From Pseudomonas putida (GTDB taxonomy: Bacteria > Pseudomonadota > Gammaproteobacteria > Pseudomonadales > Pseudomonadaceae), in contig NZ_JANHLK010000001.1 in NCBI RefSeq assembly GCF_028682635.1, positions 186,001 to 250,000 of the forward strand: a stretch of DNA of 64,000 nucleotides. The letters are read 5' to 3'. The first letter of the stretch is position 1. Every line of letters begins with the position of its first letter. A program made the translations under genes and the position numbers. Below, one piece after another: positions 1 to 64,000 of the stretch. Under the pieces are notes generated by a model. That model did no database searches, was not told where the DNA came from, and saw nothing but the letters and a program-made list of their open reading frames with translations.

Positions 1-125
1 TGCGTGATCAGGTCGGCCCGCTCAAGGCCCGCCTGTTGTGCGACAGCGGCGTGGACCTGGATCGCCTGAATGAGCTGCGCGACGGCCTGGATCACTTGTT
101 GGGGCAGATCAAGGCGCTGTCGTAG
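1..125 (+). CDS. C-terminal end of an unidentified protein (partial)
   Basis: The window opens inside a plus-strand reading frame that stays open to a TAG at 123-125. The last 40 residues are charged and leucine-rich and look like the tail of a helical protein. Codon use is typical of the GC-rich neighbours. Its last 17 bases overlap the 3' end of the convergent hybrid kinase gene. I do not recognise the family from so short a piece. Confidence 0.5.
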   Translation, partial: RDQVGPLKARLLCDSGVDLDRLNELRDGLDHLLGQIKALS

Positions 126-2445
126 CCGGTATCCATACATCCAGCAGGGCGGCCAGCTCTTCTCGACGAAAAGGTTTGGCCAGGTAGTCGCTCATGCCCG
201 CCGCACGGCAGCGTTCGCGCTCTTCGGACATGGCGTTGGCGGTCAGGGCGACGATGGGTAACTGCGGCCAGCGACCGCTGCGACGGATTTGCCGACTGGC
301 CTCATAGCCATCCATGACCGGCATGTTGCAGTCCATCAGCACCAGATCGAAGTCGCGGCTCTCCAATTGATCCAGCGCTTCGGCGCCGTGCGCGGCGACG
401 ATCACGTCGCAACCGAGTTTGCCCAGCATGCCCTTGGCCACCAGCTGGTTGACCGGGTTGTCCTCGACCAGCAGCACCCGCGCCCGGCGCTGCGCGAGGG
501 TGGCATCGACCCGGGTATCGCTGGGGGTGTCGGTTTGCACCAGGAGGATTCGCTGCAAGGTCTGGTGTAGCGCATTGCGTGCCAAAGGACGGGCCTGCTG
601 CTGCAAGGGGGCGAGGGCGCTGGCCTCTTCGCTGGGCAGGAAGCTGCCGTAAGCGGTCACCAGCAGGATCGGCGCGCGGATGGTGGGGCGCAGGTTGAAC
701 AGGCACTCGGGGCAATCGGTGATCAGCACATCGGGGTCCAGACCGAGCAATGAGTCATCGATCGTACGCTGTTGATAATCGAGCCCCCAACCAGGCAAAA
801 CACTTTTCAGCAGTTCCGCCAGGCCGCTGCCGGCGGCGGTAATTGCCACGATTTTGCCCTGCAGGGGGGGCGGGGCCAGTGCCCGGGTATGACTGGGCAG
901 CGGCAGTTGCGCGCAGAACTGGCTGCCGAAACCGGCTTCAGAACTGATGGTGAGGCGACCTTGCATGGCTTCGCACAGGTTGTAGGTCAGGGCCAGGCCC
1001 AAGCCGGTGCCGCCGAATTGTCGGGTGATGCCGGCACCCGCCTGGGTGAAGGGCTGGAAGATCTTGACCTGCGCCTCCCGCGGGATGCCGATGCCCGTGT
1101 CGCAGACTTCGATGCTGACGCCATCCTTATAAGTCGACAGGCGCACATCGACCCGGCCGAAACGGGTGAACTTGAGCGCATTGGACAGCAGGTTGCTGAC
1201 GATCTGCCGCACCCTTGTCGGATCGCCGAGCACCAGCGCAGGAAAGTCCGGGTCGATCAGGCAGGTCAGTTCGACACTCGGCGCGGCGTTCTGTGACAGC
1301 AGGTTGGCGGTGTCCTCGACCAGCGAGCCCAGGTCGAACGGGATGTGTTCGAGTTCGAGTTGGCCGGCGTCGAATTTCGACAGGTCGAGGATATCGTTGA
1401 GCAACTCCACCAGGACTTTGCCCGAGTCATGGGCGATGGCCAGCTGTTGCTGTTGCTCGGCATTCAGCGGGCCGTCCAGCGACAGCGCGATCATGCCCAG
1501 CAGGCCATTGAGGGGCGTGCGGATTTCGTGGCTCATGTTGGCCAGGAACACCGAGCGCGCTTCGGCCATGTCCAGGGCGGTGCTGCGAGCGACCTCCAGC
1601 TCCTGATTGGATTGACTGAGCCGGGCATTGATGGCCTTGAGCTCGGTCGTGCGCGCCGACACGATGTTTTCCAGCTGGGCAAGATAGTCGGTCAGGCGAT
1701 TTTCGGCGTTGCGTCGCTGCTGGATTTCGGTGGCGATGTTTTCGAATTGCTGGTTGGCAACTTTCACCAGCACGCCGATTTCGTCGTTGGCGTGTCCCGC
1801 CGGGCATTCCAGCGACGTCGGCTCGGAGTTGCGTGGATCGCGGCCACTGAGTTCGCGGATGACCCGCACCAAGGGCTTGGTCAGCATCACGTAGAACAAC
1901 GCCAGGAGGATGCCACTCAGCAGCAGGCTGCGGGCGAAACCGTTGATCAGGGTGACCTCGGCCCGGCGCAGGAAGCGGTAGCCGAATGAGTAAGTGTCGA
2001 CGTCCAGTTGCAGGGTGCCCAGGGATTCGCCGGGCAAATGATCCAGGTACAGGCGGTCTTCGAACTGCCGATTGGCCCCGAATAGCAGGTCACTCAATAC
2101 CCGATAGCCGCTTTGCAGGCCGGGACGCTTGACGTTGGCCAGGATATTGCCGTTGTTGTCGGTCAGCTTCGCGCCGATGATCGCGGGCGAGCGCAGCAAG
2201 CCCAGGGTCAGTTCCTGGGCGAGTTCGGCGTCGATGTTGTAGGCGATGCGCGAGGCGGGGTTGTGGCTGATTTCGAGCAGAGACAGTATTTCACGGTTGA
2301 TGGAGGCGTCTTCGCTGGCATAATCGATGCCTATTTGCAGCACGCTGAGCAGCATACCCAGGACGAAACCGACCAGCACGGTGAGCCGCGCCTGTTTGTA
2401 AGACAGGCGGTTGGTGAACTTGATATCCATGGGGTGCTGAATCAC
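109..2445 (-). CDS. Membrane hybrid histidine kinase/response regulator
   Basis: This is an inner-membrane sensor kinase with a C-terminal receiver. Two membrane segments lie near residues 20-40 and 170-190 and enclose a periplasmic domain of about 120 residues. A HAMP-like linker and coiled coil follow, then the phosphoacceptor H-box (ANMSHEIRTPLNG, His near 306), an ATP-binding domain with N, G1 (DTGIGIP) and G2 (FGGTGLGLAL) boxes, and a receiver with the phosphorylatable Asp in LVLMDCNMPVMDG near 705. No Hpt domain is present, so phosphotransfer would need a separate Hpt protein. I chose a GTG start at 2445 because AAGGA lies 8 nt upstream; an ATG at 2472 has no ribosome site. The sensed signal is unknown. 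Confidence 0.9.
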   Translation of the reverse strand: MIQHPMDIKFTNRLSYKQARLTVLVGFVLGMLLSVLQIGIDYASEDASINREILSLLEISHNPASRIAYNIDAELAQELTLGLLRSPAIIGAKLTDNNGNILANVKRPGLQSGYRVLSDLLFGANRQFEDRLYLDHLPGESLGTLQLDVDTYSFGYRFLRRAEVTLINGFARSLLLSGILLALFYVMLTKPLVRVIRELSGRDPRNSEPTSLECPAGHANDEIGVLVKVANQQFENIATEIQQRRNAENRLTDYLAQLENIVSARTTELKAINARLSQSNQELEVARSTALDMAEARSVFLANMSHEIRTPLNGLLGMIALSLDGPLNAEQQQQLAIAHDSGKVLVELLNDILDLSKFDAGQLELEHIPFDLGSLVEDTANLLSQNAAPSVELTCLIDPDFPALVLGDPTRVRQIVSNLLSNALKFTRFGRVDVRLSTYKDGVSIEVCDTGIGIPREAQVKIFQPFTQAGAGITRQFGGTGLGLALTYNLCEAMQGRLTISSEAGFGSQFCAQLPLPSHTRALAPPPLQGKIVAITAAGSGLAELLKSVLPGWGLDYQQRTIDDSLLGLDPDVLITDCPECLFNLRPTIRAPILLVTAYGSFLPSEEASALAPLQQQARPLARNALHQTLQRILLVQTDTPSDTRVDATLAQRRARVLLVEDNPVNQLVAKGMLGKLGCDVIVAAHGAEALDQLESRDFDLVLMDCNMPVMDGYEASRQIRRSGRWPQLPIVALTANAMSEERERCRAAGMSDYLAKPFRREELAALLDVWIPATTAP

Positions 2446-2589
2446 TTCCGTTTTCCTTCGCTGCTCAAGCATAGTCGATCATGCAGGGTGTTCCCATGAG
2501 CCCTGCCATAGGGCGGTTGACCGTTCATCGAACGCTGTATGTCGTATCTGTATCGCCATCATTACTGTGAACGTGCCCGAGGAGAAGAC

Positions 2590-3480
2590 GTGGATTCCCG
2601 ATTGAATGCTTTTCTTGAACGTGCCGATGCCGTTCTGGCCCGTATCGAACCGCTGCTGCCCACCCCTCGGCAAGCCATCGACTGGACCCATTGCCTGGCT
2701 GCGCGCTGGCAGCGCGAGGGACGCAGCGGTTTTCTGCTGCCGCTGCAGGTCAGCCTGGACATGCGCCTGAGCGACCTGATCGGCGTCGATCGCCAGGTTG
2801 AGCAACTGGGGCGTAATACCCGCCAGTTCCTCGATGGCATGCCGGCCAACCATGCGCTGCTCTGGGGTTCGCGCGGCACCGGTAAATCGTCGCTGGTGCG
2901 CGCCTTGCTGGCCGAGCACGCCCAGGCCGGTCTGCGCCTGATTGAAATCGAGCGCGATCACCTGGCGGACTTGCCGCGGGTGGTCGAGCAGATCGCCAAG
3001 CTGCCGCAGCGTTTCGTGCTGTTCTGCGATGACCTGTCTTTCGAGTCGGGCGAAGGCGATTATCGCGTACTCAAGAGCGTACTCGACGGTTCGCTCGAAC
3101 AGGCGCCGGACAACGTGTTGCTCTACGCCACGTCCAACCGTCGCCACCTGGTGCCGGAAAAGGAAAGCGATAACGAAAACTGGAAACGCGTCGATGGCGA
3201 ATTGCACCCCAGCGAGGCGGTGGAAGACAAGATCGCCCTGTCGGACCGTTTCGGCCTGTGGCTGTCGTTCTATCCGTTCACCCAGGAGCACTTCCTGAAC
3301 GTGGTCGAGCACTGGATCGGCCAGTTGGCCGACAAGGCCGGCCTGCCGTGGCAGCGCACCGAAGAGCTGGACATCCTCGCGGTGCGCTGGGCCACCGGGC
3401 GGGGCAATCGCAACGGACGTTGCGCGTATCAATTTGCCCGCTATTGGGTGGGGCTCAAACTGTTGGAGCACAAGGCATGA
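2590..3480 (+). CDS. DUF815-family AAA+ ATPase
   Basis: This is a cytoplasmic P-loop ATPase of the DUF815 family. The Walker A motif GSRGTGKSS lies near residues 93-101 and Walker B is VLFCDDLSFE. The conserved DUF815 signatures around ATSNRRHL and the SDRFGLWLSF segment can be read. I chose the GTG at 2590 because AGGAG sits 5 nt upstream; the frame stays open back to an ATG at 2539, but that ATG lacks a ribosome site. The stop overlaps the ATG of the next gene in an ATGA, implying translational coupling. The family's cellular role is not settled. Confidence 0.85.
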   Translation: MDSRLNAFLERADAVLARIEPLLPTPRQAIDWTHCLAARWQREGRSGFLLPLQVSLDMRLSDLIGVDRQVEQLGRNTRQFLDGMPANHALLWGSRGTGKSSLVRALLAEHAQAGLRLIEIERDHLADLPRVVEQIAKLPQRFVLFCDDLSFESGEGDYRVLKSVLDGSLEQAPDNVLLYATSNRRHLVPEKESDNENWKRVDGELHPSEAVEDKIALSDRFGLWLSFYPFTQEHFLNVVEHWIGQLADKAGLPWQRTEELDILAVRWATGRGNRNGRCAYQFARYWVGLKLLEHKA

Positions 3481-3959
3481 TCGATTTACAAAACAGCGGC
3501 CAGGGGCTCGAGGGCTACGGCATGCTGCACGCGCAGCTGGAATCCTTGCTGGCAGACGAGCGCGATTTCATTGCCAACGCCGCGCAGTTTTCGGCGTTCC
3601 TGTTCAATCAGCTCGAGGGCTTGAACTGGGCCGGGTTCTACCTCAATCGTAACGAAGAGCTGGTGCTGGGCCCGTTTCAAGGGCAGATCGCCTGCGTGCG
3701 GATTCCGTTCGGTCGGGGTGTGTGCGGCACGGCAGCGGCGACCTTGCAGACCCAGCGGGTCGAAGACGTGCACGCGTTTGCCGGGCATATCGCCTGCGAC
3801 AGTGCGTCGAACAGCGAACTGGTGGTGCCCCTGGTCAAGGACGGTCGCCTGATCGGCGTACTCGACCTCGACAGCCCGCAACTGGCGCGTTTCACCGCGC
3901 AGGATCAGGCCGGTATCGAGCAGCTGGCGGCTATCTTCCTGCGCCTGACCGACTGCTGA
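3477..3959 (+). CDS. msrC: Free methionine-(R)-sulfoxide reductase (GAF-domain fRMsr)
   Basis: This 160-residue single GAF domain protein reduces free L-methionine-(R)-sulfoxide. All three cysteines of the fRMsr family are present: Cys73 (IACVRI), Cys83 (GVCGTA) and Cys107 (HIACDSASNSE, the expected catalytic position). Motifs GLNWAGFY and LDLDSP also match. The ATG overlaps the stop of the DUF815 gene, so the two are probably co-translated. The stop codon abuts the stop of the convergent HD-GYP gene with no gap. The open frame extends further upstream, but only the ATG at 3477 gives the family's normal N-terminus. Confidence 0.92.
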   Translation: MIDLQNSGQGLEGYGMLHAQLESLLADERDFIANAAQFSAFLFNQLEGLNWAGFYLNRNEELVLGPFQGQIACVRIPFGRGVCGTAAATLQTQRVEDVHAFAGHIACDSASNSELVVPLVKDGRLIGVLDLDSPQLARFTAQDQAGIEQLAAIFLRLTDC

Positions 3960-6905
3960 TCAGCCTTTCAAGCCTGCCTTGACCAGCAGGCTTGAGGTAT
4001 CCACGGCATCGATCTGCCCTGGATCGAGGAAGCGCCGGGCGTACTGCAGATAGATCTGTGCGTTGATGAACAGCTCGAACAACTGCGGGTCGATGTGCGC
4101 ATCCCGGCACATGTTGGCCATGATGCCCAGCGCTTCGCTCAGGGTCTTGGCTTTCTTGTAGGGGCGGTCGGCGGCGGTCAGCGCCTCGAAGATATCGGCA
4201 ATCGCCATCATCCGCGCCGGCAGGCTCATCTGCTCACGCTTCAAGCGTTTCGGATAACCCGTGCCGTCCATTTTTTCGTGGTGGCCGCCGGCGATCTCCG
4301 CGACATTGCCCAGGTGTTCGGGGAAGGGCAGTTGGCTGAGCATCAGGATCGTCTGCACCATGTGGTGGTTGATGATGTAGCGCTCCTCAGAGGTCAAGGT
4401 GCCTCGGGTTATGCTCAGGTTGTAGAGTTCGCCGCGGTTGTACTTGTAGCGCGGGACATCGAGCTTGAAACCCCAGGGGTTGTCCTCGGCAATCAATTCG
4501 GCTTCGGCGCGTTCGAACAGATGCTCGGGCCGGTCCGCCAGCAACGCCTCGCGGACCGGCAGCGTGGGTGCCGGCGTACGCGCCTGGCGCTGGTTTTCTT
4601 CCCAGGAAACACCCAGCCGGTCATCCAGGGTTCGCATCCAGGTGCGATGCGCGATGCTGCGCAGGCGCTGCAGGTCGGCTTCGGCCATGGCCTCGCCGCC
4701 CAGGTTGCAGCGGGCGATGAAGGCGAAATCGTCATTGAGCGCCGTCAGGCTGGCCTCTCGCTGTTGCGCCAGCTGTTGCTCGTTGCCACCTTGGGCAATG
4801 GCTTGCCAATAGTCGATCCAGGCATCGCGCTTGAGCACTTCGAAGCGGGTGCGTATTTCGTGGATGCGGTCGTTCAGGGTTTCCAGTTTGGTGGCTTTGT
4901 CGACCACGTATTCCGGGGTCGTCACCTTGCCGCAGTCGTGCAGCCAGGCGGCGATGTGCAGCGCCTCCCACTCATCGTCCGTGGGCTGATAGCCGCGAAA
5001 GGCCGGGTCCTGGCTGGCGGCCGCCGCCTGGGCGAGCATCAGTGTCAGGGCCGGGACTCGCTGGCAATGGCCACCGGTGTAGGGGCTCTTGGCATCTATC
5101 GCGCCGGCCAGCAGTTTGATGAAGGCGTCCAGCAGCTGTTTTTGCCGGTCTTGCAAGCGCTGGCTTTCGATACTCACGGCGGCCGCACCGGACACCGCCT
5201 GCAGGAACGCGATGCGGTCGGGACGCAGTTTGTCCAGGTCGCTCTGGTTGCCGCTGTCGGCCAGCAGAAACACCAGCAGGCCGACGGTTTCGTTGTGACG
5301 ATTGTGCAAGCGGATGCCGATCAGGTGAACCCGGGGACAGGCCATGGCCAGCAGGACTTTCTGCAGGTCTCCCGCCTGTTCGAAGCCCAGGTGGGAGACG
5401 ACGTTGTCGGCCGTCGATAGCTGCTGCAGCCAGGCGGGGCTGTGCGCATCATGAAGCCCGTGTGCGCTGAGGTCGAAAGACGACAGAGTTTGTGCCGTGT
5501 CGTTGATCACCAGGCCCTGGGGTTCCATAAGATCGCCATCCCCTTCGCGCAGGTAGATCAGGCCGGCCTGGGCCTGGCCAATCCTGACCGTTTCAAACAG
5601 CACCCGCTGCAGCAATGGGGCAAACCGGGTCTCGGCGCTCAGGCTGTCGGTGATCTGGAAGAAGCTCGCCAGGGTGTCTTTCATGCGCGCCATGGACAGG
5701 CTCAACTGGTCGACCTCGAGCACCGGAGAGCGGCGGGCGGCGGGAAAATTGAAATCGAAGCTGCGAATGGCATCCGCCTCCTGCACCAGGGCGCGCAGGG
5801 GCTTGACCAGGATCCTGGACGTCAGCCAGCCCAGCGGCACGCACAACAGCAGGGTCGCCAGGGTAATCAGTGCGCCTTGCCAGCGCATGCGATAGGCGTC
5901 GGCAAGCAATTCATCTTCCGGTACCAGCGTCGCCAGTTGCAGCCCCTGGGGGCCGCCTTCCTGCATGCTGCTGCGGGCAACGATCCAGCTACGGCCCATG
6001 GCCGTCAGGCGATTGCCGGCCCCGGGGCTGTCGAGCAGTGTTTTCAGCGCGGGACTCAGGTCGGCGGCCTTGGCCAGGCGGGCGGTTTGATCGTCGACGA
6101 TCAGGCGACGACTGTCGGGATAAGCGATGGCATTGCCCTGGGCATCGAACAGGACGATCTCGGTCGCCGGTGTCACCACATGTTTGGCCAAGGTGGCCGA
6201 GAGCTCGGCCAGGGTCAGGTCGGCAGCGATCACCGCATGCTCGCCGCTACGCCGTGCCAGGGTGGTGCCGACATGGTGGGTCGAGAAAAAGACGTAGGGT
6301 TCGGTGGTGATCTGGTCGACATCCTGGCTGGCACTGGTGAACCAGGCCCGGCTACGCGGATCATAGGTTTCGTCGAGATTGTCCTGACGACCGAGGAGCG
6401 TCAGGTCCTGATCGAAAAACAAGGATTGCGAATGCACCTGGCCGCTGCTGTTTCGCTCGATGCTCCATACCTGGTAGGCCGCGGTATCCGGGGCCTTGAG
6501 CAGCGCTTTCAGGTCTGGCGTGCGCAGCGGGCGAACCATGAAAAAGTCACCGTTGTCGTATCCCAGGTACAACGAAGCCAGGTCGGGGTTGTCCTTGAGC
6601 GACTGGCTGAAAGGCCGGAGCAGCGCCAGGCGCTGTTGCAGGTCGAGGGCCTGGGCTGCGGGGTTGTGCCGCAACAGGCTCAGCAGGTGTCGAATCGGCT
6701 CATAGGTGGCGTGCAGGTCCAGGCGCACATCCTGCTCGATTCGACTGAACAGCTTTTCGCTGCTCGAAAGAATGATCTGAGTGGTTTGCCGGTAGTGGAA
6801 AATGCCCAGCACGACCCCGGTCAGCAACAGCAGCAAAGTGAACATCACGCTGATATGAACGTGCAGGGGAAATCGCCGTTGATCCGGGCGCAGTGGGCTG
6901 GGCAT
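3960..6905 (-). CDS. Membrane HD-GYP cyclic-di-GMP phosphodiesterase with Cache-like sensor
   Basis: The predicted protein has 981 residues. An N-terminal membrane helix is followed by a large periplasmic Cache-like domain, a second membrane helix (ITLATLLLCVPLGWL), a HAMP segment, a GAF-like region, and a C-terminal HD-GYP phosphohydrolase with HD in AAWLHDCGKV and the GYP loop in GGHHEKMDGTGYP. The expected reaction is hydrolysis of cyclic di-GMP. About 200 residues separate HD and GYP, much more than in compact members such as RpfG. I chose the ATG at 6905, with GGAG 8 nt upstream. The gene lies 48 bp after the BvgS-like kinase gene and in the same direction, so it may be the output partner of that operon. 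Confidence 0.9.
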   Translation of the reverse strand: MPSPLRPDQRRFPLHVHISVMFTLLLLLTGVVLGIFHYRQTTQIILSSSEKLFSRIEQDVRLDLHATYEPIRHLLSLLRHNPAAQALDLQQRLALLRPFSQSLKDNPDLASLYLGYDNGDFFMVRPLRTPDLKALLKAPDTAAYQVWSIERNSSGQVHSQSLFFDQDLTLLGRQDNLDETYDPRSRAWFTSASQDVDQITTEPYVFFSTHHVGTTLARRSGEHAVIAADLTLAELSATLAKHVVTPATEIVLFDAQGNAIAYPDSRRLIVDDQTARLAKAADLSPALKTLLDSPGAGNRLTAMGRSWIVARSSMQEGGPQGLQLATLVPEDELLADAYRMRWQGALITLATLLLCVPLGWLTSRILVKPLRALVQEADAIRSFDFNFPAARRSPVLEVDQLSLSMARMKDTLASFFQITDSLSAETRFAPLLQRVLFETVRIGQAQAGLIYLREGDGDLMEPQGLVINDTAQTLSSFDLSAHGLHDAHSPAWLQQLSTADNVVSHLGFEQAGDLQKVLLAMACPRVHLIGIRLHNRHNETVGLLVFLLADSGNQSDLDKLRPDRIAFLQAVSGAAAVSIESQRLQDRQKQLLDAFIKLLAGAIDAKSPYTGGHCQRVPALTLMLAQAAAASQDPAFRGYQPTDDEWEALHIAAWLHDCGKVTTPEYVVDKATKLETLNDRIHEIRTRFEVLKRDAWIDYWQAIAQGGNEQQLAQQREASLTALNDDFAFIARCNLGGEAMAEADLQRLRSIAHRTWMRTLDDRLGVSWEENQRQARTPAPTLPVREALLADRPEHLFERAEAELIAEDNPWGFKLDVPRYKYNRGELYNLSITRGTLTSEERYIINHHMVQTILMLSQLPFPEHLGNVAEIAGGHHEKMDGTGYPKRLKREQMSLPARMMAIADIFEALTAADRPYKKAKTLSEALGIMANMCRDAHIDPQLFELFINAQIYLQYARRFLDPGQIDAVDTSSLLVKAGLKG

Positions 6906-6953
6906 GCAGGTCACTCCGTGATGGTTAACACACTGCTCCGGGTCCAAGCATAG

Positions 6954-9900
6954 TTAAGGCTCGGGTATTGTGCCTTTGTCGTTTTGTCCGATTTGTTGCA
7001 GCAATGCCTGTTCCAGTTCGAGCAGGGCGCGCTCCACGGCGTCGCAGTATTTGGCAACGTTCTCAGGGGAGAAGCGCTCATGGCAGGTGGCTTCGAGCGC
7101 CTCGCAGCTGTCGATCAACCGGGTGGCCTGAACGATTCGGGCGGCGCCCTTGATTTTATGGGCTATGTCGAGAAAGGCCTGCGGGTCCGGGGTGTCGGAC
7201 AGTGCCAGCAGTTCCTGTCGATCCAGGCGGTTGCTGTTCAACAGTTCGGTCAGCAGGCGCAGGTCCAGCGCCGGGTCGCCCCCGGTCAACAAATGCAAGC
7301 CTTGCAGGCTGAAGGCCGGGGCCACGACCCTGGGCTTGATTTCCTTTATTCCCTTGATGCCCGTGACCCATTGACTCAAGGCGGCCAGGGACAGGGGCTT
7401 GAACAGGCAGTCGTCCATCCCGGCCTGTTTGCAGCGTTGAACTTCTTCCGGCTGAGCGTTGGCGGTAAAGCCCAGGAGGGTGCAGCGCGGCTGTTGAGTG
7501 TGTTGTTCGTGTCGACGAATGGCCTGGGCCAGTTCATACCCATTCATGACTGGCATGTTGCAATCGGCGACCACCAGGTCGAAGGCGGCGGATTTCCATG
7601 CGTCCAATCCAGCCTGGCCGTCCGCCGCGACGCTGAATCGATGACCCAGGAACTCAAGCTGCTGGCACATCAGCAAGCGATTGGCCGCGTGGTCGTCGAC
7701 CACCAGCACATTCAAGGGGATTGTCGCGCAGTAGATGGGAGGCTCGGCGGTTTGCACCCTGGAGTCGCGAGGCAGTGTGGATAACGGCAACGAAATCCTT
7801 ACCCGGGTACCGACGCCCGGCTGGCTGCTCAACTGCAGGCTGCCGTTCATCATTTCGCACAGGCTGCGACTGATCACCAGTCCAAGCCCGGCACCGCCCC
7901 GTGCCGACTGCCCGGTATTGGCGGCTTGAGCGAAAGGTTCGAACAGGCGTTGCTGATCCTCATGACTGATCCCCGGGCCGCTGTCTTCGACCAGCAACAG
8001 CATGTGCGCCCGGTCAGCCTCGCTGCTCAGGTCCAGGGTCACAATAATCCTGACCTGGCCGTGCTCGGTAAACTTGATGGCATTGCTGACCAGGTTCGAC
8101 AACACCTGCTTGAAGCGCAGGGGATCGAGCAACACGTCGATAGCCGGATTGGCCGGGTTGAATTGCAGTTGCAACTCGAGTCCCTTTTGCCGGGCCAGCC
8201 CATCGAAGATACGCGCTACCGACGCCACGATTTCCTCCGGGTTGACCCGTTCCGGGTTCAGGCTCAGGTGCCCGGACTCGATGCGCGCAATATCGAGAAT
8301 GTCCCCGATCAGTTCCAGCAGGTCCTTTGCCGAGTGGTACGCCACATCAATGGCGGGACGATCCGGGTGGTGTTGTTCGATGCGCTTGAGCGTCAGTTCG
8401 AGCATGCCGATGACGGCATTCATCGGGGTGCGGATTTCATGGCTCATGGTGGCCAGGAACGTGCTCTTGGCCCGGTTGGCTTCGTCGGCGCGCTCTTTGG
8501 CGCAACGCAGGTCATCGAACAACTGCCGCCGTTCGCTGATGTCGATCCAGCCGCCAATGATGCCTTGCACCTCACCGCTCGAGTCGCGGTAGGGAAGAAT
8601 CCAGTGATAGATGGTCAACCGGCGACCGCCAATGTGCAGCGCACGGTCAAGGATCATCGGCGTGCCTTCGGCCACCACACGCTGGTAATCGGCCTGGTAC
8701 TCGCGCGCTTCGAAGGCGTTACTCATGGTGCCCTGGATCACGCTTTTGCCGATCACGTCTTCGCGTTTTGCGTTAAAGGCGCGCAGGTAGCTGTCGTTGC
8801 AACTTTGCAGCAGTCCTTGACGATCACGCACATAGATCGGGTGAGGCGTGCCGTTGACCAGTGAACGCATGAACTCGAATTGATCGTTCAGCGCTCGTTC
8901 GGCCGCCTTGCGCTGGTTGATCTGGCGCCGCATGTAGGCGTTCCAGGTCACGGAGATCAGCAAGAGCAAGCCGGCGCCGATCACGATCTGATAGAACACC
9001 CGCTGATATTGGCGCCAGGTGTTTTGCGAGGAGGCCGAATAGCCGCGCCAGCGACTGTTGATGACGCCCAGCTCCTGCGGCGCGATGCTCAACAGTGCCT
9101 TGTTGAGGATGTCATTGAGTTCCTTGGCCTCGCGCCCCGTTGCCAGGGAGAACGCCGCCTGCTGGGTGCCTATGGTGGTGCTGATTTGCAGCTCGGTTTC
9201 GAACAGTTGCGAGGCGATGAAGTAGTTGGCGATCACCAGTGAATTCACCGCTCCTTCAACCCGGCCTTCGGCGAGCATTTCCACGGCGCTGAAGGCGTCC
9301 GGGGTCTGGATCAACCTGATCTGCGGGAACTCGCTGCGCAGATAGTCCATAAGCGGGTTGCCGCGGGCAATGGCCAGGCTTTTGTTCTTGAGCTGTGCAA
9401 GGTTTGTCGGACTGTCGTGCGCCTTGCGTGTCAGCAGGACATAGGAGTTCTGCAGGTACGGGCGGGTAAAGTTCAGCAAGGTATCCCGTTGTGCACTAGG
9501 GAGCATCGCGGCGATCAGATCGGCTTGATCGGTGTTGATTCGCTTGATCATGTCGCTGTCGCTACGGCTGCGCTGAACGTCGAAGCGCAGGCCGGTGCGC
9601 AATCTGATCAGCTCAAGCAAATCCGCGGCAATCCCGCGAAAGTTACCGGCACTGTCAAAAAACGTCAGCGGCGCATAGGCCTCATTGACGACCACCCGGA
9701 CCACTGGATGTTGCGCCAGCCAGCGCTCCTCACTGTAACTGAGCTGCAGTTTTTGATCGGTGAGCAGGATATCGCTCCCGGCGCTCCAGCGTTTGGCGAT
9801 GTTTTCCCGTTCGCTGGCGGGGATGGCCATGAGCGTCGTATTGATGATGGCGAGCAGTTGAGGATTGTTCCTGTGCACGGCAAAGCTGAAACCATGGGCT

Positions 9901-10613
9901 TCGTGCTTGCCGAAACTGGCCATGCGAATGTTGTTCAGATAACCCTTGTTGATCATGTAATGGGTTGAAATGGTGTCGCCGAGAAAAACATCGGCCTGGC
10001 CGAAAGCCACTGCATTGATCGCGTTCTGGTAGGACGGGTAGGCGTCGATGATTGCCTTCGGGTAAAGGGCCTTGACCTCCTCCAGGGGCAGGTAGTGATA
10101 CACCATGCTGAGCCGCAAACCGGCCAGGCCATCATTGAGCGGCCGGGTTTCGCCTTCACGTGTCACCAGCACCGGTTGATCGACCGCATAGGGTGTGGAA
10201 AGCGCGATGTCGTCATTGTTCGCTTCGAATCCGTTGGCGGTGCCCAGCAGGTCGACCTCGCCTTTTTCGAGCGCTTCGATCGCCGCTCCCCGGGAGGCGA
10301 AGCGTTGAACCTTGACGGGCAGGCCGAGGGCCTCGCCGAGTATGCCCGCGTAGTCGGCGGTAAACCCTTCATATTCACGGCCGCTGCTGGTCAGGTCGAA
10401 AGGGGGGTAGTCGGGTGCCGAGGTGCCGAGGATCAGCTCACGTTTACCCTCGACCCATTGTCGTTGTGATTGATCCAGCTGGACTTCCAGGTGCAGGGGC
10501 GCTGAACGACTGAGCAAGGCGTATTGTTCATGCTCCTGCGCGGCGTACAGCTCGGTGCACAGGCACAAGCCCGTGGACATGATCAGCAGATAGTCCTTCA
10601 AGCGGCTGGGCAT
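6954..10613 (-). CDS. BvgS/RocS-like hybrid kinase with two Venus-flytrap sensor domains
   Basis: This is a sensor kinase of about 1219 residues. A signal sequence is followed by two SBP_bac_3 (Venus-flytrap) periplasmic domains, the first containing APDYPPFD and the second VNEAYAPLTFFD. After these come a membrane helix (VIGAGLLLLISVTW), a PAS domain, the H-box ATMSHEIRTPMNA, an ATPase domain, a receiver (VVADCNMPVMNG) and an Hpt domain (AHKIKGAARI). The architecture is that of BvgS, EvgS and P. aeruginosa RocS1. The ATG at 10613 has GAGG 6 nt upstream and starts just 8 nt after the stop of the regulator gene, so the two form a cognate pair. The ligand cannot be told from sequence. Confidence 0.93.
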   Translation of the reverse strand: MPSRLKDYLLIMSTGLCLCTELYAAQEHEQYALLSRSAPLHLEVQLDQSQRQWVEGKRELILGTSAPDYPPFDLTSSGREYEGFTADYAGILGEALGLPVKVQRFASRGAAIEALEKGEVDLLGTANGFEANNDDIALSTPYAVDQPVLVTREGETRPLNDGLAGLRLSMVYHYLPLEEVKALYPKAIIDAYPSYQNAINAVAFGQADVFLGDTISTHYMINKGYLNNIRMASFGKHEAHGFSFAVHRNNPQLLAIINTTLMAIPASERENIAKRWSAGSDILLTDQKLQLSYSEERWLAQHPVVRVVVNEAYAPLTFFDSAGNFRGIAADLLELIRLRTGLRFDVQRSRSDSDMIKRINTDQADLIAAMLPSAQRDTLLNFTRPYLQNSYVLLTRKAHDSPTNLAQLKNKSLAIARGNPLMDYLRSEFPQIRLIQTPDAFSAVEMLAEGRVEGAVNSLVIANYFIASQLFETELQISTTIGTQQAAFSLATGREAKELNDILNKALLSIAPQELGVINSRWRGYSASSQNTWRQYQRVFYQIVIGAGLLLLISVTWNAYMRRQINQRKAAERALNDQFEFMRSLVNGTPHPIYVRDRQGLLQSCNDSYLRAFNAKREDVIGKSVIQGTMSNAFEAREYQADYQRVVAEGTPMILDRALHIGGRRLTIYHWILPYRDSSGEVQGIIGGWIDISERRQLFDDLRCAKERADEANRAKSTFLATMSHEIRTPMNAVIGMLELTLKRIEQHHPDRPAIDVAYHSAKDLLELIGDILDIARIESGHLSLNPERVNPEEIVASVARIFDGLARQKGLELQLQFNPANPAIDVLLDPLRFKQVLSNLVSNAIKFTEHGQVRIIVTLDLSSEADRAHMLLLVEDSGPGISHEDQQRLFEPFAQAANTGQSARGGAGLGLVISRSLCEMMNGSLQLSSQPGVGTRVRISLPLSTLPRDSRVQTAEPPIYCATIPLNVLVVDDHAANRLLMCQQLEFLGHRFSVAADGQAGLDAWKSAAFDLVVADCNMPVMNGYELAQAIRRHEQHTQQPRCTLLGFTANAQPEEVQRCKQAGMDDCLFKPLSLAALSQWVTGIKGIKEIKPRVVAPAFSLQGLHLLTGGDPALDLRLLTELLNSNRLDRQELLALSDTPDPQAFLDIAHKIKGAARIVQATRLIDSCEALEATCHERFSPENVAKYCDAVERALLELEQALLQQIGQNDKGTIPEP

Positions 10614-10621
10614 TCTGTGCC

Positions 10622-11248
10622 TCACACTAACGCGTTACGTTTTGCCATCTCGATGAGTTCAACCAGGGATTTGGCCTTGAGTTTCTGCATGAGTCGTTTT
10701 TTATAAGTGCTGACGGTCTTGTTACTCAGGAACATGCCTTTGGCGATTTCCTTGTTACTGCGACCCTGGGCAAAAAGTTGCAATACCATGAGTTCCCGGT
10801 CATTGACTGACTTGAACAGTTCAAGTTCGGCGCACCGCGCTTCGTCACCACGGGCAGGGTTCAAGGCTTCACTGGGAAAGTAGTTATAACCGGACAGTAC
10901 CGCTTTGATGGCGCTCACCAGCTCACTTAGATCTTCCTGTTTGCATACATAACCCGAGGCACCGGATTGCATGCAGCGGATACCGAATAATGTCGGGCAT
11001 TGTGCAGTCAATACCAGGATTCTCAGGGGTGTACTCATTGCGTTGAAACGGGCAAGCACTTCCAGGCCATCCAGTTTGGGAATGCTGATATCGAGAATGA
11101 CCAGGTCGGGCATGCATTCACGCACCATCTGCATGGCATCGACACCATTATCGGTTTCACCGACGACCTTGTAGCCCTCGTGTTCCAGCAACATGCGAAC
11201 GGCAAGGCGGATGACAGGATGATCGTCGACAATAAAAACGGAGTTCAT
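10622..11248 (-). CDS. NarL/RocA-like response regulator
   Basis: This 208-residue regulator has an N-terminal receiver with acidic pocket VDDHP, phosphoacceptor Asp in LVILDISIPK and Lys in YVCKQEDL. It carries a C-terminal LuxR-type helix-turn-helix (LFAQGRSNKEIAKGMFLSNKTVSTYKKR). It belongs to the BvgA/EvgA/RocA1 class that pairs with flytrap hybrid kinases, and the kinase gene follows at once. The ATG at 11248 has AGGGA upstream; an in-frame TTG at 11254 is weaker. In RocA1 systems the regulon includes fimbriae and biofilm genes, but the targets here are unknown. Confidence 0.9.
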   Translation of the reverse strand: MNSVFIVDDHPVIRLAVRMLLEHEGYKVVGETDNGVDAMQMVRECMPDLVILDISIPKLDGLEVLARFNAMSTPLRILVLTAQCPTLFGIRCMQSGASGYVCKQEDLSELVSAIKAVLSGYNYFPSEALNPARGDEARCAELELFKSVNDRELMVLQLFAQGRSNKEIAKGMFLSNKTVSTYKKRLMQKLKAKSLVELIEMAKRNALV

Positions 11249-11454
11249 AATCAAATCCCTGCGAGCTCGGATAAAGCGCGCACCTTAGCTCAGATAGTTA
11301 GGGGGACGTATGAACTGACGGGTCTGTCGTAGCAATATAGGAATGTTCCTACATGCGAAAAGGAAATGGATTACGTGTCAACCGGTATTTTTTGGTAAGT
11401 TGCCACAAAAGATGTTGCTGTTTAGTTATTGGGAGCAGGGTGGTGATATGTGGG

Positions 11455-11809
11455 TTACACACTTTTTAAAGGCGCTTGGTTGCAGGGTGACGGTATCAGT
11501 TTCAATAAGTATCTCAGCTCGCACTGTTTTAATGGTTTGATCAAGCAGCCAAGTAATGGCAGTCCATTGACGAGGGCCAGATTTTCAAGTTCGCCCAATT
11601 CATTGGATGTCAGGCTGCTTAAAAGTATGGCCTGCTTGATCAGCCCCTGGTGGCTGGCGATTGATATCAGGTCGATGCCGCAAACGTCGGGCAGGCATTG
11701 GTCGCATAACAGGATGTCGAAGGGCTGCTCGGCGCTGAGCATGTGGTGCAAGGCGCTCCTGGCACAATCGCTGGTGGTCAAGTGAGTGAAGCCGTACAAC
11801 GAGAATCAT
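11455..11809 (-). pseudogene. Decayed stand-alone receiver (response-regulator) gene
   Basis: A 114-residue frame contains most of a receiver domain: the phosphoacceptor strand ILLCDQCLPDVCG, the switch strand QAILLSSLT and the Lys strand LLGCLIKPL. The first beta strand (MILVV, from 11809) is in another frame, and the acidic residues and first helix that should follow are missing. This is consistent with a deletion of about 60 bases plus a frameshift. No EAL or helix-turn-helix output follows. It lies upstream of the RocA/RocS-like pair, where roc clusters often carry a third regulator, so I infer a dead relative of such a gene. Confidence 0.6.
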
Positions 11810-12252
11810 TAGATTTTGAATCGAGGGTGTGATTTAGAGCTGCTGGAAGGGGTGGTTGGATCATTAATTTGAAATAAAAAGCCAATAGATCCTGAATTTT
11901 CAAGGTCTCGGTCCATTTAATTGTGAATTTATTTGGTGATAATATTTTCAAGGTGTTATACGTACTTCAACTAAAAGCTAGTTTCAACATAAGCAATTGG
12001 GAGGCCGGTTCGTACTTCGCACAAATATTAAGCTGCGCAAAGGCGAACGAAAGCCCTTCGACTGAACTGTTTCAAAGCGTATAGGCCATTAATACTATCT
12101 AACATTTGGCTGGAGTGGCTTTAGAGAGTGGCCAGGGGGAGCGCGCTGGAAAGCAATCTCAACTCAATCCCCGTGAGATTGCGCGGGTACTGTGGGCTGA
12201 GTTGCTAAAAAAGGGGGTAGATTCCAATGGCAGGTTTTGGAATTTGATTGGT
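11810..12252. other. AT-rich intergenic stretch at the left side of the Tn7-like module
   Basis: No convincing gene is present. ATTTTCAAGG occurs twice (near 11896 and 11944) and once more near 17974, all in the same orientation. A short plus-strand open stretch at 12106-12288 runs into the 3' end of tniQ; its residues after NPREIARVLW are protein-like, but it has no homology I recognise. The left end of the transposon should lie in or near this segment, but I could not identify a terminal TGT or a 5-bp target duplication. Confidence 0.4.
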
Positions 12253-14199
12253 CTAGGGAGTTTCAGATTGCAAAAGGACGTCAGATAGATTGTATAAAGA
12301 CATTTTGGGGCAGTAAGCAGGGTTGTCCGAGTCAATTGGTATAATAAAACCGTTTTTTATCAAACTGCGGAAGCTATAAGTGGAAAGGTGCGCATGGGAG
12401 ATAACTGCACATGCGGGAACGTAAAGCATAAGTTGGCGTTCGATCTCTTTCGATATAATGGAATGGTAAAATTTTTGTGTGCCAATGATAACTGGTTTAG
12501 TAGCATTGATATGTTCAAATCTTCTCCCGAGAAGGTTGCAATCAATGTTTAGGTGTTTTGCCAGTTCCACATTGGTTTTGTACTGGTCGCGCCATTGAAC
12601 AAGAATATTCATCGCCGTTTCTGGCTGCGCAAAAGTTTTGGTCTGGGCGTTGTAAAGTGAGTTGAGTTCCTCGATGATGTTTTTATCCAAGATTGTGTAT
12701 AAGGTACGTCGTTCGATGTTGAGGACGTCCGCAAAGTGCCAGGCAGAAGTCGGGCCTCTGGCCAAGGTTCTAATGTGTTTTGGCTTGTTTGCGCGTATTT
12801 TCAACAGTCTTTGTATATCATCAGTTATATTCTGTCGCTGATAGACGTAGGGCAAGTCAGCAATGTTTGGGTCGCCAGATGATGCTGAGATTCCTGCATG
12901 TTTTAATATAGCGCGTATTGTGAATATGTTTAGTGAGTATGTCCGTGATAGGAGGTTCTCTGTTATATATTGCTGAGCGAAGTGATCCAATGCGTCTTTG
13001 CTAATCAGAATACTATCTCTTTTTCCAAAAATGATTCCGTCATGAAAATATCCAGCGTCTATGAGCTTCCTGATTTTTGTAGCTGAAAGACGGTGGGTGA
13101 GTTGGATCTCTTCGATGCTTTCAAACTCTTCTCTTAAGTGTGTCTCCGGGATCGGAACCCTAGTCCTTTCTTCAATGCTGTTTTTGATCGATCTACAAAT
13201 ATTATTACGTTTGTAAAATACTCTGTCAGAAATGGTGATTTTTTCAAATTTATGATTTGTGATAATTGATCGAGTTATTTCTCTATTCGTTTGCAATACG
13301 GAACACAGTTCGTTAAAAGTAAAAGCGATCGCACCGCAGCAGTTATTTTCTGAGCAATCGCATTGATTGGTTGATCGCAGCGTTGATACAAAATTATTGG
13401 CTGTGTCACGGATCCACTGATCTCGACTAAGCATCCATGGCGATAATATAGTCTTAGGGCTAAGGTTAGGATGATTTTTGATTTTGGTAGCAATATAAAA
13501 ATGAAAATAATTTTTATGTTTTTCTGCGATATTGGTGGCGAGAATCAGCTCGTTATCTATTTTTTTCGAGGTTAATAGCGGATATTTAAGGCAGTCGATG
13601 GCCGCGAAAAAACGATCTGTTGCATCCTGATCGCCAGAAATAAATAAATTTAGAAAGTTTAGCGGGCCGATATCGTCAGAGTGAACAGTTTCGGCGAGGC
13701 GTAAATCATAGTGGCACCTACAATAGGGGCCATTGACGGATGACCAGTCATATTTTTTTTCGCACGCCGGGCAGCTATTAAGGTACTCCACCTGGTGATA
13801 GGGGCACACCTTTATAAACTCAATATCTTGAATAAATCTCCAGTACCCTTCTTGAAGACACAGAGGGCAAAAATGAGCTCTAAATCGACATGCGCTTGAT
13901 GGTATCGTCATCCCAGCAATATTTATACGATGCGTTGATTTGAGTTGCAACGATTGGAAATAAAAAATATCGTACTCTGAATAGGGGTTATCGTTGTTTT
14001 TTAGGAAAAAATTACTGAGTTGCTGATCGTTAAATAGATTGTTAAATCCAATATATACGTTGTGTCCGATGGATCGTGCGAAAGACCTGGCGTTGCTATA
14101 GCCATTGTGAAACGCAGCTCTTGAGAATAAACTGGAAGGGCTTTCATTGGGATAAGGCTTAGGCCAAAATATAAGATTAAGCATTTTCAAGTTCTTCAA
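12253..14199 (-). CDS. tniQ: TniQ/TnsD-like target-selection protein
   Basis: The 648-residue protein starts with the TniQ signature (WPKPYPNESPSSLFSR) and has zinc-binding pairs HFCPLCLQEG, VCPYHQ, SCPACEKKY and YCRC in the first 180 residues, plus a later cysteine cluster CDCSENNCC. TniQ proteins recognise the attachment site and recruit TnsC. At 648 residues it is longer than Tn7 TnsD (about 508). The long C-terminal part has several helix-turn-helix-like stretches that I would expect to read a specific DNA target. The ATG overlaps the 3' end of tnsC by 23 bases; a second ATG lies at 14184. The target site of this family cannot be read from the sequence. Confidence 0.85.
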   Translation of the reverse strand: MKNLKMLNLIFWPKPYPNESPSSLFSRAAFHNGYSNARSFARSIGHNVYIGFNNLFNDQQLSNFFLKNNDNPYSEYDIFYFQSLQLKSTHRINIAGMTIPSSACRFRAHFCPLCLQEGYWRFIQDIEFIKVCPYHQVEYLNSCPACEKKYDWSSVNGPYCRCHYDLRLAETVHSDDIGPLNFLNLFISGDQDATDRFFAAIDCLKYPLLTSKKIDNELILATNIAEKHKNYFHFYIATKIKNHPNLSPKTILSPWMLSRDQWIRDTANNFVSTLRSTNQCDCSENNCCGAIAFTFNELCSVLQTNREITRSIITNHKFEKITISDRVFYKRNNICRSIKNSIEERTRVPIPETHLREEFESIEEIQLTHRLSATKIRKLIDAGYFHDGIIFGKRDSILISKDALDHFAQQYITENLLSRTYSLNIFTIRAILKHAGISASSGDPNIADLPYVYQRQNITDDIQRLLKIRANKPKHIRTLARGPTSAWHFADVLNIERRTLYTILDKNIIEELNSLYNAQTKTFAQPETAMNILVQWRDQYKTNVELAKHLNIDCNLLGRRFEHINATKPVIIGTQKFYHSIISKEIERQLMLYVPACAVISHAHLSTYSFRSLIKNGFIIPIDSDNPAYCPKMSLYNLSDVLLQSETP

Positions 14200-15115
14200 T
14201 TTTTTGTTTGATTAGCGACCACGGCAACTTAAATGGATTGATATATTTAAGCTCCGGGGCCATTTTATTGAGTTTGTCTGCCGCGTAGATGCAGTCGCTA
14301 GGAATAACCGTATGATCACCGCGGGTTGCCGCGGCAAGCATGATCTCAAGCAGAATGGTTCTGAGTTCTCGCATGTTTCCGTGAGTATGAAGATATAAGG
14401 CCCCTGAAATTTGACTGTCTGTTATATGCAATGGTGTGGTAAATTCGCCGAAACGATTCATTTCTAAGTTTAGCTTGGAAAGTATGGATACAAATATTTC
14501 ATCGTATCTAATATTGTGCAATCGGGCTCGGTACGGGTAGCGCCCATCCAATTCTTCATATTGGTTAATCAAAGATTCTGCTTTGGATTTACCGGACAGA
14601 ATAATTGGTATACCCGTAGTGTTGGCAATATACTTGATCCATTTACAGACGTTTTTCCAGGTTTTTTCGGCGCCGCGATTAAGGAGATCGTGAATATCAT
14701 CGATAATAATCAATCGGGTTTCACAAGTTATCAGCAACCGAAAGAGTCTATTTTGATGCGTTGACAGTTTGCCAGTTTCAGGGTCGTCACCGAGTTGTTT
14801 CAGCATCTCGATGCATAGATCATTTATCGAGTAGGTTGCTGGTACTGCACAGTCAAAGGCATGAACTTGTTTCGTGCATCCGGTATCACAGTAAATCGTT
14901 TGTTTCCCGCCAACGATATTAATCATATGTGCACATGCGGTGCTTTTCCCGGTGCCGGATTCACCGATCAACAGCGTTGAACAAGGTTCGCCTCGAAGAT
15001 ACGTAGCGTCCATTCCGTGAAGCATAGTTTCAATTGCAGCAGAATATTGGGGGTGCATGACTATAGTTTTTTTAAACTCTAGTATCTTCATTTGCATAGC
15101 AGTGGATAAAGTCAT
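14177..15115 (-). CDS. tnsC: TnsC/TniB-like AAA+ transposition regulator
   Basis: This 312-residue ATPase has Walker A GESGTGKST at residues 51-59 and Walker B RLIIIDDIHDLL with acidic pair 139-140. Both match TniB/TnsC proteins that polymerise on target DNA and license the transposase. The sensor segment (IILSGKSKAES) also fits. The ATG at 15115 has AGGTGA just upstream and is 8 bases after the tnsB stop. It is shorter than Tn7 TnsC (about 555 residues) and close to TniB in size, although the operon also has a TnsA-like endonuclease. Confidence 0.9.
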   Translation of the reverse strand: MTLSTAMQMKILEFKKTIVMHPQYSAAIETMLHGMDATYLRGEPCSTLLIGESGTGKSTACAHMINIVGGKQTIYCDTGCTKQVHAFDCAVPATYSINDLCIEMLKQLGDDPETGKLSTHQNRLFRLLITCETRLIIIDDIHDLLNRGAEKTWKNVCKWIKYIANTTGIPIILSGKSKAESLINQYEELDGRYPYRARLHNIRYDEIFVSILSKLNLEMNRFGEFTTPLHITDSQISGALYLHTHGNMRELRTILLEIMLAAATRGDHTVIPSDCIYAADKLNKMAPELKYINPFKLPWSLIKQKIEELENA

Positions 15116-15123
15116 GGTGTCAC

Positions 15124-17076
15124 CTATGGAAGAATATAGGTCGGGAATTCATCTAATTGTGTTGGGGTAATTTCGTTGACAGATGTTAATGGCAGTTGAG
15201 CAGCGCTTGTGGTTTCTATTTGTGCATTTGAGATTTCTGCTTGTTTATATGTCTTTGATATTCCTAATCTTTCTGCTGCTTGTAGCAGTTTTTTATCTTG
15301 TCGACTTGGATTGCGTGATTTTGATTTTGCGTTGAATTTGATTTCCCATATCATGTCGTAAATTTCCAGCAGGGCTTGGCGTGCCAAGTTTGCGTCAAAT
15401 TTCTTTTCGTCTAATTTTAGTTGTTTCTGTACAAGTTCATGTGCATACAGTGTCAGGTTGTTTTGATAGAGAGGGGCGGTTGCATAGGCTTCGAACAGTT
15501 CGGTAGGTTTGTCTGGGTGAGCCACCCAAACAGTTGAAAGGTCAGTAATATCAAGATAAACCGTTGCTTTTTGTTTTGCGCTTAATCGGGCAGCTATGTC
15601 TGGTAGAGCGGGACCGGTCCAGGAGAGATTCGAATGTTGAACTCGGCCGTTATTTATGCGTTTATGTAACGGTAGTCGGAAAAGACCGTTGAGTGCTGCT
15701 GACGTATAGCGCTCAGGTGGCAATTGATTGCATAGCGCGGAAGCCCATGCTTCGTTTGGTGACGTGCGAATTGTCTGGTGGTATTCGTTGTGGTAGACGC
15801 CATAAACAAAGCGATCAAAAATCTGAACAAGCTCGCTAAGCTGAAAACAGGCACCGTTTTCAGAGCTGTAAAAATTTCCAATGACGGGATTAGACCCTGT
15901 GGAACCCTCCATCGCGTGAGTGAGTTGAGTGTTAAGTGTGCCAAAGAAACGCTCGACTATTGCTTTGGCATTAGGTGTACCAGGAGGTGCGTAGTGAATA
16001 TTGATACAAAGTAAATGTCCGACATTTTGGACTGAGCCGTTGGCGGCCTCTGCGCCATTATCAACGGTGATTTCCACCGTTCGACCACCGTAACGCGATT
16101 CGTCTTCAGATGATAATGCCATGCGAAGTGATTTTAGGAATTTTTCAGCACATGGGGGCGTGAGCGAGAGTTCGTATCCGATGATGTAACGTGTGGACAC
16201 TTCTACTAAGACATGTAACCAAGGGCGCCCGAGAATTCTACCTATATGGTCAACGATCAGAATGTCCATTTCATGTGAGTCGCCTTGGACGAGTCTCAAC
16301 AATACATTCGAGGGGTTTTGTTTTGTGCTGTAGTTGTTGCTTTTCTCCGCTTGCTTTCGCCCAAGCTGTTTAATGTCTTTGTAATATTCATTGATGCGTT
16401 TAATGTGTCTTTTGACAGTGGATGTCGATGGTACGTCAATTTTTATCGTCGAATAGACACTGCGGGTATCATTCTCATTGTCGATATACGCGTGAATAAG
16501 CTTCTGCAGTGTTTTTATGGTTGGATGTTTAGGTTGCAAATAAAATTTATGGATGAAGTCTGATATTATTGTGTCTGTCTCTGAGCTAAGTTTTTTCCCT
16601 CGAGCTCGACGGCTGGGAGCTTTGATCAGCGACGCTAAACTAAAATTGGACTCACGGTAAATTCGACACCACGTATAAAGGGAAGTGTAGCAAGGCGGTT
16701 TGTCGTTGTTATAAAGCTTCGCCAGGCGCGCTGCTTCTATTTCAACCTCACTCTTTGGTAATGGGCCTTGAAAATATTCATTAAGCCCTCTGACATAATA
16801 AATTTTTCGTTGTGCCGCCATCTGCTGTTTTGTTGAAAGGCACTGCAGGCAAATTTCATAGGACTGGTCGATGAGGGCCGACGCATGCAGTCGGATTTCG
16901 CCCTTCAAGGCTAAAGCGTTAAATAATTCTGGGCTGAAGAATAGTGGGTGTTTACTCTGTACTGAGCGGAGCGAGATTCGAGTTGTTTCGATCGTGATTA
17001 CTTCATATACCTTTCCATAAAGATTGTATTGGCTGCCGGGGTGAATTATGGGGTAGGTATCCATGACTACTCTCAT
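15124..17076 (-). CDS. tnsB: TnsB-like DDE transposase
   Basis: The 650-residue protein has an N-terminal helix-turn-helix region, an RNase-H-fold integrase core with Asp266 (VQGDSHEMD), Asp339 (ITVDNGAEA) and Glu375 (NAKAIVERFFG), and a Mu-type C-terminal beta-barrel. The 35-residue gap between second Asp and Glu is the classic DD35E spacing. It would bind the element ends and make the 3' strand cleavage and strand transfer, while TnsA cuts the 5' strands. ATG at 17076 is used; another in-frame ATG is at 17064. The lysine-rich tail after residue 590 may be the TnsC contact region seen in other TnsB proteins. Confidence 0.92.
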   Translation of the reverse strand: MRVVMDTYPIIHPGSQYNLYGKVYEVITIETTRISLRSVQSKHPLFFSPELFNALALKGEIRLHASALIDQSYEICLQCLSTKQQMAAQRKIYYVRGLNEYFQGPLPKSEVEIEAARLAKLYNNDKPPCYTSLYTWCRIYRESNFSLASLIKAPSRRARGKKLSSETDTIISDFIHKFYLQPKHPTIKTLQKLIHAYIDNENDTRSVYSTIKIDVPSTSTVKRHIKRINEYYKDIKQLGRKQAEKSNNYSTKQNPSNVLLRLVQGDSHEMDILIVDHIGRILGRPWLHVLVEVSTRYIIGYELSLTPPCAEKFLKSLRMALSSEDESRYGGRTVEITVDNGAEAANGSVQNVGHLLCINIHYAPPGTPNAKAIVERFFGTLNTQLTHAMEGSTGSNPVIGNFYSSENGACFQLSELVQIFDRFVYGVYHNEYHQTIRTSPNEAWASALCNQLPPERYTSAALNGLFRLPLHKRINNGRVQHSNLSWTGPALPDIAARLSAKQKATVYLDITDLSTVWVAHPDKPTELFEAYATAPLYQNNLTLYAHELVQKQLKLDEKKFDANLARQALLEIYDMIWEIKFNAKSKSRNPSRQDKKLLQAAERLGISKTYKQAEISNAQIETTSAAQLPLTSVNEITPTQLDEFPTYILP

Positions 17077-17160
17077 GTTTGAGTTTTATGCCGTGGAAAT
17101 GGAGATATTCCGTATGTTTCAATATGCCGATTAAGCAGCGATTTATACTATAATACGCTT

Positions 17161-17823
17161 TTAAGGCTCTTGAATTTTCGGTTTGAATAACGGCGTGTTC
17201 AAGGTGAGTGTGTTACGGAGATCAAAATTGAGCTGTTGATCAAATATAGCGGCGCATATTGCCCTTAATGATGGATGTGACTCGTGCGAAAGCAGCAGTG
17301 AGATCGAGAGCGGCCCCGTCCATGTGCAGAGACAACTCATGAGTTGCCGTTGCTCATAGTCTGTGACCCGGTGCGAACGCGAGTATAGGAGTGCGAGATT
17401 ATCTAGGGTTCCATCCTTAGCAAACTCAGCCAGGTTGAATGTTTCAAAGCCATAGCCCAGCATGGCCGCCGCAGTTGCGAAACTGTCTAATACGGAGTGA
17501 TAGTGGCTGGAGAGTTCTGACAGGCTTCCCTTCAACTCAATAAAGTAAGCGTGGCCGTCATCGCATTGAACAAAAAAGTCTGGCGTATATTGACAAGATT
17601 TTTTGGTGGGGTCATACCTGTAACTGACGGGTTGTATGTAATATTGAGTGACGTGGTGTTGATACTCCAAAAGCCAACACATATAGGCTTCGTTGTGACT
17701 CTCGCAGATGAGTTGGACGTGATTTTTTCTCGATGGAAAGTAGACCAACGATTTGCCGAAGCGTTTTTTACGTACGTCGCGTGCAGGGGCTGCATGCGAA
17801 GGCCGCCAGTTTCGATCAAGCAT
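17161..17823 (-). CDS. tnsA: TnsA-like endonuclease
   Basis: This 220-residue restriction-endonuclease-fold protein has candidate catalytic residues in the expected order: Glu41 or Glu45 (ICESHNEAY), Asp82 (YTPDFFV) and Glu96-x-Lys98 (FIELKG). TnsA proteins make the 5' cuts that allow cut-and-paste movement. I chose the ATG at 17823, which has AGAGGG 8 nt upstream; a GTG at 17832 is in frame. It is the outermost gene of the operon, as in Tn7, so the right end and its TnsB sites should lie above 17823. Confidence 0.85.
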   Translation of the reverse strand: MLDRNWRPSHAAPARDVRKKRFGKSLVYFPSRKNHVQLICESHNEAYMCWLLEYQHHVTQYYIQPVSYRYDPTKKSCQYTPDFFVQCDDGHAYFIELKGSLSELSSHYHSVLDSFATAAAMLGYGFETFNLAEFAKDGTLDNLALLYSRSHRVTDYEQRQLMSCLCTWTGPLSISLLLSHESHPSLRAICAAIFDQQLNFDLRNTLTLNTPLFKPKIQEP

Positions 17824-17841
17824 GATGACCACCCTCTGGTT

Positions 17842-18009
17842 TCATGATGAAGCGATGACCGTATTAAGTTGTTTCGCGTTATCGTCGCGTGTTCTCTGTA
17901 GTAAATGTCCTCTAAGAGCTTGGGCGTTTTTCCATCTCTTGTTGACGGTTGAGAGGCGGGTCTCGAGAACTAAAATTTTCAAGGATTCAACAAATGCTAA
18001 ACACTCGTC
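17842..18009 (-). other. Open frame of 55 codons upstream of tnsA without an ATG
   Basis: On the minus strand a frame without stop ends at a TGA 19 bases before tnsA. It would encode a helical, protein-like sequence containing LAFVESLKILVLETRLSTVN and, further on, KRWKNAQALRGHLLQRT. No ATG or GTG is in frame; a TTG (codon 10) could begin a 46-residue product. It could be a small gene of the element with an unusual start, or the 3' remnant of a decayed gene. Low certainty. Confidence 0.3.
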
Positions 18010-19423
18010 CCTCTAGAGAAATAAAAAATTGGTTTAAATACCTCTCATTTGAATGGCTATGAAATGATATTTGATCTTAAATGACTCTCCTTTAATAGTG
18101 GCTGATGGTAATGGTTGCTTTTGCTTCATGAGGATAAATGTACTCCTGGTTCATTCTTTTTTCTACTGGTAAACGATGATTGTTACAATTTTCAAAAATA
18201 TCAATAAATAGAACGAGTTATATTGCTTTGTGTGTAAGTTATTTACCTTAGTTGGTAAAAGTTTACCTTAGTTGGTAAATGCTTTACGGTGCCAGTGATC
18301 AATGTTCGTTTTCAAGCGTGCCAAAAAGTGTTGACACTTCGGATGGTGGTGATGGCACCGATCGGCTGGCGTTTGCGGACCGGTCTGGAGAGTGGCTTGG
18401 TGCGGTGCTCATGCTGTAAAGGTAAGCTGACGTGAGTTTGCGCCTGGGGCGGCTATTCCTTAGCGACCATTGATTGACCATTGATGTGTTTCGCTTAGAT
18501 CAACCGACGACTCGATGTATGGGCCTAGCACCGCGTTCGGTTGGGAGCATTACTGGACGTGATTTATTGCAGGAATCTGTTTCGCCGCTTCCCGCTTTGA
18601 AAGTTAAAGGGCTTCGTTCAGATAAACTAGACACTGAATTCGATTTACTGCTCCCGCTGTAGTTGACTGGTTAGTCACAGGCTTAGTTTAATTTAGCTGT
18701 GTTCAGTATTTTTTGTGCTTGTCCCACTTTTTATCATATGTTTCATTCGCTTTTTTGAAGAGGGTTCGTATATCGGAGATAGATGGTTTTAATTCAGAGA
18801 GTGGTGTGTTGGTCTTATTTGTTTCTGAGGAGAATGGCTATGTAAACCGATTTTATCTCAGGTGCGTCGCAATCTGCGACTTCGCAGTTAGTTGGTAAGT
18901 TGATGCTTAATTGAAGATGTTGCTTGGCAGCGTTAGATAAGGCGGCTAGTTGATTTTTTGGCTTTGTAATAACACCTTTTATCTCATAGCAGTTTTATTG
19001 TTTGTGTAGCAGTCGCTGTATGTTTAATCGTCGTTCCTCTCTTTATATCTGCTGAGCCGTTTACTTTCGCGGGCCCGCTCACCTTGAATATTTGCGAGCA
19101 AGAGCTGCACTAAGACCAAGTCAGTTGCTTATTGGGCATCGCTAGCGCTGGTTTTTGCAAAATGCAAGTGCCACATGTTATTGCCGGTGATTTGGCGTGT
19201 CCTTCGGAGCACTCAACCACCTGTGCGAATGCTTACGACACCAGTAGCCAAGCGCTAGCATTGTGCCATCAACCTTGTTTGATTTTTACCTCAACGTGTA
19301 TTGATGTCTTTATGCCATACACAATACTTTTTTTAGCTGTAGTACGTTGCATGTAATTACAGTGTACAAAGTTTTTGATCGAACGCTAGTTTGTAAGGCT
19401 TGTTGATGCGGGATAATCTAAAG
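18010..19423. other. Gene-poor AT-rich accessory segment
   Basis: In 1.4 kb there is no reading frame I trust; frames of 60-75 codons on either strand have atypical composition and no ribosome site. The notable content is a set of TTAGTTGGTAA motifs (three copies, 18248, 18268 and 18888), two of them inside perfect palindromic sites annotated separately. The right end of the Tn7-like element may fall here. Confidence 0.45.
18242..18279. repeat. Two tandem TTTACC-N6-GGTAAA palindromic sites
   Basis: The same 18-base site, TTTACC TTAGTT GGTAAA, occurs at 18242-18259 and 18262-18279, identical including the six central bases. Site centres are 20 bases apart, two helical turns, which is typical of operators bound cooperatively by a dimer. 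A partial copy, TTAGTTGGTAA, is at 18888-18898. The sites lie about 420 bp upstream of tnsA. They could be operators of an unlinked repressor or transposase-binding sites near the element end. Confidence 0.6.
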
Positions 19424-19561
19424 TTATCCATGGTGATGACCGTTCATCGGGTTAAGAGGCGCGACTTGGGTATCATTTGAATGCGAGGGAAGTGATTTCT
19501 TGGGTTCTGGACCGTCCACCTCACTGCTTTCAGCCGCGATAATCTCAACCTGCTTTTTCAT
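19424..19561 (-). CDS. Small acidic-to-neutral peptide, unknown
   Basis: A 45-residue frame begins MKKQVEIIAAESSEVDGPEP and ends in a histidine-rich tail. Its ATG overlaps the TGA of the upstream minus-strand frame (19558-20013) in an ATGA, the usual sign of translational coupling. There is no independent ribosome site. Product and function are unknown; the pairing with a basic upstream frame is the only support. Confidence 0.3.
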   Translation of the reverse strand: MKKQVEIIAAESSEVDGPEPKKSLPSHSNDTQVAPLNPMNGHHHG

Positions 19562-20013
19562 ACTTTTTTATGTCGGTCGGCCATGTATCGCGCCTGTTCT
19601 CGCAGTAGCCGGCGACACTCTCTACGTACAATAATACGATACAGAGACAAAGTATGCCGGTGTCTTTTAGTGATGCGGCCAATGGGTATGTGGCCGGTGC
19701 TTAGTTGGGCGCCCGCATCGCGATTTGAGGCCAGTAAGCTGGCGATTCCCTGCGGTTTGTTCTCGCGCTGATCGGAATGCTGCGCAATATTGGGCGAGGA
19801 GGGGCACGCTGGGATGGCACAGATCGCGGGATCTAGACAGGGATTGCCGCGTGGGGGCCACCCGTGCCTTGAGCGCACTAGGAATTCCGCTGGTGTCATT
19901 TGCTTGAGGCTTGCAGTATGTTGGAGTTCACTATTGCCAGCACGGTTGCCACGGCCACTGCAAAGGCGTTGGCCGCAATGTTGTGAGCGGTCGGGTGAAG
20001 CACTGAGCTCCAC
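19558..20013 (-). CDS. Doubtful basic protein, unknown
   Basis: The frame can encode up to 151 residues. The first half has the arginine/proline/cysteine composition of a chance frame, while the last 50 residues (from about GHIPIGRITKRH to the C-terminal MADRHKKV) are strongly basic and look more like protein. Internal starts would give a shorter product. It overlaps the upstream region of the plus-strand gene at 20033 without sharing coding sequence. Keep as low-confidence. Confidence 0.2.
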   Translation of the reverse strand: MELSASPDRSQHCGQRLCSGRGNRAGNSELQHTASLKQMTPAEFLVRSRHGWPPRGNPCLDPAICAIPACPSSPNIAQHSDQRENKPQGIASLLASNRDAGAQLSTGHIPIGRITKRHRHTLSLYRIIVRRECRRLLREQARYMADRHKKV

Positions 20014-20032
20014 TCAAGGCGGGTGTCGCAAG

Positions 20033-20449
20033 ATGACTGATCAGCCCTTAAAGTTCGGGACCTACCAGTGGTTTGAAGAAACCTCAGAGGAGCTGCCACT
20101 CGATCCGAGTGAGATCGAGGTGCGCCTGGCCATCGCCGAGTTCGTGATTCGCCGCGTTGCCGGCACCCCCGCCGGAGAAGACATTTTCAATGGTTTGATC
20201 AAACTCTTCGAAAACCGTTACCCCCACCACAAACTGCTCTCGCATTATTTGATCCGTCCAGGATGTTTGGTGCCGGAAGCCGAGGACGTTGCAGCCGAGG
20301 CAGAGGAGGTCAGCCTGGGGTTCGGCGCACTGGATAAAAAACTCCGGGATAACCTCGTCCATCCAGAGGAAAGCTTAGAGCCGTCTGACCCGCTCGCGGG
20401 AGCAAACTTGGTTTTGACTGCTGGCGGGCGGCATCGTCGGAAGAAGTGA
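20033..20449 (+). CDS. Hypothetical acidic protein
   Basis: This 138-residue soluble protein starts MTDQPLKFGTYQWFEETSEE, is rich in Glu/Asp, and ends in a basic GGRHRRKK tail. The ATG at 20033 is preceded by AAGGCGGGTG; the frame is open further upstream but with non-coding-like composition. Host-like GC content contrasts with the Tn7-like genes. No domain is recognised. Confidence 0.65.
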   Translation: MTDQPLKFGTYQWFEETSEELPLDPSEIEVRLAIAEFVIRRVAGTPAGEDIFNGLIKLFENRYPHHKLLSHYLIRPGCLVPEAEDVAAEAEEVSLGFGALDKKLRDNLVHPEESLEPSDPLAGANLVLTAGGRHRRKK

Positions 20450-20576
20450 TTCCCCGGTCATCGCAGGTGACGCAATGATTAGACAGACGATGCTTCAACC
20501 CACGAGAGTCGTTGCGCTCGTCACCTTTGTTTCCTGTGCGGCGTTGGCTAGACAGTGTGGCGGCTGTCCAACGGTT

Positions 20577-20786
20577 TCACTCCGGCGTCATCATCAGCGC
20601 GAGGGTCATCTTGATGAATTCTTCGTTGCGGTCGATCGCCATCAGCGCACTGCGAACGTTATCCGCTACTTCAGCCGCGCCGCGTTGCTCTACCCAGTTT
20701 GACAGTTCCATGATGGCGGCTTCCAGCGCGAGCTGGTTTTCGTTGATCTTGAACAGCAGAGACGGCAGCAGGTCTGAGTGGGGCAT
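20577..20786 (-). CDS. Small conserved-type hypothetical protein (69 aa)
   Basis: The 69-residue helical protein begins MPHSDLLPSLLFKINENQ, with GGAGG placed 8 nt before the ATG. The amphipathic pattern and acidic character resemble small orphan proteins that recur in Pseudomonas accessory regions. I base this on general resemblance only. No function can be assigned. Confidence 0.6.
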   Translation of the reverse strand: MPHSDLLPSLLFKINENQLALEAAIMELSNWVEQRGAAEVADNVRSALMAIDRNEEFIKMTLALMMTPE

Positions 20787-21002
20787 CGTAGTTCCTCCGT
20801 GGAGAGGAAAGCATAGCAGTGGGGAATAGCACAGCGCATTAGTTCACCGCTCGTGCGATTTATGGCGAAAGGCTGCAATTGAGACAGGATCGGCGGGTCA
20901 TCACCGCCTGATCAAGGTGTCAAAGCCAGTGCGGTATCGAGCGCCATGAGTCGCGGCTGACGGTTTGAGTGGACCCTTTTTTCACCGAGGTCACTCCAGT
21001 GT

Positions 21003-21212
21003 TCATTCCTTTTCGTCGAGACTGCTAAATCGTTGTGGCCTTGGAATGGGAGCATTGCCGCGTAAGGCCGCTTTGATGAACTCGGCCGTCCGTTCAAGGG
21101 TTTCTTGATCGGCCGCGTACACCGCTCCTACCTGCCTATCCCTGGCTCTTCGTTTGACCTCGAGTATCTCCTCAACGCTGGAGCTCTTCGAACACTTGTT
21201 GTCATCGCTCAT
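21003..21212 (-). CDS. Small hypothetical protein (69 aa)
   Basis: This frame encodes a charged helical protein with the core VEEILEVKRRARDRQVGAVY and a C-terminal AEFIKAALRGNAPIPRP. GAGG lies about 9 nt before the ATG. It stands alone between two non-coding stretches. It is the size of many antitoxins, but no partner toxin is adjacent, so I leave the function open. Confidence 0.5.
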   Translation of the reverse strand: MSDDNKCSKSSSVEEILEVKRRARDRQVGAVYAADQETLERTAEFIKAALRGNAPIPRPQRFSSLDEKE

Positions 21213-21579
21213 AAAGCTAACCTCGCTCAGAGGATGCTGGGGCGAGCTTACAAACTGATCCTATTGCACATTCTGCTGACGACCTAGGCAAGAAGAGGGT
21301 AGGTACCGGGTGCAAAGCTTTTTGGTACAACGGGCGATCTTGTCTCTCCGTTGCAGACAGAGGAGCTGCGTCCCAATCGTAGCGAATTATTTTTTGAAGC
21401 GAGTGCTTATGGGGAATAGCAACTTTGTATGAAGTGCAGATCGCGACGCAGAGGTGAGTGTGCCGCCACGGCGTGTGGGATCGTGGCGATAGTTTTGCGG
21501 ACCACCACCCGCGGACTCATCAGCAGCGTTAGTGAAGTCTTCGGCCCGTTGGAAGGCGCTAGCGATGAGGTAGCGGTTC
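21213..21579. other. Intergenic stretch without recognised features
   Basis: I see no reading frame with a ribosome site, no repeat and no clear terminator between the small gene at 21212 and the end of the sirtuin gene at 21580. Confidence 0.4.
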
Positions 21580-22347
21580 TTACGCTTCCGGAATACCGAT
21601 AGAACCGAATAAAGTGGGCAGTACCTCAGCCGCGTTTCCGATCAGCATGAGCTCGTTCGGCCCACCGAGCGCCACATCCATCAGGTTCACATGAATCACG
21701 GTCGCCCCGGCGGCCAATGCGATTTCAGGAATGTCTGCCGCTGGCATAACGACGCCTGAGGTCCCAACCGAGACTAAGACGTCGCAGTCTTTGACCACAC
21801 TCATTGCTGCTTTCCAGGCGCCGACCGGCAAATCCTCCTTGAACCACACTACGCCGGGTCGCAGCCTTCCATTGCATCGTTTACAGCGCGGTGGCTCAAT
21901 CAGCTCTCCTACATTGGAGACGGCAGCTTGCTCTGGTGTCAGTTCTGCGCTTCGATGGCAGGCAAAGCACTTCGGCTGTGCCAGGCTTCCGTGCAAGTGC
22001 ACTACATCTACTGAGCCGGCGCGTTCATGCAGGTCATCAATATTCTGAGTTACCACCGCTACCCGGCGGCCGGTGCTAGCGAAACGAGACACCGCGAAAT
22101 GAGCAGCATTTGGATTGGCCTGGCTTACTTGATGCCGTCGCCATAGATACCAGCCCCACACCAAAGCCGGATTCTCACGGAACGCTTCAGCGGTTTCTAA
22201 GCGCTGAGGATCATATTTTTCCCAGAGTCCTGTGAGCTTGTCACGGAACGTGGGTATCCCGCTCTCAGCGGAAATGCCCGCGCCGGTAAAAAACACCACC
22301 TTTGTAGCGGCTCGCAAAGCTTCGGAGGCTTTATGTTTATCGCTCAT
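21580..22347 (-). CDS. Sir2-family NAD-dependent protein deacylase (class III, CobB/SIRT5-like)
   Basis: This 255-residue sirtuin removes acyl groups from lysines using NAD. Visible motifs are FTGAGISAESGIPTFRD (NAD binding), TQNIDDLHERAG, the catalytic His in LHGSL, zinc ligands CFAC and CKRC, the GTSGVVMPA segment, and the tail Asn-Leu motif VIHVNL. Tyr and Arg of the class III acyl-pocket motif Y-x-x-R are present in WYLWRRHQ, which favours succinyl/malonyl removal. I chose the ATG at 22347 (AGGAA upstream) over a GTG at 22374. It stands alone in the island, so it may be an accessory copy. Confidence 0.9.
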   Translation of the reverse strand: MSDKHKASEALRAATKVVFFTGAGISAESGIPTFRDKLTGLWEKYDPQRLETAEAFRENPALVWGWYLWRRHQVSQANPNAAHFAVSRFASTGRRVAVVTQNIDDLHERAGSVDVVHLHGSLAQPKCFACHRSAELTPEQAAVSNVGELIEPPRCKRCNGRLRPGVVWFKEDLPVGAWKAAMSVVKDCDVLVSVGTSGVVMPAADIPEIALAAGATVIHVNLMDVALGGPNELMLIGNAAEVLPTLFGSIGIPEA

Positions 22348-22395
22348 TCGGAAATTCCTGAGTGTGGCCTGCACTGCTTAAGCTTGGGTAGGAGA

Positions 22396-22645
22396 GTTAA
22401 AGCTACTTTGGCTATTGCTCTTTCGGGTTATAGCCCGGCTCAATTTACCTATCTAATATTATGCGTCCAAGACAGGTTGAATAGAGTCTCGTACTGACGA
22501 GGATGGCTGAGGGCACCATTCTATAATCGCTCTATAATCGCTCTATAATCGCTCTATAATCGCTCTATAATCGCTCTATAATCGACTATAAAAGCCGTGG
22601 TTAGAGCTTTGGTGGCTTTCGCTCTTTCGGGCTTGAACCCGGCTT
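22396..22645. repeat. Imperfect direct repeats flanking the 11-bp tandem array
   Basis: A segment of about 45 bases at 22396-22440 is repeated imperfectly at 22600-22645. Both contain GCTCTTTCGGG followed a few bases later by CCCGGCT, preceded by a similar TTA-AGCT-TTTGGCT stretch. The GGG/CCC pair can form a short hairpin in each. They bracket the tandem TATAAT-containing array and suggest a local duplication. The right copy overlaps the 3' end of the frameshifted relic. Confidence 0.55.
22521..22584. repeat. Tandem array of six 11-bp units each containing TATAAT
   Basis: CTATAATCG occurs at 22521, 22532, 22543, 22554, 22565 and 22576, giving six perfect units with an 11-base period (unit CTATAATCGCT) and a degenerate seventh (ACTATAAAAG). 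Each unit holds a consensus -10 hexamer. The period is close to one helical turn, so all hexamers face the same side of DNA. No -35 consensus is evident. It lies 3' of the sirtuin promoter side. Confidence 0.85.
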
Positions 22646-22962
22646 GACATCATATCTTCAGTTGATGTGCCCTGGCGGGTTATTCTCAATTGGCCTTCCT
22701 TGACTGCTTCAAGGACGCGCATCACGGTGCTTTGTTTTACATCGGCGATGCCAAGCTGGCCGCTATCCCAGGCTTCAGCGAGTACGACTATTCGATTTAG
22801 GGCAGCGCGAGTGGCCGACGAGTTCTTCTATCAGGCACATAGTGTCGCCGGCATCCAGCTCTTGCAGTGCCTCATGGGGAATTCGGATTGCGCCGTCACC
22901 TTCTGAATTTATGGGTATTGAAGGTAAAGCAACAGCGGTAGAAACTTCGTAGCGGGACTACA
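22576..22962 (-). pseudogene. Frameshifted relic of a small protein gene
   Basis: Minus-strand frames read as one disrupted protein. An N-terminal part (VALPSIPINSEGDGAIRIPH, then ALQELDAGDTMCLIEELVG) is followed by a frame change near 22810 and a second part (ALNRIVVLAEAWDSGQLGIA, then VKQSTVMRVLEAVKEGQLRI). No start codon is found for the first part, which is blocked upstream by a stop. The parts have good protein character. The stop falls in the tandem repeat. I cannot name the family. Confidence 0.45.
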
Positions 22963-23030
22963 CCTGTGAAATAAGGCGGCGAAGCTGATCGCTTGTCTTG
23001 AACTGACGACTTCAACGCGTGGAGGCTTAA

Positions 23031-23264
23031 ATGACGATGCCATTCGAACGGAGCAGGTCCGTCGCACAAACTCATGATTTCCTGACGGAGCTTGCTCGCG
23101 ACACAGAAGTGCCCGAACGTGTTAGAAAAAACGCTCATTTTCTTTTACGCCACTTCCCCACTAAGCACGATGTGCTGCAGGCTGGCCGAATTGAAGAGCA
23201 AGCAAAAAAAATAGGGATAGGTACATTTGGCCCCGTTTTTTGCTCCTCAACTGAAGACTGGTAG
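23031..23264 (+). CDS. BPSL0761-family small protein
   Basis: This 77-residue protein begins MTMPFERSRSVAQTHDFLTE and continues with a helical region LRHFPT-x-HD. The pattern of a start with MTMP-ER-R-V-Q-T--FL-EL and later LLRHYP/FP is that of the BPSL0761 family of small soluble proteins with no assigned function. GGAGG sits 8 nt before the ATG. The last 20 residues (KKIGIGTFGPVFCSSTEDW) look less conserved and may be an altered C-terminus. Confidence 0.65.
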   Translation: MTMPFERSRSVAQTHDFLTELARDTEVPERVRKNAHFLLRHFPTKHDVLQAGRIEEQAKKIGIGTFGPVFCSSTEDW

Positions 23265-23642
23265 GGGCCCATCACGGCAGGCAGCGTCTGCCCACGGCCT
23301 TTGGTGAATTACTGCGCATCGAACTGAGCGCGGTGGGCGATTTCGTAGCGCGATACAGGCCATGTTATTGCACCCGTACAACATCAACAATAATCGCGCT
23401 GGCGGGGCGAAATCAAAGGTTTGAGAAAGCAAGACGGGCTGATCGACGTGCAGTCTTGTTTGGGCGTACGCTGGCCGATGCGTAGGGCCCAGCCGAGTTG
23501 CCCGCTATGACAGGCGAAAGTCGGCCAACTGCTGCCCTTCGCGGCAGGCAGAAATCGGCCAAAACCAGCAGTTCAAGACTCCATCCAGAGGTCATTCAGC
23601 TTTGTGCTGAGCCCCGTGAGCGTTAAACCGCCCCAACAACGC
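23265..23642. other. Intergenic stretch with a degenerate intergenic-repeat copy
   Basis: No gene is supported. Between about 23470 and 23580 there are alternating CGGCCAACTGCTG and CAGCAGTT segments with GGCAGGCAGAAATCGGCC. These resemble the flank of the palindrome at 30574-30605 (GCAGAAACCGACCAGTTGCT on the complementary strand). I read this as a second, decayed copy of the same intergenic repeat. Confidence 0.4.
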
Positions 23643-24545
23643 TTACGGGTAGGCCGGGACTATCTTTGCCTGCTCGATCAGCCAATCGATGAGCAAAGCT
23701 ATCTCAGGGATATCGCGACTCTCCTCGTTGCAGATGCAGAAATAATCCATCCCTGTCGGCACCTTCAGTGCAAAGGGTTGCACCAGGCGTCCCTCATCTA
23801 GGTCGCGTGACGAGTTGATCTCATCGCTGAGTGCAACACCATAGCCATCGCGAGCGGCCTGCAAGGCAATGCCGAGGTCTTCCAGATGGACATCGGCATC
23901 GCCCGGATAGGGCAGGCGAGCCTCAAGCAACCAGCGCCGCCATTGAGTGCCGTCATCTTCATGCAAAAGACGATGGTGAATCAGGTCTGAGGGTTGCTTA
24001 AGCGCGTGGGGACCGCGCAGCAATTGCGGGCAGCAAACCGGAAACATGTGCAGGTTCTGCAATGGTCGCCACCAGAAACCATCCCAGATCGGGGCGTCAT
24101 AGAGCACAGCAACATCAGCCCTGCGCCAGTCCACCTCGCTGATGTCGTCGGCAGTAATGACGCGCAGATGAATATGCGGATGCTCTGCACGAAAGGTGAA
24201 CAACTTCGGCATCAGCCAGGCCGCGCCAAAAACCGGCTCTGTCGAAATGGTCAAGACTTTCGCCGTCGGCTCTTGGAAATCCGCCTCGCAGATCTGTCGC
24301 ACCCCTTCAGTGATTTCGCCGATGCCTCGCGCTACCGAACGTTGTAGTGCCAAACCACGCTCCGTCAGCACTAGGTGGCGCCCCTGCTTATAGAACAGTT
24401 TGATGCCAAGTGAACCTTGCAAGGCTCTGATTTGCTGGCTGACGGCGCCCGCAGTCACATGCAGTTCAGCGGCTGCAGCGCCGACATGGCCCAGCCTTGC
24501 AACACATTCAAATACTCGAAACGCATGGAGCGGAGGCAAGGGCAT
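23643..24545 (-). CDS. LysR-family transcriptional regulator (GcvA-like)
   Basis: This 300-residue regulator has an N-terminal winged helix-turn-helix (PPLHAFRVFECVARLGHVGA ... TAGAVSQQIRALQ) and a LysR effector-binding domain of the GcvA type (WLMPKLFTFRAEHPHIHLRV). It is divergent from the agmatine deiminase gene, with 250 bp between the starts. LysR regulators commonly control the adjacent divergent operon, so it is the obvious candidate regulator of the polyamine cluster, possibly sensing agmatine or another guanidino compound (inference). Confidence 0.88.
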   Translation of the reverse strand: MPLPPLHAFRVFECVARLGHVGAAAAELHVTAGAVSQQIRALQGSLGIKLFYKQGRHLVLTERGLALQRSVARGIGEITEGVRQICEADFQEPTAKVLTISTEPVFGAAWLMPKLFTFRAEHPHIHLRVITADDISEVDWRRADVAVLYDAPIWDGFWWRPLQNLHMFPVCCPQLLRGPHALKQPSDLIHHRLLHEDDGTQWRRWLLEARLPYPGDADVHLEDLGIALQAARDGYGVALSDEINSSRDLDEGRLVQPFALKVPTGMDYFCICNEESRDIPEIALLIDWLIEQAKIVPAYP

Positions 24546-24576
24546 ACGGGTCTACCATTTAGTTTTTCTGCCTTTT

Positions 24577-24710
24577 TTGTTGGCAATTTATATAGGTTGA
24601 TTACGCCTTCAGCAACCGCAAAGATTCAGCGGAGGGAGGCTAAAGACAACAATTCAATAGGTGGCCCTACGAAGCGCAGGCAATAACGGCGTGGCAAATA
24701 AGCGATGAGG
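24577..24710 (+). promoter_or_regulatory. Leader copy A upstream of the agmatine deiminase gene
   Basis: This segment aligns with copy B at 26229-26357 over about 130 bases by eye. Shared blocks include CAATT-ATATAG-TTGATT, TAAAGACAA-AATTCAA and AGGTGG-CCTA-GAAG. Copy B ends in a start codon and the first dozen codons of a gene. In copy A the corresponding ATG is ACG and a TAA interrupts the following codons, so copy A is a decayed gene start that now serves only as leader. Confidence 0.6.
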
Positions 24711-24795
24711 GGTGGGCTCGGTGCACCTCTACCTGTTTCGCTCGTGTGCCTTGGTAAATGAGATATCTGGCTGGATAACCTGGGGGACTCGTTAC

Positions 24796-25996
24796 ATGGA
24801 TCAAGAACAAGACATTCAGTTGGCAACAGAGCCGTTGACAGCGGATCAAGCCGCAATGGAGGGGCCTACGAACCCGGGAAGGCGCAGTTTTAATACAGGC
24901 GTGTTGGTGGCTATTACTGCAACGGCCATCGGTACGTCAGGTCTTGGACGCTTGGCTCGAGCGGCGGAGTCCAACCCTGCCTCGGATGGCTTTCGGGTGC
25001 CCGCAGAGTGGGAGCCTCACCAGAGCGTGTTGATGGCGTACCCCTATGACAAAAGCTACAAGGATCAGCTCAAACCCATGCAAGATTCTGTCATCAATGT
25101 AGCGAATGCCATTGCGCAGTTCGAGCCGGTCTTGATGATGGCGATGACCGGCTATACCGAGGTTGTACGCAAGCGATGCGACCCTAACGTTACTGTCATC
25201 GAGAATCCATACAACGATTGCTGGACGCGTGATACCGCGCCAGTCATCGCGCTGAGCCCATCAGGACACGACATGCTGGGACGAGATTTCATTTTCAACG
25301 GCTGGGGTAACAGATGGTCGGCCACCCTGGATGATCAATTGCCCACTGGCGTGTGCGCCACGCTGAACGTGCCTAAATCACCAGTGAATATGGTCTTTGA
25401 AGGTGGCGCGGTGATTACCGATGGACAGGGGCACGCTCATTACCACCGAACAGTGTTTGCTCAATCCCAATCGTAATCCGAGCATGACCAAGGCTCAGAT
25501 CGAGACCGTGCTGCTGCGTGCCTATAACGCGACCAAAATGATCTGGCTGCCGTATGGGGTGTACGGCGACGACGGCGCTGCCGCTACCGATGGGCATGTC
25601 GACCTTGTTACTACCTACATCGAGCCAGCCCATCTGTTATTGAATTACCCGTCGGACCCAAGCAACCCCAACGTGCCAAGGATGGCGGCAAACCTGGCAG
25701 TGCTGCAACAAAGCACCGATGCAAAGGGGCGCCCCTTCAAGATTACCAAGATGCCCGTTCAGCCAACATTCAAGGTGTCAGGCCTGACGGTGGAGAACTT
25801 CAGCTACATCAACTTCTACAAATCCAACGTCGGCATCGTGGTTCCTACTTCAGGCACTCCTGCAGATGAGACTGCCTTGAATCTCTTCCGGAAAATTTTT
25901 CCGGGACGGCCAGTCGTGGGTGTCGATGGCACCATCCTTGCCAACAACGGAGGTGGTGTGCATTGCATCACCCAACACATTCCAAGTGTCGGTTAG
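24796..25996 (+). pseudogene. aguA: Tat-exported agmatine deiminase, frameshifted
   Basis: Agmatine deiminase converts agmatine to N-carbamoylputrescine and ammonia. The first frame (24796-25476) has a twin-arginine signal (GRRSFNTGVLV ... ARAAE) and substrate/active-site motifs EWEPHQSVLMAYP, NDCWTRDTAP and FEGGAVITDG. The second frame (from about 25433 to 25996) continues exactly where the first breaks, with GTLITTEQCLLNPNRNP, the GDDGAAATDGHVD segment and the nucleophile Cys in NNGGGVHCITQHIP. One extra base in GGGGC at 25428-25432 explains the break, so it may be a real mutation or a sequence error. ATG 24796 has GGGGA upstream. Most AguA enzymes lack a Tat signal. Confidence 0.8.
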
Positions 25997-26316
25997 CTCT
26001 GAAAAGAATTGCCGCCTATGAGACGCAAGCAATAGCCAGACGGCTTTCCCTCGCAGGGTTGGGCCAGTTCGGCTGATCCAGCCTGCGTGGGGAATCACCG
26101 CCTAATCCAAAAGATGACGTGCCCGCGTTTGTGCCTGCCGCTGCCTGGTGCATCCCGTCACCGCCTGCAAGAAGCGCAGGAGACATTTGCGAGAACCCCT
26201 ATCGTTTATTTTTTTTGCTTGATTTAATTGCAATTCATATAGATTGATTGTGATTAAAGCCGCCGCAACAATTCATCCGAAGCTAGGCCAAAGACAATAA
26301 TTCAAAAGGTGGTCCT
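25997..26316. other. Intergenic region holding leader copy B
   Basis: No gene is seen before the start of the polyamine-binding protein gene. The right 90 bases form leader copy B; AT-rich runs (TTTATTTTTTTTGC, 26206-26219) precede it and could hold a promoter. The remainder near 26040-26110 has GC-rich non-coding sequence. Confidence 0.4.
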
Positions 26317-26357
26317 ATGAAGTACAAGCAGCAACAGCCGTGGCAAAAAATCGATAT
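26229..26357 (+). promoter_or_regulatory. Leader copy B upstream of and into the polyamine-binding protein gene
   Basis: This is the second copy of the leader seen at 24577-24710. It carries AGGTGG 6 nt before an intact ATG (26317), and similarity continues through the codons for MKYKQQQPWQ. The repeat places the same regulatory or initiation signal before two genes of one pathway. Confidence 0.6.
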
Positions 26358-27606
26358 GGGAGCGGACACGGTGTCCTGGAGCACCGCCCGCGTTGGAGTC
26401 GGTAGCCTGCGTGCCATCCTGCTGAAAGCTCTGACGATGCTTGCAGGCCCGGCGCTGGCAGCCAAACGATTGGGCACCATTTCCCAAAGCTGTGAGAAAT
26501 TGATCAAGCATCAACTCCCCCGTTCGCTCCTCGCTACGATCTGCAGCCTGGGCCTGCTGAGCGCTAACGCTCATGCGGAAGAGCGCACGCTGCGTGTCTA
26601 CAACTGGTTCGACTACGTCGCGCCGCCGACCTTGGACAACTTCAAGAAGGAGAATGGCGCAAAGCTGGTCTACGACATCTTCGACAGCAACGAAACCCTG
26701 GAGGCCAAACTGCTCACCGGCAATTCCGGTTATGACGTGGTGGTGCCATCCGACAGTTTTCTCGCCAAGCAAATTCAGGCCAACGCGTTCCAGCCACTTG
26801 ACCGCAGCAAGCTACCCAACTGGAAGCATCTGGACCCGCAACTGATGAAGCTGATCGAAGCCAACGATCCGGGTAACCGTTTCGCCGTGCCTTATTTGTA
26901 CGGAACCGTACTGATCGGTTTTAACCCGGCCAAGGTCAAGGCTGCGCTCGGCGAAAACGCGCCGGTGGACAGCTGGGATCTGATCTTCAAGGAAGAGAAC
27001 ATTGCCAAGCTCAAGCAGTGCGGCGTGGCCCTGCTCGATTCGCCGACGGATATGATCCCCATCGCCCTCCATTACCTGGGCCTGCCGCCCAACAGCACTG
27101 AGGCCAAAGACTACGCGAAGGCCGAAGAACTGCTGAAAAAGATCCGCCCCAACGTCGCCTACTTTCACTCTTCAAAATACATGACCGATATCGCCAATGG
27201 TGACATCTGCGTGGCCGTGGGTTACTCCGGCAGTTTCTCCCAGGCGGCCAATCGCGCCAAGGAGGCCGGTAACGGCGTGGTGGTGGACATGCACTTGCCC
27301 AAGGAAGGCGCACCGGTCTGGTTCGACGTGCTGGCCATCCCTAAGGATGCGAAGAACCCGGAAGATGCCCATGCCTTTATCAACTACCTGCTGCAACCGC
27401 AGGTGATTGCCCCGATCAGCGACTTCGTCGGTTATCCCAACCCGAACAAGGACGCCACTGCTCTGGTCAACCCGGAAATCCGCAACAACCCCAATCTCTA
27501 TCCCTCCGCCGACGTCCAGGAGTCCCTCTTCGCGCTGGTGCCACTGCCGTCTAGTGCAGAACGCGCTCGCACCCGTGCATGGACCAAGCTCAAGTCGGGA
27601 ACCTAA
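26317..27606 (+). CDS. Polyamine (putrescine/spermidine-type) ABC transporter substrate-binding protein
   Basis: The PotF/SpuD-like mature domain begins at EERTLRVYNWFDYVAPPTLD and has the family segments SGYDVVVPSDSFLAKQ, YLYGTVLIGFNP, VAVGYSGSFSQA and FVGYPNPNKDA. It would bind a polyamine or agmatine in the periplasm. A Sec signal (LPRSLLATICSLGLLSANAHA) is preceded by about 61 extra residues when translation starts at the ATG 26317, which has a good ribosome site. A TTG at 26500 would give a normal-length 368-residue precursor. No ABC permease or ATPase gene is adjacent, so it must use a transporter encoded elsewhere or act in signalling. Confidence 0.88.
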   Translation: MKYKQQQPWQKIDMGADTVSWSTARVGVGSLRAILLKALTMLAGPALAAKRLGTISQSCEKLIKHQLPRSLLATICSLGLLSANAHAEERTLRVYNWFDYVAPPTLDNFKKENGAKLVYDIFDSNETLEAKLLTGNSGYDVVVPSDSFLAKQIQANAFQPLDRSKLPNWKHLDPQLMKLIEANDPGNRFAVPYLYGTVLIGFNPAKVKAALGENAPVDSWDLIFKEENIAKLKQCGVALLDSPTDMIPIALHYLGLPPNSTEAKDYAKAEELLKKIRPNVAYFHSSKYMTDIANGDICVAVGYSGSFSQAANRAKEAGNGVVVDMHLPKEGAPVWFDVLAIPKDAKNPEDAHAFINYLLQPQVIAPISDFVGYPNPNKDATALVNPEIRNNPNLYPSADVQESLFALVPLPSSAERARTRAWTKLKSGT

Positions 27607-27731
27607 AAGCTAAAAGTAAGTTGCGTTGCGTCAGTGAGGCCCAACGGAGCCAGGTTCATGGCCGATGCGGTTTCACTAGCACGCTGCGCCAATCAAGTCA
27701 CCTTGCAGACCCAGTAGCCAGTGGTAACAGC

Positions 27732-29441
27732 ATGATTGAAGTAACCGAAGTTTCCATTGCCGAGTTGCGCGCAGCCCTCGAAGCTGGTCAGACCACCTCG
27801 GTTGAACTGGTCCAGGCTTATCTCGCGCGGATCGACGCCTATGACGGCCCCGAGACGCCCACCGCCCTCAACGCGGTGGTGGTGCGCAACCCGAATGCGC
27901 TTGAAGAAGCGCAGGCCTGCGACGCCCGTCGTGCCCTTGGCGAGACCCTCGGTCCGCTCGATGGTATTCCCTATACAGCCAAGGACAGCTATCTGGTTAA
28001 AGGTCTGACCGCGGCGTCCGGCAGCCCGGCCTTCAAGGACCTGGTTGCCTATCGCGATGCATTCACCATAGAGCGCTTGCGCGGCGCCGGTGCGATCTGC
28101 CTGGGCAAGACCAATATGCCGCCCATGGCCAATGGCGGCATGCAGCGCGGCGTGTATGGCCGTGCCGAGAGCCCGTACAACGCGGACTATCTCACTGCAC
28201 CCTTCGCCTCGGGTTCCTCCAACGGCGCAGGTACGGCCACCGCTGCCAGTTTCGCCGCCTTCGGCCTTGCTGAAGAAACCTGGTCGAGCGGCCGCGGGCC
28301 GGCCTCAAACAATGGTCTGTGCGCCTATACACCGTCGCGCGGGGTGATCTCGGTGCGCGGCAACTGGCCACTGACGCCCACCATGGATGTGGTCGTGCCT
28401 TATGCCAGGACCATGGCCGACCTGCTCGAAGTGCTCGACGTGGTGGTGGCCGAAGACGCCGACAAACGTGGCGACCTATGGCGCTTGCAACCTTGGGTGG
28501 CGATCCCCAGCGTCGCCTCGGTGCGTCCTGCCTCCTACTTGGAACTGGCTGCTAGGCCCGCCGCACTCGCCGGCAAGCGCTTGGGCGTACCGCGCATGTA
28601 CATCAACTCCGACCCCGACGTGGGCACCAGCGAAGCGCCGGGTATCGGGTGGGCGACAGGCCAGCGGATCAACACCCGTGCCTCGGTGATCGCCCTCTGG
28701 GAAAACGCACGAAAGACTCTGGAAGCGGCCGGTGCAGAAGTGGTTGAGACAGACTTCCCGCTGGTCTCCAATTGCGAGGGTGATCGACCTGGAGCGCCGA
28801 CGGTGTTAACCCGCGGCCTGGTGTCCAGAGAGTTCCTCCATCACGAACTGTGGGACCTGACCGTCTGGGCGTTCGATGACTTCCTGCAAGCCAACGACGA
28901 TCCCAAACTAAACCGTCTGGCTGACGTCGACGGCCCGCAGATTTTTCCGCACGCCCCAGGCGCTCTGCCTGACCGTGAAGATGGCGCGGCCATTGGCATG
29001 GAAGAATACGTGCGCATGGCCGAGCGTGGCATCACCCCGTGGGATCAGATCACCACACTACCCGATGGCCTGCGCGGGCTGGAGCAGACCCGGCGTATCG
29101 ATCTTGAGGAGTGGATGGATCGGCTGGAGCTCGACGCTGTGATCTTCCCGGCAGTCGCCGACGTGGGCCCGGCGAATGCCGATGTCGATCCGCAATCGGC
29201 GGATATCGCCTGGAGCAACGGCATATGGGTCGCCAACGGCAACTTGGCCATCCGTCACCTCGGCGTGCCAACGGTCACCGTGCCGATGGGTGTGATGCCG
29301 GACATCGGCATGCCCGTCGGCCTGACGTTTGCTGGGCGCGCCTACGACGACTCAGCGCTGCTGCGCCTGGCGTCGGCGTTTGAGGCCACCGGATCAAAGC
29401 GCTTGATCCCGGTGCGAACCCCACCCTTGCCAGGCAGCTGA
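27732..29441 (+). CDS. Amidase-signature family hydrolase
   Basis: This 569-residue enzyme of the Ser-cisSer-Lys amidase family has the catalytic Lys in IPYTAKDSYL, the cis-Ser in FASGSSNGAGTATAAS and the nucleophile Ser in ETWSSGRGPAS. The C-terminal VPTVTVPMGVM segment is typical of the family. It would cleave an amide bond. Given its position between a polyamine-binding protein and an agmatinase, a carbamoyl- or amide-derivative of putrescine is a reasonable substrate guess, but the usual N-carbamoylputrescine amidase (AguB) is a nitrilase-family enzyme. ATG 27732 is chosen from family start; the open frame extends upstream to 27579. Confidence 0.85.
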   Translation: MIEVTEVSIAELRAALEAGQTTSVELVQAYLARIDAYDGPETPTALNAVVVRNPNALEEAQACDARRALGETLGPLDGIPYTAKDSYLVKGLTAASGSPAFKDLVAYRDAFTIERLRGAGAICLGKTNMPPMANGGMQRGVYGRAESPYNADYLTAPFASGSSNGAGTATAASFAAFGLAEETWSSGRGPASNNGLCAYTPSRGVISVRGNWPLTPTMDVVVPYARTMADLLEVLDVVVAEDADKRGDLWRLQPWVAIPSVASVRPASYLELAARPAALAGKRLGVPRMYINSDPDVGTSEAPGIGWATGQRINTRASVIALWENARKTLEAAGAEVVETDFPLVSNCEGDRPGAPTVLTRGLVSREFLHHELWDLTVWAFDDFLQANDDPKLNRLADVDGPQIFPHAPGALPDREDGAAIGMEEYVRMAERGITPWDQITTLPDGLRGLEQTRRIDLEEWMDRLELDAVIFPAVADVGPANADVDPQSADIAWSNGIWVANGNLAIRHLGVPTVTVPMGVMPDIGMPVGLTFAGRAYDDSALLRLASAFEATGSKRLIPVRTPPLPGS

Positions 29442-29586
29442 AAACCGCAATGGGGCTGGCGCGACAAACGCCAATCCAGCCCGGTCACGGCAAGCTCGAG
29501 CAACAAAAACTAACCTCTACCCCAGCGAGCACTGCGTGAGCGTATGCATGTCTGGGTCAGCTTCAGTAACCCGCATTGAGAATCCC

Positions 29587-30543
29587 ATGCTAAATGACAA
29601 TTCGATAATCGATCAGGCGATGACACGTGACAGCCTGTATGGCACCGAGGGTGAACCGACCTACGGTGGTATCACCAGCTTTATGCGGCGTCGCTACACC
29701 CGCGATTTGCGTGGCGTTGATATCGCCATTAGCGGCATCCCGTTCGATACCGCGACCAGCAATCGACCGGGCAGCCGCTTCGGACCACGGGCCATCCGCG
29801 AGGCATCGGTGCAGTCAGCCTGGGCACGTCACTGGCCTTGGGAATTTGACCCATTCGATCTGCTGGCTTGTGTCGATTATGGCGATTGCTACTTCGATTA
29901 CGGCACCCCGGAGCAGACCCCTGCAGCGATCAGGGCCCATGCCGAGCGGATTCTGGCGGCGGGTACTGCGATGCTGACCCTGGGCGGCGATCACTTCATC
30001 AGCTATCCGCTGCTGCAAGCCCACGCGGCCAAGTATGGTCCGCTGTCGTTGATCCATTTCGATGCGCACCATGACCTGGAGTCCGACGGCGAGGACAAGC
30101 GTATCGACCACGGCTCGATGTTTTATCACGCCGTCCGCGAAGGGCTGATTGATCCTGCACGGTCCATCCAGATTGGCCAGCGCACGACCAATGACGACGT
30201 CATGGGCTTTCAGGTGTTGAATGCCAGTGAAGTACATGATCGCTCTACCAAGGAACTGGCAGAAATTATCCGGGCGCGCGTTGGCGACCATCCGGTCTAT
30301 CTCACCTTCGATATCGACTGCCTCGACCCGGCATTTGCCCCTGGCACGGGGACGCCGGTCTGCGGTGGACTATCGAGCCATCAGGCCTTGGCCATTCTGC
30401 GAGGTCTGCGCGGTATCAACCTGATTGGCATGGACGTGGTGGAGGTAGCACCGCCATATGACCACGCCGAGATTACTGCGCTTGCCGGGGCCGCGTTGGC
30501 GATGGAAATGATCTGCCTATATGCCGCGCGGCATAAGCTGTAA
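29587..30543 (+). CDS. speB: Agmatinase-family ureohydrolase
   Basis: This 318-residue arginase/agmatinase fold enzyme carries the dimanganese ligands in LGGDHFISYP, HFDAHHDLESD and TFDIDCLDPAFAPGTGTP. It would hydrolyse agmatine or a related guanidino acid to urea plus an amine. Pseudomonads have several paralogues (agmatinase, guanidinobutyrase, guanidinopropionase), so substrate is uncertain; the adjacent agmatine deiminase and polyamine-binding protein favour agmatine. ATG 29587 is preferred; the frame is open back to a GTG at 29536. With aguA broken, this could be the remaining agmatine route of the cluster. Confidence 0.9.
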   Translation: MLNDNSIIDQAMTRDSLYGTEGEPTYGGITSFMRRRYTRDLRGVDIAISGIPFDTATSNRPGSRFGPRAIREASVQSAWARHWPWEFDPFDLLACVDYGDCYFDYGTPEQTPAAIRAHAERILAAGTAMLTLGGDHFISYPLLQAHAAKYGPLSLIHFDAHHDLESDGEDKRIDHGSMFYHAVREGLIDPARSIQIGQRTTNDDVMGFQVLNASEVHDRSTKELAEIIRARVGDHPVYLTFDIDCLDPAFAPGTGTPVCGGLSSHQALAILRGLRGINLIGMDVVEVAPPYDHAEITALAGAALAMEMICLYAARHKL

Positions 30544-30573
30544 ACCAGTGGTCTGGACAGCTACAGACATTTT

Positions 30574-30605
30574 CGACCAGTTGCTGTCATGACAGCAACT
30601 GGTCG
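30574..30605. repeat. 32-bp perfect palindrome after speB
   Basis: Sixteen bases (CGACCAGTTGCTGTCA) are followed without a spacer by their exact reverse complement. It starts 31 bases after the speB stop. It could act as a terminator hairpin, although it has no U-tract, or as the flank of the integrase relic just downstream. A degraded relative is visible near 23470-23580. Confidence 0.85.
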
Positions 30606-30703
30606 GTTTCTGCCTGCCCCCACCGGCCGCTTAGGGTCGAACTGCGACCCCCGCTCGTTCTGACTGATCCACCCTTATCCTCCATCAACATGGAGGACAC
30701 GCC

Positions 30704-30823
30704 ATGAATACCGCTACTAGATCCCGCCATCAGCCTTGGAACAAGGGAAAGCTTGTCGGGCAGAAAGCCCCGCTCCGGCACTGCGGTTGGAGATTTATTG
30801 CATCAGAAGCAATTGAGGCTTGA
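30704..30823 (+). pseudogene. N-terminal fragment of a tyrosine-type integrase
   Basis: A frame with a good ribosome site (GGAGG, 9 nt upstream) encodes 39 residues. The first 24, including SRHQPWNKGKLVGQKAPL, match the N-terminus of a solitary integrase family known in Pseudomonas; the sequence then loses similarity and stops. I take this as a truncated copy. The upstream 130 bases, including the palindrome, probably belong to the same element. Confidence 0.6.
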
Positions 30824-31056
30824 CAGTGCAATAGACACCTTGGGTGTCTCCCGAGAGCATATTTTGGAGAACAATAATATTTGGCCCTTGTTAGCTGTCG
30901 CTTTGGGCAGTAAACGACCCACAAGGGATGTCTTAAAAAAAGGAGGAGGCGGACTGTTTGCGATATATCAGGTTCAACGTCTACAACATCAAAGAGCTTC
31001 GGCTCCTTGATGTCTTGTGCACTGTAAATCCGAACTATCTGGCGCACTGGTAGTGT
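30824..31056. other. Intergenic remnant region
   Basis: Short open stretches exist on both strands but none has a ribosome site or recognisable domain. It separates the integrase fragment from the 3' end of the acyl-CoA synthetase gene and may be scar sequence from the lost element. Confidence 0.35.
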
Positions 31057-32604
31057 TTAGTTTGTTGTGACGGTTTTTGAGTAACGTTCGACAAGGCGGA
31101 ATTTCTGTACTTTACCGGTTGGTGTGCGTGGCAATGGGTCGTTTTGTTGCAGGACTGTCTTGGGCGTCTTGAAGCCGGCCAGGCGGGCATGGCAGAACTT
31201 GATCAAGGCCTCGTCGTCGAGGGGCTCATCTTTTGGCACCACTACCGCCGTCACCGTTTCACCCCACAACGGGTCGGGCAAGCCGATCACTGCGCAGTCA
31301 GCGACACCTGCGAAGGTTAGGATCAGGTCTTCGATCTCTGCGGCGTGAACGTTTTGACCTCCCGTCACAATGACTTCCTTTAGCCGGCCGCTGACGAACA
31401 GGTATCCCTCGTCATCGAGATAGCCGATATCGCCGGTATGGACCCAACCATCCTGAAAAGTTTCCGCTGTTTTCGCCGGACTGTCGTAATAGGCGGTTAC
31501 CGAATTAGGCGAACGACCGTAAATTTCCCCAGGCTGACCGGAAAGAAGGTCGCATCCTTGTGCGTCAACGATGCGTAATTCCGAAAACAATACCTGACGG
31601 CCGGCAGACGCCGGGTTGCGCTGGCGGTCTTCAGGGGTACTCAATGTCAGCGCGCCGGTCTCCTGCATGCCGTAATACTCGTACACGTTTGGGCAGAGTT
31701 TCAGCTGAACGCTTTCGCGAATCGATTCGGGCAATGATGAGCCGGCGAACACCAGCGCCCGCAGCGAGGTCAGGTGGCGGCTCGCCAGGCTGGGGCACGC
31801 CAGCAACATCGCCGCCATGGTTGGCACCACATTCACCACGGTGACGCCTTGCTCGTCGATGAGGCGCAGCACGGTTCGGCTTTCGAAATTGGCTAGCACA
31901 TTACATAGACCAAGCTGTATCGAGATAATTGCCCAACCGAAACCGATCCGGCCAAACATCGGGAACACAGTCAGTGCAACGTCGCGACTGGTCAGGTCGA
32001 AACTGGTAAAAATGCTGTTACCGGCGGTGCAGTTGTAGTGATTGATAACATAGCATTTGGGTAGGCCGGTTGTGCCCGAGGTGAGATTGAAATAGAACGG
32101 CTCGTCTTCTTTGATATCGACCTTCGGCTCACTGATGGAGGAGCGCGCCAGCAATGCCTCATAGTCAGTGCCAAGGGCATTGCCATCGCCGAAGCTTACG
32201 TAATGTACGACTTGCGGCAGATCGACCAACAATGGCGCCAGTGTATCGCTGAAACGGCGTTCTGCTATCAACGCGACAGCGCCAACGGCACGCATAAGTT
32301 CAATTATTTCCAAGGGCGCTAGGCGGTAGTTGAGCGGCAAGCCAACCATCCCGTTTTTAGCTAGCGCGAAATAGATCTCCACCATCTCTGCGCGATTACT
32401 GCTCAGGAAGGCTACCCGGTCGCCTTTACGCAGGCCAATATCGCTGAGGCCGTTGGCGAGGCGATTGCAGCGCTGGTTGGTCTGATCGAAACTAAAGTTT
32501 CGCCCTGTTGAAGAGCAGATAAAGGACTTCCGTTCGGGAAATCGAATCGCAGCATTGCTAAGTATTTGACCAACCAGCATTTTGCCCATGGCTTGATTTG
32601 TCAT
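31057..32604 (-). CDS. AMP-forming acyl-CoA synthetase/ligase
   Basis: This 515-residue adenylate-forming enzyme has the P-loop YFNLTSGTTGLPK, the A5 motif YEYYGMQETG, the A7/A8 region WVHTGDIGYLDDEGYLFVSG and catalytic Lys in PTGKVQ near the C-terminus. It would activate a carboxylic acid to its CoA thioester. The substrate is not evident; the neighbouring catabolic island suggests a lipid or terpenoid acid. ATG 32604 is chosen because GGGAGAAG precedes it by 5 nt, instead of an upstream frame start at 32640. Its upstream region has a C/G-run motif like those of the beta-oxidation operons. Confidence 0.9.
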   Translation of the reverse strand: MTNQAMGKMLVGQILSNAAIRFPERKSFICSSTGRNFSFDQTNQRCNRLANGLSDIGLRKGDRVAFLSSNRAEMVEIYFALAKNGMVGLPLNYRLAPLEIIELMRAVGAVALIAERRFSDTLAPLLVDLPQVVHYVSFGDGNALGTDYEALLARSSISEPKVDIKEDEPFYFNLTSGTTGLPKCYVINHYNCTAGNSIFTSFDLTSRDVALTVFPMFGRIGFGWAIISIQLGLCNVLANFESRTVLRLIDEQGVTVVNVVPTMAAMLLACPSLASRHLTSLRALVFAGSSLPESIRESVQLKLCPNVYEYYGMQETGALTLSTPEDRQRNPASAGRQVLFSELRIVDAQGCDLLSGQPGEIYGRSPNSVTAYYDSPAKTAETFQDGWVHTGDIGYLDDEGYLFVSGRLKEVIVTGGQNVHAAEIEDLILTFAGVADCAVIGLPDPLWGETVTAVVVPKDEPLDDEALIKFCHARLAGFKTPKTVLQQNDPLPRTPTGKVQKFRLVERYSKTVTTN

Positions 32605-32997
32605 TGAACTTCTCCCTGGATTTGCCGGTATCTTGCGCATTGGCCGGTCCGCGTGACATTGATTTTGTTATTGGCCGAAGTAAACAGCACGCTGAGTCAG
32701 GCAGAGGGCATGCTGCCATCATCTTATTTCCGGGATTGTTAGCCCATCCCCCCCGCGAGGAGGGGTTAAAGGGGGGCTAAGCCCATGCGTAACGGTCGCT
32801 AGATGGCACGTCCAACGACACGTCAGTTTGAAGGTGTCGTCGGACTCGGAAGCGGGTGAGTGGTTTTGCTTGATCGATTGAAGCCACAGCTGATTTCTGC
32901 CTGTCGTGCAGGGCAAGTGTTGACCCAGGCTGTGTAAAAGCTTCGGCGACAGCCGGACTGCATAAAAAGCGACCCAGGTTACTCGACCACGGTAGAT
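32605..32997. other. Intergenic region between acyl-CoA synthetase and autotransporter genes
   Basis: This region holds the 5' leader of the minus-strand acyl-CoA synthetase gene and the C/G-run element. The right part (32800-32997) lies 3' of the autotransporter gene. No further gene or clear terminator was found. Confidence 0.4.
32739..32781. promoter_or_regulatory. C/G-run motif upstream of the acyl-CoA synthetase gene
   Basis: A run of seven C at 32748-32754, GCGAGGA and then GGGG, and a second G6 at 32771-32776, lie within an inverted repeat TTAGCCC ... GGGGGGCTAA. It is one of several C6+/G6+ elements found 5' of catabolic transcription units in this window. It could be an activator site, or a hairpin of a common intergenic repeat. 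Confidence 0.4.
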
Positions 32998-35900
32998 TCA
33001 GAAGTCGTATTTGACGCCTAGCATGCCCTCGTAGCTGTGGCTGTCGCCATCGAACGATTTCGAATACCCCGCGGAGACAAATAGCGTGACTTTCTTGTCG
33101 GCCTGGTAATCAACGCCCAGGTTGGCTTCCCACCAACTCCCACCAATATCTCCCTCGAAAGGTACGAAGCCGTCGGCCGATGAGAATTCGGTCTTGGGCT
33201 GCCCCTTGAACTCATGCCAGACGCTGGGGCGCAGCCAGCCATTGGTGCGCAGAACCTCGCCCTTGTCGGTCTCGCGGAACCAGTCCTTGGCCAGGCGCAC
33301 GCCAAGGCGACCGATTAGTGAGTCGACATCCCTGAAACGCACGTCGGCAGCGACGTCATCGCTGTCATCCAGATCGATATGCGAATAGATCACCTGGGCT
33401 TGTGGTTCGAGGTACAGGTTTTCGTTCTTGTGTTGCTCATCGCCCTCATCCACCAAGAACGGATAACCGGTTTCCAGGGAGGCGGAGTAACCCCAGCCTT
33501 TGGTGTCCAGCTCATCAATGTCACCCGGCTTGGCCTCGATGTCGAAACGGTGCAATTGCAGCACGCCGTCGACGTACCCGCCGTCGGGGCCGAAGTGCGT
33601 CCAGTAACCGCCCAGGCTGTAGGCGCGCAAGACGTCATTGCCGGCGCCAAAGCCGGTGTAGTGTTCGACGCCGCCGTCAATCTTGCCGACGGCCAAGGAC
33701 AGGCCCGCCTGATCGTGGCTACCGTCGGTGTCCTCGCCGCGATACAGATCGAGACCGACCTGGAACGCCTGCATGTCATAGTCATAGGCCGGGGAATCGC
33801 CAAACGGGCCATCATGGCTGCTCTCGCGCTCGCCATTGCGGAAAATCATCCGCCCCCAACCCAGCGACGGGCCGTAGGTTTCTTCATGTTCCTTGGGCAA
33901 CGGGTCGGTGGGCATGCGGCGCTCTTCGGCAACCCGCTCGTGCAGGGTGTCGATCATGCCACGGGTATAGACCAGCGCCATGGCGGGAATGGCGCCGTAC
34001 AACGAGGTTTCCGCACGGAAGCTCGGCACCGGTGGCGCAGGCGCCGGCGTTGGCGGCTCGGGCGGAACAGGTGGTACGGGTCCATCATCCGGTGGTACGG
34101 GTGGTAAGGGTGGTAAGGGTGGTACGGGTGGTACGGGTGGTACGGGTGGCGTGGGCGGAACAGGCTCGGCAGTGGAACGCAGGTACCACGCTTCGCCATT
34201 GCTGGCATCCACGCTTGAACGTTGCAGCGTGTATTCGTAGGGACCGGCAATGGCGCGGCCACCCAGGCGGAAGGCGTTGGTCGCGGTGGTACCGCCGTTC
34301 AACGTATCCACCACCAGGATGCCGTTGCCGGTGGTCAACGCGCCTCGCCCCAACACCCCGCTGGCATCTCTGGCATTGCGGATGAGCAACGCCGTGTTGC
34401 CGGCGGCCAGCGGCGTCGCGGTGCCGCCATCGATCACCAGTTTGTCTGAAGGTGAGCCGTCTCCCTCCAGGAACGTATGGAGCGCAATGACGCCATCACC
34501 GCTGTAATTGTTGACGGTGAGGGTCTTGAATACCCCGCCCGTCGGGCCAGAGAAATCGATCAGGCTGGGGTCATTGACCAGGTTGGTCAGATTGGAATTG
34601 CCCGTTATGCGCCAGACGCTGTTGTTGCTCAGCGTCAGGTTGGAAACGCTTCCGGGCGCCGTGAAGGCCGAGCCCACCACAGTTGATCCAGAGAGGTTGA
34701 TAGTGGCAAGGCCGGGCGTCACGGGTGGGGCAGGGGCGGTGATCGGCGCAGATTGCAACGGCGGCAAGTCTCCGGTGAGTTCATCCGGGAAATCCTCGGG
34801 GCCGGTCAGGGGTGGATGCGCAGTAGCCAGTAGGGGAAAGTCATTGAGTGTGCCCACGCGCAGCCACTCACTTGCACCCGTCGCGGTCGAGTCGGTCAGG
34901 GCCACGTTGGCATCGCCGGCGATACCGATGATCGGGCCGCTGCTGTTGTTCAAGGTGCTGCGAGTGAAGTCGGCCGTGGAGACCGCCGCGGGGATGCCCA
35001 AGGCATAGAGCGCCATTGAGTTGGCACCGCTGGCCACCACCGTCGAGTCGGTGCCATTGATGCGACCGCCGATGACCGCGACAGCACCATGGGCGGTCGC
35101 GCCGTTGGTCTGGATTGAACTCTGGTTGATCGTCACCGAGGTGGGATTATCGCGGGAAAACGCACCATGCGCACCCACGCCCTGGGTCAGTACCGTGGTG
35201 CGGTTGGCCACCACATCGGCTTGCCCACGACCGGTGGGCGTCGTGCCGTAATCCTCGAGCACGGCGCGAAGGCCTGCGGCACCGGTGCCCAGGGTTGTAA
35301 TCGACGTGTCATTCAAGGTGACCGTGGCGACATCAACGGGCTGGTCATTGCGCGATTGCGCCTGTGCGCCGTGGGCATTCAGGCCACTGGTTTGCACGGT
35401 GGTGCGGTTGGCCGTGGTGTTGGCACTGAACTGAGTGCCGACCTGTTCCGCGATCGCAAATACCCCTATGCCCGATTCACCCGATGTGGTGATCCTGACG
35501 TCATTGAGGGTCGAGTTACCTCCATCGTCGGACCAGGCGCCCATGGCGGATAGCCCTGAAGTATTGACCACGGTACCGTTGGCAATCAGGGTGCCGCCGG
35601 GATTGCGTGCGCCAAGGCCATGGGCGTAGGACGACGGCCTGACCCGGTTGCCAGTGGTGGTGATCGTGCCACCGTTGAGCGTAATCGAGCCGTGCAAATC
35701 CGCGATCGCGCCCATGGCGTTATCGTCACCGCTGGTATTGATTGTCACGTTGTTCGCGGTCACCGAGCCAGGCGAGGCCGCCAGACCACTGGCGGCCAGT
35801 GCTGCGGAGTTCGGGCCGGTCGTGGTGATCGAGCTGTCGCTGATGGTGAGGTTTGCGCCATCGCGCGCCGTCACGCCGACGGCGACGGTGGGGGTCGTGG

Positions 35901-37206
35901 TGCTGACACTGCTGTTGGTCATCGTCAAGGTCGAGCCAACACCCTCTACCTGCACAGTGGGTGAAAAAGGTCCGGTGACGCCATTGAGCGCGACGCTGCT
36001 GTTGTTGACCTGCGCACTGCCTCCGGCCTTGATGGAAATCCCGAATGCGCGGCTGCCCGCCAACTGGATGGCTGTGTCCGCCACTTGCGCCTGGGAACCG
36101 GCGCCCTCAACGGAAAGACCAAAGCCACGCACGCCCGTTGTGGTGATCGTGCTGCCGGCTCCGCTCATCACGATCTTGCCACCGTTGACTGCCCGCACCC
36201 CGGCGTTTGGTGTGCTGTCTATGTTGGCGGCCCCAGAGTTGATGAACGAACTGCTGGTCAGGACCAGGGTAGCACCGGCGTCGGCCAGCGCTGCTGAGGC
36301 GTTGGTGCCGGAGGTGCTGGCCGCGATGCCTGTGGCAATGATCTGGCTGCCGGCTCCGGTCGCGTACAGGGCATGGCTGCCGGCAAGCGTGGTGGTGTTC
36401 TGCGCCCCGGCGGCGGTGATCTGTGCGCCGTTGGATAAATTGACCACGCCGCCGCTTTCGGCCAACACCCCGAACGCCCCGCGGGAACTGGTACTGGCCG
36501 AGCCACCGGAAAAGTTGAGCTGGCTACCCGTTCCGGTCGCCACCAGACCGTAGTTGCCCGTGCCATTGGCGCCGCCCGTCACCAGCACTGTGGTGCCGTT
36601 CAGCGTCAGCACGCCGCCATTGTCAGCGGTGGCGCCACGCATGTTCAGCGAGGTGCCTGAGGCGGGTGTCAGGTCGAGGGTGGCGCCGGTCGCGGAGGTA
36701 TTGCTGCCTGCACCGGAAGCGCGTAATCCGGTTTGTCCGGTGGCGGCGGCGCCAATGGAGGTGGTACTGACGGTGCTTGAATTAAAACTGATGGCGGCGC
36801 CTTGCAGTGCCAGTGCGCCTGTGGTGGTGGCGGCCCCGAGATTGAGGGTAATGCCATCAGCGGTGATCTGCCCCAAGGTACCACTGGCGTTTAGACCGAT
36901 GGCCCCAGCGGGAGTGACATTGACGATGGTGCCGGGTGGAACCGTGCAATCAGTGTTAGCGGCCACCGCGGGCGCAGGGCAGATACCCGCGGACCACGCG
37001 GGCGCGACCACACCACCCAGCAGTGCCACCGCGGCCGCGATCTTCAGCCGCAGGCGCCATTCAGGAGAGACACCGCATCCCGGGCTTTTCGCAAGGAAGG
37101 GATGGATAGCACTGCTAAATTCCGAGTCGCGTGGCAATCTGGGGAGCGGCGCCATTGCCAAGGGGAAACGGGTGAATGAATCGGACGTATTCCAGTGCTG
37201 AGTCAT
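32998..37206 (-). CDS. Type Va autotransporter with beta-helix passenger
   Basis: The predicted protein has 1402 residues. A long N-terminal signal region is followed by an export helix (LKIAAAVALLGGVVAPAWSA) and a passenger of about 1000 residues with repeated GxNxxxA-x-VTxN-type strands typical of a parallel beta-helix (pertactin-like). A proline-rich linker of PPV/PPL repeats precedes a C-terminal beta-barrel ending in the phenylalanine of GVKYDF. It would be displayed on or released from the cell surface as an adhesin-like protein; no protease motif was noticed. ATG 37206 is chosen with AAGGAA about 11 nt upstream; an open frame upstream to 37371 is composition-poor. Confidence 0.88.
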   Translation of the reverse strand: MTQHWNTSDSFTRFPLAMAPLPRLPRDSEFSSAIHPFLAKSPGCGVSPEWRLRLKIAAAVALLGGVVAPAWSAGICPAPAVAANTDCTVPPGTIVNVTPAGAIGLNASGTLGQITADGITLNLGAATTTGALALQGAAISFNSSTVSTTSIGAAATGQTGLRASGAGSNTSATGATLDLTPASGTSLNMRGATADNGGVLTLNGTTVLVTGGANGTGNYGLVATGTGSQLNFSGGSASTSSRGAFGVLAESGGVVNLSNGAQITAAGAQNTTTLAGSHALYATGAGSQIIATGIAASTSGTNASAALADAGATLVLTSSSFINSGAANIDSTPNAGVRAVNGGKIVMSGAGSTITTTGVRGFGLSVEGAGSQAQVADTAIQLAGSRAFGISIKAGGSAQVNNSSVALNGVTGPFSPTVQVEGVGSTLTMTNSSVSTTTPTVAVGVTARDGANLTISDSSITTTGPNSAALAASGLAASPGSVTANNVTINTSGDDNAMGAIADLHGSITLNGGTITTTGNRVRPSSYAHGLGARNPGGTLIANGTVVNTSGLSAMGAWSDDGGNSTLNDVRITTSGESGIGVFAIAEQVGTQFSANTTANRTTVQTSGLNAHGAQAQSRNDQPVDVATVTLNDTSITTLGTGAAGLRAVLEDYGTTPTGRGQADVVANRTTVLTQGVGAHGAFSRDNPTSVTINQSSIQTNGATAHGAVAVIGGRINGTDSTVVASGANSMALYALGIPAAVSTADFTRSTLNNSSGPIIGIAGDANVALTDSTATGASEWLRVGTLNDFPLLATAHPPLTGPEDFPDELTGDLPPLQSAPITAPAPPVTPGLATINLSGSTVVGSAFTAPGSVSNLTLSNNSVWRITGNSNLTNLVNDPSLIDFSGPTGGVFKTLTVNNYSGDGVIALHTFLEGDGSPSDKLVIDGGTATPLAAGNTALLIRNARDASGVLGRGALTTGNGILVVDTLNGGTTATNAFRLGGRAIAGPYEYTLQRSSVDASNGEAWYLRSTAEPVPPTPPVPPVPPVPPLPPLPPVPPDDGPVPPVPPEPPTPAPAPPVPSFRAETSLYGAIPAMALVYTRGMIDTLHERVAEERRMPTDPLPKEHEETYGPSLGWGRMIFRNGERESSHDGPFGDSPAYDYDMQAFQVGLDLYRGEDTDGSHDQAGLSLAVGKIDGGVEHYTGFGAGNDVLRAYSLGGYWTHFGPDGGYVDGVLQLHRFDIEAKPGDIDELDTKGWGYSASLETGYPFLVDEGDEQHKNENLYLEPQAQVIYSHIDLDDSDDVAADVRFRDVDSLIGRLGVRLAKDWFRETDKGEVLRTNGWLRPSVWHEFKGQPKTEFSSADGFVPFEGDIGGSWWEANLGVDYQADKKVTLFVSAGYSKSFDGDSHSYEGMLGVKYDF
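34104..34157. repeat. Six 9-bp tandem repeats encoding the proline linker
   Basis: Six copies of GGTACGGGT or GGTAAGGGT lie in phase with the autotransporter frame and encode P-P-V or P-P-L tripeptides on the minus strand. Copy-number change would lengthen or shorten the linker between passenger and barrel without a frameshift. Confidence 0.8.
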
Positions 37207-37444
37207 GGCAGTCAATTTCCTTCGCGAGTTCTCGAAAAAGAATGTCGTGCATCCCTCAAAAGTGTCCATTCCCTGGAATACGGCGGCAAGTAAGGTCGCG
37301 GGCAGGCAAGACGCTTGAGGAAACTTTGGGATGTTTCCATTGTTTGGTTTGTACGGCTGGATCCAAATCAAGCGTAGACGATATTTCTGATGCTATAAGC
37401 GTTATCTAACGTTGCCGTATCAGACATCTTGAAGGTCAGCTTAT

Positions 37445-39047
37445 GGCCGATTTTGTTGAAAAAAGTAGCCGCCCTGCATAGCCTGCGGCAAAATCTCTGC
37501 ATTGGCCAGCAGGGAAGCACGCAGCATGATGGGACAGTTATCGAGTGGACAGGAACGGCTGTTTTATTCGTTCAACCTTGAAGACCACATCCCCGCCAAT
37601 CAACATCTGCGTAGCATTGATCGGTGTCTCGATCTGAGCGACTTGCGCCATTACCTCGCCGATTTTTACAGCCCAATTGGGCGTCCTTCAATTGACCCTG
37701 AGTTGATGATCCGCATGCTGATCGTGGGCTATTGCTACGGCATTCGCTCAGAGCGTCGGCTGTGCGAAGAAGCCCATTTGAACCTGGCGTATCGCTGGTT
37801 CTGCCGGTTAAGCCTCGAAGATGAAGTCCCCAATCACTCGACCTTTTCCAAAAATAGACACGGCGGTTTTCGGGACAGCGATCTGTTCGCTGGCTGTTCA
37901 ATGAAGTGCTGCGTCGTTGCATGGAAGCCGGCCTGGTCAAGGGCGAAGGCTTTGCCGTGGACGCCAGCATCATCAAAGCGGATGCCAGCCGGCAGCGCGG
38001 TGTACCGGGTAACGAACAGGTCAACTGGAACGATCCGGCCCCGAGCACTCGCGCTGTACGTAAGTATCTTGAGGCGCTCGATGAAGAGGCTTTGGCCGAA
38101 TCGCTGCCGAAGCGCCTAATCTTCAAGCCCGCTGGACCGCAGCTCCAGGTAGCCCAACGTTTTATGCCTAGCCCACGAATTATCTGACCCATACCGAGCA
38201 CGACGTCATTGTGGATGTGAAACCCACACCTGCTCATCGCACGGCGGAGGTCGAGAGCACAAAGATCATGATCAATCGGGTCGAAGCTCAGTTCGACGTC
38301 AAGCCGGAACGCTTTATTGGCGATACAGCTTACGGCCGCGCCGATGCTGGCAGGGATGGTAGAGGAAAAGGACATCGAGCCGCATGCGGCGCTGTGGGAC
38401 AAAACCGAGCGTAAAAACGACAGTTTTTCGAGCAGCGATTTCCATCGGAAAAAGAGGCCGAGGAATACCGCTGTCCAGCCGGCAACGTATTGTGCAGCCA
38501 ATGACGAGCCTTCAAGTACGAACGTTCGCACGTCACCAAAGCCAACACCATCATCTTCCGATTCCGGCAGGCCGACTGCATTGCCTGTCCGATGAAAGCC
38601 AAGTGCTGCCCGAACACTGCGTTCCGCAAGATCGCCCGCAGCATCCATGAAGCCGCGCGCGATGTGGCTCGGCGAATCGCAACGACACCTGCGTACGTGC
38701 GCTCTCGCCACGGACGTAAGAAGGTCGAAATGTTGTTTGCCCACCTCAAGCGCATCCTGAAACTGGATCGCCTGAGACTACGTGGCATGGGTGGCGCGAC
38801 TGATGAATTCACGCTGGCCGCAGCGGTACAGAACCTGCGACGGCTGGCTAAATTTACATCTCAAGGCCACCTGCCACGGGATAGGTGCGCCTGCACTCAG
38901 CAAAAAACCTCAAATTAACCCACTCACTGAGCAGCAACGGTCAACGAAGGGCCGAGATGCCACTCAATGTGGTGAGTCGGTTTTTAGGCGATGGTAGTGC
39001 CTGAGTTCAGGTCAGCTGAAAATCCGACTTTTTCAACAGAATCGGCC
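37445..39047 (+). mobile_element. IS1182-family insertion sequence, inactive
   Basis: Terminal inverted repeats are visible: GGCCGATTTTGTTGAAAAAA at 37445 and, on the other strand, GGCCGATTCTGTTGAAAAAG ending at 39047. The enclosed 1.6 kb contains one disrupted IS1182-type transposase gene. The element separates the autotransporter from the sulfatase gene. I found no clear target duplication. Confidence 0.75.
37527..38918 (+). pseudogene. IS1182-family transposase with several frameshifts
   Basis: The first frame (start ATG 37527, MMGQLSSGQERLFYSFNLED) has the IS1182 N-terminus through VPNHSTFSKNRHG. Near 37885 one base is missing and the protein continues in another frame (MLRRCMEAGLVKGEGFAVDA). 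Further breaks occur near 38115, 38340 and 38450. The last part ends with KKVEMLFAHLKRILKLDRLR. At least four breaks make it non-functional. Confidence 0.85.
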
Positions 39048-39196
39048 GATAGCTGCCCTTCTCGAAGAACTTCTATCGACCCAAGTGGACAATCGTCAAA
39101 GGATTATTTTGATCGCGACGATCATAAAAAGTTGTGTGTCGTCAAAATTACCGCCCACACCATGTGGGCGATACACTGATTGATCAGTTAGCCATT

Positions 39197-40765
39197 TCAT
39201 TTTTTTTCATAAATTTTCGCATCTACTGCGGCACGGATCTGATCGATGCTGAAGCTGGCTGGTTTTTGGCTCGGTGGATAGTCGATGAAGGTCTGTAAGA
39301 ACGCAGCCGATTTCATAACGGCAATTTCAGTCAGATAAACATTCTTGGTGGACCAGTCATAATATTGATCTGATACCACGTCTGCACGTTCAAAGGGGTC
39401 CATGCGCAAATTGAAGATTTTCGGCACCCTAAGGCACACGAAGGGTTCACTCCAGACTTTGAAACCACCCGGTTCACGCTGTTCGCAGAAGACCGCTTTC
39501 CAGTTGCCATAACGCATGGAAACCAGCACGCCGTCGTCGTTGAAGTAGTAGAACTCCTTGCGGTCGCCCTTGGGCTGCTGACCAGTCAGATACGGAAGTT
39601 GGTTATAGCCGTCCAGGTGCACCTTGAAATTGGTGTCGCCGGAAACCGGCGCCCAACCCTTGAGTAACTTGTCTTTCACACTGGTATCGCCGGCGGCAGC
39701 CATCAAGGTCGGAAACCAGTCAAGTCCCGAGAATATCTCGTTCGAGACCTCTCCCGGTTTGATCTTGCCCGGCCAGCGGATCATCGCCGGCACCCGGAAT
39801 GCGCCTTCCCAGTTGGAGTTCTTCTCATTGCGGAAGGGCGTGGTTGCGGCGTCCGGCCAGCCGAACTGGTTCGGGCCATTGTCGGTGGTGTAGACGACGA
39901 TGGTGTTGTCGGCGATATTCAGGTCGTCGAGGGTTTTCAGCAGCTTGCCGATGTCGCCATCGTGCTCGAGCATGCCATCGGCATATTCGTTGCCGGGCAT
40001 GCCGCTTTGACCCTGCATCGAATCGCGCACGTGGGTATACGCGTGCATCCGGGTGGTATTCATCCAGACAAAGAAAGGTTTGTCGGCCTTGGCCTGCTTC
40101 TCGATGAAAGCCTGCGCAGCGGCGGTGGTTTCGTCGTCGATGGTTTCCATGCGCTTGGCGGTGAGAGAGCCGGTGTCTTCAATCTTGCCGTCGGCGAAGC
40201 TGTGGATCACCCCGCGAGGAGAGGCAGCCTTGACGAACTCGGCATCATCCTTAGGCCAATAGGGACGCTCCGGTTCTTCTTCTGCGTTGAGGTGGTAGAG
40301 GTTGCCAAAGAATTCGTCGAATCCGTGTGCAGTTGGCAGGTATTCGTCACGGTCACCGAGGTGATTCTTGCCGAACTGGCCGGTGGCATAACCTTGTGAC
40401 TTCAGGGCCTGGGCGATGGTGATGTCGCGCTTTTGCAGGCCGACAGTCGAACCTGGCATACCTACTTTGGTGAGGCCGGTACGCAACGGCGTCTGTCCCG
40501 TAATGAATGAAGAGCGTCCTGCGGTGCAACTGTTCTCCGCATAGTAGTCGGTAAACATCATGCCTTCCTTGGCAATACGGTCGATGTTTGGCGTCTTGTA
40601 ACCCACCACTCCCATGGAATAGGCGCTGATGTTGGTCTGGCCAACGTCGTCGCCGAAGATCACCAGAATGTTGGGTTTTTCCGCGGCTGCGACAGTTGCC
40701 GAAATAGCCATCACCGAGACGACCATCAGCGCATATCCCTTTAGCCACTTGCGTTTACGGGTCAT
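39197..40765 (-). CDS. Periplasmic arylsulfatase (type I, formylglycine-dependent)
   Basis: This 522-residue precursor has a Sec signal (residues 1-28, ending ATVAAAE). The type I sulfatase core begins with the metal ligands FGDD (39-40). Cys80 in SCTAGRSSF fits the C-x-A-x-R motif oxidised to formylglycine by a cytosolic or sulfatase-maturing enzyme; Arg84 completes it. KNHLGD and TTDNGPN are further conserved segments. It would hydrolyse a sulfate ester outside the cytoplasm. ATG 40765 has GGGAG about 10 nt upstream; an in-frame upstream extension to 40960 has no signal-peptide logic. It is divergent from the esterase gene at 41024. Confidence 0.9.
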   Translation of the reverse strand: MTRKRKWLKGYALMVVSVMAISATVAAAEKPNILVIFGDDVGQTNISAYSMGVVGYKTPNIDRIAKEGMMFTDYYAENSCTAGRSSFITGQTPLRTGLTKVGMPGSTVGLQKRDITIAQALKSQGYATGQFGKNHLGDRDEYLPTAHGFDEFFGNLYHLNAEEEPERPYWPKDDAEFVKAASPRGVIHSFADGKIEDTGSLTAKRMETIDDETTAAAQAFIEKQAKADKPFFVWMNTTRMHAYTHVRDSMQGQSGMPGNEYADGMLEHDGDIGKLLKTLDDLNIADNTIVVYTTDNGPNQFGWPDAATTPFRNEKNSNWEGAFRVPAMIRWPGKIKPGEVSNEIFSGLDWFPTLMAAAGDTSVKDKLLKGWAPVSGDTNFKVHLDGYNQLPYLTGQQPKGDRKEFYYFNDDGVLVSMRYGNWKAVFCEQREPGGFKVWSEPFVCLRVPKIFNLRMDPFERADVVSDQYYDWSTKNVYLTEIAVMKSAAFLQTFIDYPPSQKPASFSIDQIRAAVDAKIYEKK

Positions 40766-41023
40766 ATTTGCTGCTCCCTTAAACTTGATTTGAGGTTGAC
40801 CACCAACCTTGTGAGGCTGCACTAACTCAAGGGCACTCGCGTCAATGCGACCAGACAAGTGAAAAACGAACACCGTTTTTACGGTACTCCAATTGAGTTT
40901 TTCGACTTCGATAACCGATGGCTGGTTTGCTTTACCCCCCATTGAGGGTAGCCACCGCAACCGTGGCGCTCAGTAAGCTGTTGCTTATGCGCGGTATACG
41001 GATTCCCTGCGAATGGAGTGGCA
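40766..41023. promoter_or_regulatory. Divergent promoter region of sulfatase and esterase genes
   Basis: The 258 bp between two divergent starts must contain both promoters. It includes an imperfect palindrome TACCCCCCATTGAGGGTA at 40933-40950, a member of the C/G-run group. It sits about 75 bp before the esterase start. No consensus -35/-10 pair was identified with confidence. Confidence 0.45.
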
Positions 41024-42340
41024 ATGAAAAACGAAAAACCCCCAAAGGTGCACCCTGAGCGATCGGCAATCGGTATGCCTCGCGTGTTGCGCGCCCATCA
41101 ACCCGACCGTGAGGCGCGTGCATTCCTGCGCTTGGCCAACCTCTCCATGTGCCTGCGCCGAGCAGAAGACTACTCGCTGCCCAAACTGCGCCTGGGCTGG
41201 CGATTGGCGGCGCTGGCTCTCGCGCGCAATCCTCCGGTGGGTTCTGTAACCGAGCAGATGATCGACGGACCGGGTGGCGAAATCGCCCTGCGCATCTTCA
41301 AACCTGACAATGCGCAGCAACTGCGGCCTGCGTTCATGTGGTTTTTCGGTGGCGGGTTCATCATCGGCGACCTGGATACTGCCGATGGCATCTGCCGCAG
41401 CATTGCGCTGGCCGCCAACTGTATTGTCGTTGCCGTTCGCTATCGCCTGGGGCCGGAACACGATCTGTCTGCGGGCCGCGCCGATGCCCTTGCGGCATTC
41501 GAATGGATGGCAAAGAGCGGCGCCCAATTGGGTATCGATACGACTCGCCTGGCGATGGGGGGCGATTCGGCGGGTGGCAATCTCTGTGCTGCCGTTGCCC
41601 AGGAAAGCCTGCGTCGCGGCGGCCCGTCACCGAGCCTGCAAGTGCTGGTTTATCCGGCCACCGAACTGGTGGAGAAATTCCCTTCCTACGCGGAGAACGC
41701 ATTCGGGCGAGCGCTGTTGACCGATCACGCGGTGCAATGGATCGAGCAGACCCTGGCCCCTTCGCTCGACACCCTGGACCTGCTGGATCCTTGGTATTCC
41801 CCACGCCGCAGCCCGGACATGCGTGGCTTGGCGCCGGCAGTCGTCGTCAGTGCCGGTTTCGATCCGATCCGCGACGATGGCCTGGACTATGCCGCTCGCC
41901 TGCGTGCAGCCGACGTGCCGGTGGAACTGTTGCACTACAGGGGGCAGTTCCACGGATTCCTCAATTTTGATTCGGTCAACAGTGCCAGCCGCGACGCCTT
42001 GCAACGCATCGGCAATGCGCTGACAACCGTGTTCGCCCGGCATCCGGCTGCGGACAGGACGATCGAGATCGCCGACAGAGGGCCACGCAGACAGTCGCGC
42101 CTGCGCGCCACCGCCGACGAGTTCGCAACCTCCACCTTGACCACCTGGGTTATCACTGAGCGATGGGGTATCACCTTGCTGCGTCTGCTATCGCCAAAAG
42201 CGGCCGGTGCCTGCCGGCTGTTGATCAGGCCGTGGCTGATACCCACCGTAATTATCCGGCGCAAAGCCATATCCGGTCTGGACCGGCTGGCTGCGCGTCA
42301 AACCTGGCCGACAGAGAAAAACTTTACTGTAAAACCTTGA
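41024..42340 (+). CDS. HSL-family alpha/beta-hydrolase (esterase)
   Basis: This 438-residue protein has a hormone-sensitive-lipase-type esterase core in residues 90-330. The oxyanion motif is FFGGGF, with Phe instead of the usual His of HGGG; the nucleophile Ser is in GDSAGG, Asp in FDPIRDD and His in GQFHGF. About 100 C-terminal residues after the core are extra and Arg-rich (LLIRPWLIPTVIIRRK). It would hydrolyse a carboxylic ester. GGAG precedes ATG 41024; a GTG at 41018 is also in frame. It is followed by the phaE/phaC pair after 14 bp, so the three are probably one operon. Confidence 0.85.
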   Translation: MKNEKPPKVHPERSAIGMPRVLRAHQPDREARAFLRLANLSMCLRRAEDYSLPKLRLGWRLAALALARNPPVGSVTEQMIDGPGGEIALRIFKPDNAQQLRPAFMWFFGGGFIIGDLDTADGICRSIALAANCIVVAVRYRLGPEHDLSAGRADALAAFEWMAKSGAQLGIDTTRLAMGGDSAGGNLCAAVAQESLRRGGPSPSLQVLVYPATELVEKFPSYAENAFGRALLTDHAVQWIEQTLAPSLDTLDLLDPWYSPRRSPDMRGLAPAVVVSAGFDPIRDDGLDYAARLRAADVPVELLHYRGQFHGFLNFDSVNSASRDALQRIGNALTTVFARHPAADRTIEIADRGPRRQSRLRATADEFATSTLTTWVITERWGITLLRLLSPKAAGACRLLIRPWLIPTVIIRRKAISGLDRLAARQTWPTEKNFTVKP

Positions 42341-42354
42341 TCGAGGAATACGTC

Positions 42355-42759
42355 GTGGCATTACCAGATCCGTTCAAATTGTATCGTGAGGCTATTACCC
42401 GGTTCGAAAACAGCGTCAATGCCCTGGCCGCTCGTAACATCGACTCGAAAGAACTGGGCTCGGTGATCGATCAATATTCCAGGGTCACCCTCGGGCTGCA
42501 GCACCTGTCGCAGACATCGCTGGAACGCTTGCACAAGCGCATGGGCCTGCCCAGCCGCGCCGAGGTAGACGCCCTGGCAGCATCTTTACGGCGAGTGGAG
42601 GACAAGCTCGATCAATTGCTTCCTGCGCCAACCGGTACCGCGATTGCACCGCAACCGCCACGCACGCGTCGCCCATTGGCTCAGGCGCGTCCGGCACCGC
42701 TTAAGCCGGCGTCCAAGCGTAAAAGAAAGACAGGAGGTGTCAATGAGCCGGCCGCATGA
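42355..42759 (+). CDS. phaE: PhaE-like subunit of class III PHA synthase
   Basis: The 134-residue protein has an N-terminal helical part (PDPFKLYREAITRFENSVNA), the PhaE-type segment MGLPSRAEVDALAASLRRVEDKLDQL, and a basic Pro/Lys/Arg-rich tail typical of granule-associated proteins. It is much shorter than classic PhaE (about 350 residues), so it may be a short PhaE or a phasin-like partner. GAGGAA precedes a GTG at 42355. It overlaps phaC by 17 bases, which supports assembly of the two products. The assignment relies on context plus the short motif. Confidence 0.6.
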   Translation: MALPDPFKLYREAITRFENSVNALAARNIDSKELGSVIDQYSRVTLGLQHLSQTSLERLHKRMGLPSRAEVDALAASLRRVEDKLDQLLPAPTGTAIAPQPPRTRRPLAQARPAPLKPASKRKRKTGGVNEPAA

Positions 42760-43819
42760 CAGTAAGATCGTTGAGATGTCGTTGACCGACAGGCTACGTT
42801 CAGAGCTCGGCATGATGGTCCAGCGTGGCCTCAAAGGTCTCGAGTATTTGAGCACTCCGCCGCCAGCGGTGGGCTTGACGCCCAAGACACTCATTCACCG
42901 TCGCGGCACCTTGTGCCTGTACCACTATCACGCGACATCGGAGGAAATTTATCGCGTGCCGTTGCTGTTTGTCATGGCGACGACCAGCAAGGCGGCCATT
43001 TTTGACCTGACGAAGGGGCAGAGCCTGATCGAGTTTCTGCTCGCAAAGGGTTACGACGTCTATGTCATGGACTGGAATGCGCCGAGCCGGGAAGAGGTCC
43101 ATCTGAAGCTTGAGCACTACGTGCTCGACTTCATTCCCGATTGTATTCGTCGCGTGCAGCAGAACTCGGGTGTGGACGATGTCACGCTGATTGGCTACTG
43201 CATGGGTGGCGTCCTTTCGACGCTTTACGCTGCGCTGCATCCCGGCGGCCCTCTGAAGAACCTGGTGTGTTTCACAACGCCCATCGACTGGACGAAGATG
43301 CCCCTGGCTAAGCAATGTCACTTCAAGGCCGAGCGCTTGATCGATGCAGCGGGCCTTGTCCCGCCAGAGACCATCATCAGGGCTATTGAGCTGCATCGTC
43401 CTGCAGGTCGCATCGCCGGTCAGGCCCGGCTTTGGGACAACATGTGGAACGACGACTACGTCAGAGGTTACCGCATGATGGCGCGTTTCAATGACGAGAC
43501 GCTGCCGCTTCCCGGTGAATATTTCCGGCAGGTCCACCAAGAGTTCGGGCTAAAGAATTCGCTGTACGAAGGTGGCTTGCGCATCGGTGGCCAAGAGGTT
43601 GATCTGAAAAACATCCGGACTTCGCTGCTGCACATCATCGCGCAATACGACTCACTGGTTCCGCCCGATTGCGCGCAGCCTTTGGTCGCTCGTGTGGGTT
43701 CACATGACAAGGAAGAGCTGATGCTTCCGGGCGGCCATGTCAGCCTGGTGGCGGGGCCGGCTGCGGTCAAGCGGATGTGGCCCAAGCTTGATCATTGGTT
43801 AGGAGGGCGGTCCGTTTAG
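42743..43819 (+). CDS. phaC: Class III polyhydroxyalkanoate synthase catalytic subunit
   Basis: The protein has 358 residues, near the 355 of Allochromatium PhaC. The catalytic triad is Cys153 in the lipase-like box GYCMGG, Asp303 in IIAQYDSLVP and His332 in PGGHVSLV. It polymerises (R)-3-hydroxyacyl-CoA. Class I and II synthases of pseudomonads are about 560 residues and lack a PhaE partner; this one is the short class III type. ATG 42743 has AGGAGGTG upstream. The PHA pair is directly upstream of a branched-chain beta-oxidation operon, so it may store (R)-3-hydroxyacyl intermediates (inference). Confidence 0.9.
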   Translation: MSRPHDSKIVEMSLTDRLRSELGMMVQRGLKGLEYLSTPPPAVGLTPKTLIHRRGTLCLYHYHATSEEIYRVPLLFVMATTSKAAIFDLTKGQSLIEFLLAKGYDVYVMDWNAPSREEVHLKLEHYVLDFIPDCIRRVQQNSGVDDVTLIGYCMGGVLSTLYAALHPGGPLKNLVCFTTPIDWTKMPLAKQCHFKAERLIDAAGLVPPETIIRAIELHRPAGRIAGQARLWDNMWNDDYVRGYRMMARFNDETLPLPGEYFRQVHQEFGLKNSLYEGGLRIGGQEVDLKNIRTSLLHIIAQYDSLVPPDCAQPLVARVGSHDKEELMLPGGHVSLVAGPAAVKRMWPKLDHWLGGRSV

Positions 43820-43828
43820 GGGCAGGCT

Positions 43829-43852
43829 CATGGGGGGGATTCCCCCCCCATG
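43829..43852. terminator. Hairpin CATG7 ... C8ATG after phaC
   Basis: CATGGGGGGG pairs perfectly with CCCCCCCATG around a 4-base loop, starting 10 bases after the phaC stop and 84 bp before the racemase gene. There is no T-run, so it may be a weak terminator or part of the C/G-run operator group. Confidence 0.55.
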
Positions 43853-43935
43853 GAGTGTGGGGCGCTCAGGATGTCGGGCATCTACTGTCTTGAGCCGCAG
43901 CGAACAGCCTCCCTATAACAAAAGAGAAACTTGAG

Positions 43936-45066
43936 ATGCCCGGACCTTTGGCAGGTGTGAAAGTAGTGGAAATGAATGCGATCGGCCCTGCGCCGTTCGC
44001 TGCCATGATGCTGGCGGATATGGGCGCGGAGATCATTCGCGTTGACCGTCATGCGTCCGGTTTTCTCAATGCCGATGGCAGCCTGCTTGGGCGCGGCCGT
44101 CGCAGCATTGCGATAGATCCGCGTAAACCCGGCGCCACTGAAGTGTTGTTGCAGCTGATCGACGACGCCGACGTGCTGATCGAAGGGTTCCGGCCCGGCG
44201 TCATGGAGCGCCTTGGCCTGGGTCCAGAAATCTGCCTTGAACGTAATCCGCGATTGATCTACGGGCGCATGACCGGTTGGGGCCAGAGTGGGCCATTGGC
44301 ACACGCGGCAGGGCATGATCTTAATTACATTGCTCTGTCAGGCGTACTTAACGCGATGGGCCACGCCGACCGGCCACCGACGCCACCATTGCACCTTGTT
44401 GGCGACATGGGCGGGGGGGCGATGTTTTTGGTGACAGGTATTCTGGCAGCACTATTTGAGGCTCAGAAATCTGGCTTGGGACAAGTCGTGGACGCCGCCA
44501 TCTGTGACGGCGCGACATTGCTCGCCAGCATGTATTACGACTGGCTTCACCAGGGCCAGTGGGACGATGAGCGCCAGCACAACATGCTTGATGGCGGTGC
44601 TCCTTTCTATGGTTGCTACACGTGCGCCGACGGCAAGTTCGTGTCGATTGGCGCCATCGAACCGCAGTTTTATCAACTGCTTCTGGAGTTATGCGAGATC
44701 GACGATCCGGACTTCAAGCCGCAATGGCAAAAGCAGGACTGGCCGGCGTTGCGCCTGAAACTCGAGAAGCTGTTTATGACTCGCACCCGCGATGCCTGGA
44801 GCCAATTGCTGGAAGGCACTGATGCCTGCTTCGCTCCGGTGCTGGATTTCAGCGAAGCCTTTACCCACCCGCACAACCGCGCTCGCGGTCTGTTTATGGA
44901 AACTGCCGGCGTATTGCACCCGGCGCCAGCTCCGCGGTTGAGTCGTACACCCGTGGAAGCGGGAAGGGTGGTGAAGAACGGCGAAAACACCCTCGAGATT
45001 CTTGAAAAACTCGGCCTGAGCAGCGGGCAGATCGACGAACTGCGCAACGTCGGCGCGATCGTTTGA
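43936..45066 (+). CDS. Alpha-methylacyl-CoA racemase-like (CaiB/BaiF family III)
   Basis: This 376-residue protein has the N-terminus LAGVKVVEMNAIGPAPFAAM. His127 (AGHDLNY) and Asp157 (VGDMGGG) sit where mycobacterial MCR has its catalytic His126 and Asp156. That pair distinguishes alpha-methylacyl-CoA racemases from ordinary family III CoA-transferases, so 2R/2S-methylacyl-CoA epimerisation is the likely reaction. In sterol and isoprenoid degradation this makes the 2S form required by the dehydrogenase, and the next two genes are acyl-CoA dehydrogenases. A GAGAAACTTGAG stretch precedes the ATG. CoA transfer cannot be fully excluded. Confidence 0.85.
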   Translation: MPGPLAGVKVVEMNAIGPAPFAAMMLADMGAEIIRVDRHASGFLNADGSLLGRGRRSIAIDPRKPGATEVLLQLIDDADVLIEGFRPGVMERLGLGPEICLERNPRLIYGRMTGWGQSGPLAHAAGHDLNYIALSGVLNAMGHADRPPTPPLHLVGDMGGGAMFLVTGILAALFEAQKSGLGQVVDAAICDGATLLASMYYDWLHQGQWDDERQHNMLDGGAPFYGCYTCADGKFVSIGAIEPQFYQLLLELCEIDDPDFKPQWQKQDWPALRLKLEKLFMTRTRDAWSQLLEGTDACFAPVLDFSEAFTHPHNRARGLFMETAGVLHPAPAPRLSRTPVEAGRVVKNGENTLEILEKLGLSSGQIDELRNVGAIV

Positions 45067-45091
45067 GGGCAATTGTCGATTGCTTCCCAAG

Positions 45092-45111
45092 CCCCCCTTC
45101 CGTGGGGGGGG
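45092..45111. terminator. C6-TTCCGT-G8 hairpin between racemase and dehydrogenase genes
   Basis: CCCCCC TTCCGT GGGGGGGG forms a six-pair GC stem with a 6-base loop, 25 bases after the racemase stop and about 90 bp before the acyl-CoA dehydrogenase start. It could attenuate readthrough or be an operator of the shared C/G-run group. Confidence 0.5.
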
Positions 45112-45201
45112 AGGTCGCGCTGATCAATCTTCTAACGTGGTTGCCAGTGGGTCAGTCGAGCTGTCCTTGCCCACTTTCAGCCGAATGTGAGGAGTACATC
45201 A

Positions 45202-46395
45202 GTGGACATCCAATTCACCCCTGCCGAAGTGGCTTTCCGCGAGGAAGTCCGGGCGTTTTTGCGCGACAGATTGCCGGCCGATATCGCAGCGCGCGGTCGC
45301 CAAGGCAAGCGTTTCAACAAAGAAGACCAGGTCACCTGGATGCGCCTGCTCAATGAGCGAGGATGGTTGGCGGCCAGCTGGCCAGTTGAATTTGGCGGCA
45401 CCGGTTGGGGCGCGGTGGAGAAACATATCTTCGACGAAGAATGCTACGCGTTCGGCGCACCGTGGATCGTGCCGTTCGGCGTCAACATGGTTGCCCCGGT
45501 GATTATCAAGTTCGGTACACCAGAACAGCAGGCGCGCTTTCTGCCGCGCATCCTAAGCGCTGAAGACTGGTGGTGTCAGGGTTATTCCGAGCCGGGTGCC
45601 GGTTCTGACTTGGCCGCGGTCAAGATGCGGGCCGTACGTGATGGCGACCACTACAGGGTCAATGGCCAGAAAACCTGGACCACCCTGGCCCATTACGCCG
45701 ACTGGATTTTCTGCCTGGTGCGCACCGACCCCGAAGCGCAACAACAGCGGGGCATCAGTTTCTTATTGATCGACATGAAGTCCCCGGGTATCACCGTACG
45801 CCCGATCATCACCCTCGATGGCGAGCATGAAGTCAACGAAGTGTTCTTCGACAACGTGCGCGTGCCGGTGGAAAACCTGGTCGGCGAGGAGAACAAGGGC
45901 TGGACCTGCGCCAAGTACTTGTTGACCCACGAGCGCACCAGCATTGCCGGCATTGGTCAGGCCAAGCAGATGCTCGGGCGCCTTAAGCGCATTGCCAGCC
46001 AGGAGCAACGCGACGGCCTGCCACTGATCGACGACATCCAGTTGCGCATGCAAATCGTCGAGCTGGAAATCCAGCTGATGGCGATCGAAATGAGCAACCT
46101 GCGCATTGTCGCCGCTGCCCGCGACGGCGGAGTGCCAGGCACCGAAAGCTCGTTTCTAAAGATCAAGGGCAGTGAAATCCGTCAGGCCATCACCTACTTG
46201 ATGAGCAAGGTTCTGGGGCCGTATGCCATGCCCTTCATTGAAGAAGAGTTGGGCTATGGCGAGCAAGCGGATCTATACCGCGACTACAGCACCACGCCTG
46301 CCAGCCAATACCTGGATATGCGCAAGACTTCGGTCTACGGCGGTTCAAACGAAATCCAGAAGAACATCATCGCCAAGATGATTCTAGAGCTGTAA
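45202..46395 (+). CDS. Acyl-CoA dehydrogenase, FadE subunit 1
   Basis: This 397-residue flavoprotein of the acyl-CoA dehydrogenase family has the FAD/substrate loop WWCQGYSEPGAGSDLA, the TW-T motif QKTWTT and the C-terminal YGGSNEIQKNIIAKM, which includes the flavin-binding and NEI segment. It catalyses alpha,beta-dehydrogenation of an acyl-CoA. It is paired with a second dehydrogenase 14 bp downstream, as in the alpha2-beta2 enzymes for steroid side chains where each subunit keeps only part of the FAD sites. GTG 45202 has GGAG 7 nt upstream. Confidence 0.9.
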   Translation: MDIQFTPAEVAFREEVRAFLRDRLPADIAARGRQGKRFNKEDQVTWMRLLNERGWLAASWPVEFGGTGWGAVEKHIFDEECYAFGAPWIVPFGVNMVAPVIIKFGTPEQQARFLPRILSAEDWWCQGYSEPGAGSDLAAVKMRAVRDGDHYRVNGQKTWTTLAHYADWIFCLVRTDPEAQQQRGISFLLIDMKSPGITVRPIITLDGEHEVNEVFFDNVRVPVENLVGEENKGWTCAKYLLTHERTSIAGIGQAKQMLGRLKRIASQEQRDGLPLIDDIQLRMQIVELEIQLMAIEMSNLRIVAAARDGGVPGTESSFLKIKGSEIRQAITYLMSKVLGPYAMPFIEEELGYGEQADLYRDYSTTPASQYLDMRKTSVYGGSNEIQKNIIAKMILEL

Positions 46396-46409
46396 GGGGA
46401 ATAGCGATC

Positions 46410-47555
46410 ATGGACTTCAAACTTACCGAAGAGCAGCAAATGCTGCAGGACACCGCCGTTCGCCTGGTGCGTGACAATTACGCGTTCGAAGCGCGCGAGC
46501 AGTTCGCCAAGAGCGAGCTGGGCTACAGCCTTGCGTTTTGGCGCCAACTGGGCGAGCTGGGTCTGACCGCCGTGCCATTTGCCGAGGAATTTGGTGGTTT
46601 TGGTGGCGGCGGCGTGGAGACGCTGCTGATCATGACCGAGTTGGGACGCGGTTTGTGCCTTGAACCCTATTTGCATTCGGTGATTTTCGCCGGTGGCCTG
46701 CTAACCCAATCTGGCAGTGACGAACAACGCAACGAATTGCTGCCGGCCGTTGCCAGCGGGCAATTGCAATTGGCAGTGGCCGTCGACGAGCCAACCAGCC
46801 ATTACCAGTTGCACGATGTGCGCACCCGCGCCAAAGCCGAGGACGGAGGCTGGCGTCTCAACGGGCGTAAATCGGTAGTGGTCGCAGGGCACAGCGCGGG
46901 GTTGATTGTCGTGTCCGCGCGAACCTCAGGCGACGATCGTGACGAAACCGGCATCAGCCTGTTCTTGCTCGATCCGCGTGCGCCGGGTGTCAGCCGCCGC
47001 ATCTATCCAACCATGGATGGCCGCCATGCCTGCGAACTGTACCTGGACGATGTTTTCGTCAGCGCCGCCGGTGTACTCGGTGAGTCCGGTCAAGCCCTGG
47101 CCGCGCTGCGCTACCAACAGGGTCGCGCGCTGGCCGCGCAGTGCGCCGAAGCGGTAGGCAGTATGGAAGCGGTGTGCGACTTGACCCTTGATTACCTCAA
47201 GACACGTCAACAGTTCGGCCAGGCGATCGGCAAGTTCCAGGCTCTGCAACACCGCATGGTGGACATGCGTATCGAATTGGACCAGGCCAACTCCATGGCC
47301 ATCCTCGCCGCATGCGCAGCTGATGCGCCTGACAGCGACGAGCGCAGCCGCACCCTGGCCGCCGCCAAGGTGGTGATCGTGCGCGCCGGCCGGTTTATTG
47401 CCGAGCAGGGTATCCAACTGCACGGCGGCATCGGCCTGACCTGGGAATACGTGCTGTCGCACCACGCCAAGCATTTGCTGATGCTCAGCCACCAGTTCGG
47501 CAACGACGACCATCACCTCAAGACTTACAGCCGGCTGCTGCAGGTCCACGCATAA
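46410..47555 (+). CDS. Acyl-CoA dehydrogenase, FadE subunit 2
   Basis: This 381-residue member of the same superfamily has the N-terminus MDFKLTEEQQMLQDTAVRLV, helical domain motif KTRQQFGQAIGKFQALQHRM and C-terminal QLHGGIGLTWEYVLSHHAK. The middle-domain FAD loop is degenerate (VAVDEPTSHYQLHDVRT, without the usual TEP-GS-D), so it probably acts as the partner subunit of the preceding dehydrogenase. AGGGGAA lies 7 nt before the ATG. Close spacing and similar size support a heterotetramer. Confidence 0.88.
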   Translation: MDFKLTEEQQMLQDTAVRLVRDNYAFEAREQFAKSELGYSLAFWRQLGELGLTAVPFAEEFGGFGGGGVETLLIMTELGRGLCLEPYLHSVIFAGGLLTQSGSDEQRNELLPAVASGQLQLAVAVDEPTSHYQLHDVRTRAKAEDGGWRLNGRKSVVVAGHSAGLIVVSARTSGDDRDETGISLFLLDPRAPGVSRRIYPTMDGRHACELYLDDVFVSAAGVLGESGQALAALRYQQGRALAAQCAEAVGSMEAVCDLTLDYLKTRQQFGQAIGKFQALQHRMVDMRIELDQANSMAILAACAADAPDSDERSRTLAAAKVVIVRAGRFIAEQGIQLHGGIGLTWEYVLSHHAKHLLMLSHQFGNDDHHLKTYSRLLQVHA

Positions 47556-47690
47556 CCGTTAATGCACCTTCTCTGTAGCAGCTGGCGCAGCCTGTGTCCG
47601 GCTGCGCAGCAGTCGCAAAACCGGCTCTCGTGGTCGAACAGGCACACCGCGTGCTGCCGCAGGGGAGAGTGTGTACACAAGGGGAAGAAA

Positions 47691-48554
47691 TTGAGCCGTA
47701 GCATTTCCACATTGACAGGCCTGCGTCGTCGACTGGACGGCGGCATGTTGTTCGGGCATACGCCGCGCGTGCTATGGGCCGACTGGATGAAGCCCGACCA
47801 CGACAACACGGTAGAGATTTCTGCTCGGGTGTTGTTGGTGCAAGAGCAAGGCAAAAACATCCTGGTCATGGCCGGTGCCGACAATCTGCTGGCGCCACTT
47901 GCGCGAAAATGCGGTTGCCAGCCGCGACCGGCGGGGTTGCTCGAAAGCCTGGCGCGGCGCGGGCTGAATGAAGACGACATCGATACGGTGGTTCTTACAC
48001 ACGTGCATGCGCAGCTTTGCAAGGAAACAAGTGAGCGGGTCAGAGACGGTGACATGCCGCGCCTGCTGTTCCCGCGAGCGCGCTATGTGTGCGGTGAACG
48101 ACATTGGCATCGCGCACGCCATCCGCACCCACGGGATCGGGACCTGTTCGTCTCATCCTTGGTGCATGGACTTGAAAGCAGTGGGCGTTTGACCCTGATC
48201 GGAAGCGGCCGATGTGAGTCACTCGGCGATGGCTGGTGTTTTCACATAAGCGATGGGTTTACCCCGGGCCAGCTTCTGCCTGAAATCCAATTGCCAGGCG
48301 GGCCAATGATTTTTTGCGGCGACCTGATTCCCGGCACGCATTGGCTGGATCTGGAGGTGACCAGCGGCCGAGACCGTAACGCTGAGCGAGTGGTCGACGA
48401 GAAGGAACACCTGCTCGACCACTTGGTGGCGCTCGGTGGCCGCTTGTTCTTTGCTCGCGACCCGGAAGTGGCGCTGGTCAAAATCATGCGTGACCGCCGA
48501 TCGCGCTATATCCCGTTCGATCACTACCGCACGTTGAACCGCTTCGAAGGGTAA
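47691..48554 (+). CDS. Metallo-beta-lactamase-fold protein with degenerate metal site
   Basis: This 287-residue protein has the MBL fold: an N-terminal strand region STLTGLRRRLDGGMLFGHTP, the central LLFPRARYV segment, HPHPRDRD, and FCGDLIPGTHW near the C-terminal Asp ligand. The His-x-His-x-Asp-His motif reads TVVLTHVHAQLC, so the Asp and last His are replaced by Gln and Leu. The downstream TDGHTPG motif of this group reads SDGFTPG. Hydrolysis by a dinuclear metal site is unlikely. A TTG at 47691 with GGGGAAG upstream is the proposed start; an ATG at 47742-47745 would be shorter. Confidence 0.75.
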   Translation: MSRSISTLTGLRRRLDGGMLFGHTPRVLWADWMKPDHDNTVEISARVLLVQEQGKNILVMAGADNLLAPLARKCGCQPRPAGLLESLARRGLNEDDIDTVVLTHVHAQLCKETSERVRDGDMPRLLFPRARYVCGERHWHRARHPHPRDRDLFVSSLVHGLESSGRLTLIGSGRCESLGDGWCFHISDGFTPGQLLPEIQLPGGPMIFCGDLIPGTHWLDLEVTSGRDRNAERVVDEKEHLLDHLVALGGRLFFARDPEVALVKIMRDRRSRYIPFDHYRTLNRFEG

Positions 48555-48600
48555 CGCCCTTCAGCCTTCGTACGCACGACTTCGTCGCTTGTTTATACAT

Positions 48601-48640
48601 CCCCCCCTTATTCCCCCTCCCGCGGGTGGGCGTGTTGACC
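48601..48640. promoter_or_regulatory. C/G-run motif upstream of the DUF1302 gene
   Basis: Seven C (48601-48607), TTATT and five C (48613-48617) are followed by CCCGCGGGTGGG, about 70-110 bases before the DUF1302 start. The arrangement resembles the sequences before the thiolase and acyl-CoA synthetase genes. A promoter is expected here because 154 bp separate this gene from the MBL gene. Confidence 0.4.
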
Positions 48641-48708
48641 AGCCCGACTCTTAGGATCGAACCGCTCTAAACACAAAAAAGACAAGAAAACATTTATCGG
48701 AGTGCCGC

Positions 48709-50520
48709 ATGACAAAAACAATAATGCAGGGTGGCTTTCGCCCCCAACTGCTGGCGGCTGCTGTTGCCATCGGCATGAGCACCCAGGCCAATGCCGTCAA
48801 CTTCGAAATCGGGGAAATCAAGGGGCAGTTCGACACGTCCCTGTCCATGGGGGCCAGTTGGGCGGTGCGCGGGGGTGATCCTGATTTCATTTCCCCGTTC
48901 AACTCGCAGGGCAGGCGCGGTAACTCGTCGTCCCGGCTGTCTGACGACAACCGCCTGAACTTCAAGAAGGGTGAAACGTTCTCGAAGATATTCAAAGGCA
49001 TCCACGACCTCGAGTTGAAGTACGGCGACAGCGGCATCTTCGTACGTGGCAAGTACTGGTACGACTTCGAACTGAAGGACGAACACCGGCCGTTCTATGA
49101 CATTGACGACAGCGGCCGCAATGACATGGCCAAGGCATCCGGTGCCGAATTCCTCGATGCTTTTGTCTATCACAACTACAACATCGGCGAACTACCGGGC
49201 AACGTGCGCCTTGGCAAGCAGGTGGTGAGTTGGGGCGAAAGTACTTTCATCGGCAACAGCATCAACTCGATCAACCCGATCGATGTGGCCGCGCTGCGGC
49301 GTCCAGGTGCCGAGGTCAAGGAAGGCCTGATTCCGGTCAACATGTTCTACATGTCGCAGAACATCACCGAGAATTTCAGTACCGAGGCGTTCTACCAGCT
49401 GGAGTGGGAAAGTACTGTCGTTGACAACTGCGGCACCTTCTTCGGCGTCGATCCCCTGTCCAAAGGTTGCAATGACCGCCAGGTGGGCGCCGGGCTGGAT
49501 CTGGCACCGGGGCTGGCCAACAACACGGCCAACCCGCCAGGTTTCAACAACAATACCGACGACGCCTACACCCCGCGGGTGAAAGACAACGAGGCCCGTG
49601 ACAGCGGTCAGTACGGCCTGGCCCTGCGCTGGTTTGTACCAGAGCTCAACGACACCGAGTTCGGTGCGTACGTGATGAACTATCACAGCCGCGGCCCTTA
49701 TTTGAGCGCCCTGCGTTCGAGCGTGGCCTTCAATCCCGCCAACCCAATCCCGGCGGTTCGCGCTTCGCGCTATTTTGTCGATTACCCGGAAGATATCCGT
49801 CTGTATGGCCTGAGTTTCCAGACCAACGTCAATGGCACCTCGTTGGGCGGCGAAATCAGTTACCGGCCGAACATGCCACTGCAGATCAACACCATCGACA
49901 TGGCGGGAGCCACAACCGGCAACCCGACGGCGCTGTTGAACCGGATCGGCTACGCCACCACAACCCCGGGCGGCGAGATCAACGGGTACAAACGCATGCC
50001 GGTGCTGCAGACGCAAATGTCCGCCACGCAGTTTTTTGAGCAGGTCATGGGGGCCAGTCGCCTGACCCTGGTGGGTGAGGTGGGTTACAACCGCATCAAT
50101 GGGCTGAGCGATGCCGACGGCAACGATCTGCGCTTCGGTCGCAGCGGGATTTTCGGCGTCGGCGTCCAGCCGGGGACTGCGAATGCTGCGTGCTTGAACA
50201 CCACCAACAACCCCCAGCAGGAATGCAACGACAAGGGCTTCTACACCACCAGTTCCTGGGGGTACCGCGCTCGCGCTCGTCTGGATTATCCGAACGTATT
50301 CGCCGGCATCAACCTGGCACCGAACCTGGCCTGGTCGCATGACGTCGAGGGCACCGGGCCCAACTTTGAAGAAGGGCTTAAGGCCGTCAGCCTCGGCGTC
50401 GATGCCGATTACAAAAACAGCTACACCGCGAGCCTCAGTTACACCGATTTCTTCGGTGGTCATTTCAACACCAATGGTGACCGCGACTTCGTCGCGCTCA
50501 GCTTTGGCGTGAACTTCTAA
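48709..50520 (+). CDS. DUF1302 outer-membrane-associated protein
   Basis: This 603-residue precursor has a signal peptide (about residues 1-29, ending ANA) and the DUF1302 start NFEIGEIKGQFDTSLSMGAS. The rest has alternating aromatic/polar strands and ends in a phenylalanine-terminated strand (LSFGVNF), as in outer-membrane barrels. DUF1302/DUF1329 pairs commonly accompany catabolism of hydrophobic substrates such as steroids, terpenes or aromatics in proteobacteria, where they are thought to aid uptake or surface processing. ATCGGAGTGCCGC lies ahead of the ATG. Confidence 0.85.
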   Translation: MTKTIMQGGFRPQLLAAAVAIGMSTQANAVNFEIGEIKGQFDTSLSMGASWAVRGGDPDFISPFNSQGRRGNSSSRLSDDNRLNFKKGETFSKIFKGIHDLELKYGDSGIFVRGKYWYDFELKDEHRPFYDIDDSGRNDMAKASGAEFLDAFVYHNYNIGELPGNVRLGKQVVSWGESTFIGNSINSINPIDVAALRRPGAEVKEGLIPVNMFYMSQNITENFSTEAFYQLEWESTVVDNCGTFFGVDPLSKGCNDRQVGAGLDLAPGLANNTANPPGFNNNTDDAYTPRVKDNEARDSGQYGLALRWFVPELNDTEFGAYVMNYHSRGPYLSALRSSVAFNPANPIPAVRASRYFVDYPEDIRLYGLSFQTNVNGTSLGGEISYRPNMPLQINTIDMAGATTGNPTALLNRIGYATTTPGGEINGYKRMPVLQTQMSATQFFEQVMGASRLTLVGEVGYNRINGLSDADGNDLRFGRSGIFGVGVQPGTANAACLNTTNNPQQECNDKGFYTTSSWGYRARARLDYPNVFAGINLAPNLAWSHDVEGTGPNFEEGLKAVSLGVDADYKNSYTASLSYTDFFGGHFNTNGDRDFVALSFGVNF

Positions 50521-50547
50521 ACAGAAGACAGGCGAGAGAAAGCAAGC

Positions 50548-51915
50548 ATGAAAACAAAAACAATGATGCATATAGGCGCACTCGCGCTGACCCTGCTGGC
50601 CGGGCAAGTGATGGCGGCAGTGTCTGCGGAAGAGGCGGCAAAACTGGGTACCACCTTGACGCCGCTCGGCGCGCAGAAGGAAGGCAATGCCGATGGCAGC
50701 ATTCCTGCCTGGACGGGTGGTTTGAAGCCTGGTGCGGCGCCCGTTACCAATCGATTTCTGGGCGATCCGTTCAGCGATGAAAAGCCGCTATTCGTCATCA
50801 CGCCAGCTAACGCCGAACAGTACAAGGACAAGCTCACTGCCGGTCAGCTGGCCATGTTCAAGCGCTATCCCAACACTTACAAGATTCCGGTGTACAAGAC
50901 TCATCGCACAGCGGCTGCCCCGCAGGATATCTACGATGCCACGAAACAGAGTGCGTTGAACACTCAGCCGGTCGACGGTGGCAATGGCCTGAGTAATTTC
51001 AGTGGCTCTCGCAGCTTCGCATTCCCGATTCCAAAAAACGGCGTTGAAGTGCTCTGGAATCACCTGACGCGCTACCGCGGTCACAATCAGCGACGCGAGA
51101 TGGTCCAGGCCACACCGCAGGTCGATGGGTCGTTCACTATCGTCGAATTCGAAGATGAAATGGCGTTCCCGCAATACATGACCGGAGACGACAAGGAAAG
51201 CACGGCCAACATTTTTGCGTATTACAAACAGCGCGTGACAGCGCCGGCACGCCTGGCCGGAAACGTTGTGCTGTTGCACGAGACCATCGACCAGGTGAAG
51301 GAACCGCGTCTGGCTTGGGTCTACAACGCAGGCCAGCGCCGTGTGCGGCGTGCGCCGCAAATCGCTTACGATGGGCCAGGTACCGCGTCGGACGGCATGC
51401 GGACGTCCGATAACGGAGACCTGTTCAACGGCGCGCCGGACCGCTATGACTGGAAGCTAATTGGCAAGAAGGAGATGTACATTCCTTACAACAACTATCG
51501 CCTGGCCTCGCCGTCGCTCAAGTACGCCGACATTCTCAAGGCCGGGCACATCAATCAGGACTTGACCCGCTACGAGCTCCACCGTGTGTGGGAAGTGGTG
51601 GGCACCCTGAAGTCAGGTCAGCGTCATATCTACGCTAAGCGTCATATGTACTTTGATGAAGACAACTGGCAGCTGGCCGAGGTCGACCATTACGACGGTC
51701 GCGGGCAGTTGTGGCGTGTTGCTGAAGGTATGGCTATTAACGACTATGAACAGGGCGTCGGAACCTATGCCGGTCAGACGCTCTATGACCTGGTAGCAGG
51801 ACGCTACCTGGTCATGGCACTGGGCAACGAATTCAAGGAGGGAATCGAGTACGGTGTCAAACCGAACCTGGCTGAGTTCACACCGGCAGCCTTGCGCAAC
51901 GCAGGTATTCGCTGA
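50548..51915 (+). CDS. DUF1329 periplasmic/outer-membrane lipoprotein-like protein
   Basis: This 455-residue precursor has a Sec signal (MKTKTMMHIGALALTLLAGQ ... AAV) and the DUF1329 signatures LGTTLTPLGAQKEGNADGSIPAWTGG and YNAGQRRVRRAPQIAYDGPG. It lies 27 bp after the DUF1302 gene and in the same operon. The family is LolB-like in fold by general knowledge and would act in the periplasm on hydrophobic ligands. A REP palindrome follows the stop and may serve as terminator. Confidence 0.88.
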   Translation: MKTKTMMHIGALALTLLAGQVMAAVSAEEAAKLGTTLTPLGAQKEGNADGSIPAWTGGLKPGAAPVTNRFLGDPFSDEKPLFVITPANAEQYKDKLTAGQLAMFKRYPNTYKIPVYKTHRTAAAPQDIYDATKQSALNTQPVDGGNGLSNFSGSRSFAFPIPKNGVEVLWNHLTRYRGHNQRREMVQATPQVDGSFTIVEFEDEMAFPQYMTGDDKESTANIFAYYKQRVTAPARLAGNVVLLHETIDQVKEPRLAWVYNAGQRRVRRAPQIAYDGPGTASDGMRTSDNGDLFNGAPDRYDWKLIGKKEMYIPYNNYRLASPSLKYADILKAGHINQDLTRYELHRVWEVVGTLKSGQRHIYAKRHMYFDEDNWQLAEVDHYDGRGQLWRVAEGMAINDYEQGVGTYAGQTLYDLVAGRYLVMALGNEFKEGIEYGVKPNLAEFTPAALRNAGIR

Positions 51916-51957
51916 TCCCGGAAGTTGCAAGCCCTCGCTCCCGCAGGAGGGTCAATC

Positions 51958-52057
51958 TGTAGGAGCGAGACTGCTCGCGATGGACGTTAACGGTAACGCG
52001 AGCTTTTTGATTCAGCGCAGCGCTCTTGAGTCCATCGCGAGCACGCTCGCTCCCACA
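51958..52057. repeat. Paired REP element (REPIN)
   Basis: TGTAGGAGCGAG-CTGCTCGCGATGG at 51958 has a matching copy in inverted orientation (CCATCGCGAGCACGCTCGCT) ending at 52057. This is the Pseudomonas GTAGGAGCGAGC REP family. It lies between two convergent genes. Confidence 0.9.
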
Positions 52058-52081
52058 CATGTCATCTTTTTTCGAATTGCC

Positions 52082-54772
52082 TTATTGCTCAGCCCGTTGT
52101 CTCAACGCAGTCAGTGCTTCATAGCGGGACGACACACCCAGCTTGGTGTAGATGTTCTTGAAGTTCCACTTGATGGTTTCCTGACTGAGATTGAGGGTCT
52201 GTGCAATGCGCTTGTTGGGCATCGACTGCTCAAGTAGGCCGATGATTTCCAGTTCTCGCTTGGTAAATAGCGAGTGCTCACCCGCCGCCGAATCCTTCGT
52301 CGCGCGTGCTAATCCCGGGCCAGTGCTGGCGCAGTTCAACGGCACAGCGGCCAGTCGACTGCGATAGCTGTCCAACACCGGATCGTCTCCGCAATCAAGG
52401 TTGGCCAATAGCGCCAGCAGGGAAGGGCCTTCATCCAGCAGGGTGCGTACCATGCCCAGTTCGTAGCTTTCGCCCACGATCGCCCGCAACAACACAGCGG
52501 ACTCCGACTGGCATCCCAGGTCATTGAGCGCCACGGCACGTAACAGGTTCGACTGGATTCGCCATTTACCTCGACTGTAGCGGCTGGCGAATTGCTCGAC
52601 GATGTCCAGCGCCAGCAGCGCGCGGTCCGGCTCTTGCCTGGCCAGGCAGATGCGCGCCCGCGACAAGGCTGCAAGGGCGCCGATCTCATGCGCCAGCGGC
52701 GTATCGCTGCAGTACCGATGAGTCAGTGCATCGAGGCCGGCTCTCTGGCTTTCACATTGGCGCCAGTCGCCATTGCCCAGCAGAATGCGTACTTGCTCGG
52801 TCAGGTTATGGGCCAGCGCGCGATCGAAACCTCTGGCGCGAAATTCCCCGGCCATCTTGGTCAGGTATGTCAGCGCAGTAGCTGACGACTCCAGCAGATA
52901 ATTCATGCGGGCGACGCTGATCATCGCCGAGATGCTCACTGATGGAGGGGCAAAACGCAAAAGATCGAGGCGGTTGCTCAGGGTTTCGCGCACGTCGTCG
53001 ATGCGGTCCATTTCGTAGTGTGCCTCGGCGACGGCCACTGCACAGGTGCAGGCGCTGACCGAGCGCCGGCCATGTTTGTTCTCGGCCAGAAGCAGGACGT
53101 CGATGAGATGCCGCGAAGCTTCCAGAACATTCCCGCACAGCAGAATGCCGTGAGCGGTGGTGGCGACGATCATCAGCGCCAGCTCGTCATGGCCGGTGCG
53201 CAGCGTTGCGCATTCGGGGCCGTTCAGGTATTGCCAGGCCTGCTGTTGTTGGCCGAGGTAGACCAGACTGTTGATGTACAGGCAAACGCGCATTCGTTCA
53301 TTGAATGGATGGGTAAAGGTGCGCTCGCGTAAACCCTGAACAAGCTGACTGCAGCGCGCCAGGTCATCGTGTTGCAGGGCGATCGCGGCCCTGACGAGAT
53401 CGATGTGAGGTTTCCAGGTGGACGGGTCCGCCGAGCTTTTTTCAAGGACCTCAATCCAGGTTTCAGCCTTGCTGGTCAGCATCGTCAACAAGCAGCCCCA
53501 AGCGCCTTGCAGCAGTACTTTGGGGTGTTGTGTCAGCTGCTCCAGCGGAACGCAATCCAGCCAGCGCATAAACTGGCCAAGATGGCTCAGACCGTGATAG
53601 GTCGGCTGTTTGCGCTCCAGCAGGCGCACCAGTTCCTCAAGGTTTTCGCTGAGCACTGCATGGCGTGTCGCCTCGCTCACCATCCCGGCCTGTTCGAACC
53701 AGTGTGCGGCGCGCAGGTGCAGCGGGGACATGTCGACGTCTGATGCGACCAAACGTTGTTGCAGGAACTCGGCGAACAGCGGATGCAAGCGATACCACTG
53801 CTGTTGACTCTCCATGTCGACAGGCAGGATGAACAGGTTGTGGGCCTCGATGCTGGCGATGAGGTCGACTGTTTGCGGCGTCTGGCTGACGTGCTCTGCC
53901 ACCTGCGCATTGAAGCGGCGCAGGATCGAGATTTTCTCGAGGAACTTGATGATCTCTGCCGGTAATCCGGCCACCACGTCTTCAGCGAGATAGTCGCGCA
54001 GGTCGCTGTTGCCTGGTAGCAGTCGATGGATCTTCGCTTCTTTGCGCGGGTTGGCCTTGAGGGAGATGGACATCAATTGCAGGCCGATGGGCCAACCGTC
54101 CGTATTCTCGTGGATGGCGTGCGCCAGCTCCATATCGATGCCATCGTCCAGGTAGGCCTTGAGGAAGGTCAGGGACTCGTTGAAATCAAAGCCCAGCTCG
54201 GTAGCCCCGATCTCGCAGAGCTCAGCCATCGCACGCAACCGCCCGAGTTTCAGATTGGCATTGACCCTTGAGGCCAGCACGATGTGGAGCTGTGTTGGAG
54301 CGCCATCCACCAACAATTGCACCAGGCGCGAAATGCGTGGATCGGTGGCGAAATGGAAGTCATCGATCATCAAATACAGCGGTGCGTTCACCCGAGCCAA
54401 CGTGTTGATCATGACCGAAGCCAAGGCGAGCAAACCGTCCAGAGACTCGCGCTCGATCAACAGCAGCAGGTCTTCCTCAAGAGGCACGCCGGCGTTTTGC
54501 AGTGTGCAGATGAGGTTGGCGCAAAAAGACTCCAGAGCGCCGTCTTCCTGCGCCAGCGACAACCATACAACGCTGTTGCCGTCCTTGATCAGGCTTTGTC
54601 GCCACTGCGCCATCAGCGTGGTCTTTCCGAAACCCGCACTGCCGTTGATCAGGATCAGCCGGCAATCCCGAGCCGCCTGCAGGCGGGCCAGAAGCAATTC
54701 GCGCAGCACCGCGTGACTGCTGATGCGTGGCGGCGAGAATCGGGTGGTGATTGGCGGGGCATTCGGAGGCAT
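52082..54772 (-). CDS. MalT-like LuxR-family ATPase regulator 1
   Basis: This regulator of about 896 residues has an N-terminal STAND-type ATPase with Walker A LINGSAGFGKTTLMAQW and Walker B YLMIDDFHFATD, a long TPR-like helical middle and a C-terminal LuxR helix-turn-helix (LTKRELEIIGLLEQSMPNKR ... LSQETIKWNFKNIY). Such proteins are activated by a small inducer, oligomerise and turn on catabolic operons. ATG 54772 is preferred to the longer frame, which starts with a GTG at 54823. It is divergent from the thiolase gene at 55056 across a 283-bp region with a strong C/G-run element. Confidence 0.88.
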   Translation of the reverse strand: MPPNAPPITTRFSPPRISSHAVLRELLLARLQAARDCRLILINGSAGFGKTTLMAQWRQSLIKDGNSVVWLSLAQEDGALESFCANLICTLQNAGVPLEEDLLLLIERESLDGLLALASVMINTLARVNAPLYLMIDDFHFATDPRISRLVQLLVDGAPTQLHIVLASRVNANLKLGRLRAMAELCEIGATELGFDFNESLTFLKAYLDDGIDMELAHAIHENTDGWPIGLQLMSISLKANPRKEAKIHRLLPGNSDLRDYLAEDVVAGLPAEIIKFLEKISILRRFNAQVAEHVSQTPQTVDLIASIEAHNLFILPVDMESQQQWYRLHPLFAEFLQQRLVASDVDMSPLHLRAAHWFEQAGMVSEATRHAVLSENLEELVRLLERKQPTYHGLSHLGQFMRWLDCVPLEQLTQHPKVLLQGAWGCLLTMLTSKAETWIEVLEKSSADPSTWKPHIDLVRAAIALQHDDLARCSQLVQGLRERTFTHPFNERMRVCLYINSLVYLGQQQQAWQYLNGPECATLRTGHDELALMIVATTAHGILLCGNVLEASRHLIDVLLLAENKHGRRSVSACTCAVAVAEAHYEMDRIDDVRETLSNRLDLLRFAPPSVSISAMISVARMNYLLESSATALTYLTKMAGEFRARGFDRALAHNLTEQVRILLGNGDWRQCESQRAGLDALTHRYCSDTPLAHEIGALAALSRARICLARQEPDRALLALDIVEQFASRYSRGKWRIQSNLLRAVALNDLGCQSESAVLLRAIVGESYELGMVRTLLDEGPSLLALLANLDCGDDPVLDSYRSRLAAVPLNCASTGPGLARATKDSAAGEHSLFTKRELEIIGLLEQSMPNKRIAQTLNLSQETIKWNFKNIYTKLGVSSRYEALTALRQRAEQ

Positions 54773-55055
54773 GGCGAATCCAGTCTGCAACGGATTTGAA
54801 GGACCTTGGTGAAAGGCTCCCACTGCGTTGTTATGTTTTGCAGGATTTTAGGCCGATTAGTGCGCGTTTGTGCAACGACAAAATTGATCGTGGACGAACA
54901 CTGGTCGGGGCGAGAGTGGGGCCCCCCCCATATACCCCCCGCGGCGAGCGGGTACAGCCTGCAACGGCTTCGCAACGATGGCAGTCCGGATAATTCGGGC
55001 GGTCGGGCAGTAGAGCAAGACGCCGAAGCAGGGCCTAATTTTTATGGAGAATGTG
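54773..55055. promoter_or_regulatory. Divergent promoter region with C8/C6 motif
   Basis: The region contains GGGGCCCCCCCC (54918-54929), ATATA and CCCCCC (54935-54940), followed by GCGGCGAGCGGG. It separates the minus-strand MalT-like gene from the plus-strand thiolase gene and is the most conspicuous of the C/G-run sites. Exact promoter hexamers were not assigned. Confidence 0.45.
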
Positions 55056-56249
55056 ATGTCACACAAACCGTACGTTGCCGGGGTTGGCATGATCCCGTTC
55101 CTGAAGCCTGGTGCCAGTGGGTCTTATATCCAGATGGGCGCTGAAGCGACCCGTCAGGCATTGAAAGACGCTGGCCTGGACTACCATTTGGTTCAGCAGG
55201 CTTATGTCGGATACGTCTATGGCGACTCGACCTGCGGTCAATCGGCGCTCTATGAAGTGGGCATGAGTGGCGTGCCGGTGGTGAACGTCAACAACAACTG
55301 TTCCACCGGTTCCACGGCCCTGTACCTGGCGCGCCAGGCGGTGGAAAGCGGGGCGGTCGATTGCGCTCTGGCCCTGGGTTTCGAACAGATGCAGCCGGGT
55401 GCCCTGGGAGCGGTGTTTACTGATCGCCCGGCGTGCATGGGCAAGCATCTGCACGTGTCGGACGAGCTGACCGCCGACGCCGGCGCGATCGGTGTGCCGA
55501 TGACCCTTCGTCAGTTCGGCGGCGCCGGTCGCGAACACATGCAACGCTACGGCACCGAGCTCAGTACCTTCGCTGCCATCCGCGCCAAGGCCAGTCGTCA
55601 TGCGGCCAACAACCCATTAGCACTGTTCCGTAAAATCGTCACCACCGAGGACGTGATGAACGATCAGGTGCTGTGGCCCGGCGTGATGACGCGTTTGATG
55701 GCGTGCCCACCGACCTGTGGTGCGGCTGCCGCGATCATTTGCAGCGAAGCGTTTGCCAAAAAGCACGGTTTGCGTACCGATGTAGTGATCCTGGCGCAGT
55801 CGATGACCACTGACCGCGGGATTTCATTCGAACCGACGTCGATGATCCAGACGGTCGGTTTCGACATGACCCAGCGCGCCGCCAGCGAAGTATACGAGAA
55901 GGCCGGTGTCGGCCCGCAGGATATCCTGGTCGCCGAGATGCATGATTGCTTCGCCCAGAATGAGTTGCTGACCTATGAATCGTTGGGCTTTTGCCCGGTC
56001 GGAGGCGCCGAGAAGTTCGTGCTCGATGGCGACAACACCTACGGCGGTCGCGTGGTGACCAACCCGTCCGGCGGCCTGCTTTCCAAAGGCCACCCGCTGG
56101 GTGCCACTGGGCTTGCGCAGTGCTATGAACTGACCCATCAGTTGCGCGGTACCGCCGACAAACGTCAGGTCGAAGGCGTGAATCTTGCCCTGCAGCACAA
56201 CCTTGGACTGGGTGGTGCCTGCGTCGTCACGCTGTACGGTCGCGCTTAA
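55056..56249 (+). CDS. SCPx-type thiolase (acetyl-CoA acetyltransferase of the lipid-transfer type) 1
   Basis: This 397-residue thiolase-fold enzyme of the sterol-carrier-protein-x class has the nucleophilic Cys in NNNCSTGSTA, His in EMHDCFAQNE, His in SKGHPLGATG and Cys in GLGGACVV. It would cleave 3-ketoacyl-CoA, releasing acetyl- or propionyl-CoA; this class handles branched or steroid side-chain substrates. It is highly similar to the second thiolase at 62700-63887. ATG 55056 has GGAGA 5 nt upstream. A MalT-like regulator gene follows after 113 bp. Confidence 0.9.
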   Translation: MSHKPYVAGVGMIPFLKPGASGSYIQMGAEATRQALKDAGLDYHLVQQAYVGYVYGDSTCGQSALYEVGMSGVPVVNVNNNCSTGSTALYLARQAVESGAVDCALALGFEQMQPGALGAVFTDRPACMGKHLHVSDELTADAGAIGVPMTLRQFGGAGREHMQRYGTELSTFAAIRAKASRHAANNPLALFRKIVTTEDVMNDQVLWPGVMTRLMACPPTCGAAAAIICSEAFAKKHGLRTDVVILAQSMTTDRGISFEPTSMIQTVGFDMTQRAASEVYEKAGVGPQDILVAEMHDCFAQNELLTYESLGFCPVGGAEKFVLDGDNTYGGRVVTNPSGGLLSKGHPLGATGLAQCYELTHQLRGTADKRQVEGVNLALQHNLGLGGACVVTLYGRA

Positions 56250-56362
56250 TGCCGATCACATGCGCGCCGTGGGCGCGCATGTGTATTGCTGTCGTGTATG
56301 AGTCTGGCGTTCGTCCTGTATTAGACTTGCACTTGAACAAGATTGTTTGCGGAATTCAGTCC

Positions 56363-59095
56363 ATGCCCACTCCACCCTCAGGCTCCAGGCTCCATCTACC
56401 TGCCGACCGGGTGCTTCAGCTTATCCCTGACACCAAGGTCATTCCCCCTCGCGGCGCGCGTCAACTGATGCCCCGCGCGGCACTGATGAGCCGCCTGATG
56501 GAGGCGCGTCGGCAGCGCTGTGTGGCCATCCAGGGGCCGGCTGGGAGCGGCAAGACTAGTACCTTGCTGGCCTGGCGTCGCGAACTGATAGCGATCGATT
56601 TCGATGTCGCCTGGTTGTCGCTAACCGGAGAGGACAACGAGCCGGCGCGGCTGACCAACTGCCTGTTGGCCAGTGTTGCCGAAGTCGACGCCGCGCTGGC
56701 GCGGGAGGCGACCCTGCTGTTTGGTGAGGGTGGCGGCGAGTTGGCGCTCGAACACTGGATCATCGTGCTGCTACAGGCGATTGCCGGTCACGCCCACGAT
56801 CTCGTGTTGATGATCGATGATGTACACCACCTCAACGACCCCGACATCTTCAAACTGCTAGGCTGGCTGCTCGACTATGCGCCGCCGAACCTGCACCTGG
56901 TGCTCGGTACGCGCAGCACTTTACCTGCCACGCTTCCGCTGGCCCGTCTGCGCACTCAGGGCCAGTTGACCGAGTATGACTTGAAGGACCTGCGTTTTAC
57001 CGTCGAAGAATCGGGGCGCTACCTGCGGCAGTTCGGCGAGATCAGCCATCACGATGCCGAGCTCTTGCATGACTTGACCGACGGCTGGGTGGCTGGCCTG
57101 CAATTGTTCGCCATTGACTTGAAATCTAAGCATGGCGCCGGCTTCAGTCGGATGCAGGTGCGTGGTGCCGGAGCCTTCGCGCAATATTTTGAACAGGAAG
57201 TACTGGTCCATTTACCCCTCGCGGATCTGCAGTTGTTGACGCACTCTTCGATCTGCAACCGATTCACCGCCCCGCTGTGTGCCAGGCTTGTCGGCAAGCC
57301 GCACGCGATTGCCGGGATGATGAGCCAGTTGACACGCCTGGACAGCGATAACCTGTTCATCACGCAGATCAAGAGCCATGACAAAGAAACCTGGTACCGC
57401 CTGCATCCGTTGTTGCGCGAGGTACTGCGTGATCACCTCGGTCGTCAGCCCGAAGAAGACCAGAAAAAACTCCATGCGGTGGCTCGGGATTGGCTGTTTG
57501 AGCAAGGCCATATCGACGAGGCGGTGCGCCACGCCGTACTGGCCGGCGACTTTCAGATTGCCGCCGAGATTGTCGAAGCCTGTGCGCACGAACTGATGGC
57601 GCGTGGCTCCCTGAGTCAGCTGCCCAACCTTTTGCGCAAGCTGCCCCAGGAGCAGATGCGTGAGCGTTACAGTCTGCAATTGGTGATGGCTCAGTTGCAG
57701 CTCCATGCACATAACTTCGCCGACGGGCAGCAGATACTTGACCAGCTGGAGGTACAACAGCACCGGCTCAATACCCAGCAACGCCAGGGTCTGCTGGTCA
57801 CCCGTGGCACCTTGGCCATGCAACGCGACCTGACGGAGGTGGCGTGGTCACTGGCTCCGGAGCTGGAGGCGATACCTGACGATGCCGATGATCTGATTCT
57901 GACGGGGCGCGCATCCATTCTGGCCTGGTTGTATCTGTTCAGCGGAGATCACGAGCGAGTGCGCCAGATCATTCAGCACAGCGATCGCCCCAATACTTCG
58001 CCGCGCCGGACTCTGATCGGTCGTTGTATCTATGGTGTGAGCCTGATTCACGAGGGGCGCATCAGCGAAGCGGAAAATATCTTGCGCAACACCCTGGAAG
58101 CGGCCAAACCGCACGGCAGCAGTGCTGCGGTTGCCGGCCATGCCGCCGCCGCGTTTCTCGCCGGTCTGTTGTACGAACAGAACGACTTGAGCGACGTTTG
58201 CCATTTGCTGGAACCGCGTCTGGACATCCTTGAACGGATTTCCCTGCCCAACATCGTTCTGCACAGTCTGCTGGCGCTGAGCCGCTCTTACTGGCTCAAC
58301 GGCGAGCAAACCCAGGCGCTGGCCTATCTGGACCGCCTGAAAGAGTACGCACAGCGCTACGATCTGGGCCGGCTGCTGGCGTGGACGCTGTATGTGCGCA
58401 TGCGTTGGCACCTGGAAAAATATCAGACCTCGCAGGCCGAGGTCCTTCTGGCAGAGCTGCAGGCGCTCGCTGACAAGCATGCTGGCATCCTGCGCGGCAC
58501 CCCGTTGATCATCCATTTGCTGTCCATGCGGGCAGCGGTCGAGATAAGTTTGTATCAGCGTGAATTCGACCGGGCCATCCAGCAGATTGCACCCATGCTC
58601 ACCCTCTGTGAGTCGGCCAGGCACTGGCAGTTGGTCGCAATCATGCGCCTGCAACTGTCTATGGCCGAGAAAGCGCGAGGGCATGACGAGCAAGCGCTCC
58701 AACAACTGATGGAGGTCCTGCGTGAGGGACACAGGCTTGGCCTTGTGCGCAGTTATCTCGACGTTGCGCCGCAACTGCCCCGAATGCTCACCGACCTGCT
58801 GCACGATAATGCTCTTGACCCGGTGCTGGCCTTTTACGCGCAGCGGCTGATCTCTGCTGCCAAGCCAACAGGGAATACCGAGCACAAGGTGACCTCGCCG
58901 ATTGCAAGCCTGAGCGAGCGAGAGACTGAGGTGCTGCAGTTGATAGCTCAAGCCATGACCAACAAGAAGATTGCGCGAACCCTGGGCGTGTCACCGGAAA
59001 CGGTGAAATGGCACATCAAGAATCTGTTCGCCAAGCTCAATGTTGCCGGCAGGGTAGAAGCAATTGCCAAATGGCGTGACCTGAATATCGACTAG
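56363..59095 (+). CDS. MalT-like LuxR-family ATPase regulator 2
   Basis: The protein has 910 residues. Walker A is QGPAGSGKTSTLLAW, Walker B is LVLMIDDVHHLND, the middle is a TPR-like helical array, and the C-terminal LuxR helix-turn-helix is LSERETEVLQLIAQAMTNKK ... VSPETVKWHIKNLF. It is the same architecture as regulator 1 but clearly diverged. ATG 56363 (GGAA upstream) is used; a 38-residue upstream extension to 56249 is unlikely coding. The effector is unknown; a CoA thioester of the substrate would be logical. Confidence 0.88.
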   Translation: MPTPPSGSRLHLPADRVLQLIPDTKVIPPRGARQLMPRAALMSRLMEARRQRCVAIQGPAGSGKTSTLLAWRRELIAIDFDVAWLSLTGEDNEPARLTNCLLASVAEVDAALAREATLLFGEGGGELALEHWIIVLLQAIAGHAHDLVLMIDDVHHLNDPDIFKLLGWLLDYAPPNLHLVLGTRSTLPATLPLARLRTQGQLTEYDLKDLRFTVEESGRYLRQFGEISHHDAELLHDLTDGWVAGLQLFAIDLKSKHGAGFSRMQVRGAGAFAQYFEQEVLVHLPLADLQLLTHSSICNRFTAPLCARLVGKPHAIAGMMSQLTRLDSDNLFITQIKSHDKETWYRLHPLLREVLRDHLGRQPEEDQKKLHAVARDWLFEQGHIDEAVRHAVLAGDFQIAAEIVEACAHELMARGSLSQLPNLLRKLPQEQMRERYSLQLVMAQLQLHAHNFADGQQILDQLEVQQHRLNTQQRQGLLVTRGTLAMQRDLTEVAWSLAPELEAIPDDADDLILTGRASILAWLYLFSGDHERVRQIIQHSDRPNTSPRRTLIGRCIYGVSLIHEGRISEAENILRNTLEAAKPHGSSAAVAGHAAAAFLAGLLYEQNDLSDVCHLLEPRLDILERISLPNIVLHSLLALSRSYWLNGEQTQALAYLDRLKEYAQRYDLGRLLAWTLYVRMRWHLEKYQTSQAEVLLAELQALADKHAGILRGTPLIIHLLSMRAAVEISLYQREFDRAIQQIAPMLTLCESARHWQLVAIMRLQLSMAEKARGHDEQALQQLMEVLREGHRLGLVRSYLDVAPQLPRMLTDLLHDNALDPVLAFYAQRLISAAKPTGNTEHKVTSPIASLSERETEVLQLIAQAMTNKKIARTLGVSPETVKWHIKNLFAKLNVAGRVEAIAKWRDLNID

Positions 59096-59113
59096 CTTGA
59101 ACAACCCAGAACT

Positions 59114-59205
59114 TGTGGGAGCCGAGCTTGCTTGCGATGGCGGCATCATATTCAACATTGATGTTGACTGGCCTACCGCTATCGCGGGCAAGCTCGGCTC
59201 CTACA
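59114..59205. repeat. Paired REP element (REPIN)
   Basis: TGTGGGAGCCGAGCTTGCTT and its inverted partner ending CAAGCTCGGCTCCTACA at 59205 lie between convergent genes. It is of the same Pseudomonas REP type as at 51958-52057. Confidence 0.9.
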
Positions 59206-59232
59206 GGGTTACGTCTGTGTTTCTGTTTCAGG

Positions 59233-60801
59233 TCAGTTGACGTTACTCAGGCGGTTCTCCCAGAACGGTTTGCGCAGTTCGTTTTTCAGCACCTTGCCGA
59301 CGCTGGACATCGGCAAGGAAGTGCGAAACTCGATGCTGCGAGGCACTTTGTAGCCGGCAATCATTTCCCGACAATGGGCGACCACTTCATCTTCGGCAAC
59401 GCTGGCACCAGGCTTGAGGATGATCACCGCATGCACTGTCTCCCCCCATTTAACGCAGGGAATACCAATCACAGCCGCTTGGGCAACGGCCGGATGGCTG
59501 ACGATGGCGTTCTCCACTTCGGCGGTGAAGATGTTCTCCCCACCGCTGACGATCATGTCCTTGAGACGATCGCAGATGTAGATGAAGCCATCGTCGTCCA
59601 TGTAGCCGCCGTCACCGGTATGCATCCAGCCGCCGCGAAGCGCCTCGGCAGTGGCCTCCGGTTTGTTCCAGTAACCCAGCATGACGTTGGGGCCACGCAC
59701 CAGGATTTCGCCGACTGTGCCACGGGGCACTTCGCGGTCCTCGGTATCGGCGATGCGGATTTCCACACAGCTGATGGGCAGCCCGGCTGAGTACATCTTG
59801 CCGCTGCGCTGATGTTCCTCGCAGTGGTACTCGGCGCCCAGCATGGTGATGCCGGGAGCCATTTCGGTCATGCCATAGCCTTGGCCAAACTGGGCTGATG
59901 GGAAGGTCTGACGCGCGCGTTCGAGCAGGACGGGGGTAATCGGCGAGGCGCCGTAGGTGATTTCCCGAAGCGAGCTAAGGTCCAGTGTCGCATGGGTTGG
60001 ATTTGCCTGGTGCCAGTCGAGGATCATCTGCAGCATGGTGGGCGCTAGAAAGGTGTCGGTGACTTGCTCCCGGTTGATCTGCTCGATTACCTCTTGCGCT
60101 TTGAAGGCGGGCAGCACGATATGCACGCCACCGCTGAGGAACAGCACAACCATCGCGGCCAGGTCGGCCAGATGGAACATCGGCATGGCATGAAGGTAGC
60201 GCGTATGCGCGCCATAGCCCACGCGATCCTGGTTGGCGAGAGCGGAGATGCCGATGTTGTTATGGCTGAGCATCACGCCCTTGGGGAAACCGGTGGTGCC
60301 GCCGGTGTAGAAGATTCCGAGAAGGGAATCGCCACAACGGTGCGCGTCTTCCACCGGCTCGTTCTCGGCGATCAGGGTTTCGTAGTTGAGCATGCCCTCG
60401 GGCGTTTCGCCGTCACCGGCATAAATCACCAACCGAATGCTCTTGGCCTCGACGGCCACCTGTGTGCCCAATTTCTGGAAGGTGTCATCGACGATCAGTA
60501 CGCAGGTTTGCGAGTCATTCAGGGAGTAGACGATTTCTGCCGCGCTCCAGCGGATGTTCACCGGATTGAGCACCGCATCGGCCCATGGCACCGCCTGGTA
60601 ATACTCGATGTAGCGTTGGGAATTGAGCGAGAGCATCGCGACGCGTTCGCCACTGGCGACGCCCAGGCGTTTGAGAGCCCCAGCCAGCCTGGCAACGCGA
60701 TCACCTAGCTGGGCGAACGTCATGCTGCGGCCCTGATAACGAATTGCCGTGGCATTGGGGCGCTGCTGCCGATGGCGCTGCAGCCCTTGGGTCATGTACA
60801 T
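59233..60801 (-). CDS. Long-chain-type acyl-CoA synthetase
   Basis: This 522-residue AMP-forming ligase has the P-loop IFYTGGTTGFPKGVMLSHNN, GQGYGMTEMAPG, the hinge region MHTGDGGYMDDDGFIYICDR-LKD and the Lys motif SSVGKVLKNELRK at the C-terminus. It activates a fatty or branched acid for the operon that lies upstream of it. Dehydrogenase, thiolase, hydratase and oxidoreductase genes precede it in the same direction. ATG 60801 has GGAGG 6 nt upstream. An open frame to 60975 is non-coding-like. Confidence 0.92.
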   Translation of the reverse strand: MYMTQGLQRHRQQRPNATAIRYQGRSMTFAQLGDRVARLAGALKRLGVASGERVAMLSLNSQRYIEYYQAVPWADAVLNPVNIRWSAAEIVYSLNDSQTCVLIVDDTFQKLGTQVAVEAKSIRLVIYAGDGETPEGMLNYETLIAENEPVEDAHRCGDSLLGIFYTGGTTGFPKGVMLSHNNIGISALANQDRVGYGAHTRYLHAMPMFHLADLAAMVVLFLSGGVHIVLPAFKAQEVIEQINREQVTDTFLAPTMLQMILDWHQANPTHATLDLSSLREITYGASPITPVLLERARQTFPSAQFGQGYGMTEMAPGITMLGAEYHCEEHQRSGKMYSAGLPISCVEIRIADTEDREVPRGTVGEILVRGPNVMLGYWNKPEATAEALRGGWMHTGDGGYMDDDGFIYICDRLKDMIVSGGENIFTAEVENAIVSHPAVAQAAVIGIPCVKWGETVHAVIILKPGASVAEDEVVAHCREMIAGYKVPRSIEFRTSLPMSSVGKVLKNELRKPFWENRLSNVN

Positions 60802-60925
60802 CGAAACCTCCAATCTTGTTTTTGTAGGGGGTGCATTTGCGAAGTGTGGTGCAGGCTGTGATCTCATTGTCCGGGCATTCTTCCCACTGTGGGAGGGAAG
60901 AGTGCCCGGAAAGACGAACGGCGGC

Positions 60926-61756
60926 TTACAGGGTGCCGTAGCCACCACCGCAGACCAGGGCCTGACCGGTGACATAGTTGGCTTCCGGCAGGCACAGCAT
61001 CACCACCGAGCCAGCGGCTTCTTCGGCCGTGCCAGGACGACCCAGGGGGATGGCAGAGCTGGCGGTATCGATACGTTCCTGTTGAACGCCGACCTTGATT
61101 TCACGACCTTCAATGTTGATGGTCTTGCTCTCGTCGCCAGCCAGCGCTTGGGTCAGTCGGGTATCGATGAAACCGAAGGCCACGGCGTTGACATTGACCT
61201 TCAGGCGGCCCCACTCCTTGGCCAGGGTTTTGGTCATGCCGATGATGCCGGCCTTGGCGGCGGAGTAGTTGGATTGACCGGCGTTACCGCCAGCAGCGAC
61301 CGAGGAAATGTTGACGATCTTGCGCAACACTTCGCGGCCTTCAGCGGCGTCTTTCTTGGCCTGGGCGCTGATGATCGGCTGGGCCGCACGCAGAATACGG
61401 AACGGTGCGGTCAGGTGGCAGTCAATGATCGCGTACCACTGTTCGTCGGTCATCTTCTGGATGACATTGTCCCAAGTGTATCCAGCGTTGTTGATGATGA
61501 TGTCGATGCCACCGTAGCTTTGGACGGCAGTCTGTACGAATCGCTCAGCGAAATCGGCGGCGGTCACGCTGCCGACGCAGGCAACGGCTTCGCCACCGGC
61601 CTGGCGAATTTCAGCCACGACTTCTTCGGCTGGCGCCGAGTCCAGATCGTTGATCACGACTTTGGCGCCATAAGCCGCCAGTTGCAGGGCGACGCTACGA
61701 CCGATACCACGACCGGAACCGGTCACCAGCGCGACTTTACCTTCAAGTTTTTTCAT
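60926..61756 (-). CDS. Short-chain dehydrogenase, 17beta-HSD4-like 3-hydroxyacyl-CoA dehydrogenase
   Basis: This 276-residue SDR has the NAD site GSGRGIGRS, NNAGYT, catalytic Ser in NISSVAA, and Tyr/Lys in SNYSAAKAG. Size and the extra loop around RKIVNISS are close to the dehydrogenase half of peroxisomal multifunctional enzyme type 2. It would oxidise (R)-3-hydroxyacyl-CoA produced by the paired hydratases encoded just upstream. ATG 61756 has AAGGAAC about 7 nt upstream. Confidence 0.9.
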   Translation of the reverse strand: MKKLEGKVALVTGSGRGIGRSVALQLAAYGAKVVINDLDSAPAEEVVAEIRQAGGEAVACVGSVTAADFAERFVQTAVQSYGGIDIIINNAGYTWDNVIQKMTDEQWYAIIDCHLTAPFRILRAAQPIISAQAKKDAAEGREVLRKIVNISSVAAGGNAGQSNYSAAKAGIIGMTKTLAKEWGRLKVNVNAVAFGFIDTRLTQALAGDESKTINIEGREIKVGVQQERIDTASSAIPLGRPGTAEEAAGSVVMLCLPEANYVTGQALVCGGGYGTL

Positions 61757-61793
61757 TGGATTGTTCCTTAGGCTGTGGGGGTGGGTTGAAATA

Positions 61794-62210
61794 TCAGGCG
61801 AGGGCGACAACGGCTTCTCCAACCAGCTTCTCTTCGCCGTACTGATTGGCGCAGCGAAGCGCCAGGCGCACGCGCTGTTCGCCGGCATCGATGAACTTCT
61901 CGACGACCTTGCCACTACAAGTCGGTATGTGGCCGAGCTGAGTGATCCCGGTAAAACGCACCGACAGGCCGCGCACCTGGCTCTGCGGCACCCAAGCGGT
62001 CAACAGGCGTCCGAGGTACGCCGCGGACAACATGCCGTGGGCGAACACATCGTCCATCCTCGACTTACGGGCGAAGTCGAGGTCGACGTGAATCGGGTTG
62101 TGATCACCCGAAGCACCGCAGTACAAGGCGAGGGTGGTGCGGTTCACCGGCTGCAGCTTGAGCAGCGGGATCTCGTCACCGATCTGGATATCGGAAAATT
62201 GAACGCTCAT
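61794..62210 (-). CDS. MaoC-type (R)-specific enoyl-CoA hydratase subunit
   Basis: This 138-residue hot-dog protein has the hydratase-2 motif CGASGDHNPIHVD, with the catalytic Asp and His. It should hydrate 2-enoyl-CoA to (R)-3-hydroxyacyl-CoA together with the adjacent non-catalytic-looking hot-dog protein, 9 bp upstream. The two-gene arrangement matches split hydratases for bulky substrates, such as steroid side chains. Confidence 0.9.
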   Translation of the reverse strand: MSVQFSDIQIGDEIPLLKLQPVNRTTLALYCGASGDHNPIHVDLDFARKSRMDDVFAHGMLSAAYLGRLLTAWVPQSQVRGLSVRFTGITQLGHIPTCSGKVVEKFIDAGEQRVRLALRCANQYGEEKLVGEAVVALA

Positions 62211-62219
62211 GACGACTCC

Positions 62220-62657
62220 TTAGCGCTGCACAAGGGAGGAGCGGATATCGGCGATGTGCTCGCCAGACTGGTTGGTCACTCGTGCTTCCATGACCACGAA
62301 TTGCAGGGCGCCACCTTTCTTTTCGTAGATGTCGGAGATGAAGCCGTCGAACGTCAGCACATCGCCGGCATAGGCCATCTTGTGGTAGACGAAGGACTGC
62401 TCGGCGTGAAGAACCCGGCCCAGGTCAAAGCCGACCAAATTGAGCAGCTCCACCACATCGCGGCCTTCGCTTTCCAGGCACTTGAGGAAGGTCGGAGGGA
62501 CCGGCAAGGATTCGTGACCGGCCGCCTTCGCAGCGGCTTCGTCGGTGTAGACAGGATCGGTTTCGCCGATGGCCTTGGCGAAGAAGCGCAGGCGTCCTTT
62601 TTCAACGTCGACGCTGTACGCGCCGGTTTTGTGCCCGATCAGATTTTTGTCTGTCAT
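62220..62657 (-). CDS. FAS1-like dehydratase (MaoC N-terminal type) subunit
   Basis: This 145-residue hot-dog protein begins MTDKNLIGHKTGAYSVDVEK and has the DPVYTDEAAAKAAG and HAEQSFVYHKMAYAGDVLT segments of the FAS1-like/MaoC N-terminal domain. It lacks the Asp-x-Asn-Pro-x-His motif, so it is probably the partner subunit of the MaoC protein. ATG 62657 is used; a GTG at 62663 also has AGGAG upstream. Confidence 0.88.
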   Translation of the reverse strand: MTDKNLIGHKTGAYSVDVEKGRLRFFAKAIGETDPVYTDEAAAKAAGHESLPVPPTFLKCLESEGRDVVELLNLVGFDLGRVLHAEQSFVYHKMAYAGDVLTFDGFISDIYEKKGGALQFVVMEARVTNQSGEHIADIRSSLVQR

Positions 62658-62699
62658 GTTCACTTGGCTCCTATGTCAAAACGCGCCTGAACAGGGCGA

Positions 62700-63887
62700 T
62701 CAGTTCTTGCCAAACAGCGTGACGACGCAGGCGCCACCCAGGCCCAGGTTGTGTTGCAGGGCTATCTGCACACCTTCCACCTGGCGCTTGTTGGCGGTGC
62801 CACGCAGTTGATGGGTCAGCTCATAGCATTGGGCAAGGCCGGTTGCACCCAGCGGGTGGCCCTTGGAAAGCAGACCGCCGGACGGGTTGGTCACGACTTG
62901 GCCGCCGTAGGTGTTGTCGCCATCGCGGATGAACCGTTCGGCCTCGCCGATCGGGCACAAACCCAAGGCTTCATAGGTCAGCAGTTCGTTGTGGGCGAAG
63001 CAGTCGTGCAGTTCGACCACGCGGATGTCTTCGGGGCCGATGCCTGCTTGTTCGTAGACCTGATTGGCGGCCGCCTGGGCCATGTGAAAACCGGCGAAGC
63101 TGATCATCGACGGCGGGTCGAAGGACTCGACCACATCGGTAGTCATCGATTGGGCAAGGATCGCCACATCCGTGCGCAGGCCATGCTTTTTGGCAAAAGC
63201 TTCGCTGCAGACAATCGCAGCAGCACCACCGCAGGTCGGCGGGCACGCCATTAGGCGGGTCATGACACCCGGCCAGATGACCTTGTCGTTCATCACTTCT
63301 TCGGTGGTGACCACGTTCTTGAACAGCGCCAGCGGGTTGTTGGCAGCGTGGCGGCTGGCCTTGGCGCGGATCGCGGCAAAGGCTTCCATCGAGGTGCCGT
63401 AGCGTTGCATGTGTTCGCGACCGGCACCGCCGAAACCACGTAAGGCCTGAGGAATATCGGCGGCGTCGGCGGTGAGCGTCTCGAGTACATGAAGGAAACG
63501 TGCGCGTGGACGCGGGCGGTCATCCCAATGGGATCTCAGCGCGCCGGCCTGCATCTGCTCGAAGCCCAACGCCAGGGCGCATTCGACCTGTCCGCTGGCC
63601 ACGGCCGCACGGGCCAGGTAAAGGGCTGTGGAGCCGGTAGAACAGTTGTTGTTGACGTTGACCACCGGAATCCCGGTCAGGCCCACCTCATAAAGGGCGG
63701 TCTGGCCACTGGTGGAATCGCCGAACACGTAGCCCGTAAATGCCATCTGGATTTTGTCGTAGCTCAGGCCGGCGTCCTTCAGCGCAAGGCGCAACGCTTC
63801 TGCGCCCATTTCGGTGTAAGTGGGGCTGGCGCCCGGCTTGCTGAACGGAATCATGCCGACGCCGGCAACGATAACTTTATCGCTCAT
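62700..63887 (-). CDS. SCPx-type thiolase 2
   Basis: This 395-residue protein is closely related to thiolase 1 along its full length. Cys (NNNCSTGSTA), His (VVELHDCFAHNE), His (SKGHPLGATG) and Cys (GLGGACVV) are all kept. It is in the minus-strand operon between the edge acyl-CoA dehydrogenase and the hydratases. It would release acetyl- or propionyl-CoA from the ketoacyl-CoA intermediate. Whether it and thiolase 1 differ in chain length or branch preference cannot be seen. Confidence 0.92.
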   Translation of the reverse strand: MSDKVIVAGVGMIPFSKPGASPTYTEMGAEALRLALKDAGLSYDKIQMAFTGYVFGDSTSGQTALYEVGLTGIPVVNVNNNCSTGSTALYLARAAVASGQVECALALGFEQMQAGALRSHWDDRPRPRARFLHVLETLTADAADIPQALRGFGGAGREHMQRYGTSMEAFAAIRAKASRHAANNPLALFKNVVTTEEVMNDKVIWPGVMTRLMACPPTCGGAAAIVCSEAFAKKHGLRTDVAILAQSMTTDVVESFDPPSMISFAGFHMAQAAANQVYEQAGIGPEDIRVVELHDCFAHNELLTYEALGLCPIGEAERFIRDGDNTYGGQVVTNPSGGLLSKGHPLGATGLAQCYELTHQLRGTANKRQVEGVQIALQHNLGLGGACVVTLFGKN

Positions 63888-63917
63888 GTCGTGGGTCTCG
63901 CTGGAAGAAGAGGGGGA

Positions 63918-64000
63918 TCAAAGTTTGCGAGCGATCAATTCGCGCTGAACTTCGTTGGTGCCACCGAAGACCCGGGATATGCGCAGGTCGACAAAGGCGC
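63918..64000 (-). CDS. Acyl-CoA dehydrogenase C-terminus (partial)
   Basis: The minus-strand frame enters from the right edge and ends RVFGGTNEVQRELIARKL with a TGA at 63918-63920. That is the typical C-terminal segment of acyl-CoA dehydrogenases (GGTNEV...RE). It is the first gene seen of the minus-strand beta-oxidation operon, 30 bases from the thiolase 2 start. Confidence 0.8.
   Translation of the reverse strand, partial: AFVDLRISRVFGGTNEVQRELIARKL

Follow-up and report, generated by a model that had tools for sequence, protein, structure and literature searches.

The locus described here lies in a window of 64,000 nucleotides of Pseudomonas putida DNA (by "window", we refer to the whole stretch that was analysed) and consists of two overlapping genes on the forward strand: a small gene that starts with GTG, and a PhaC-like gene of 358 codons that starts with ATG. 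The first-pass annotation had given the lengths of both products, the residues Cys153, Asp303 and His332 of the larger one and the overlap of the two genes exactly as we find them; the shared stretch amounts to 17 nucleotides (42743-42759). In the homologues of the small gene from P. vranovensis (locus L028) and P. putida ASAD (locus L043), a methionine is located at the position of the GTG start codon. The genes and the other features of the locus are listed in Table 1.

Table 1. Features at and around the gene pair, in window coordinates.
Feature	Position	Strand	Remarks
HSL-family (Abhydrolase_3) esterase	41018..42340	+	14 nt upstream of the small-subunit gene
PhaR/PhaE-like small subunit	42355..42759	+	134 aa, GTG start; three helices and a low-confidence Pro/Arg/Lys-rich tail
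Conserved PPRTRRP tail motif	42655..42675	+	codons 101-107 of the small subunit
AGGAGG ribosome-binding-like site for phaC	42732..42737	+	5 nt before the ATG, within the small-subunit gene; read from the sequence
PhaC-like catalytic subunit	42743..43819	+	358 aa; Cys153-Asp303-His332; PhaC box GYCMGG
G/C-rich inverted repeat in the phaC-CaiB gap	43823..43859	+	no T run; possible attenuator, statistically weak (z -1.8; 10/200 shuffles fold as well)
CoA-transferase family III (CaiB/BaiF) protein	43936..45066	+	
Acyl-CoA dehydrogenase	45187..46395	+	nearest model pimeloyl-CoA dehydrogenase large subunit, below cut-off
Acyl-CoA dehydrogenase	46410..47555	+	nearest model pimeloyl-CoA dehydrogenase small subunit, below cut-off
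Metallo-beta-lactamase-fold hydrolase	47562..48554	+	
DUF1302 protein	48709..50520	+	
DUF1329 protein	50548..51915	+	
MaoC-domain hydratase half (HadB-like)	61794..62210	-	same catabolic region
FAS1-DH/HadA-like hydratase half	62220..62663	-	

Gene setting of the pair

The families of the neighbouring genes (esterase, CaiB-type protein and acyl-CoA dehydrogenases) suggest that the pair is embedded in a catabolic operon or cluster. Related loci have been collected by scanning one genome per species across 84,980 species, and the best 80 of 456 confirmed candidates are referred to as the named loci. An esterase homologue precedes the pair in 14 of these 80 (12 from Pseudomonas, two from Variovorax), and the downstream order of a CaiB-type gene, two acyl-CoA dehydrogenase genes, the metallo-beta-lactamase-fold hydrolase, DUF1302 and DUF1329 recurs in P. 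vranovensis and, interspersed with an additional SDR gene, in P. putida ASAD (some of the 80 loci end too soon for this order to be seen). Beyond the window, a crotonase, an ADH and a second CaiB-type protein are recognised by Pfam, and more acyl-CoA dehydrogenases and an ALDH by eye; no depolymerase family occurs among the matches for the neighbours that were scanned. A broken transposase remnant is located nearby, at 37.5-38.9 kb.

The pair had been described as lying beside genes that produce (R)-hydroxyacyl-CoA, which is true of the region at large, where a HadAB/MaoC-like hydratase pair and an SDR are present, but not of the immediate surroundings: the hydratase pair and the SDR lie 17-19 kb away, and the immediate neighbours are the esterase, the CaiB-type protein and the two acyl-CoA dehydrogenases. 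Judging by their predicted families, the genes of the region could supply 3-hydroxyacyl-CoA; because acyl-CoA dehydrogenases, a CaiB-type protein and the MaoC pair are all present, the storage of branched hydroxyacyl units, as had been suggested for the locus, is a conceivable and possible role. A link of the cluster to isoprene through Variovorax sp. WS11 found no support, as four PHA terms have no occurrence in PMC9804861.

The catalytic subunit and its small partner

Four classes of PHA synthases are distinguished, and the general roles of the PhaE and PhaR subunits, as well as of the catalytic triad, are well established. The cysteine, aspartate and histidine of the triad are invariant in 95 of 95 aligned rows of the lineage formed by the window PhaC and its closest relatives (at least five of these rows are duplicates of the same contigs) and also occur in all of the reference rows that were tallied; in the window protein, the nucleophile is part of the sequence GYCMG, i.e. 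of the G-x-C-x-G type. The AlphaFold model of the protein has a pLDDT of 90.7, and the 15 top PDB chains that Foldseek retrieves with it are all PHA synthases. Among the matches listed by VIA-align, the top seven entries are PHA synthases with Z-scores of 34.3-38.5 (from 5hz2, with an rmsd of 3.0 over 299 aligned residues, to 9knl, with an rmsd of 6.2 over 348), followed by a gastric lipase with a Z-score of 27.9. The window protein is, therefore, a member of the PHA synthase family, with the predicted fold of a PHA synthase catalytic domain.

Both genes are maintained under purifying selection. The dN/dS values of phaC against loci L028, L043, L029 and L030 are 0.114, 0.103, 0.118 and 0.151 (four pairs), and those of the small gene against L043, L029 and L030 are 0.149, 0.173 and 0.206 (three pairs; the small gene of P. 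vranovensis, L028, is shortened by a frame change and has been excluded). With values between 0.10 and 0.21, both frames are therefore real and constrained.

The small partner directly precedes phaC in 83 of 85 loci among the matches listed, as detected with a profile of 77 lineage members; in the other two loci (L072 and L081), where the profile finds no partner, phaC is located within 250 nt of a contig end. The same profile, which is built from lineage members only, has been searched against 10,552 ORFs: at E<1e-3, it finds 31 genes outside the lineage, all of them upstream of a phaC of class III or IV type, and no other kind of gene than the PhaR/PhaE type. Thirty of the 31 directly adjoin phaC, the exception being the PhaR of Priestia, which is separated from it by phbB. 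The match to this class IV PhaR has an E-value of 3.6e-24, the best PhaE follows at 1.2e-9 and the first unrelated ORF appears at 0.09; at the same threshold, 10 of 41 reference loci of class III or IV type, some of them with short flanks, have no partner match. With hhalign, the whole helical part of the partner (100 columns) aligns with columns 264-363 of the 441 columns of a 20-sequence PhaE alignment, with a probability of 97.6% and an E-value of 3.9e-12. The helical domain is the counterpart of the N-terminal ~100 residues of PhaR in class IV and of the C-terminal part of PhaE in class III. The family models themselves do not recognise the protein: TIGR02132 (PhaR), on which the Priestia PhaR scores 372.9, gives no match at E<=0.1, and TIGR01834 (PhaE) gives 12.6 bits, below its cut-off of 154.95.

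AlphaFold predicts helices at residues 6-28, 32-63 and 68-88 of the small subunit, followed by a tail of low confidence, in which the motif P-x-R-[TS]-[RK] is found in 70 of the 77 lineage partners; six of the other seven carry a degenerate version, as judged by eye, and the P. vranovensis protein ends before the motif. Elsewhere, this short motif occurs in one of 30 PhaE/PhaR proteins and in 180 of 3,817 other ORFs of 100-250 residues. The conserved pairing, the profile matches to PhaR and PhaE, the hhalign result, the predicted helices and the tail motif together identify the partner, at the level of sequence, as a minimal subunit of the PhaR/PhaE type rather than a chance ORF; the PhaE-like character that had been attributed to it is thus borne out, in the broader sense of a PhaE/PhaR type. 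Its interpretation as a plain phasin has been rejected as the main view, given that the match to TIGR01837 is weak (E 5e-4) and that, at E<1e-3, the lineage profile finds nothing but PhaR/PhaE-type partners.

Distribution and class of the lineage

The host genome (6.76 Mb) encodes four other PHA synthases: two of class II on contig C44 (1034 and 1050 bits) and a third on C47 (906 bits), against a cut-off of 855.4, and one of class I on C59 (763 bits, cut-off 622.65). These four have been counted against the reading of the pair as a two-subunit synthase. Homologues of the window PhaC are found at E<=1e-40 in eight of 298 genomes of the bacterial family, its own genome included, with two copies in one genome and three in another; a profile search at E<=1e-100 finds 12 of 398 Pseudomonadota genomes, again with its own included, in three of 212 genera. 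The window phaC is an accessory gene in its family and has probably been transferred horizontally, with which its rarity is in agreement; a Pseudomonas with an extra, horizontally acquired synthase, in that case of class I, is described for P. extremaustralis in passages of PMC4041789.

Among the matches of the species scan that are listed, Pseudomonas, Variovorax, Burkholderia, Bradyrhizobium and MAGs of Alpha- and Gammaproteobacteria are represented, and also Chloroflexota, Acidobacteriota and Candidatus Eremiobacterota; outside Pseudomonadota, all are MAGs, whose labels can err. The pair also occurs on plasmid pNL2 of Novosphingobium aromaticivorans. A partial literature search, which is weak evidence of absence, has yielded no description of the lineage. 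According to passages of PMC8312272, in which PhaC proteins are sorted into classes I-III by their best BLAST hit, class III PhaC occurs in 23 phyla, and that class III may already count the lineage.

The neighbours of phaC in the lineage have been tallied from gene calls made with a GC3 heuristic, which include some errors; the scan covered 78 of 152 genes called downstream, 61 of 144 called upstream and eight second downstream genes. A GNAT acetyltransferase gene is located directly 3' of phaC in 74 of 85 loci among the matches listed; three loci stop at a contig end, and eight have no such gene, six of which are from Pseudomonas and include the nearest relatives of the window (L028, L043 and L029). 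Pfam confirms PF00583 in 44 of the 78 downstream genes scanned. In the window, the CaiB-type gene occupies the GNAT position, and the whole genome contains two remote GNAT matches only (28% identity). A possible relation between the GNAT gene and the choice of Lys or Arg in the partner tail, as judged by eye, has been dropped, as Pseudomonas partners with and without the GNAT gene both carry mostly Arg.

Phasin-like genes are located within about 5 kb of the pair in 20 of the 80 named loci (best 80 of 456), ten of them from Variovorax, and in four loci beyond the 80. As an internal control, 48 of the named loci extend for at least 9 kb to either side of the pair; such a gene lies at up to 5.3 kb in 12 of them and at 5.3-10 kb in none. 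Of the phasin-like genes, ten of ten submitted to Pfam match Phasin_2, two others do too, and one passes TIGR01985. The nearby phasin genes support a polymer role in the relatives; there is no phasin-like ORF in the window, nor near the Pseudomonas loci among the 80, so this argument rests on other taxa.

With regard to class, the norm of about 560 residues that had been quoted for the class II synthases of Pseudomonas agrees with PhaC1 and PhaC2 of the same genome (559-588 residues), and the window PhaC, as had been claimed, does not belong with them. Its 358 residues, its score of 59.3 bits on the class II model TIGR01839 (cut-off 855.4) and a long 100/100 branch, by which the class I and II rows of its own genome split off in the tree, rule out membership of class II.

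We have compared the lineage with classes III and IV in a quick tree of 84 rows and in a careful tree of 54 of these rows, which omits four long-branch rows (L144, L146, L148 and, from Haloferax, L138) and most lineage rows; in both trees, class IV is represented by the Priestia sequence only, and a P. filamentosa plasmid match, annotated there as two separate genes, has been kept out. In the quick tree, the 61 lineage rows form a clade (SH-aLRT 100) and the class III-type rows are separate (99).

The closest contender is a Gram-negative version of the class IV (PhaRC) synthases, in which PhaR has been shortened. The PhaC box of the lineage, GYCMGG, is identical to that of Priestia, and the window PhaC shares 35.4% identity with the Priestia PhaC, compared to 33.1% with a Rhizobium PhaC and 28.6-30.6% with five class III rows. 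The small subunit has its best outside match in PhaR, Priestia joins the lineage in the quick tree (SH-aLRT 98), and two loci of Chloroflexota have a PadR regulator ahead of the pair, reminiscent of the PhaQ of the Priestia class IV operon, which also matches PadR models. However, the Priestia PhaC scores 534 bits on the class III model TIGR01836, whose cut-off of 365.3 is missed by all six lineage members scanned; the PhaR model does not detect the small subunit; and the careful tree does not show the grouping: the lineage is set against Priestia with no more than 78/92, and the best topology unites class III with Priestia at 41/17, based on a single class IV sequence. AU tests reject neither the lineage with class IV (p 0.561) nor the lineage with class III (p 0.588). 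We regard a class IV assignment as rather unlikely, albeit deserving of serious consideration.

An ordinary class III (PhaEC) synthase with a shortened PhaE, in line with the class III label of the first-pass annotation, is a distinctly poorer fit. TIGR01836 is indeed the best NCBIfam match of the window PhaC, the partner resembles PhaE in its C-terminal part, its small homologue on pNL2 is annotated as PhaE, and the grouping is not rejected by the AU test, as noted. Against these, the window PhaC reaches 258.8 bits on a model that 53 of 398 Pseudomonadota genomes match above cut-off, the lowest of the six members scanned (the other five score 293-341); the 14 class III-type rows of the careful tree form a 100/100 clade without it; its box differs from the class III GICQGG, and 13 fixed differences separate the lineage from class III, Priestia agreeing with the lineage at six and with class III at four; and the partner has 134 residues compared to 382-490 in 20 aligned PhaE ORFs, although some class III-type partners have 232-281. 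The profile of the partner, moreover, fits PhaR much more closely than PhaE. The class III label is not supported, and we judge this reading to be improbable.

The model scores, the trees, the PhaC box and the fixed differences therefore exclude the window PhaC from class II and from class III in its modelled form, with a leaning to class IV by similarity; on these comparisons, it is best called a member of a distinct lineage, related to classes III and IV and passing the models of neither.

Proposed function and comparison with known systems

We consider it likely, with good but not full confidence, that the pair specifies a PHA synthase of two subunits from this distinct lineage, i.e. a PhaC with a minimal PhaR/PhaE-like activator, which would make a polyester or an oligoester. 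The small subunit would probably bind and activate PhaC; an (R)-3-hydroxyacyl-CoA from the surrounding catabolic pathway would be loaded onto Cys153, with His332 and Asp303 as its catalytic partners, and PhaC would join the units to a polyester or a short oligoester. The product may be a store, or an overflow that recycles CoA, tied to the catabolic pathway, and the HSL esterase encoded upstream may release the stored units. The lowest TIGR01836 score of the six members and the missing GNAT gene suggest that the role of the window copy may have shifted from that of its relatives.

An alternative is that the protein has abandoned polymerisation and serves the catabolic pathway as a thioesterase for acyl-CoA or as an acyltransferase. 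In favour of this are its alpha/beta hydrolase fold, its place in an operon with a CaiB-type protein and acyl-CoA dehydrogenases that P. vranovensis and P. putida ASAD have retained, the lack of a GNAT gene in the window as well as in its nearest relatives, and the lack of a phasin gene near the Pseudomonas copies. We find this unlikely, in view of the cysteine nucleophile, which is kept in all 95 rows, and of the activator-type subunit, which is kept under selection. That the pair is a dead remainder of a PHA cluster acquired by transfer, as the transposase remnant, the rarity in the family (8/298) and the shortened partner gene of P. vranovensis might suggest, is hardly credible next to intact frames and catalytic residues and the low dN/dS of both genes.

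Returning to the two-subunit synthase, the sequence comparisons indicate that the pair is genuinely related to the known PHA synthases but distinct from them, as part of a poorly recognised branch, and the case for a separate class is plausible. More tentatively, and with rather less than even confidence, we propose that the lineage represents a fifth, hitherto unrecognised class of PHA synthases, spread over at least four phyla, with a class IV-like box, a minimal PhaR-like activator of ~13-15 kDa with a conserved P-x-R-T-R/K-x-P tail, and usually a dedicated GNAT encoded just downstream, whose target may be the synthase, the activator or the end of the polymer; some Pseudomonas would have lost the GNAT gene and wired the pair into a catabolic operon that includes an esterase, and an intermediate of the pathway would itself be banked as polyester. 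Annotation by models can miss the lineage, as the scores of the members scanned fall just short of the class III model. If the pair does polymerise, it would be a compact synthase of two genes, of use for bioplastics, with perhaps a new substrate range and with an activator that is unusually small for the PhaR/PhaE kind; the conserved GNAT neighbour would be a testable lead on the regulation of such synthases, and for Pseudomonas, the pair would represent a branch of storage that is linked to a single catabolic pathway, apart from the mcl-PHA operon.

Among the known systems, the class II synthases of Pseudomonas (its own PhaC1 and PhaC2) share the triad with the window PhaC and are present in the same genome, but they are longer and about 21-23% identical to it, beyond the long branch described above. 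The class III PhaEC systems (TIGR01836/TIGR01834) are alike in their two-subunit plan, in the length of PhaC, in the Cys-Asp-His triad and in the resemblance of the partner to the C-terminal region of PhaE; they differ in the PhaC box, in the 13 fixed residues, in forming a separate clade and in the size of PhaE, of which the window partner mostly has about one third. The plasmid-borne class IV PhaRC of Priestia megaterium is alike in its PhaC of ~360 residues, the GYCMGG box, a GHVS motif and a small activator, encoded nearby, that is homologous over its first ~100 residues; its PhaR, however, has 199 residues, with a longer C-terminal part in place of the PPRTRRP tail, phbB separates phaR from phaC where the window genes overlap directly, its PhaC passes TIGR01836, and the window pair has no adjoining phaQ, phaP or phaB.

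In Bradyrhizobium diazoefficiens, the order of blr2885 (phaC4/phbC1), one gene and blr2887 (phasin phaP5), as given in passages of PMC10888616 and PMC6201568, fits the order phaC, GNAT and phasin of loci L142 and L143; blr2885 may thus be a lineage member, as we infer from locus tags and gene order. According to passages of PMC10888616, only PhaC1 is required for PHB polymerisation in this organism and phaC4 is poorly expressed or absent, which would speak against a bulk-PHB role if blr2885 belongs to the lineage.

The pair SARO_RS18625/SARO_RS18630 of the Novosphingobium plasmid pNL2 is of the same lineage (47% identity) and has the same order of small gene and phaC; like the window pair, it is located amid catabolic genes with acyl-CoA dehydrogenases, together with a LuxR regulator, and it is followed by the GNAT gene that is absent in the window. 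Its two genes are annotated as "PhaE" and "alpha/beta fold hydrolase", the latter being the only name given to the catalytic subunit in this annotated example.

The gene downstream of phaC

The region downstream of phaC has been covered in 85 loci that carry a phaC of this lineage (L028-L107, L139, L142, L143, L145 and L147), where a GNAT acetyltransferase gene has been found in 74 loci, spanning phyla; no GNAT gene is located downstream of phaC in the window or in its nearest Pseudomonas relatives.

Genes and mobile-element traces around the operon

Features of the window, with their positions
Feature	Position	Description
Tn7-like block	12253-17832	low GC, about 42-46%
Large autotransporter	32998-37371	AC_1/pertactin-like region and autotransporter beta-domain
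Transposase remnant	37502-38918	split into several frames; DUF772 domain in first piece
Sulfatase	39197-40960	strand opposite to adjoining operon; Pfam PF00884
Small-subunit tail motif	42655-42675	P-x-R-T-R/K-x-P, conserved
Large regulator 1	52082-54823	MalT/LuxR-type by Pfam
Large regulator 2	56249-59095	similar to regulator 1, judged by eye

The two large regulators, which flank a thiolase/lipid-transfer-like gene, are likely to control the catabolic cluster; the sulfatase might free an alcohol from a sulfate ester, feeding this cluster. The transposase remnant is located between the autotransporter and sulfatase genes; the Tn7-like block contains TniQ and a TniB-type ATPase, along with a TnsA-like match and a protein with an rve domain, both of which score under Pfam's cut-offs.

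The tail of the small subunit

One locus of P. schmalbachii (L036, 9544-13355) carries two small-subunit/phaC pairs in tandem, and a third phaC copy is located elsewhere in the matching genome (G150). The short form of the tail motif was not found in 29 of the 30 PhaE/PhaR proteins checked; the motif also occurs in the small-subunit genes that are the partners of phaC in other loci.
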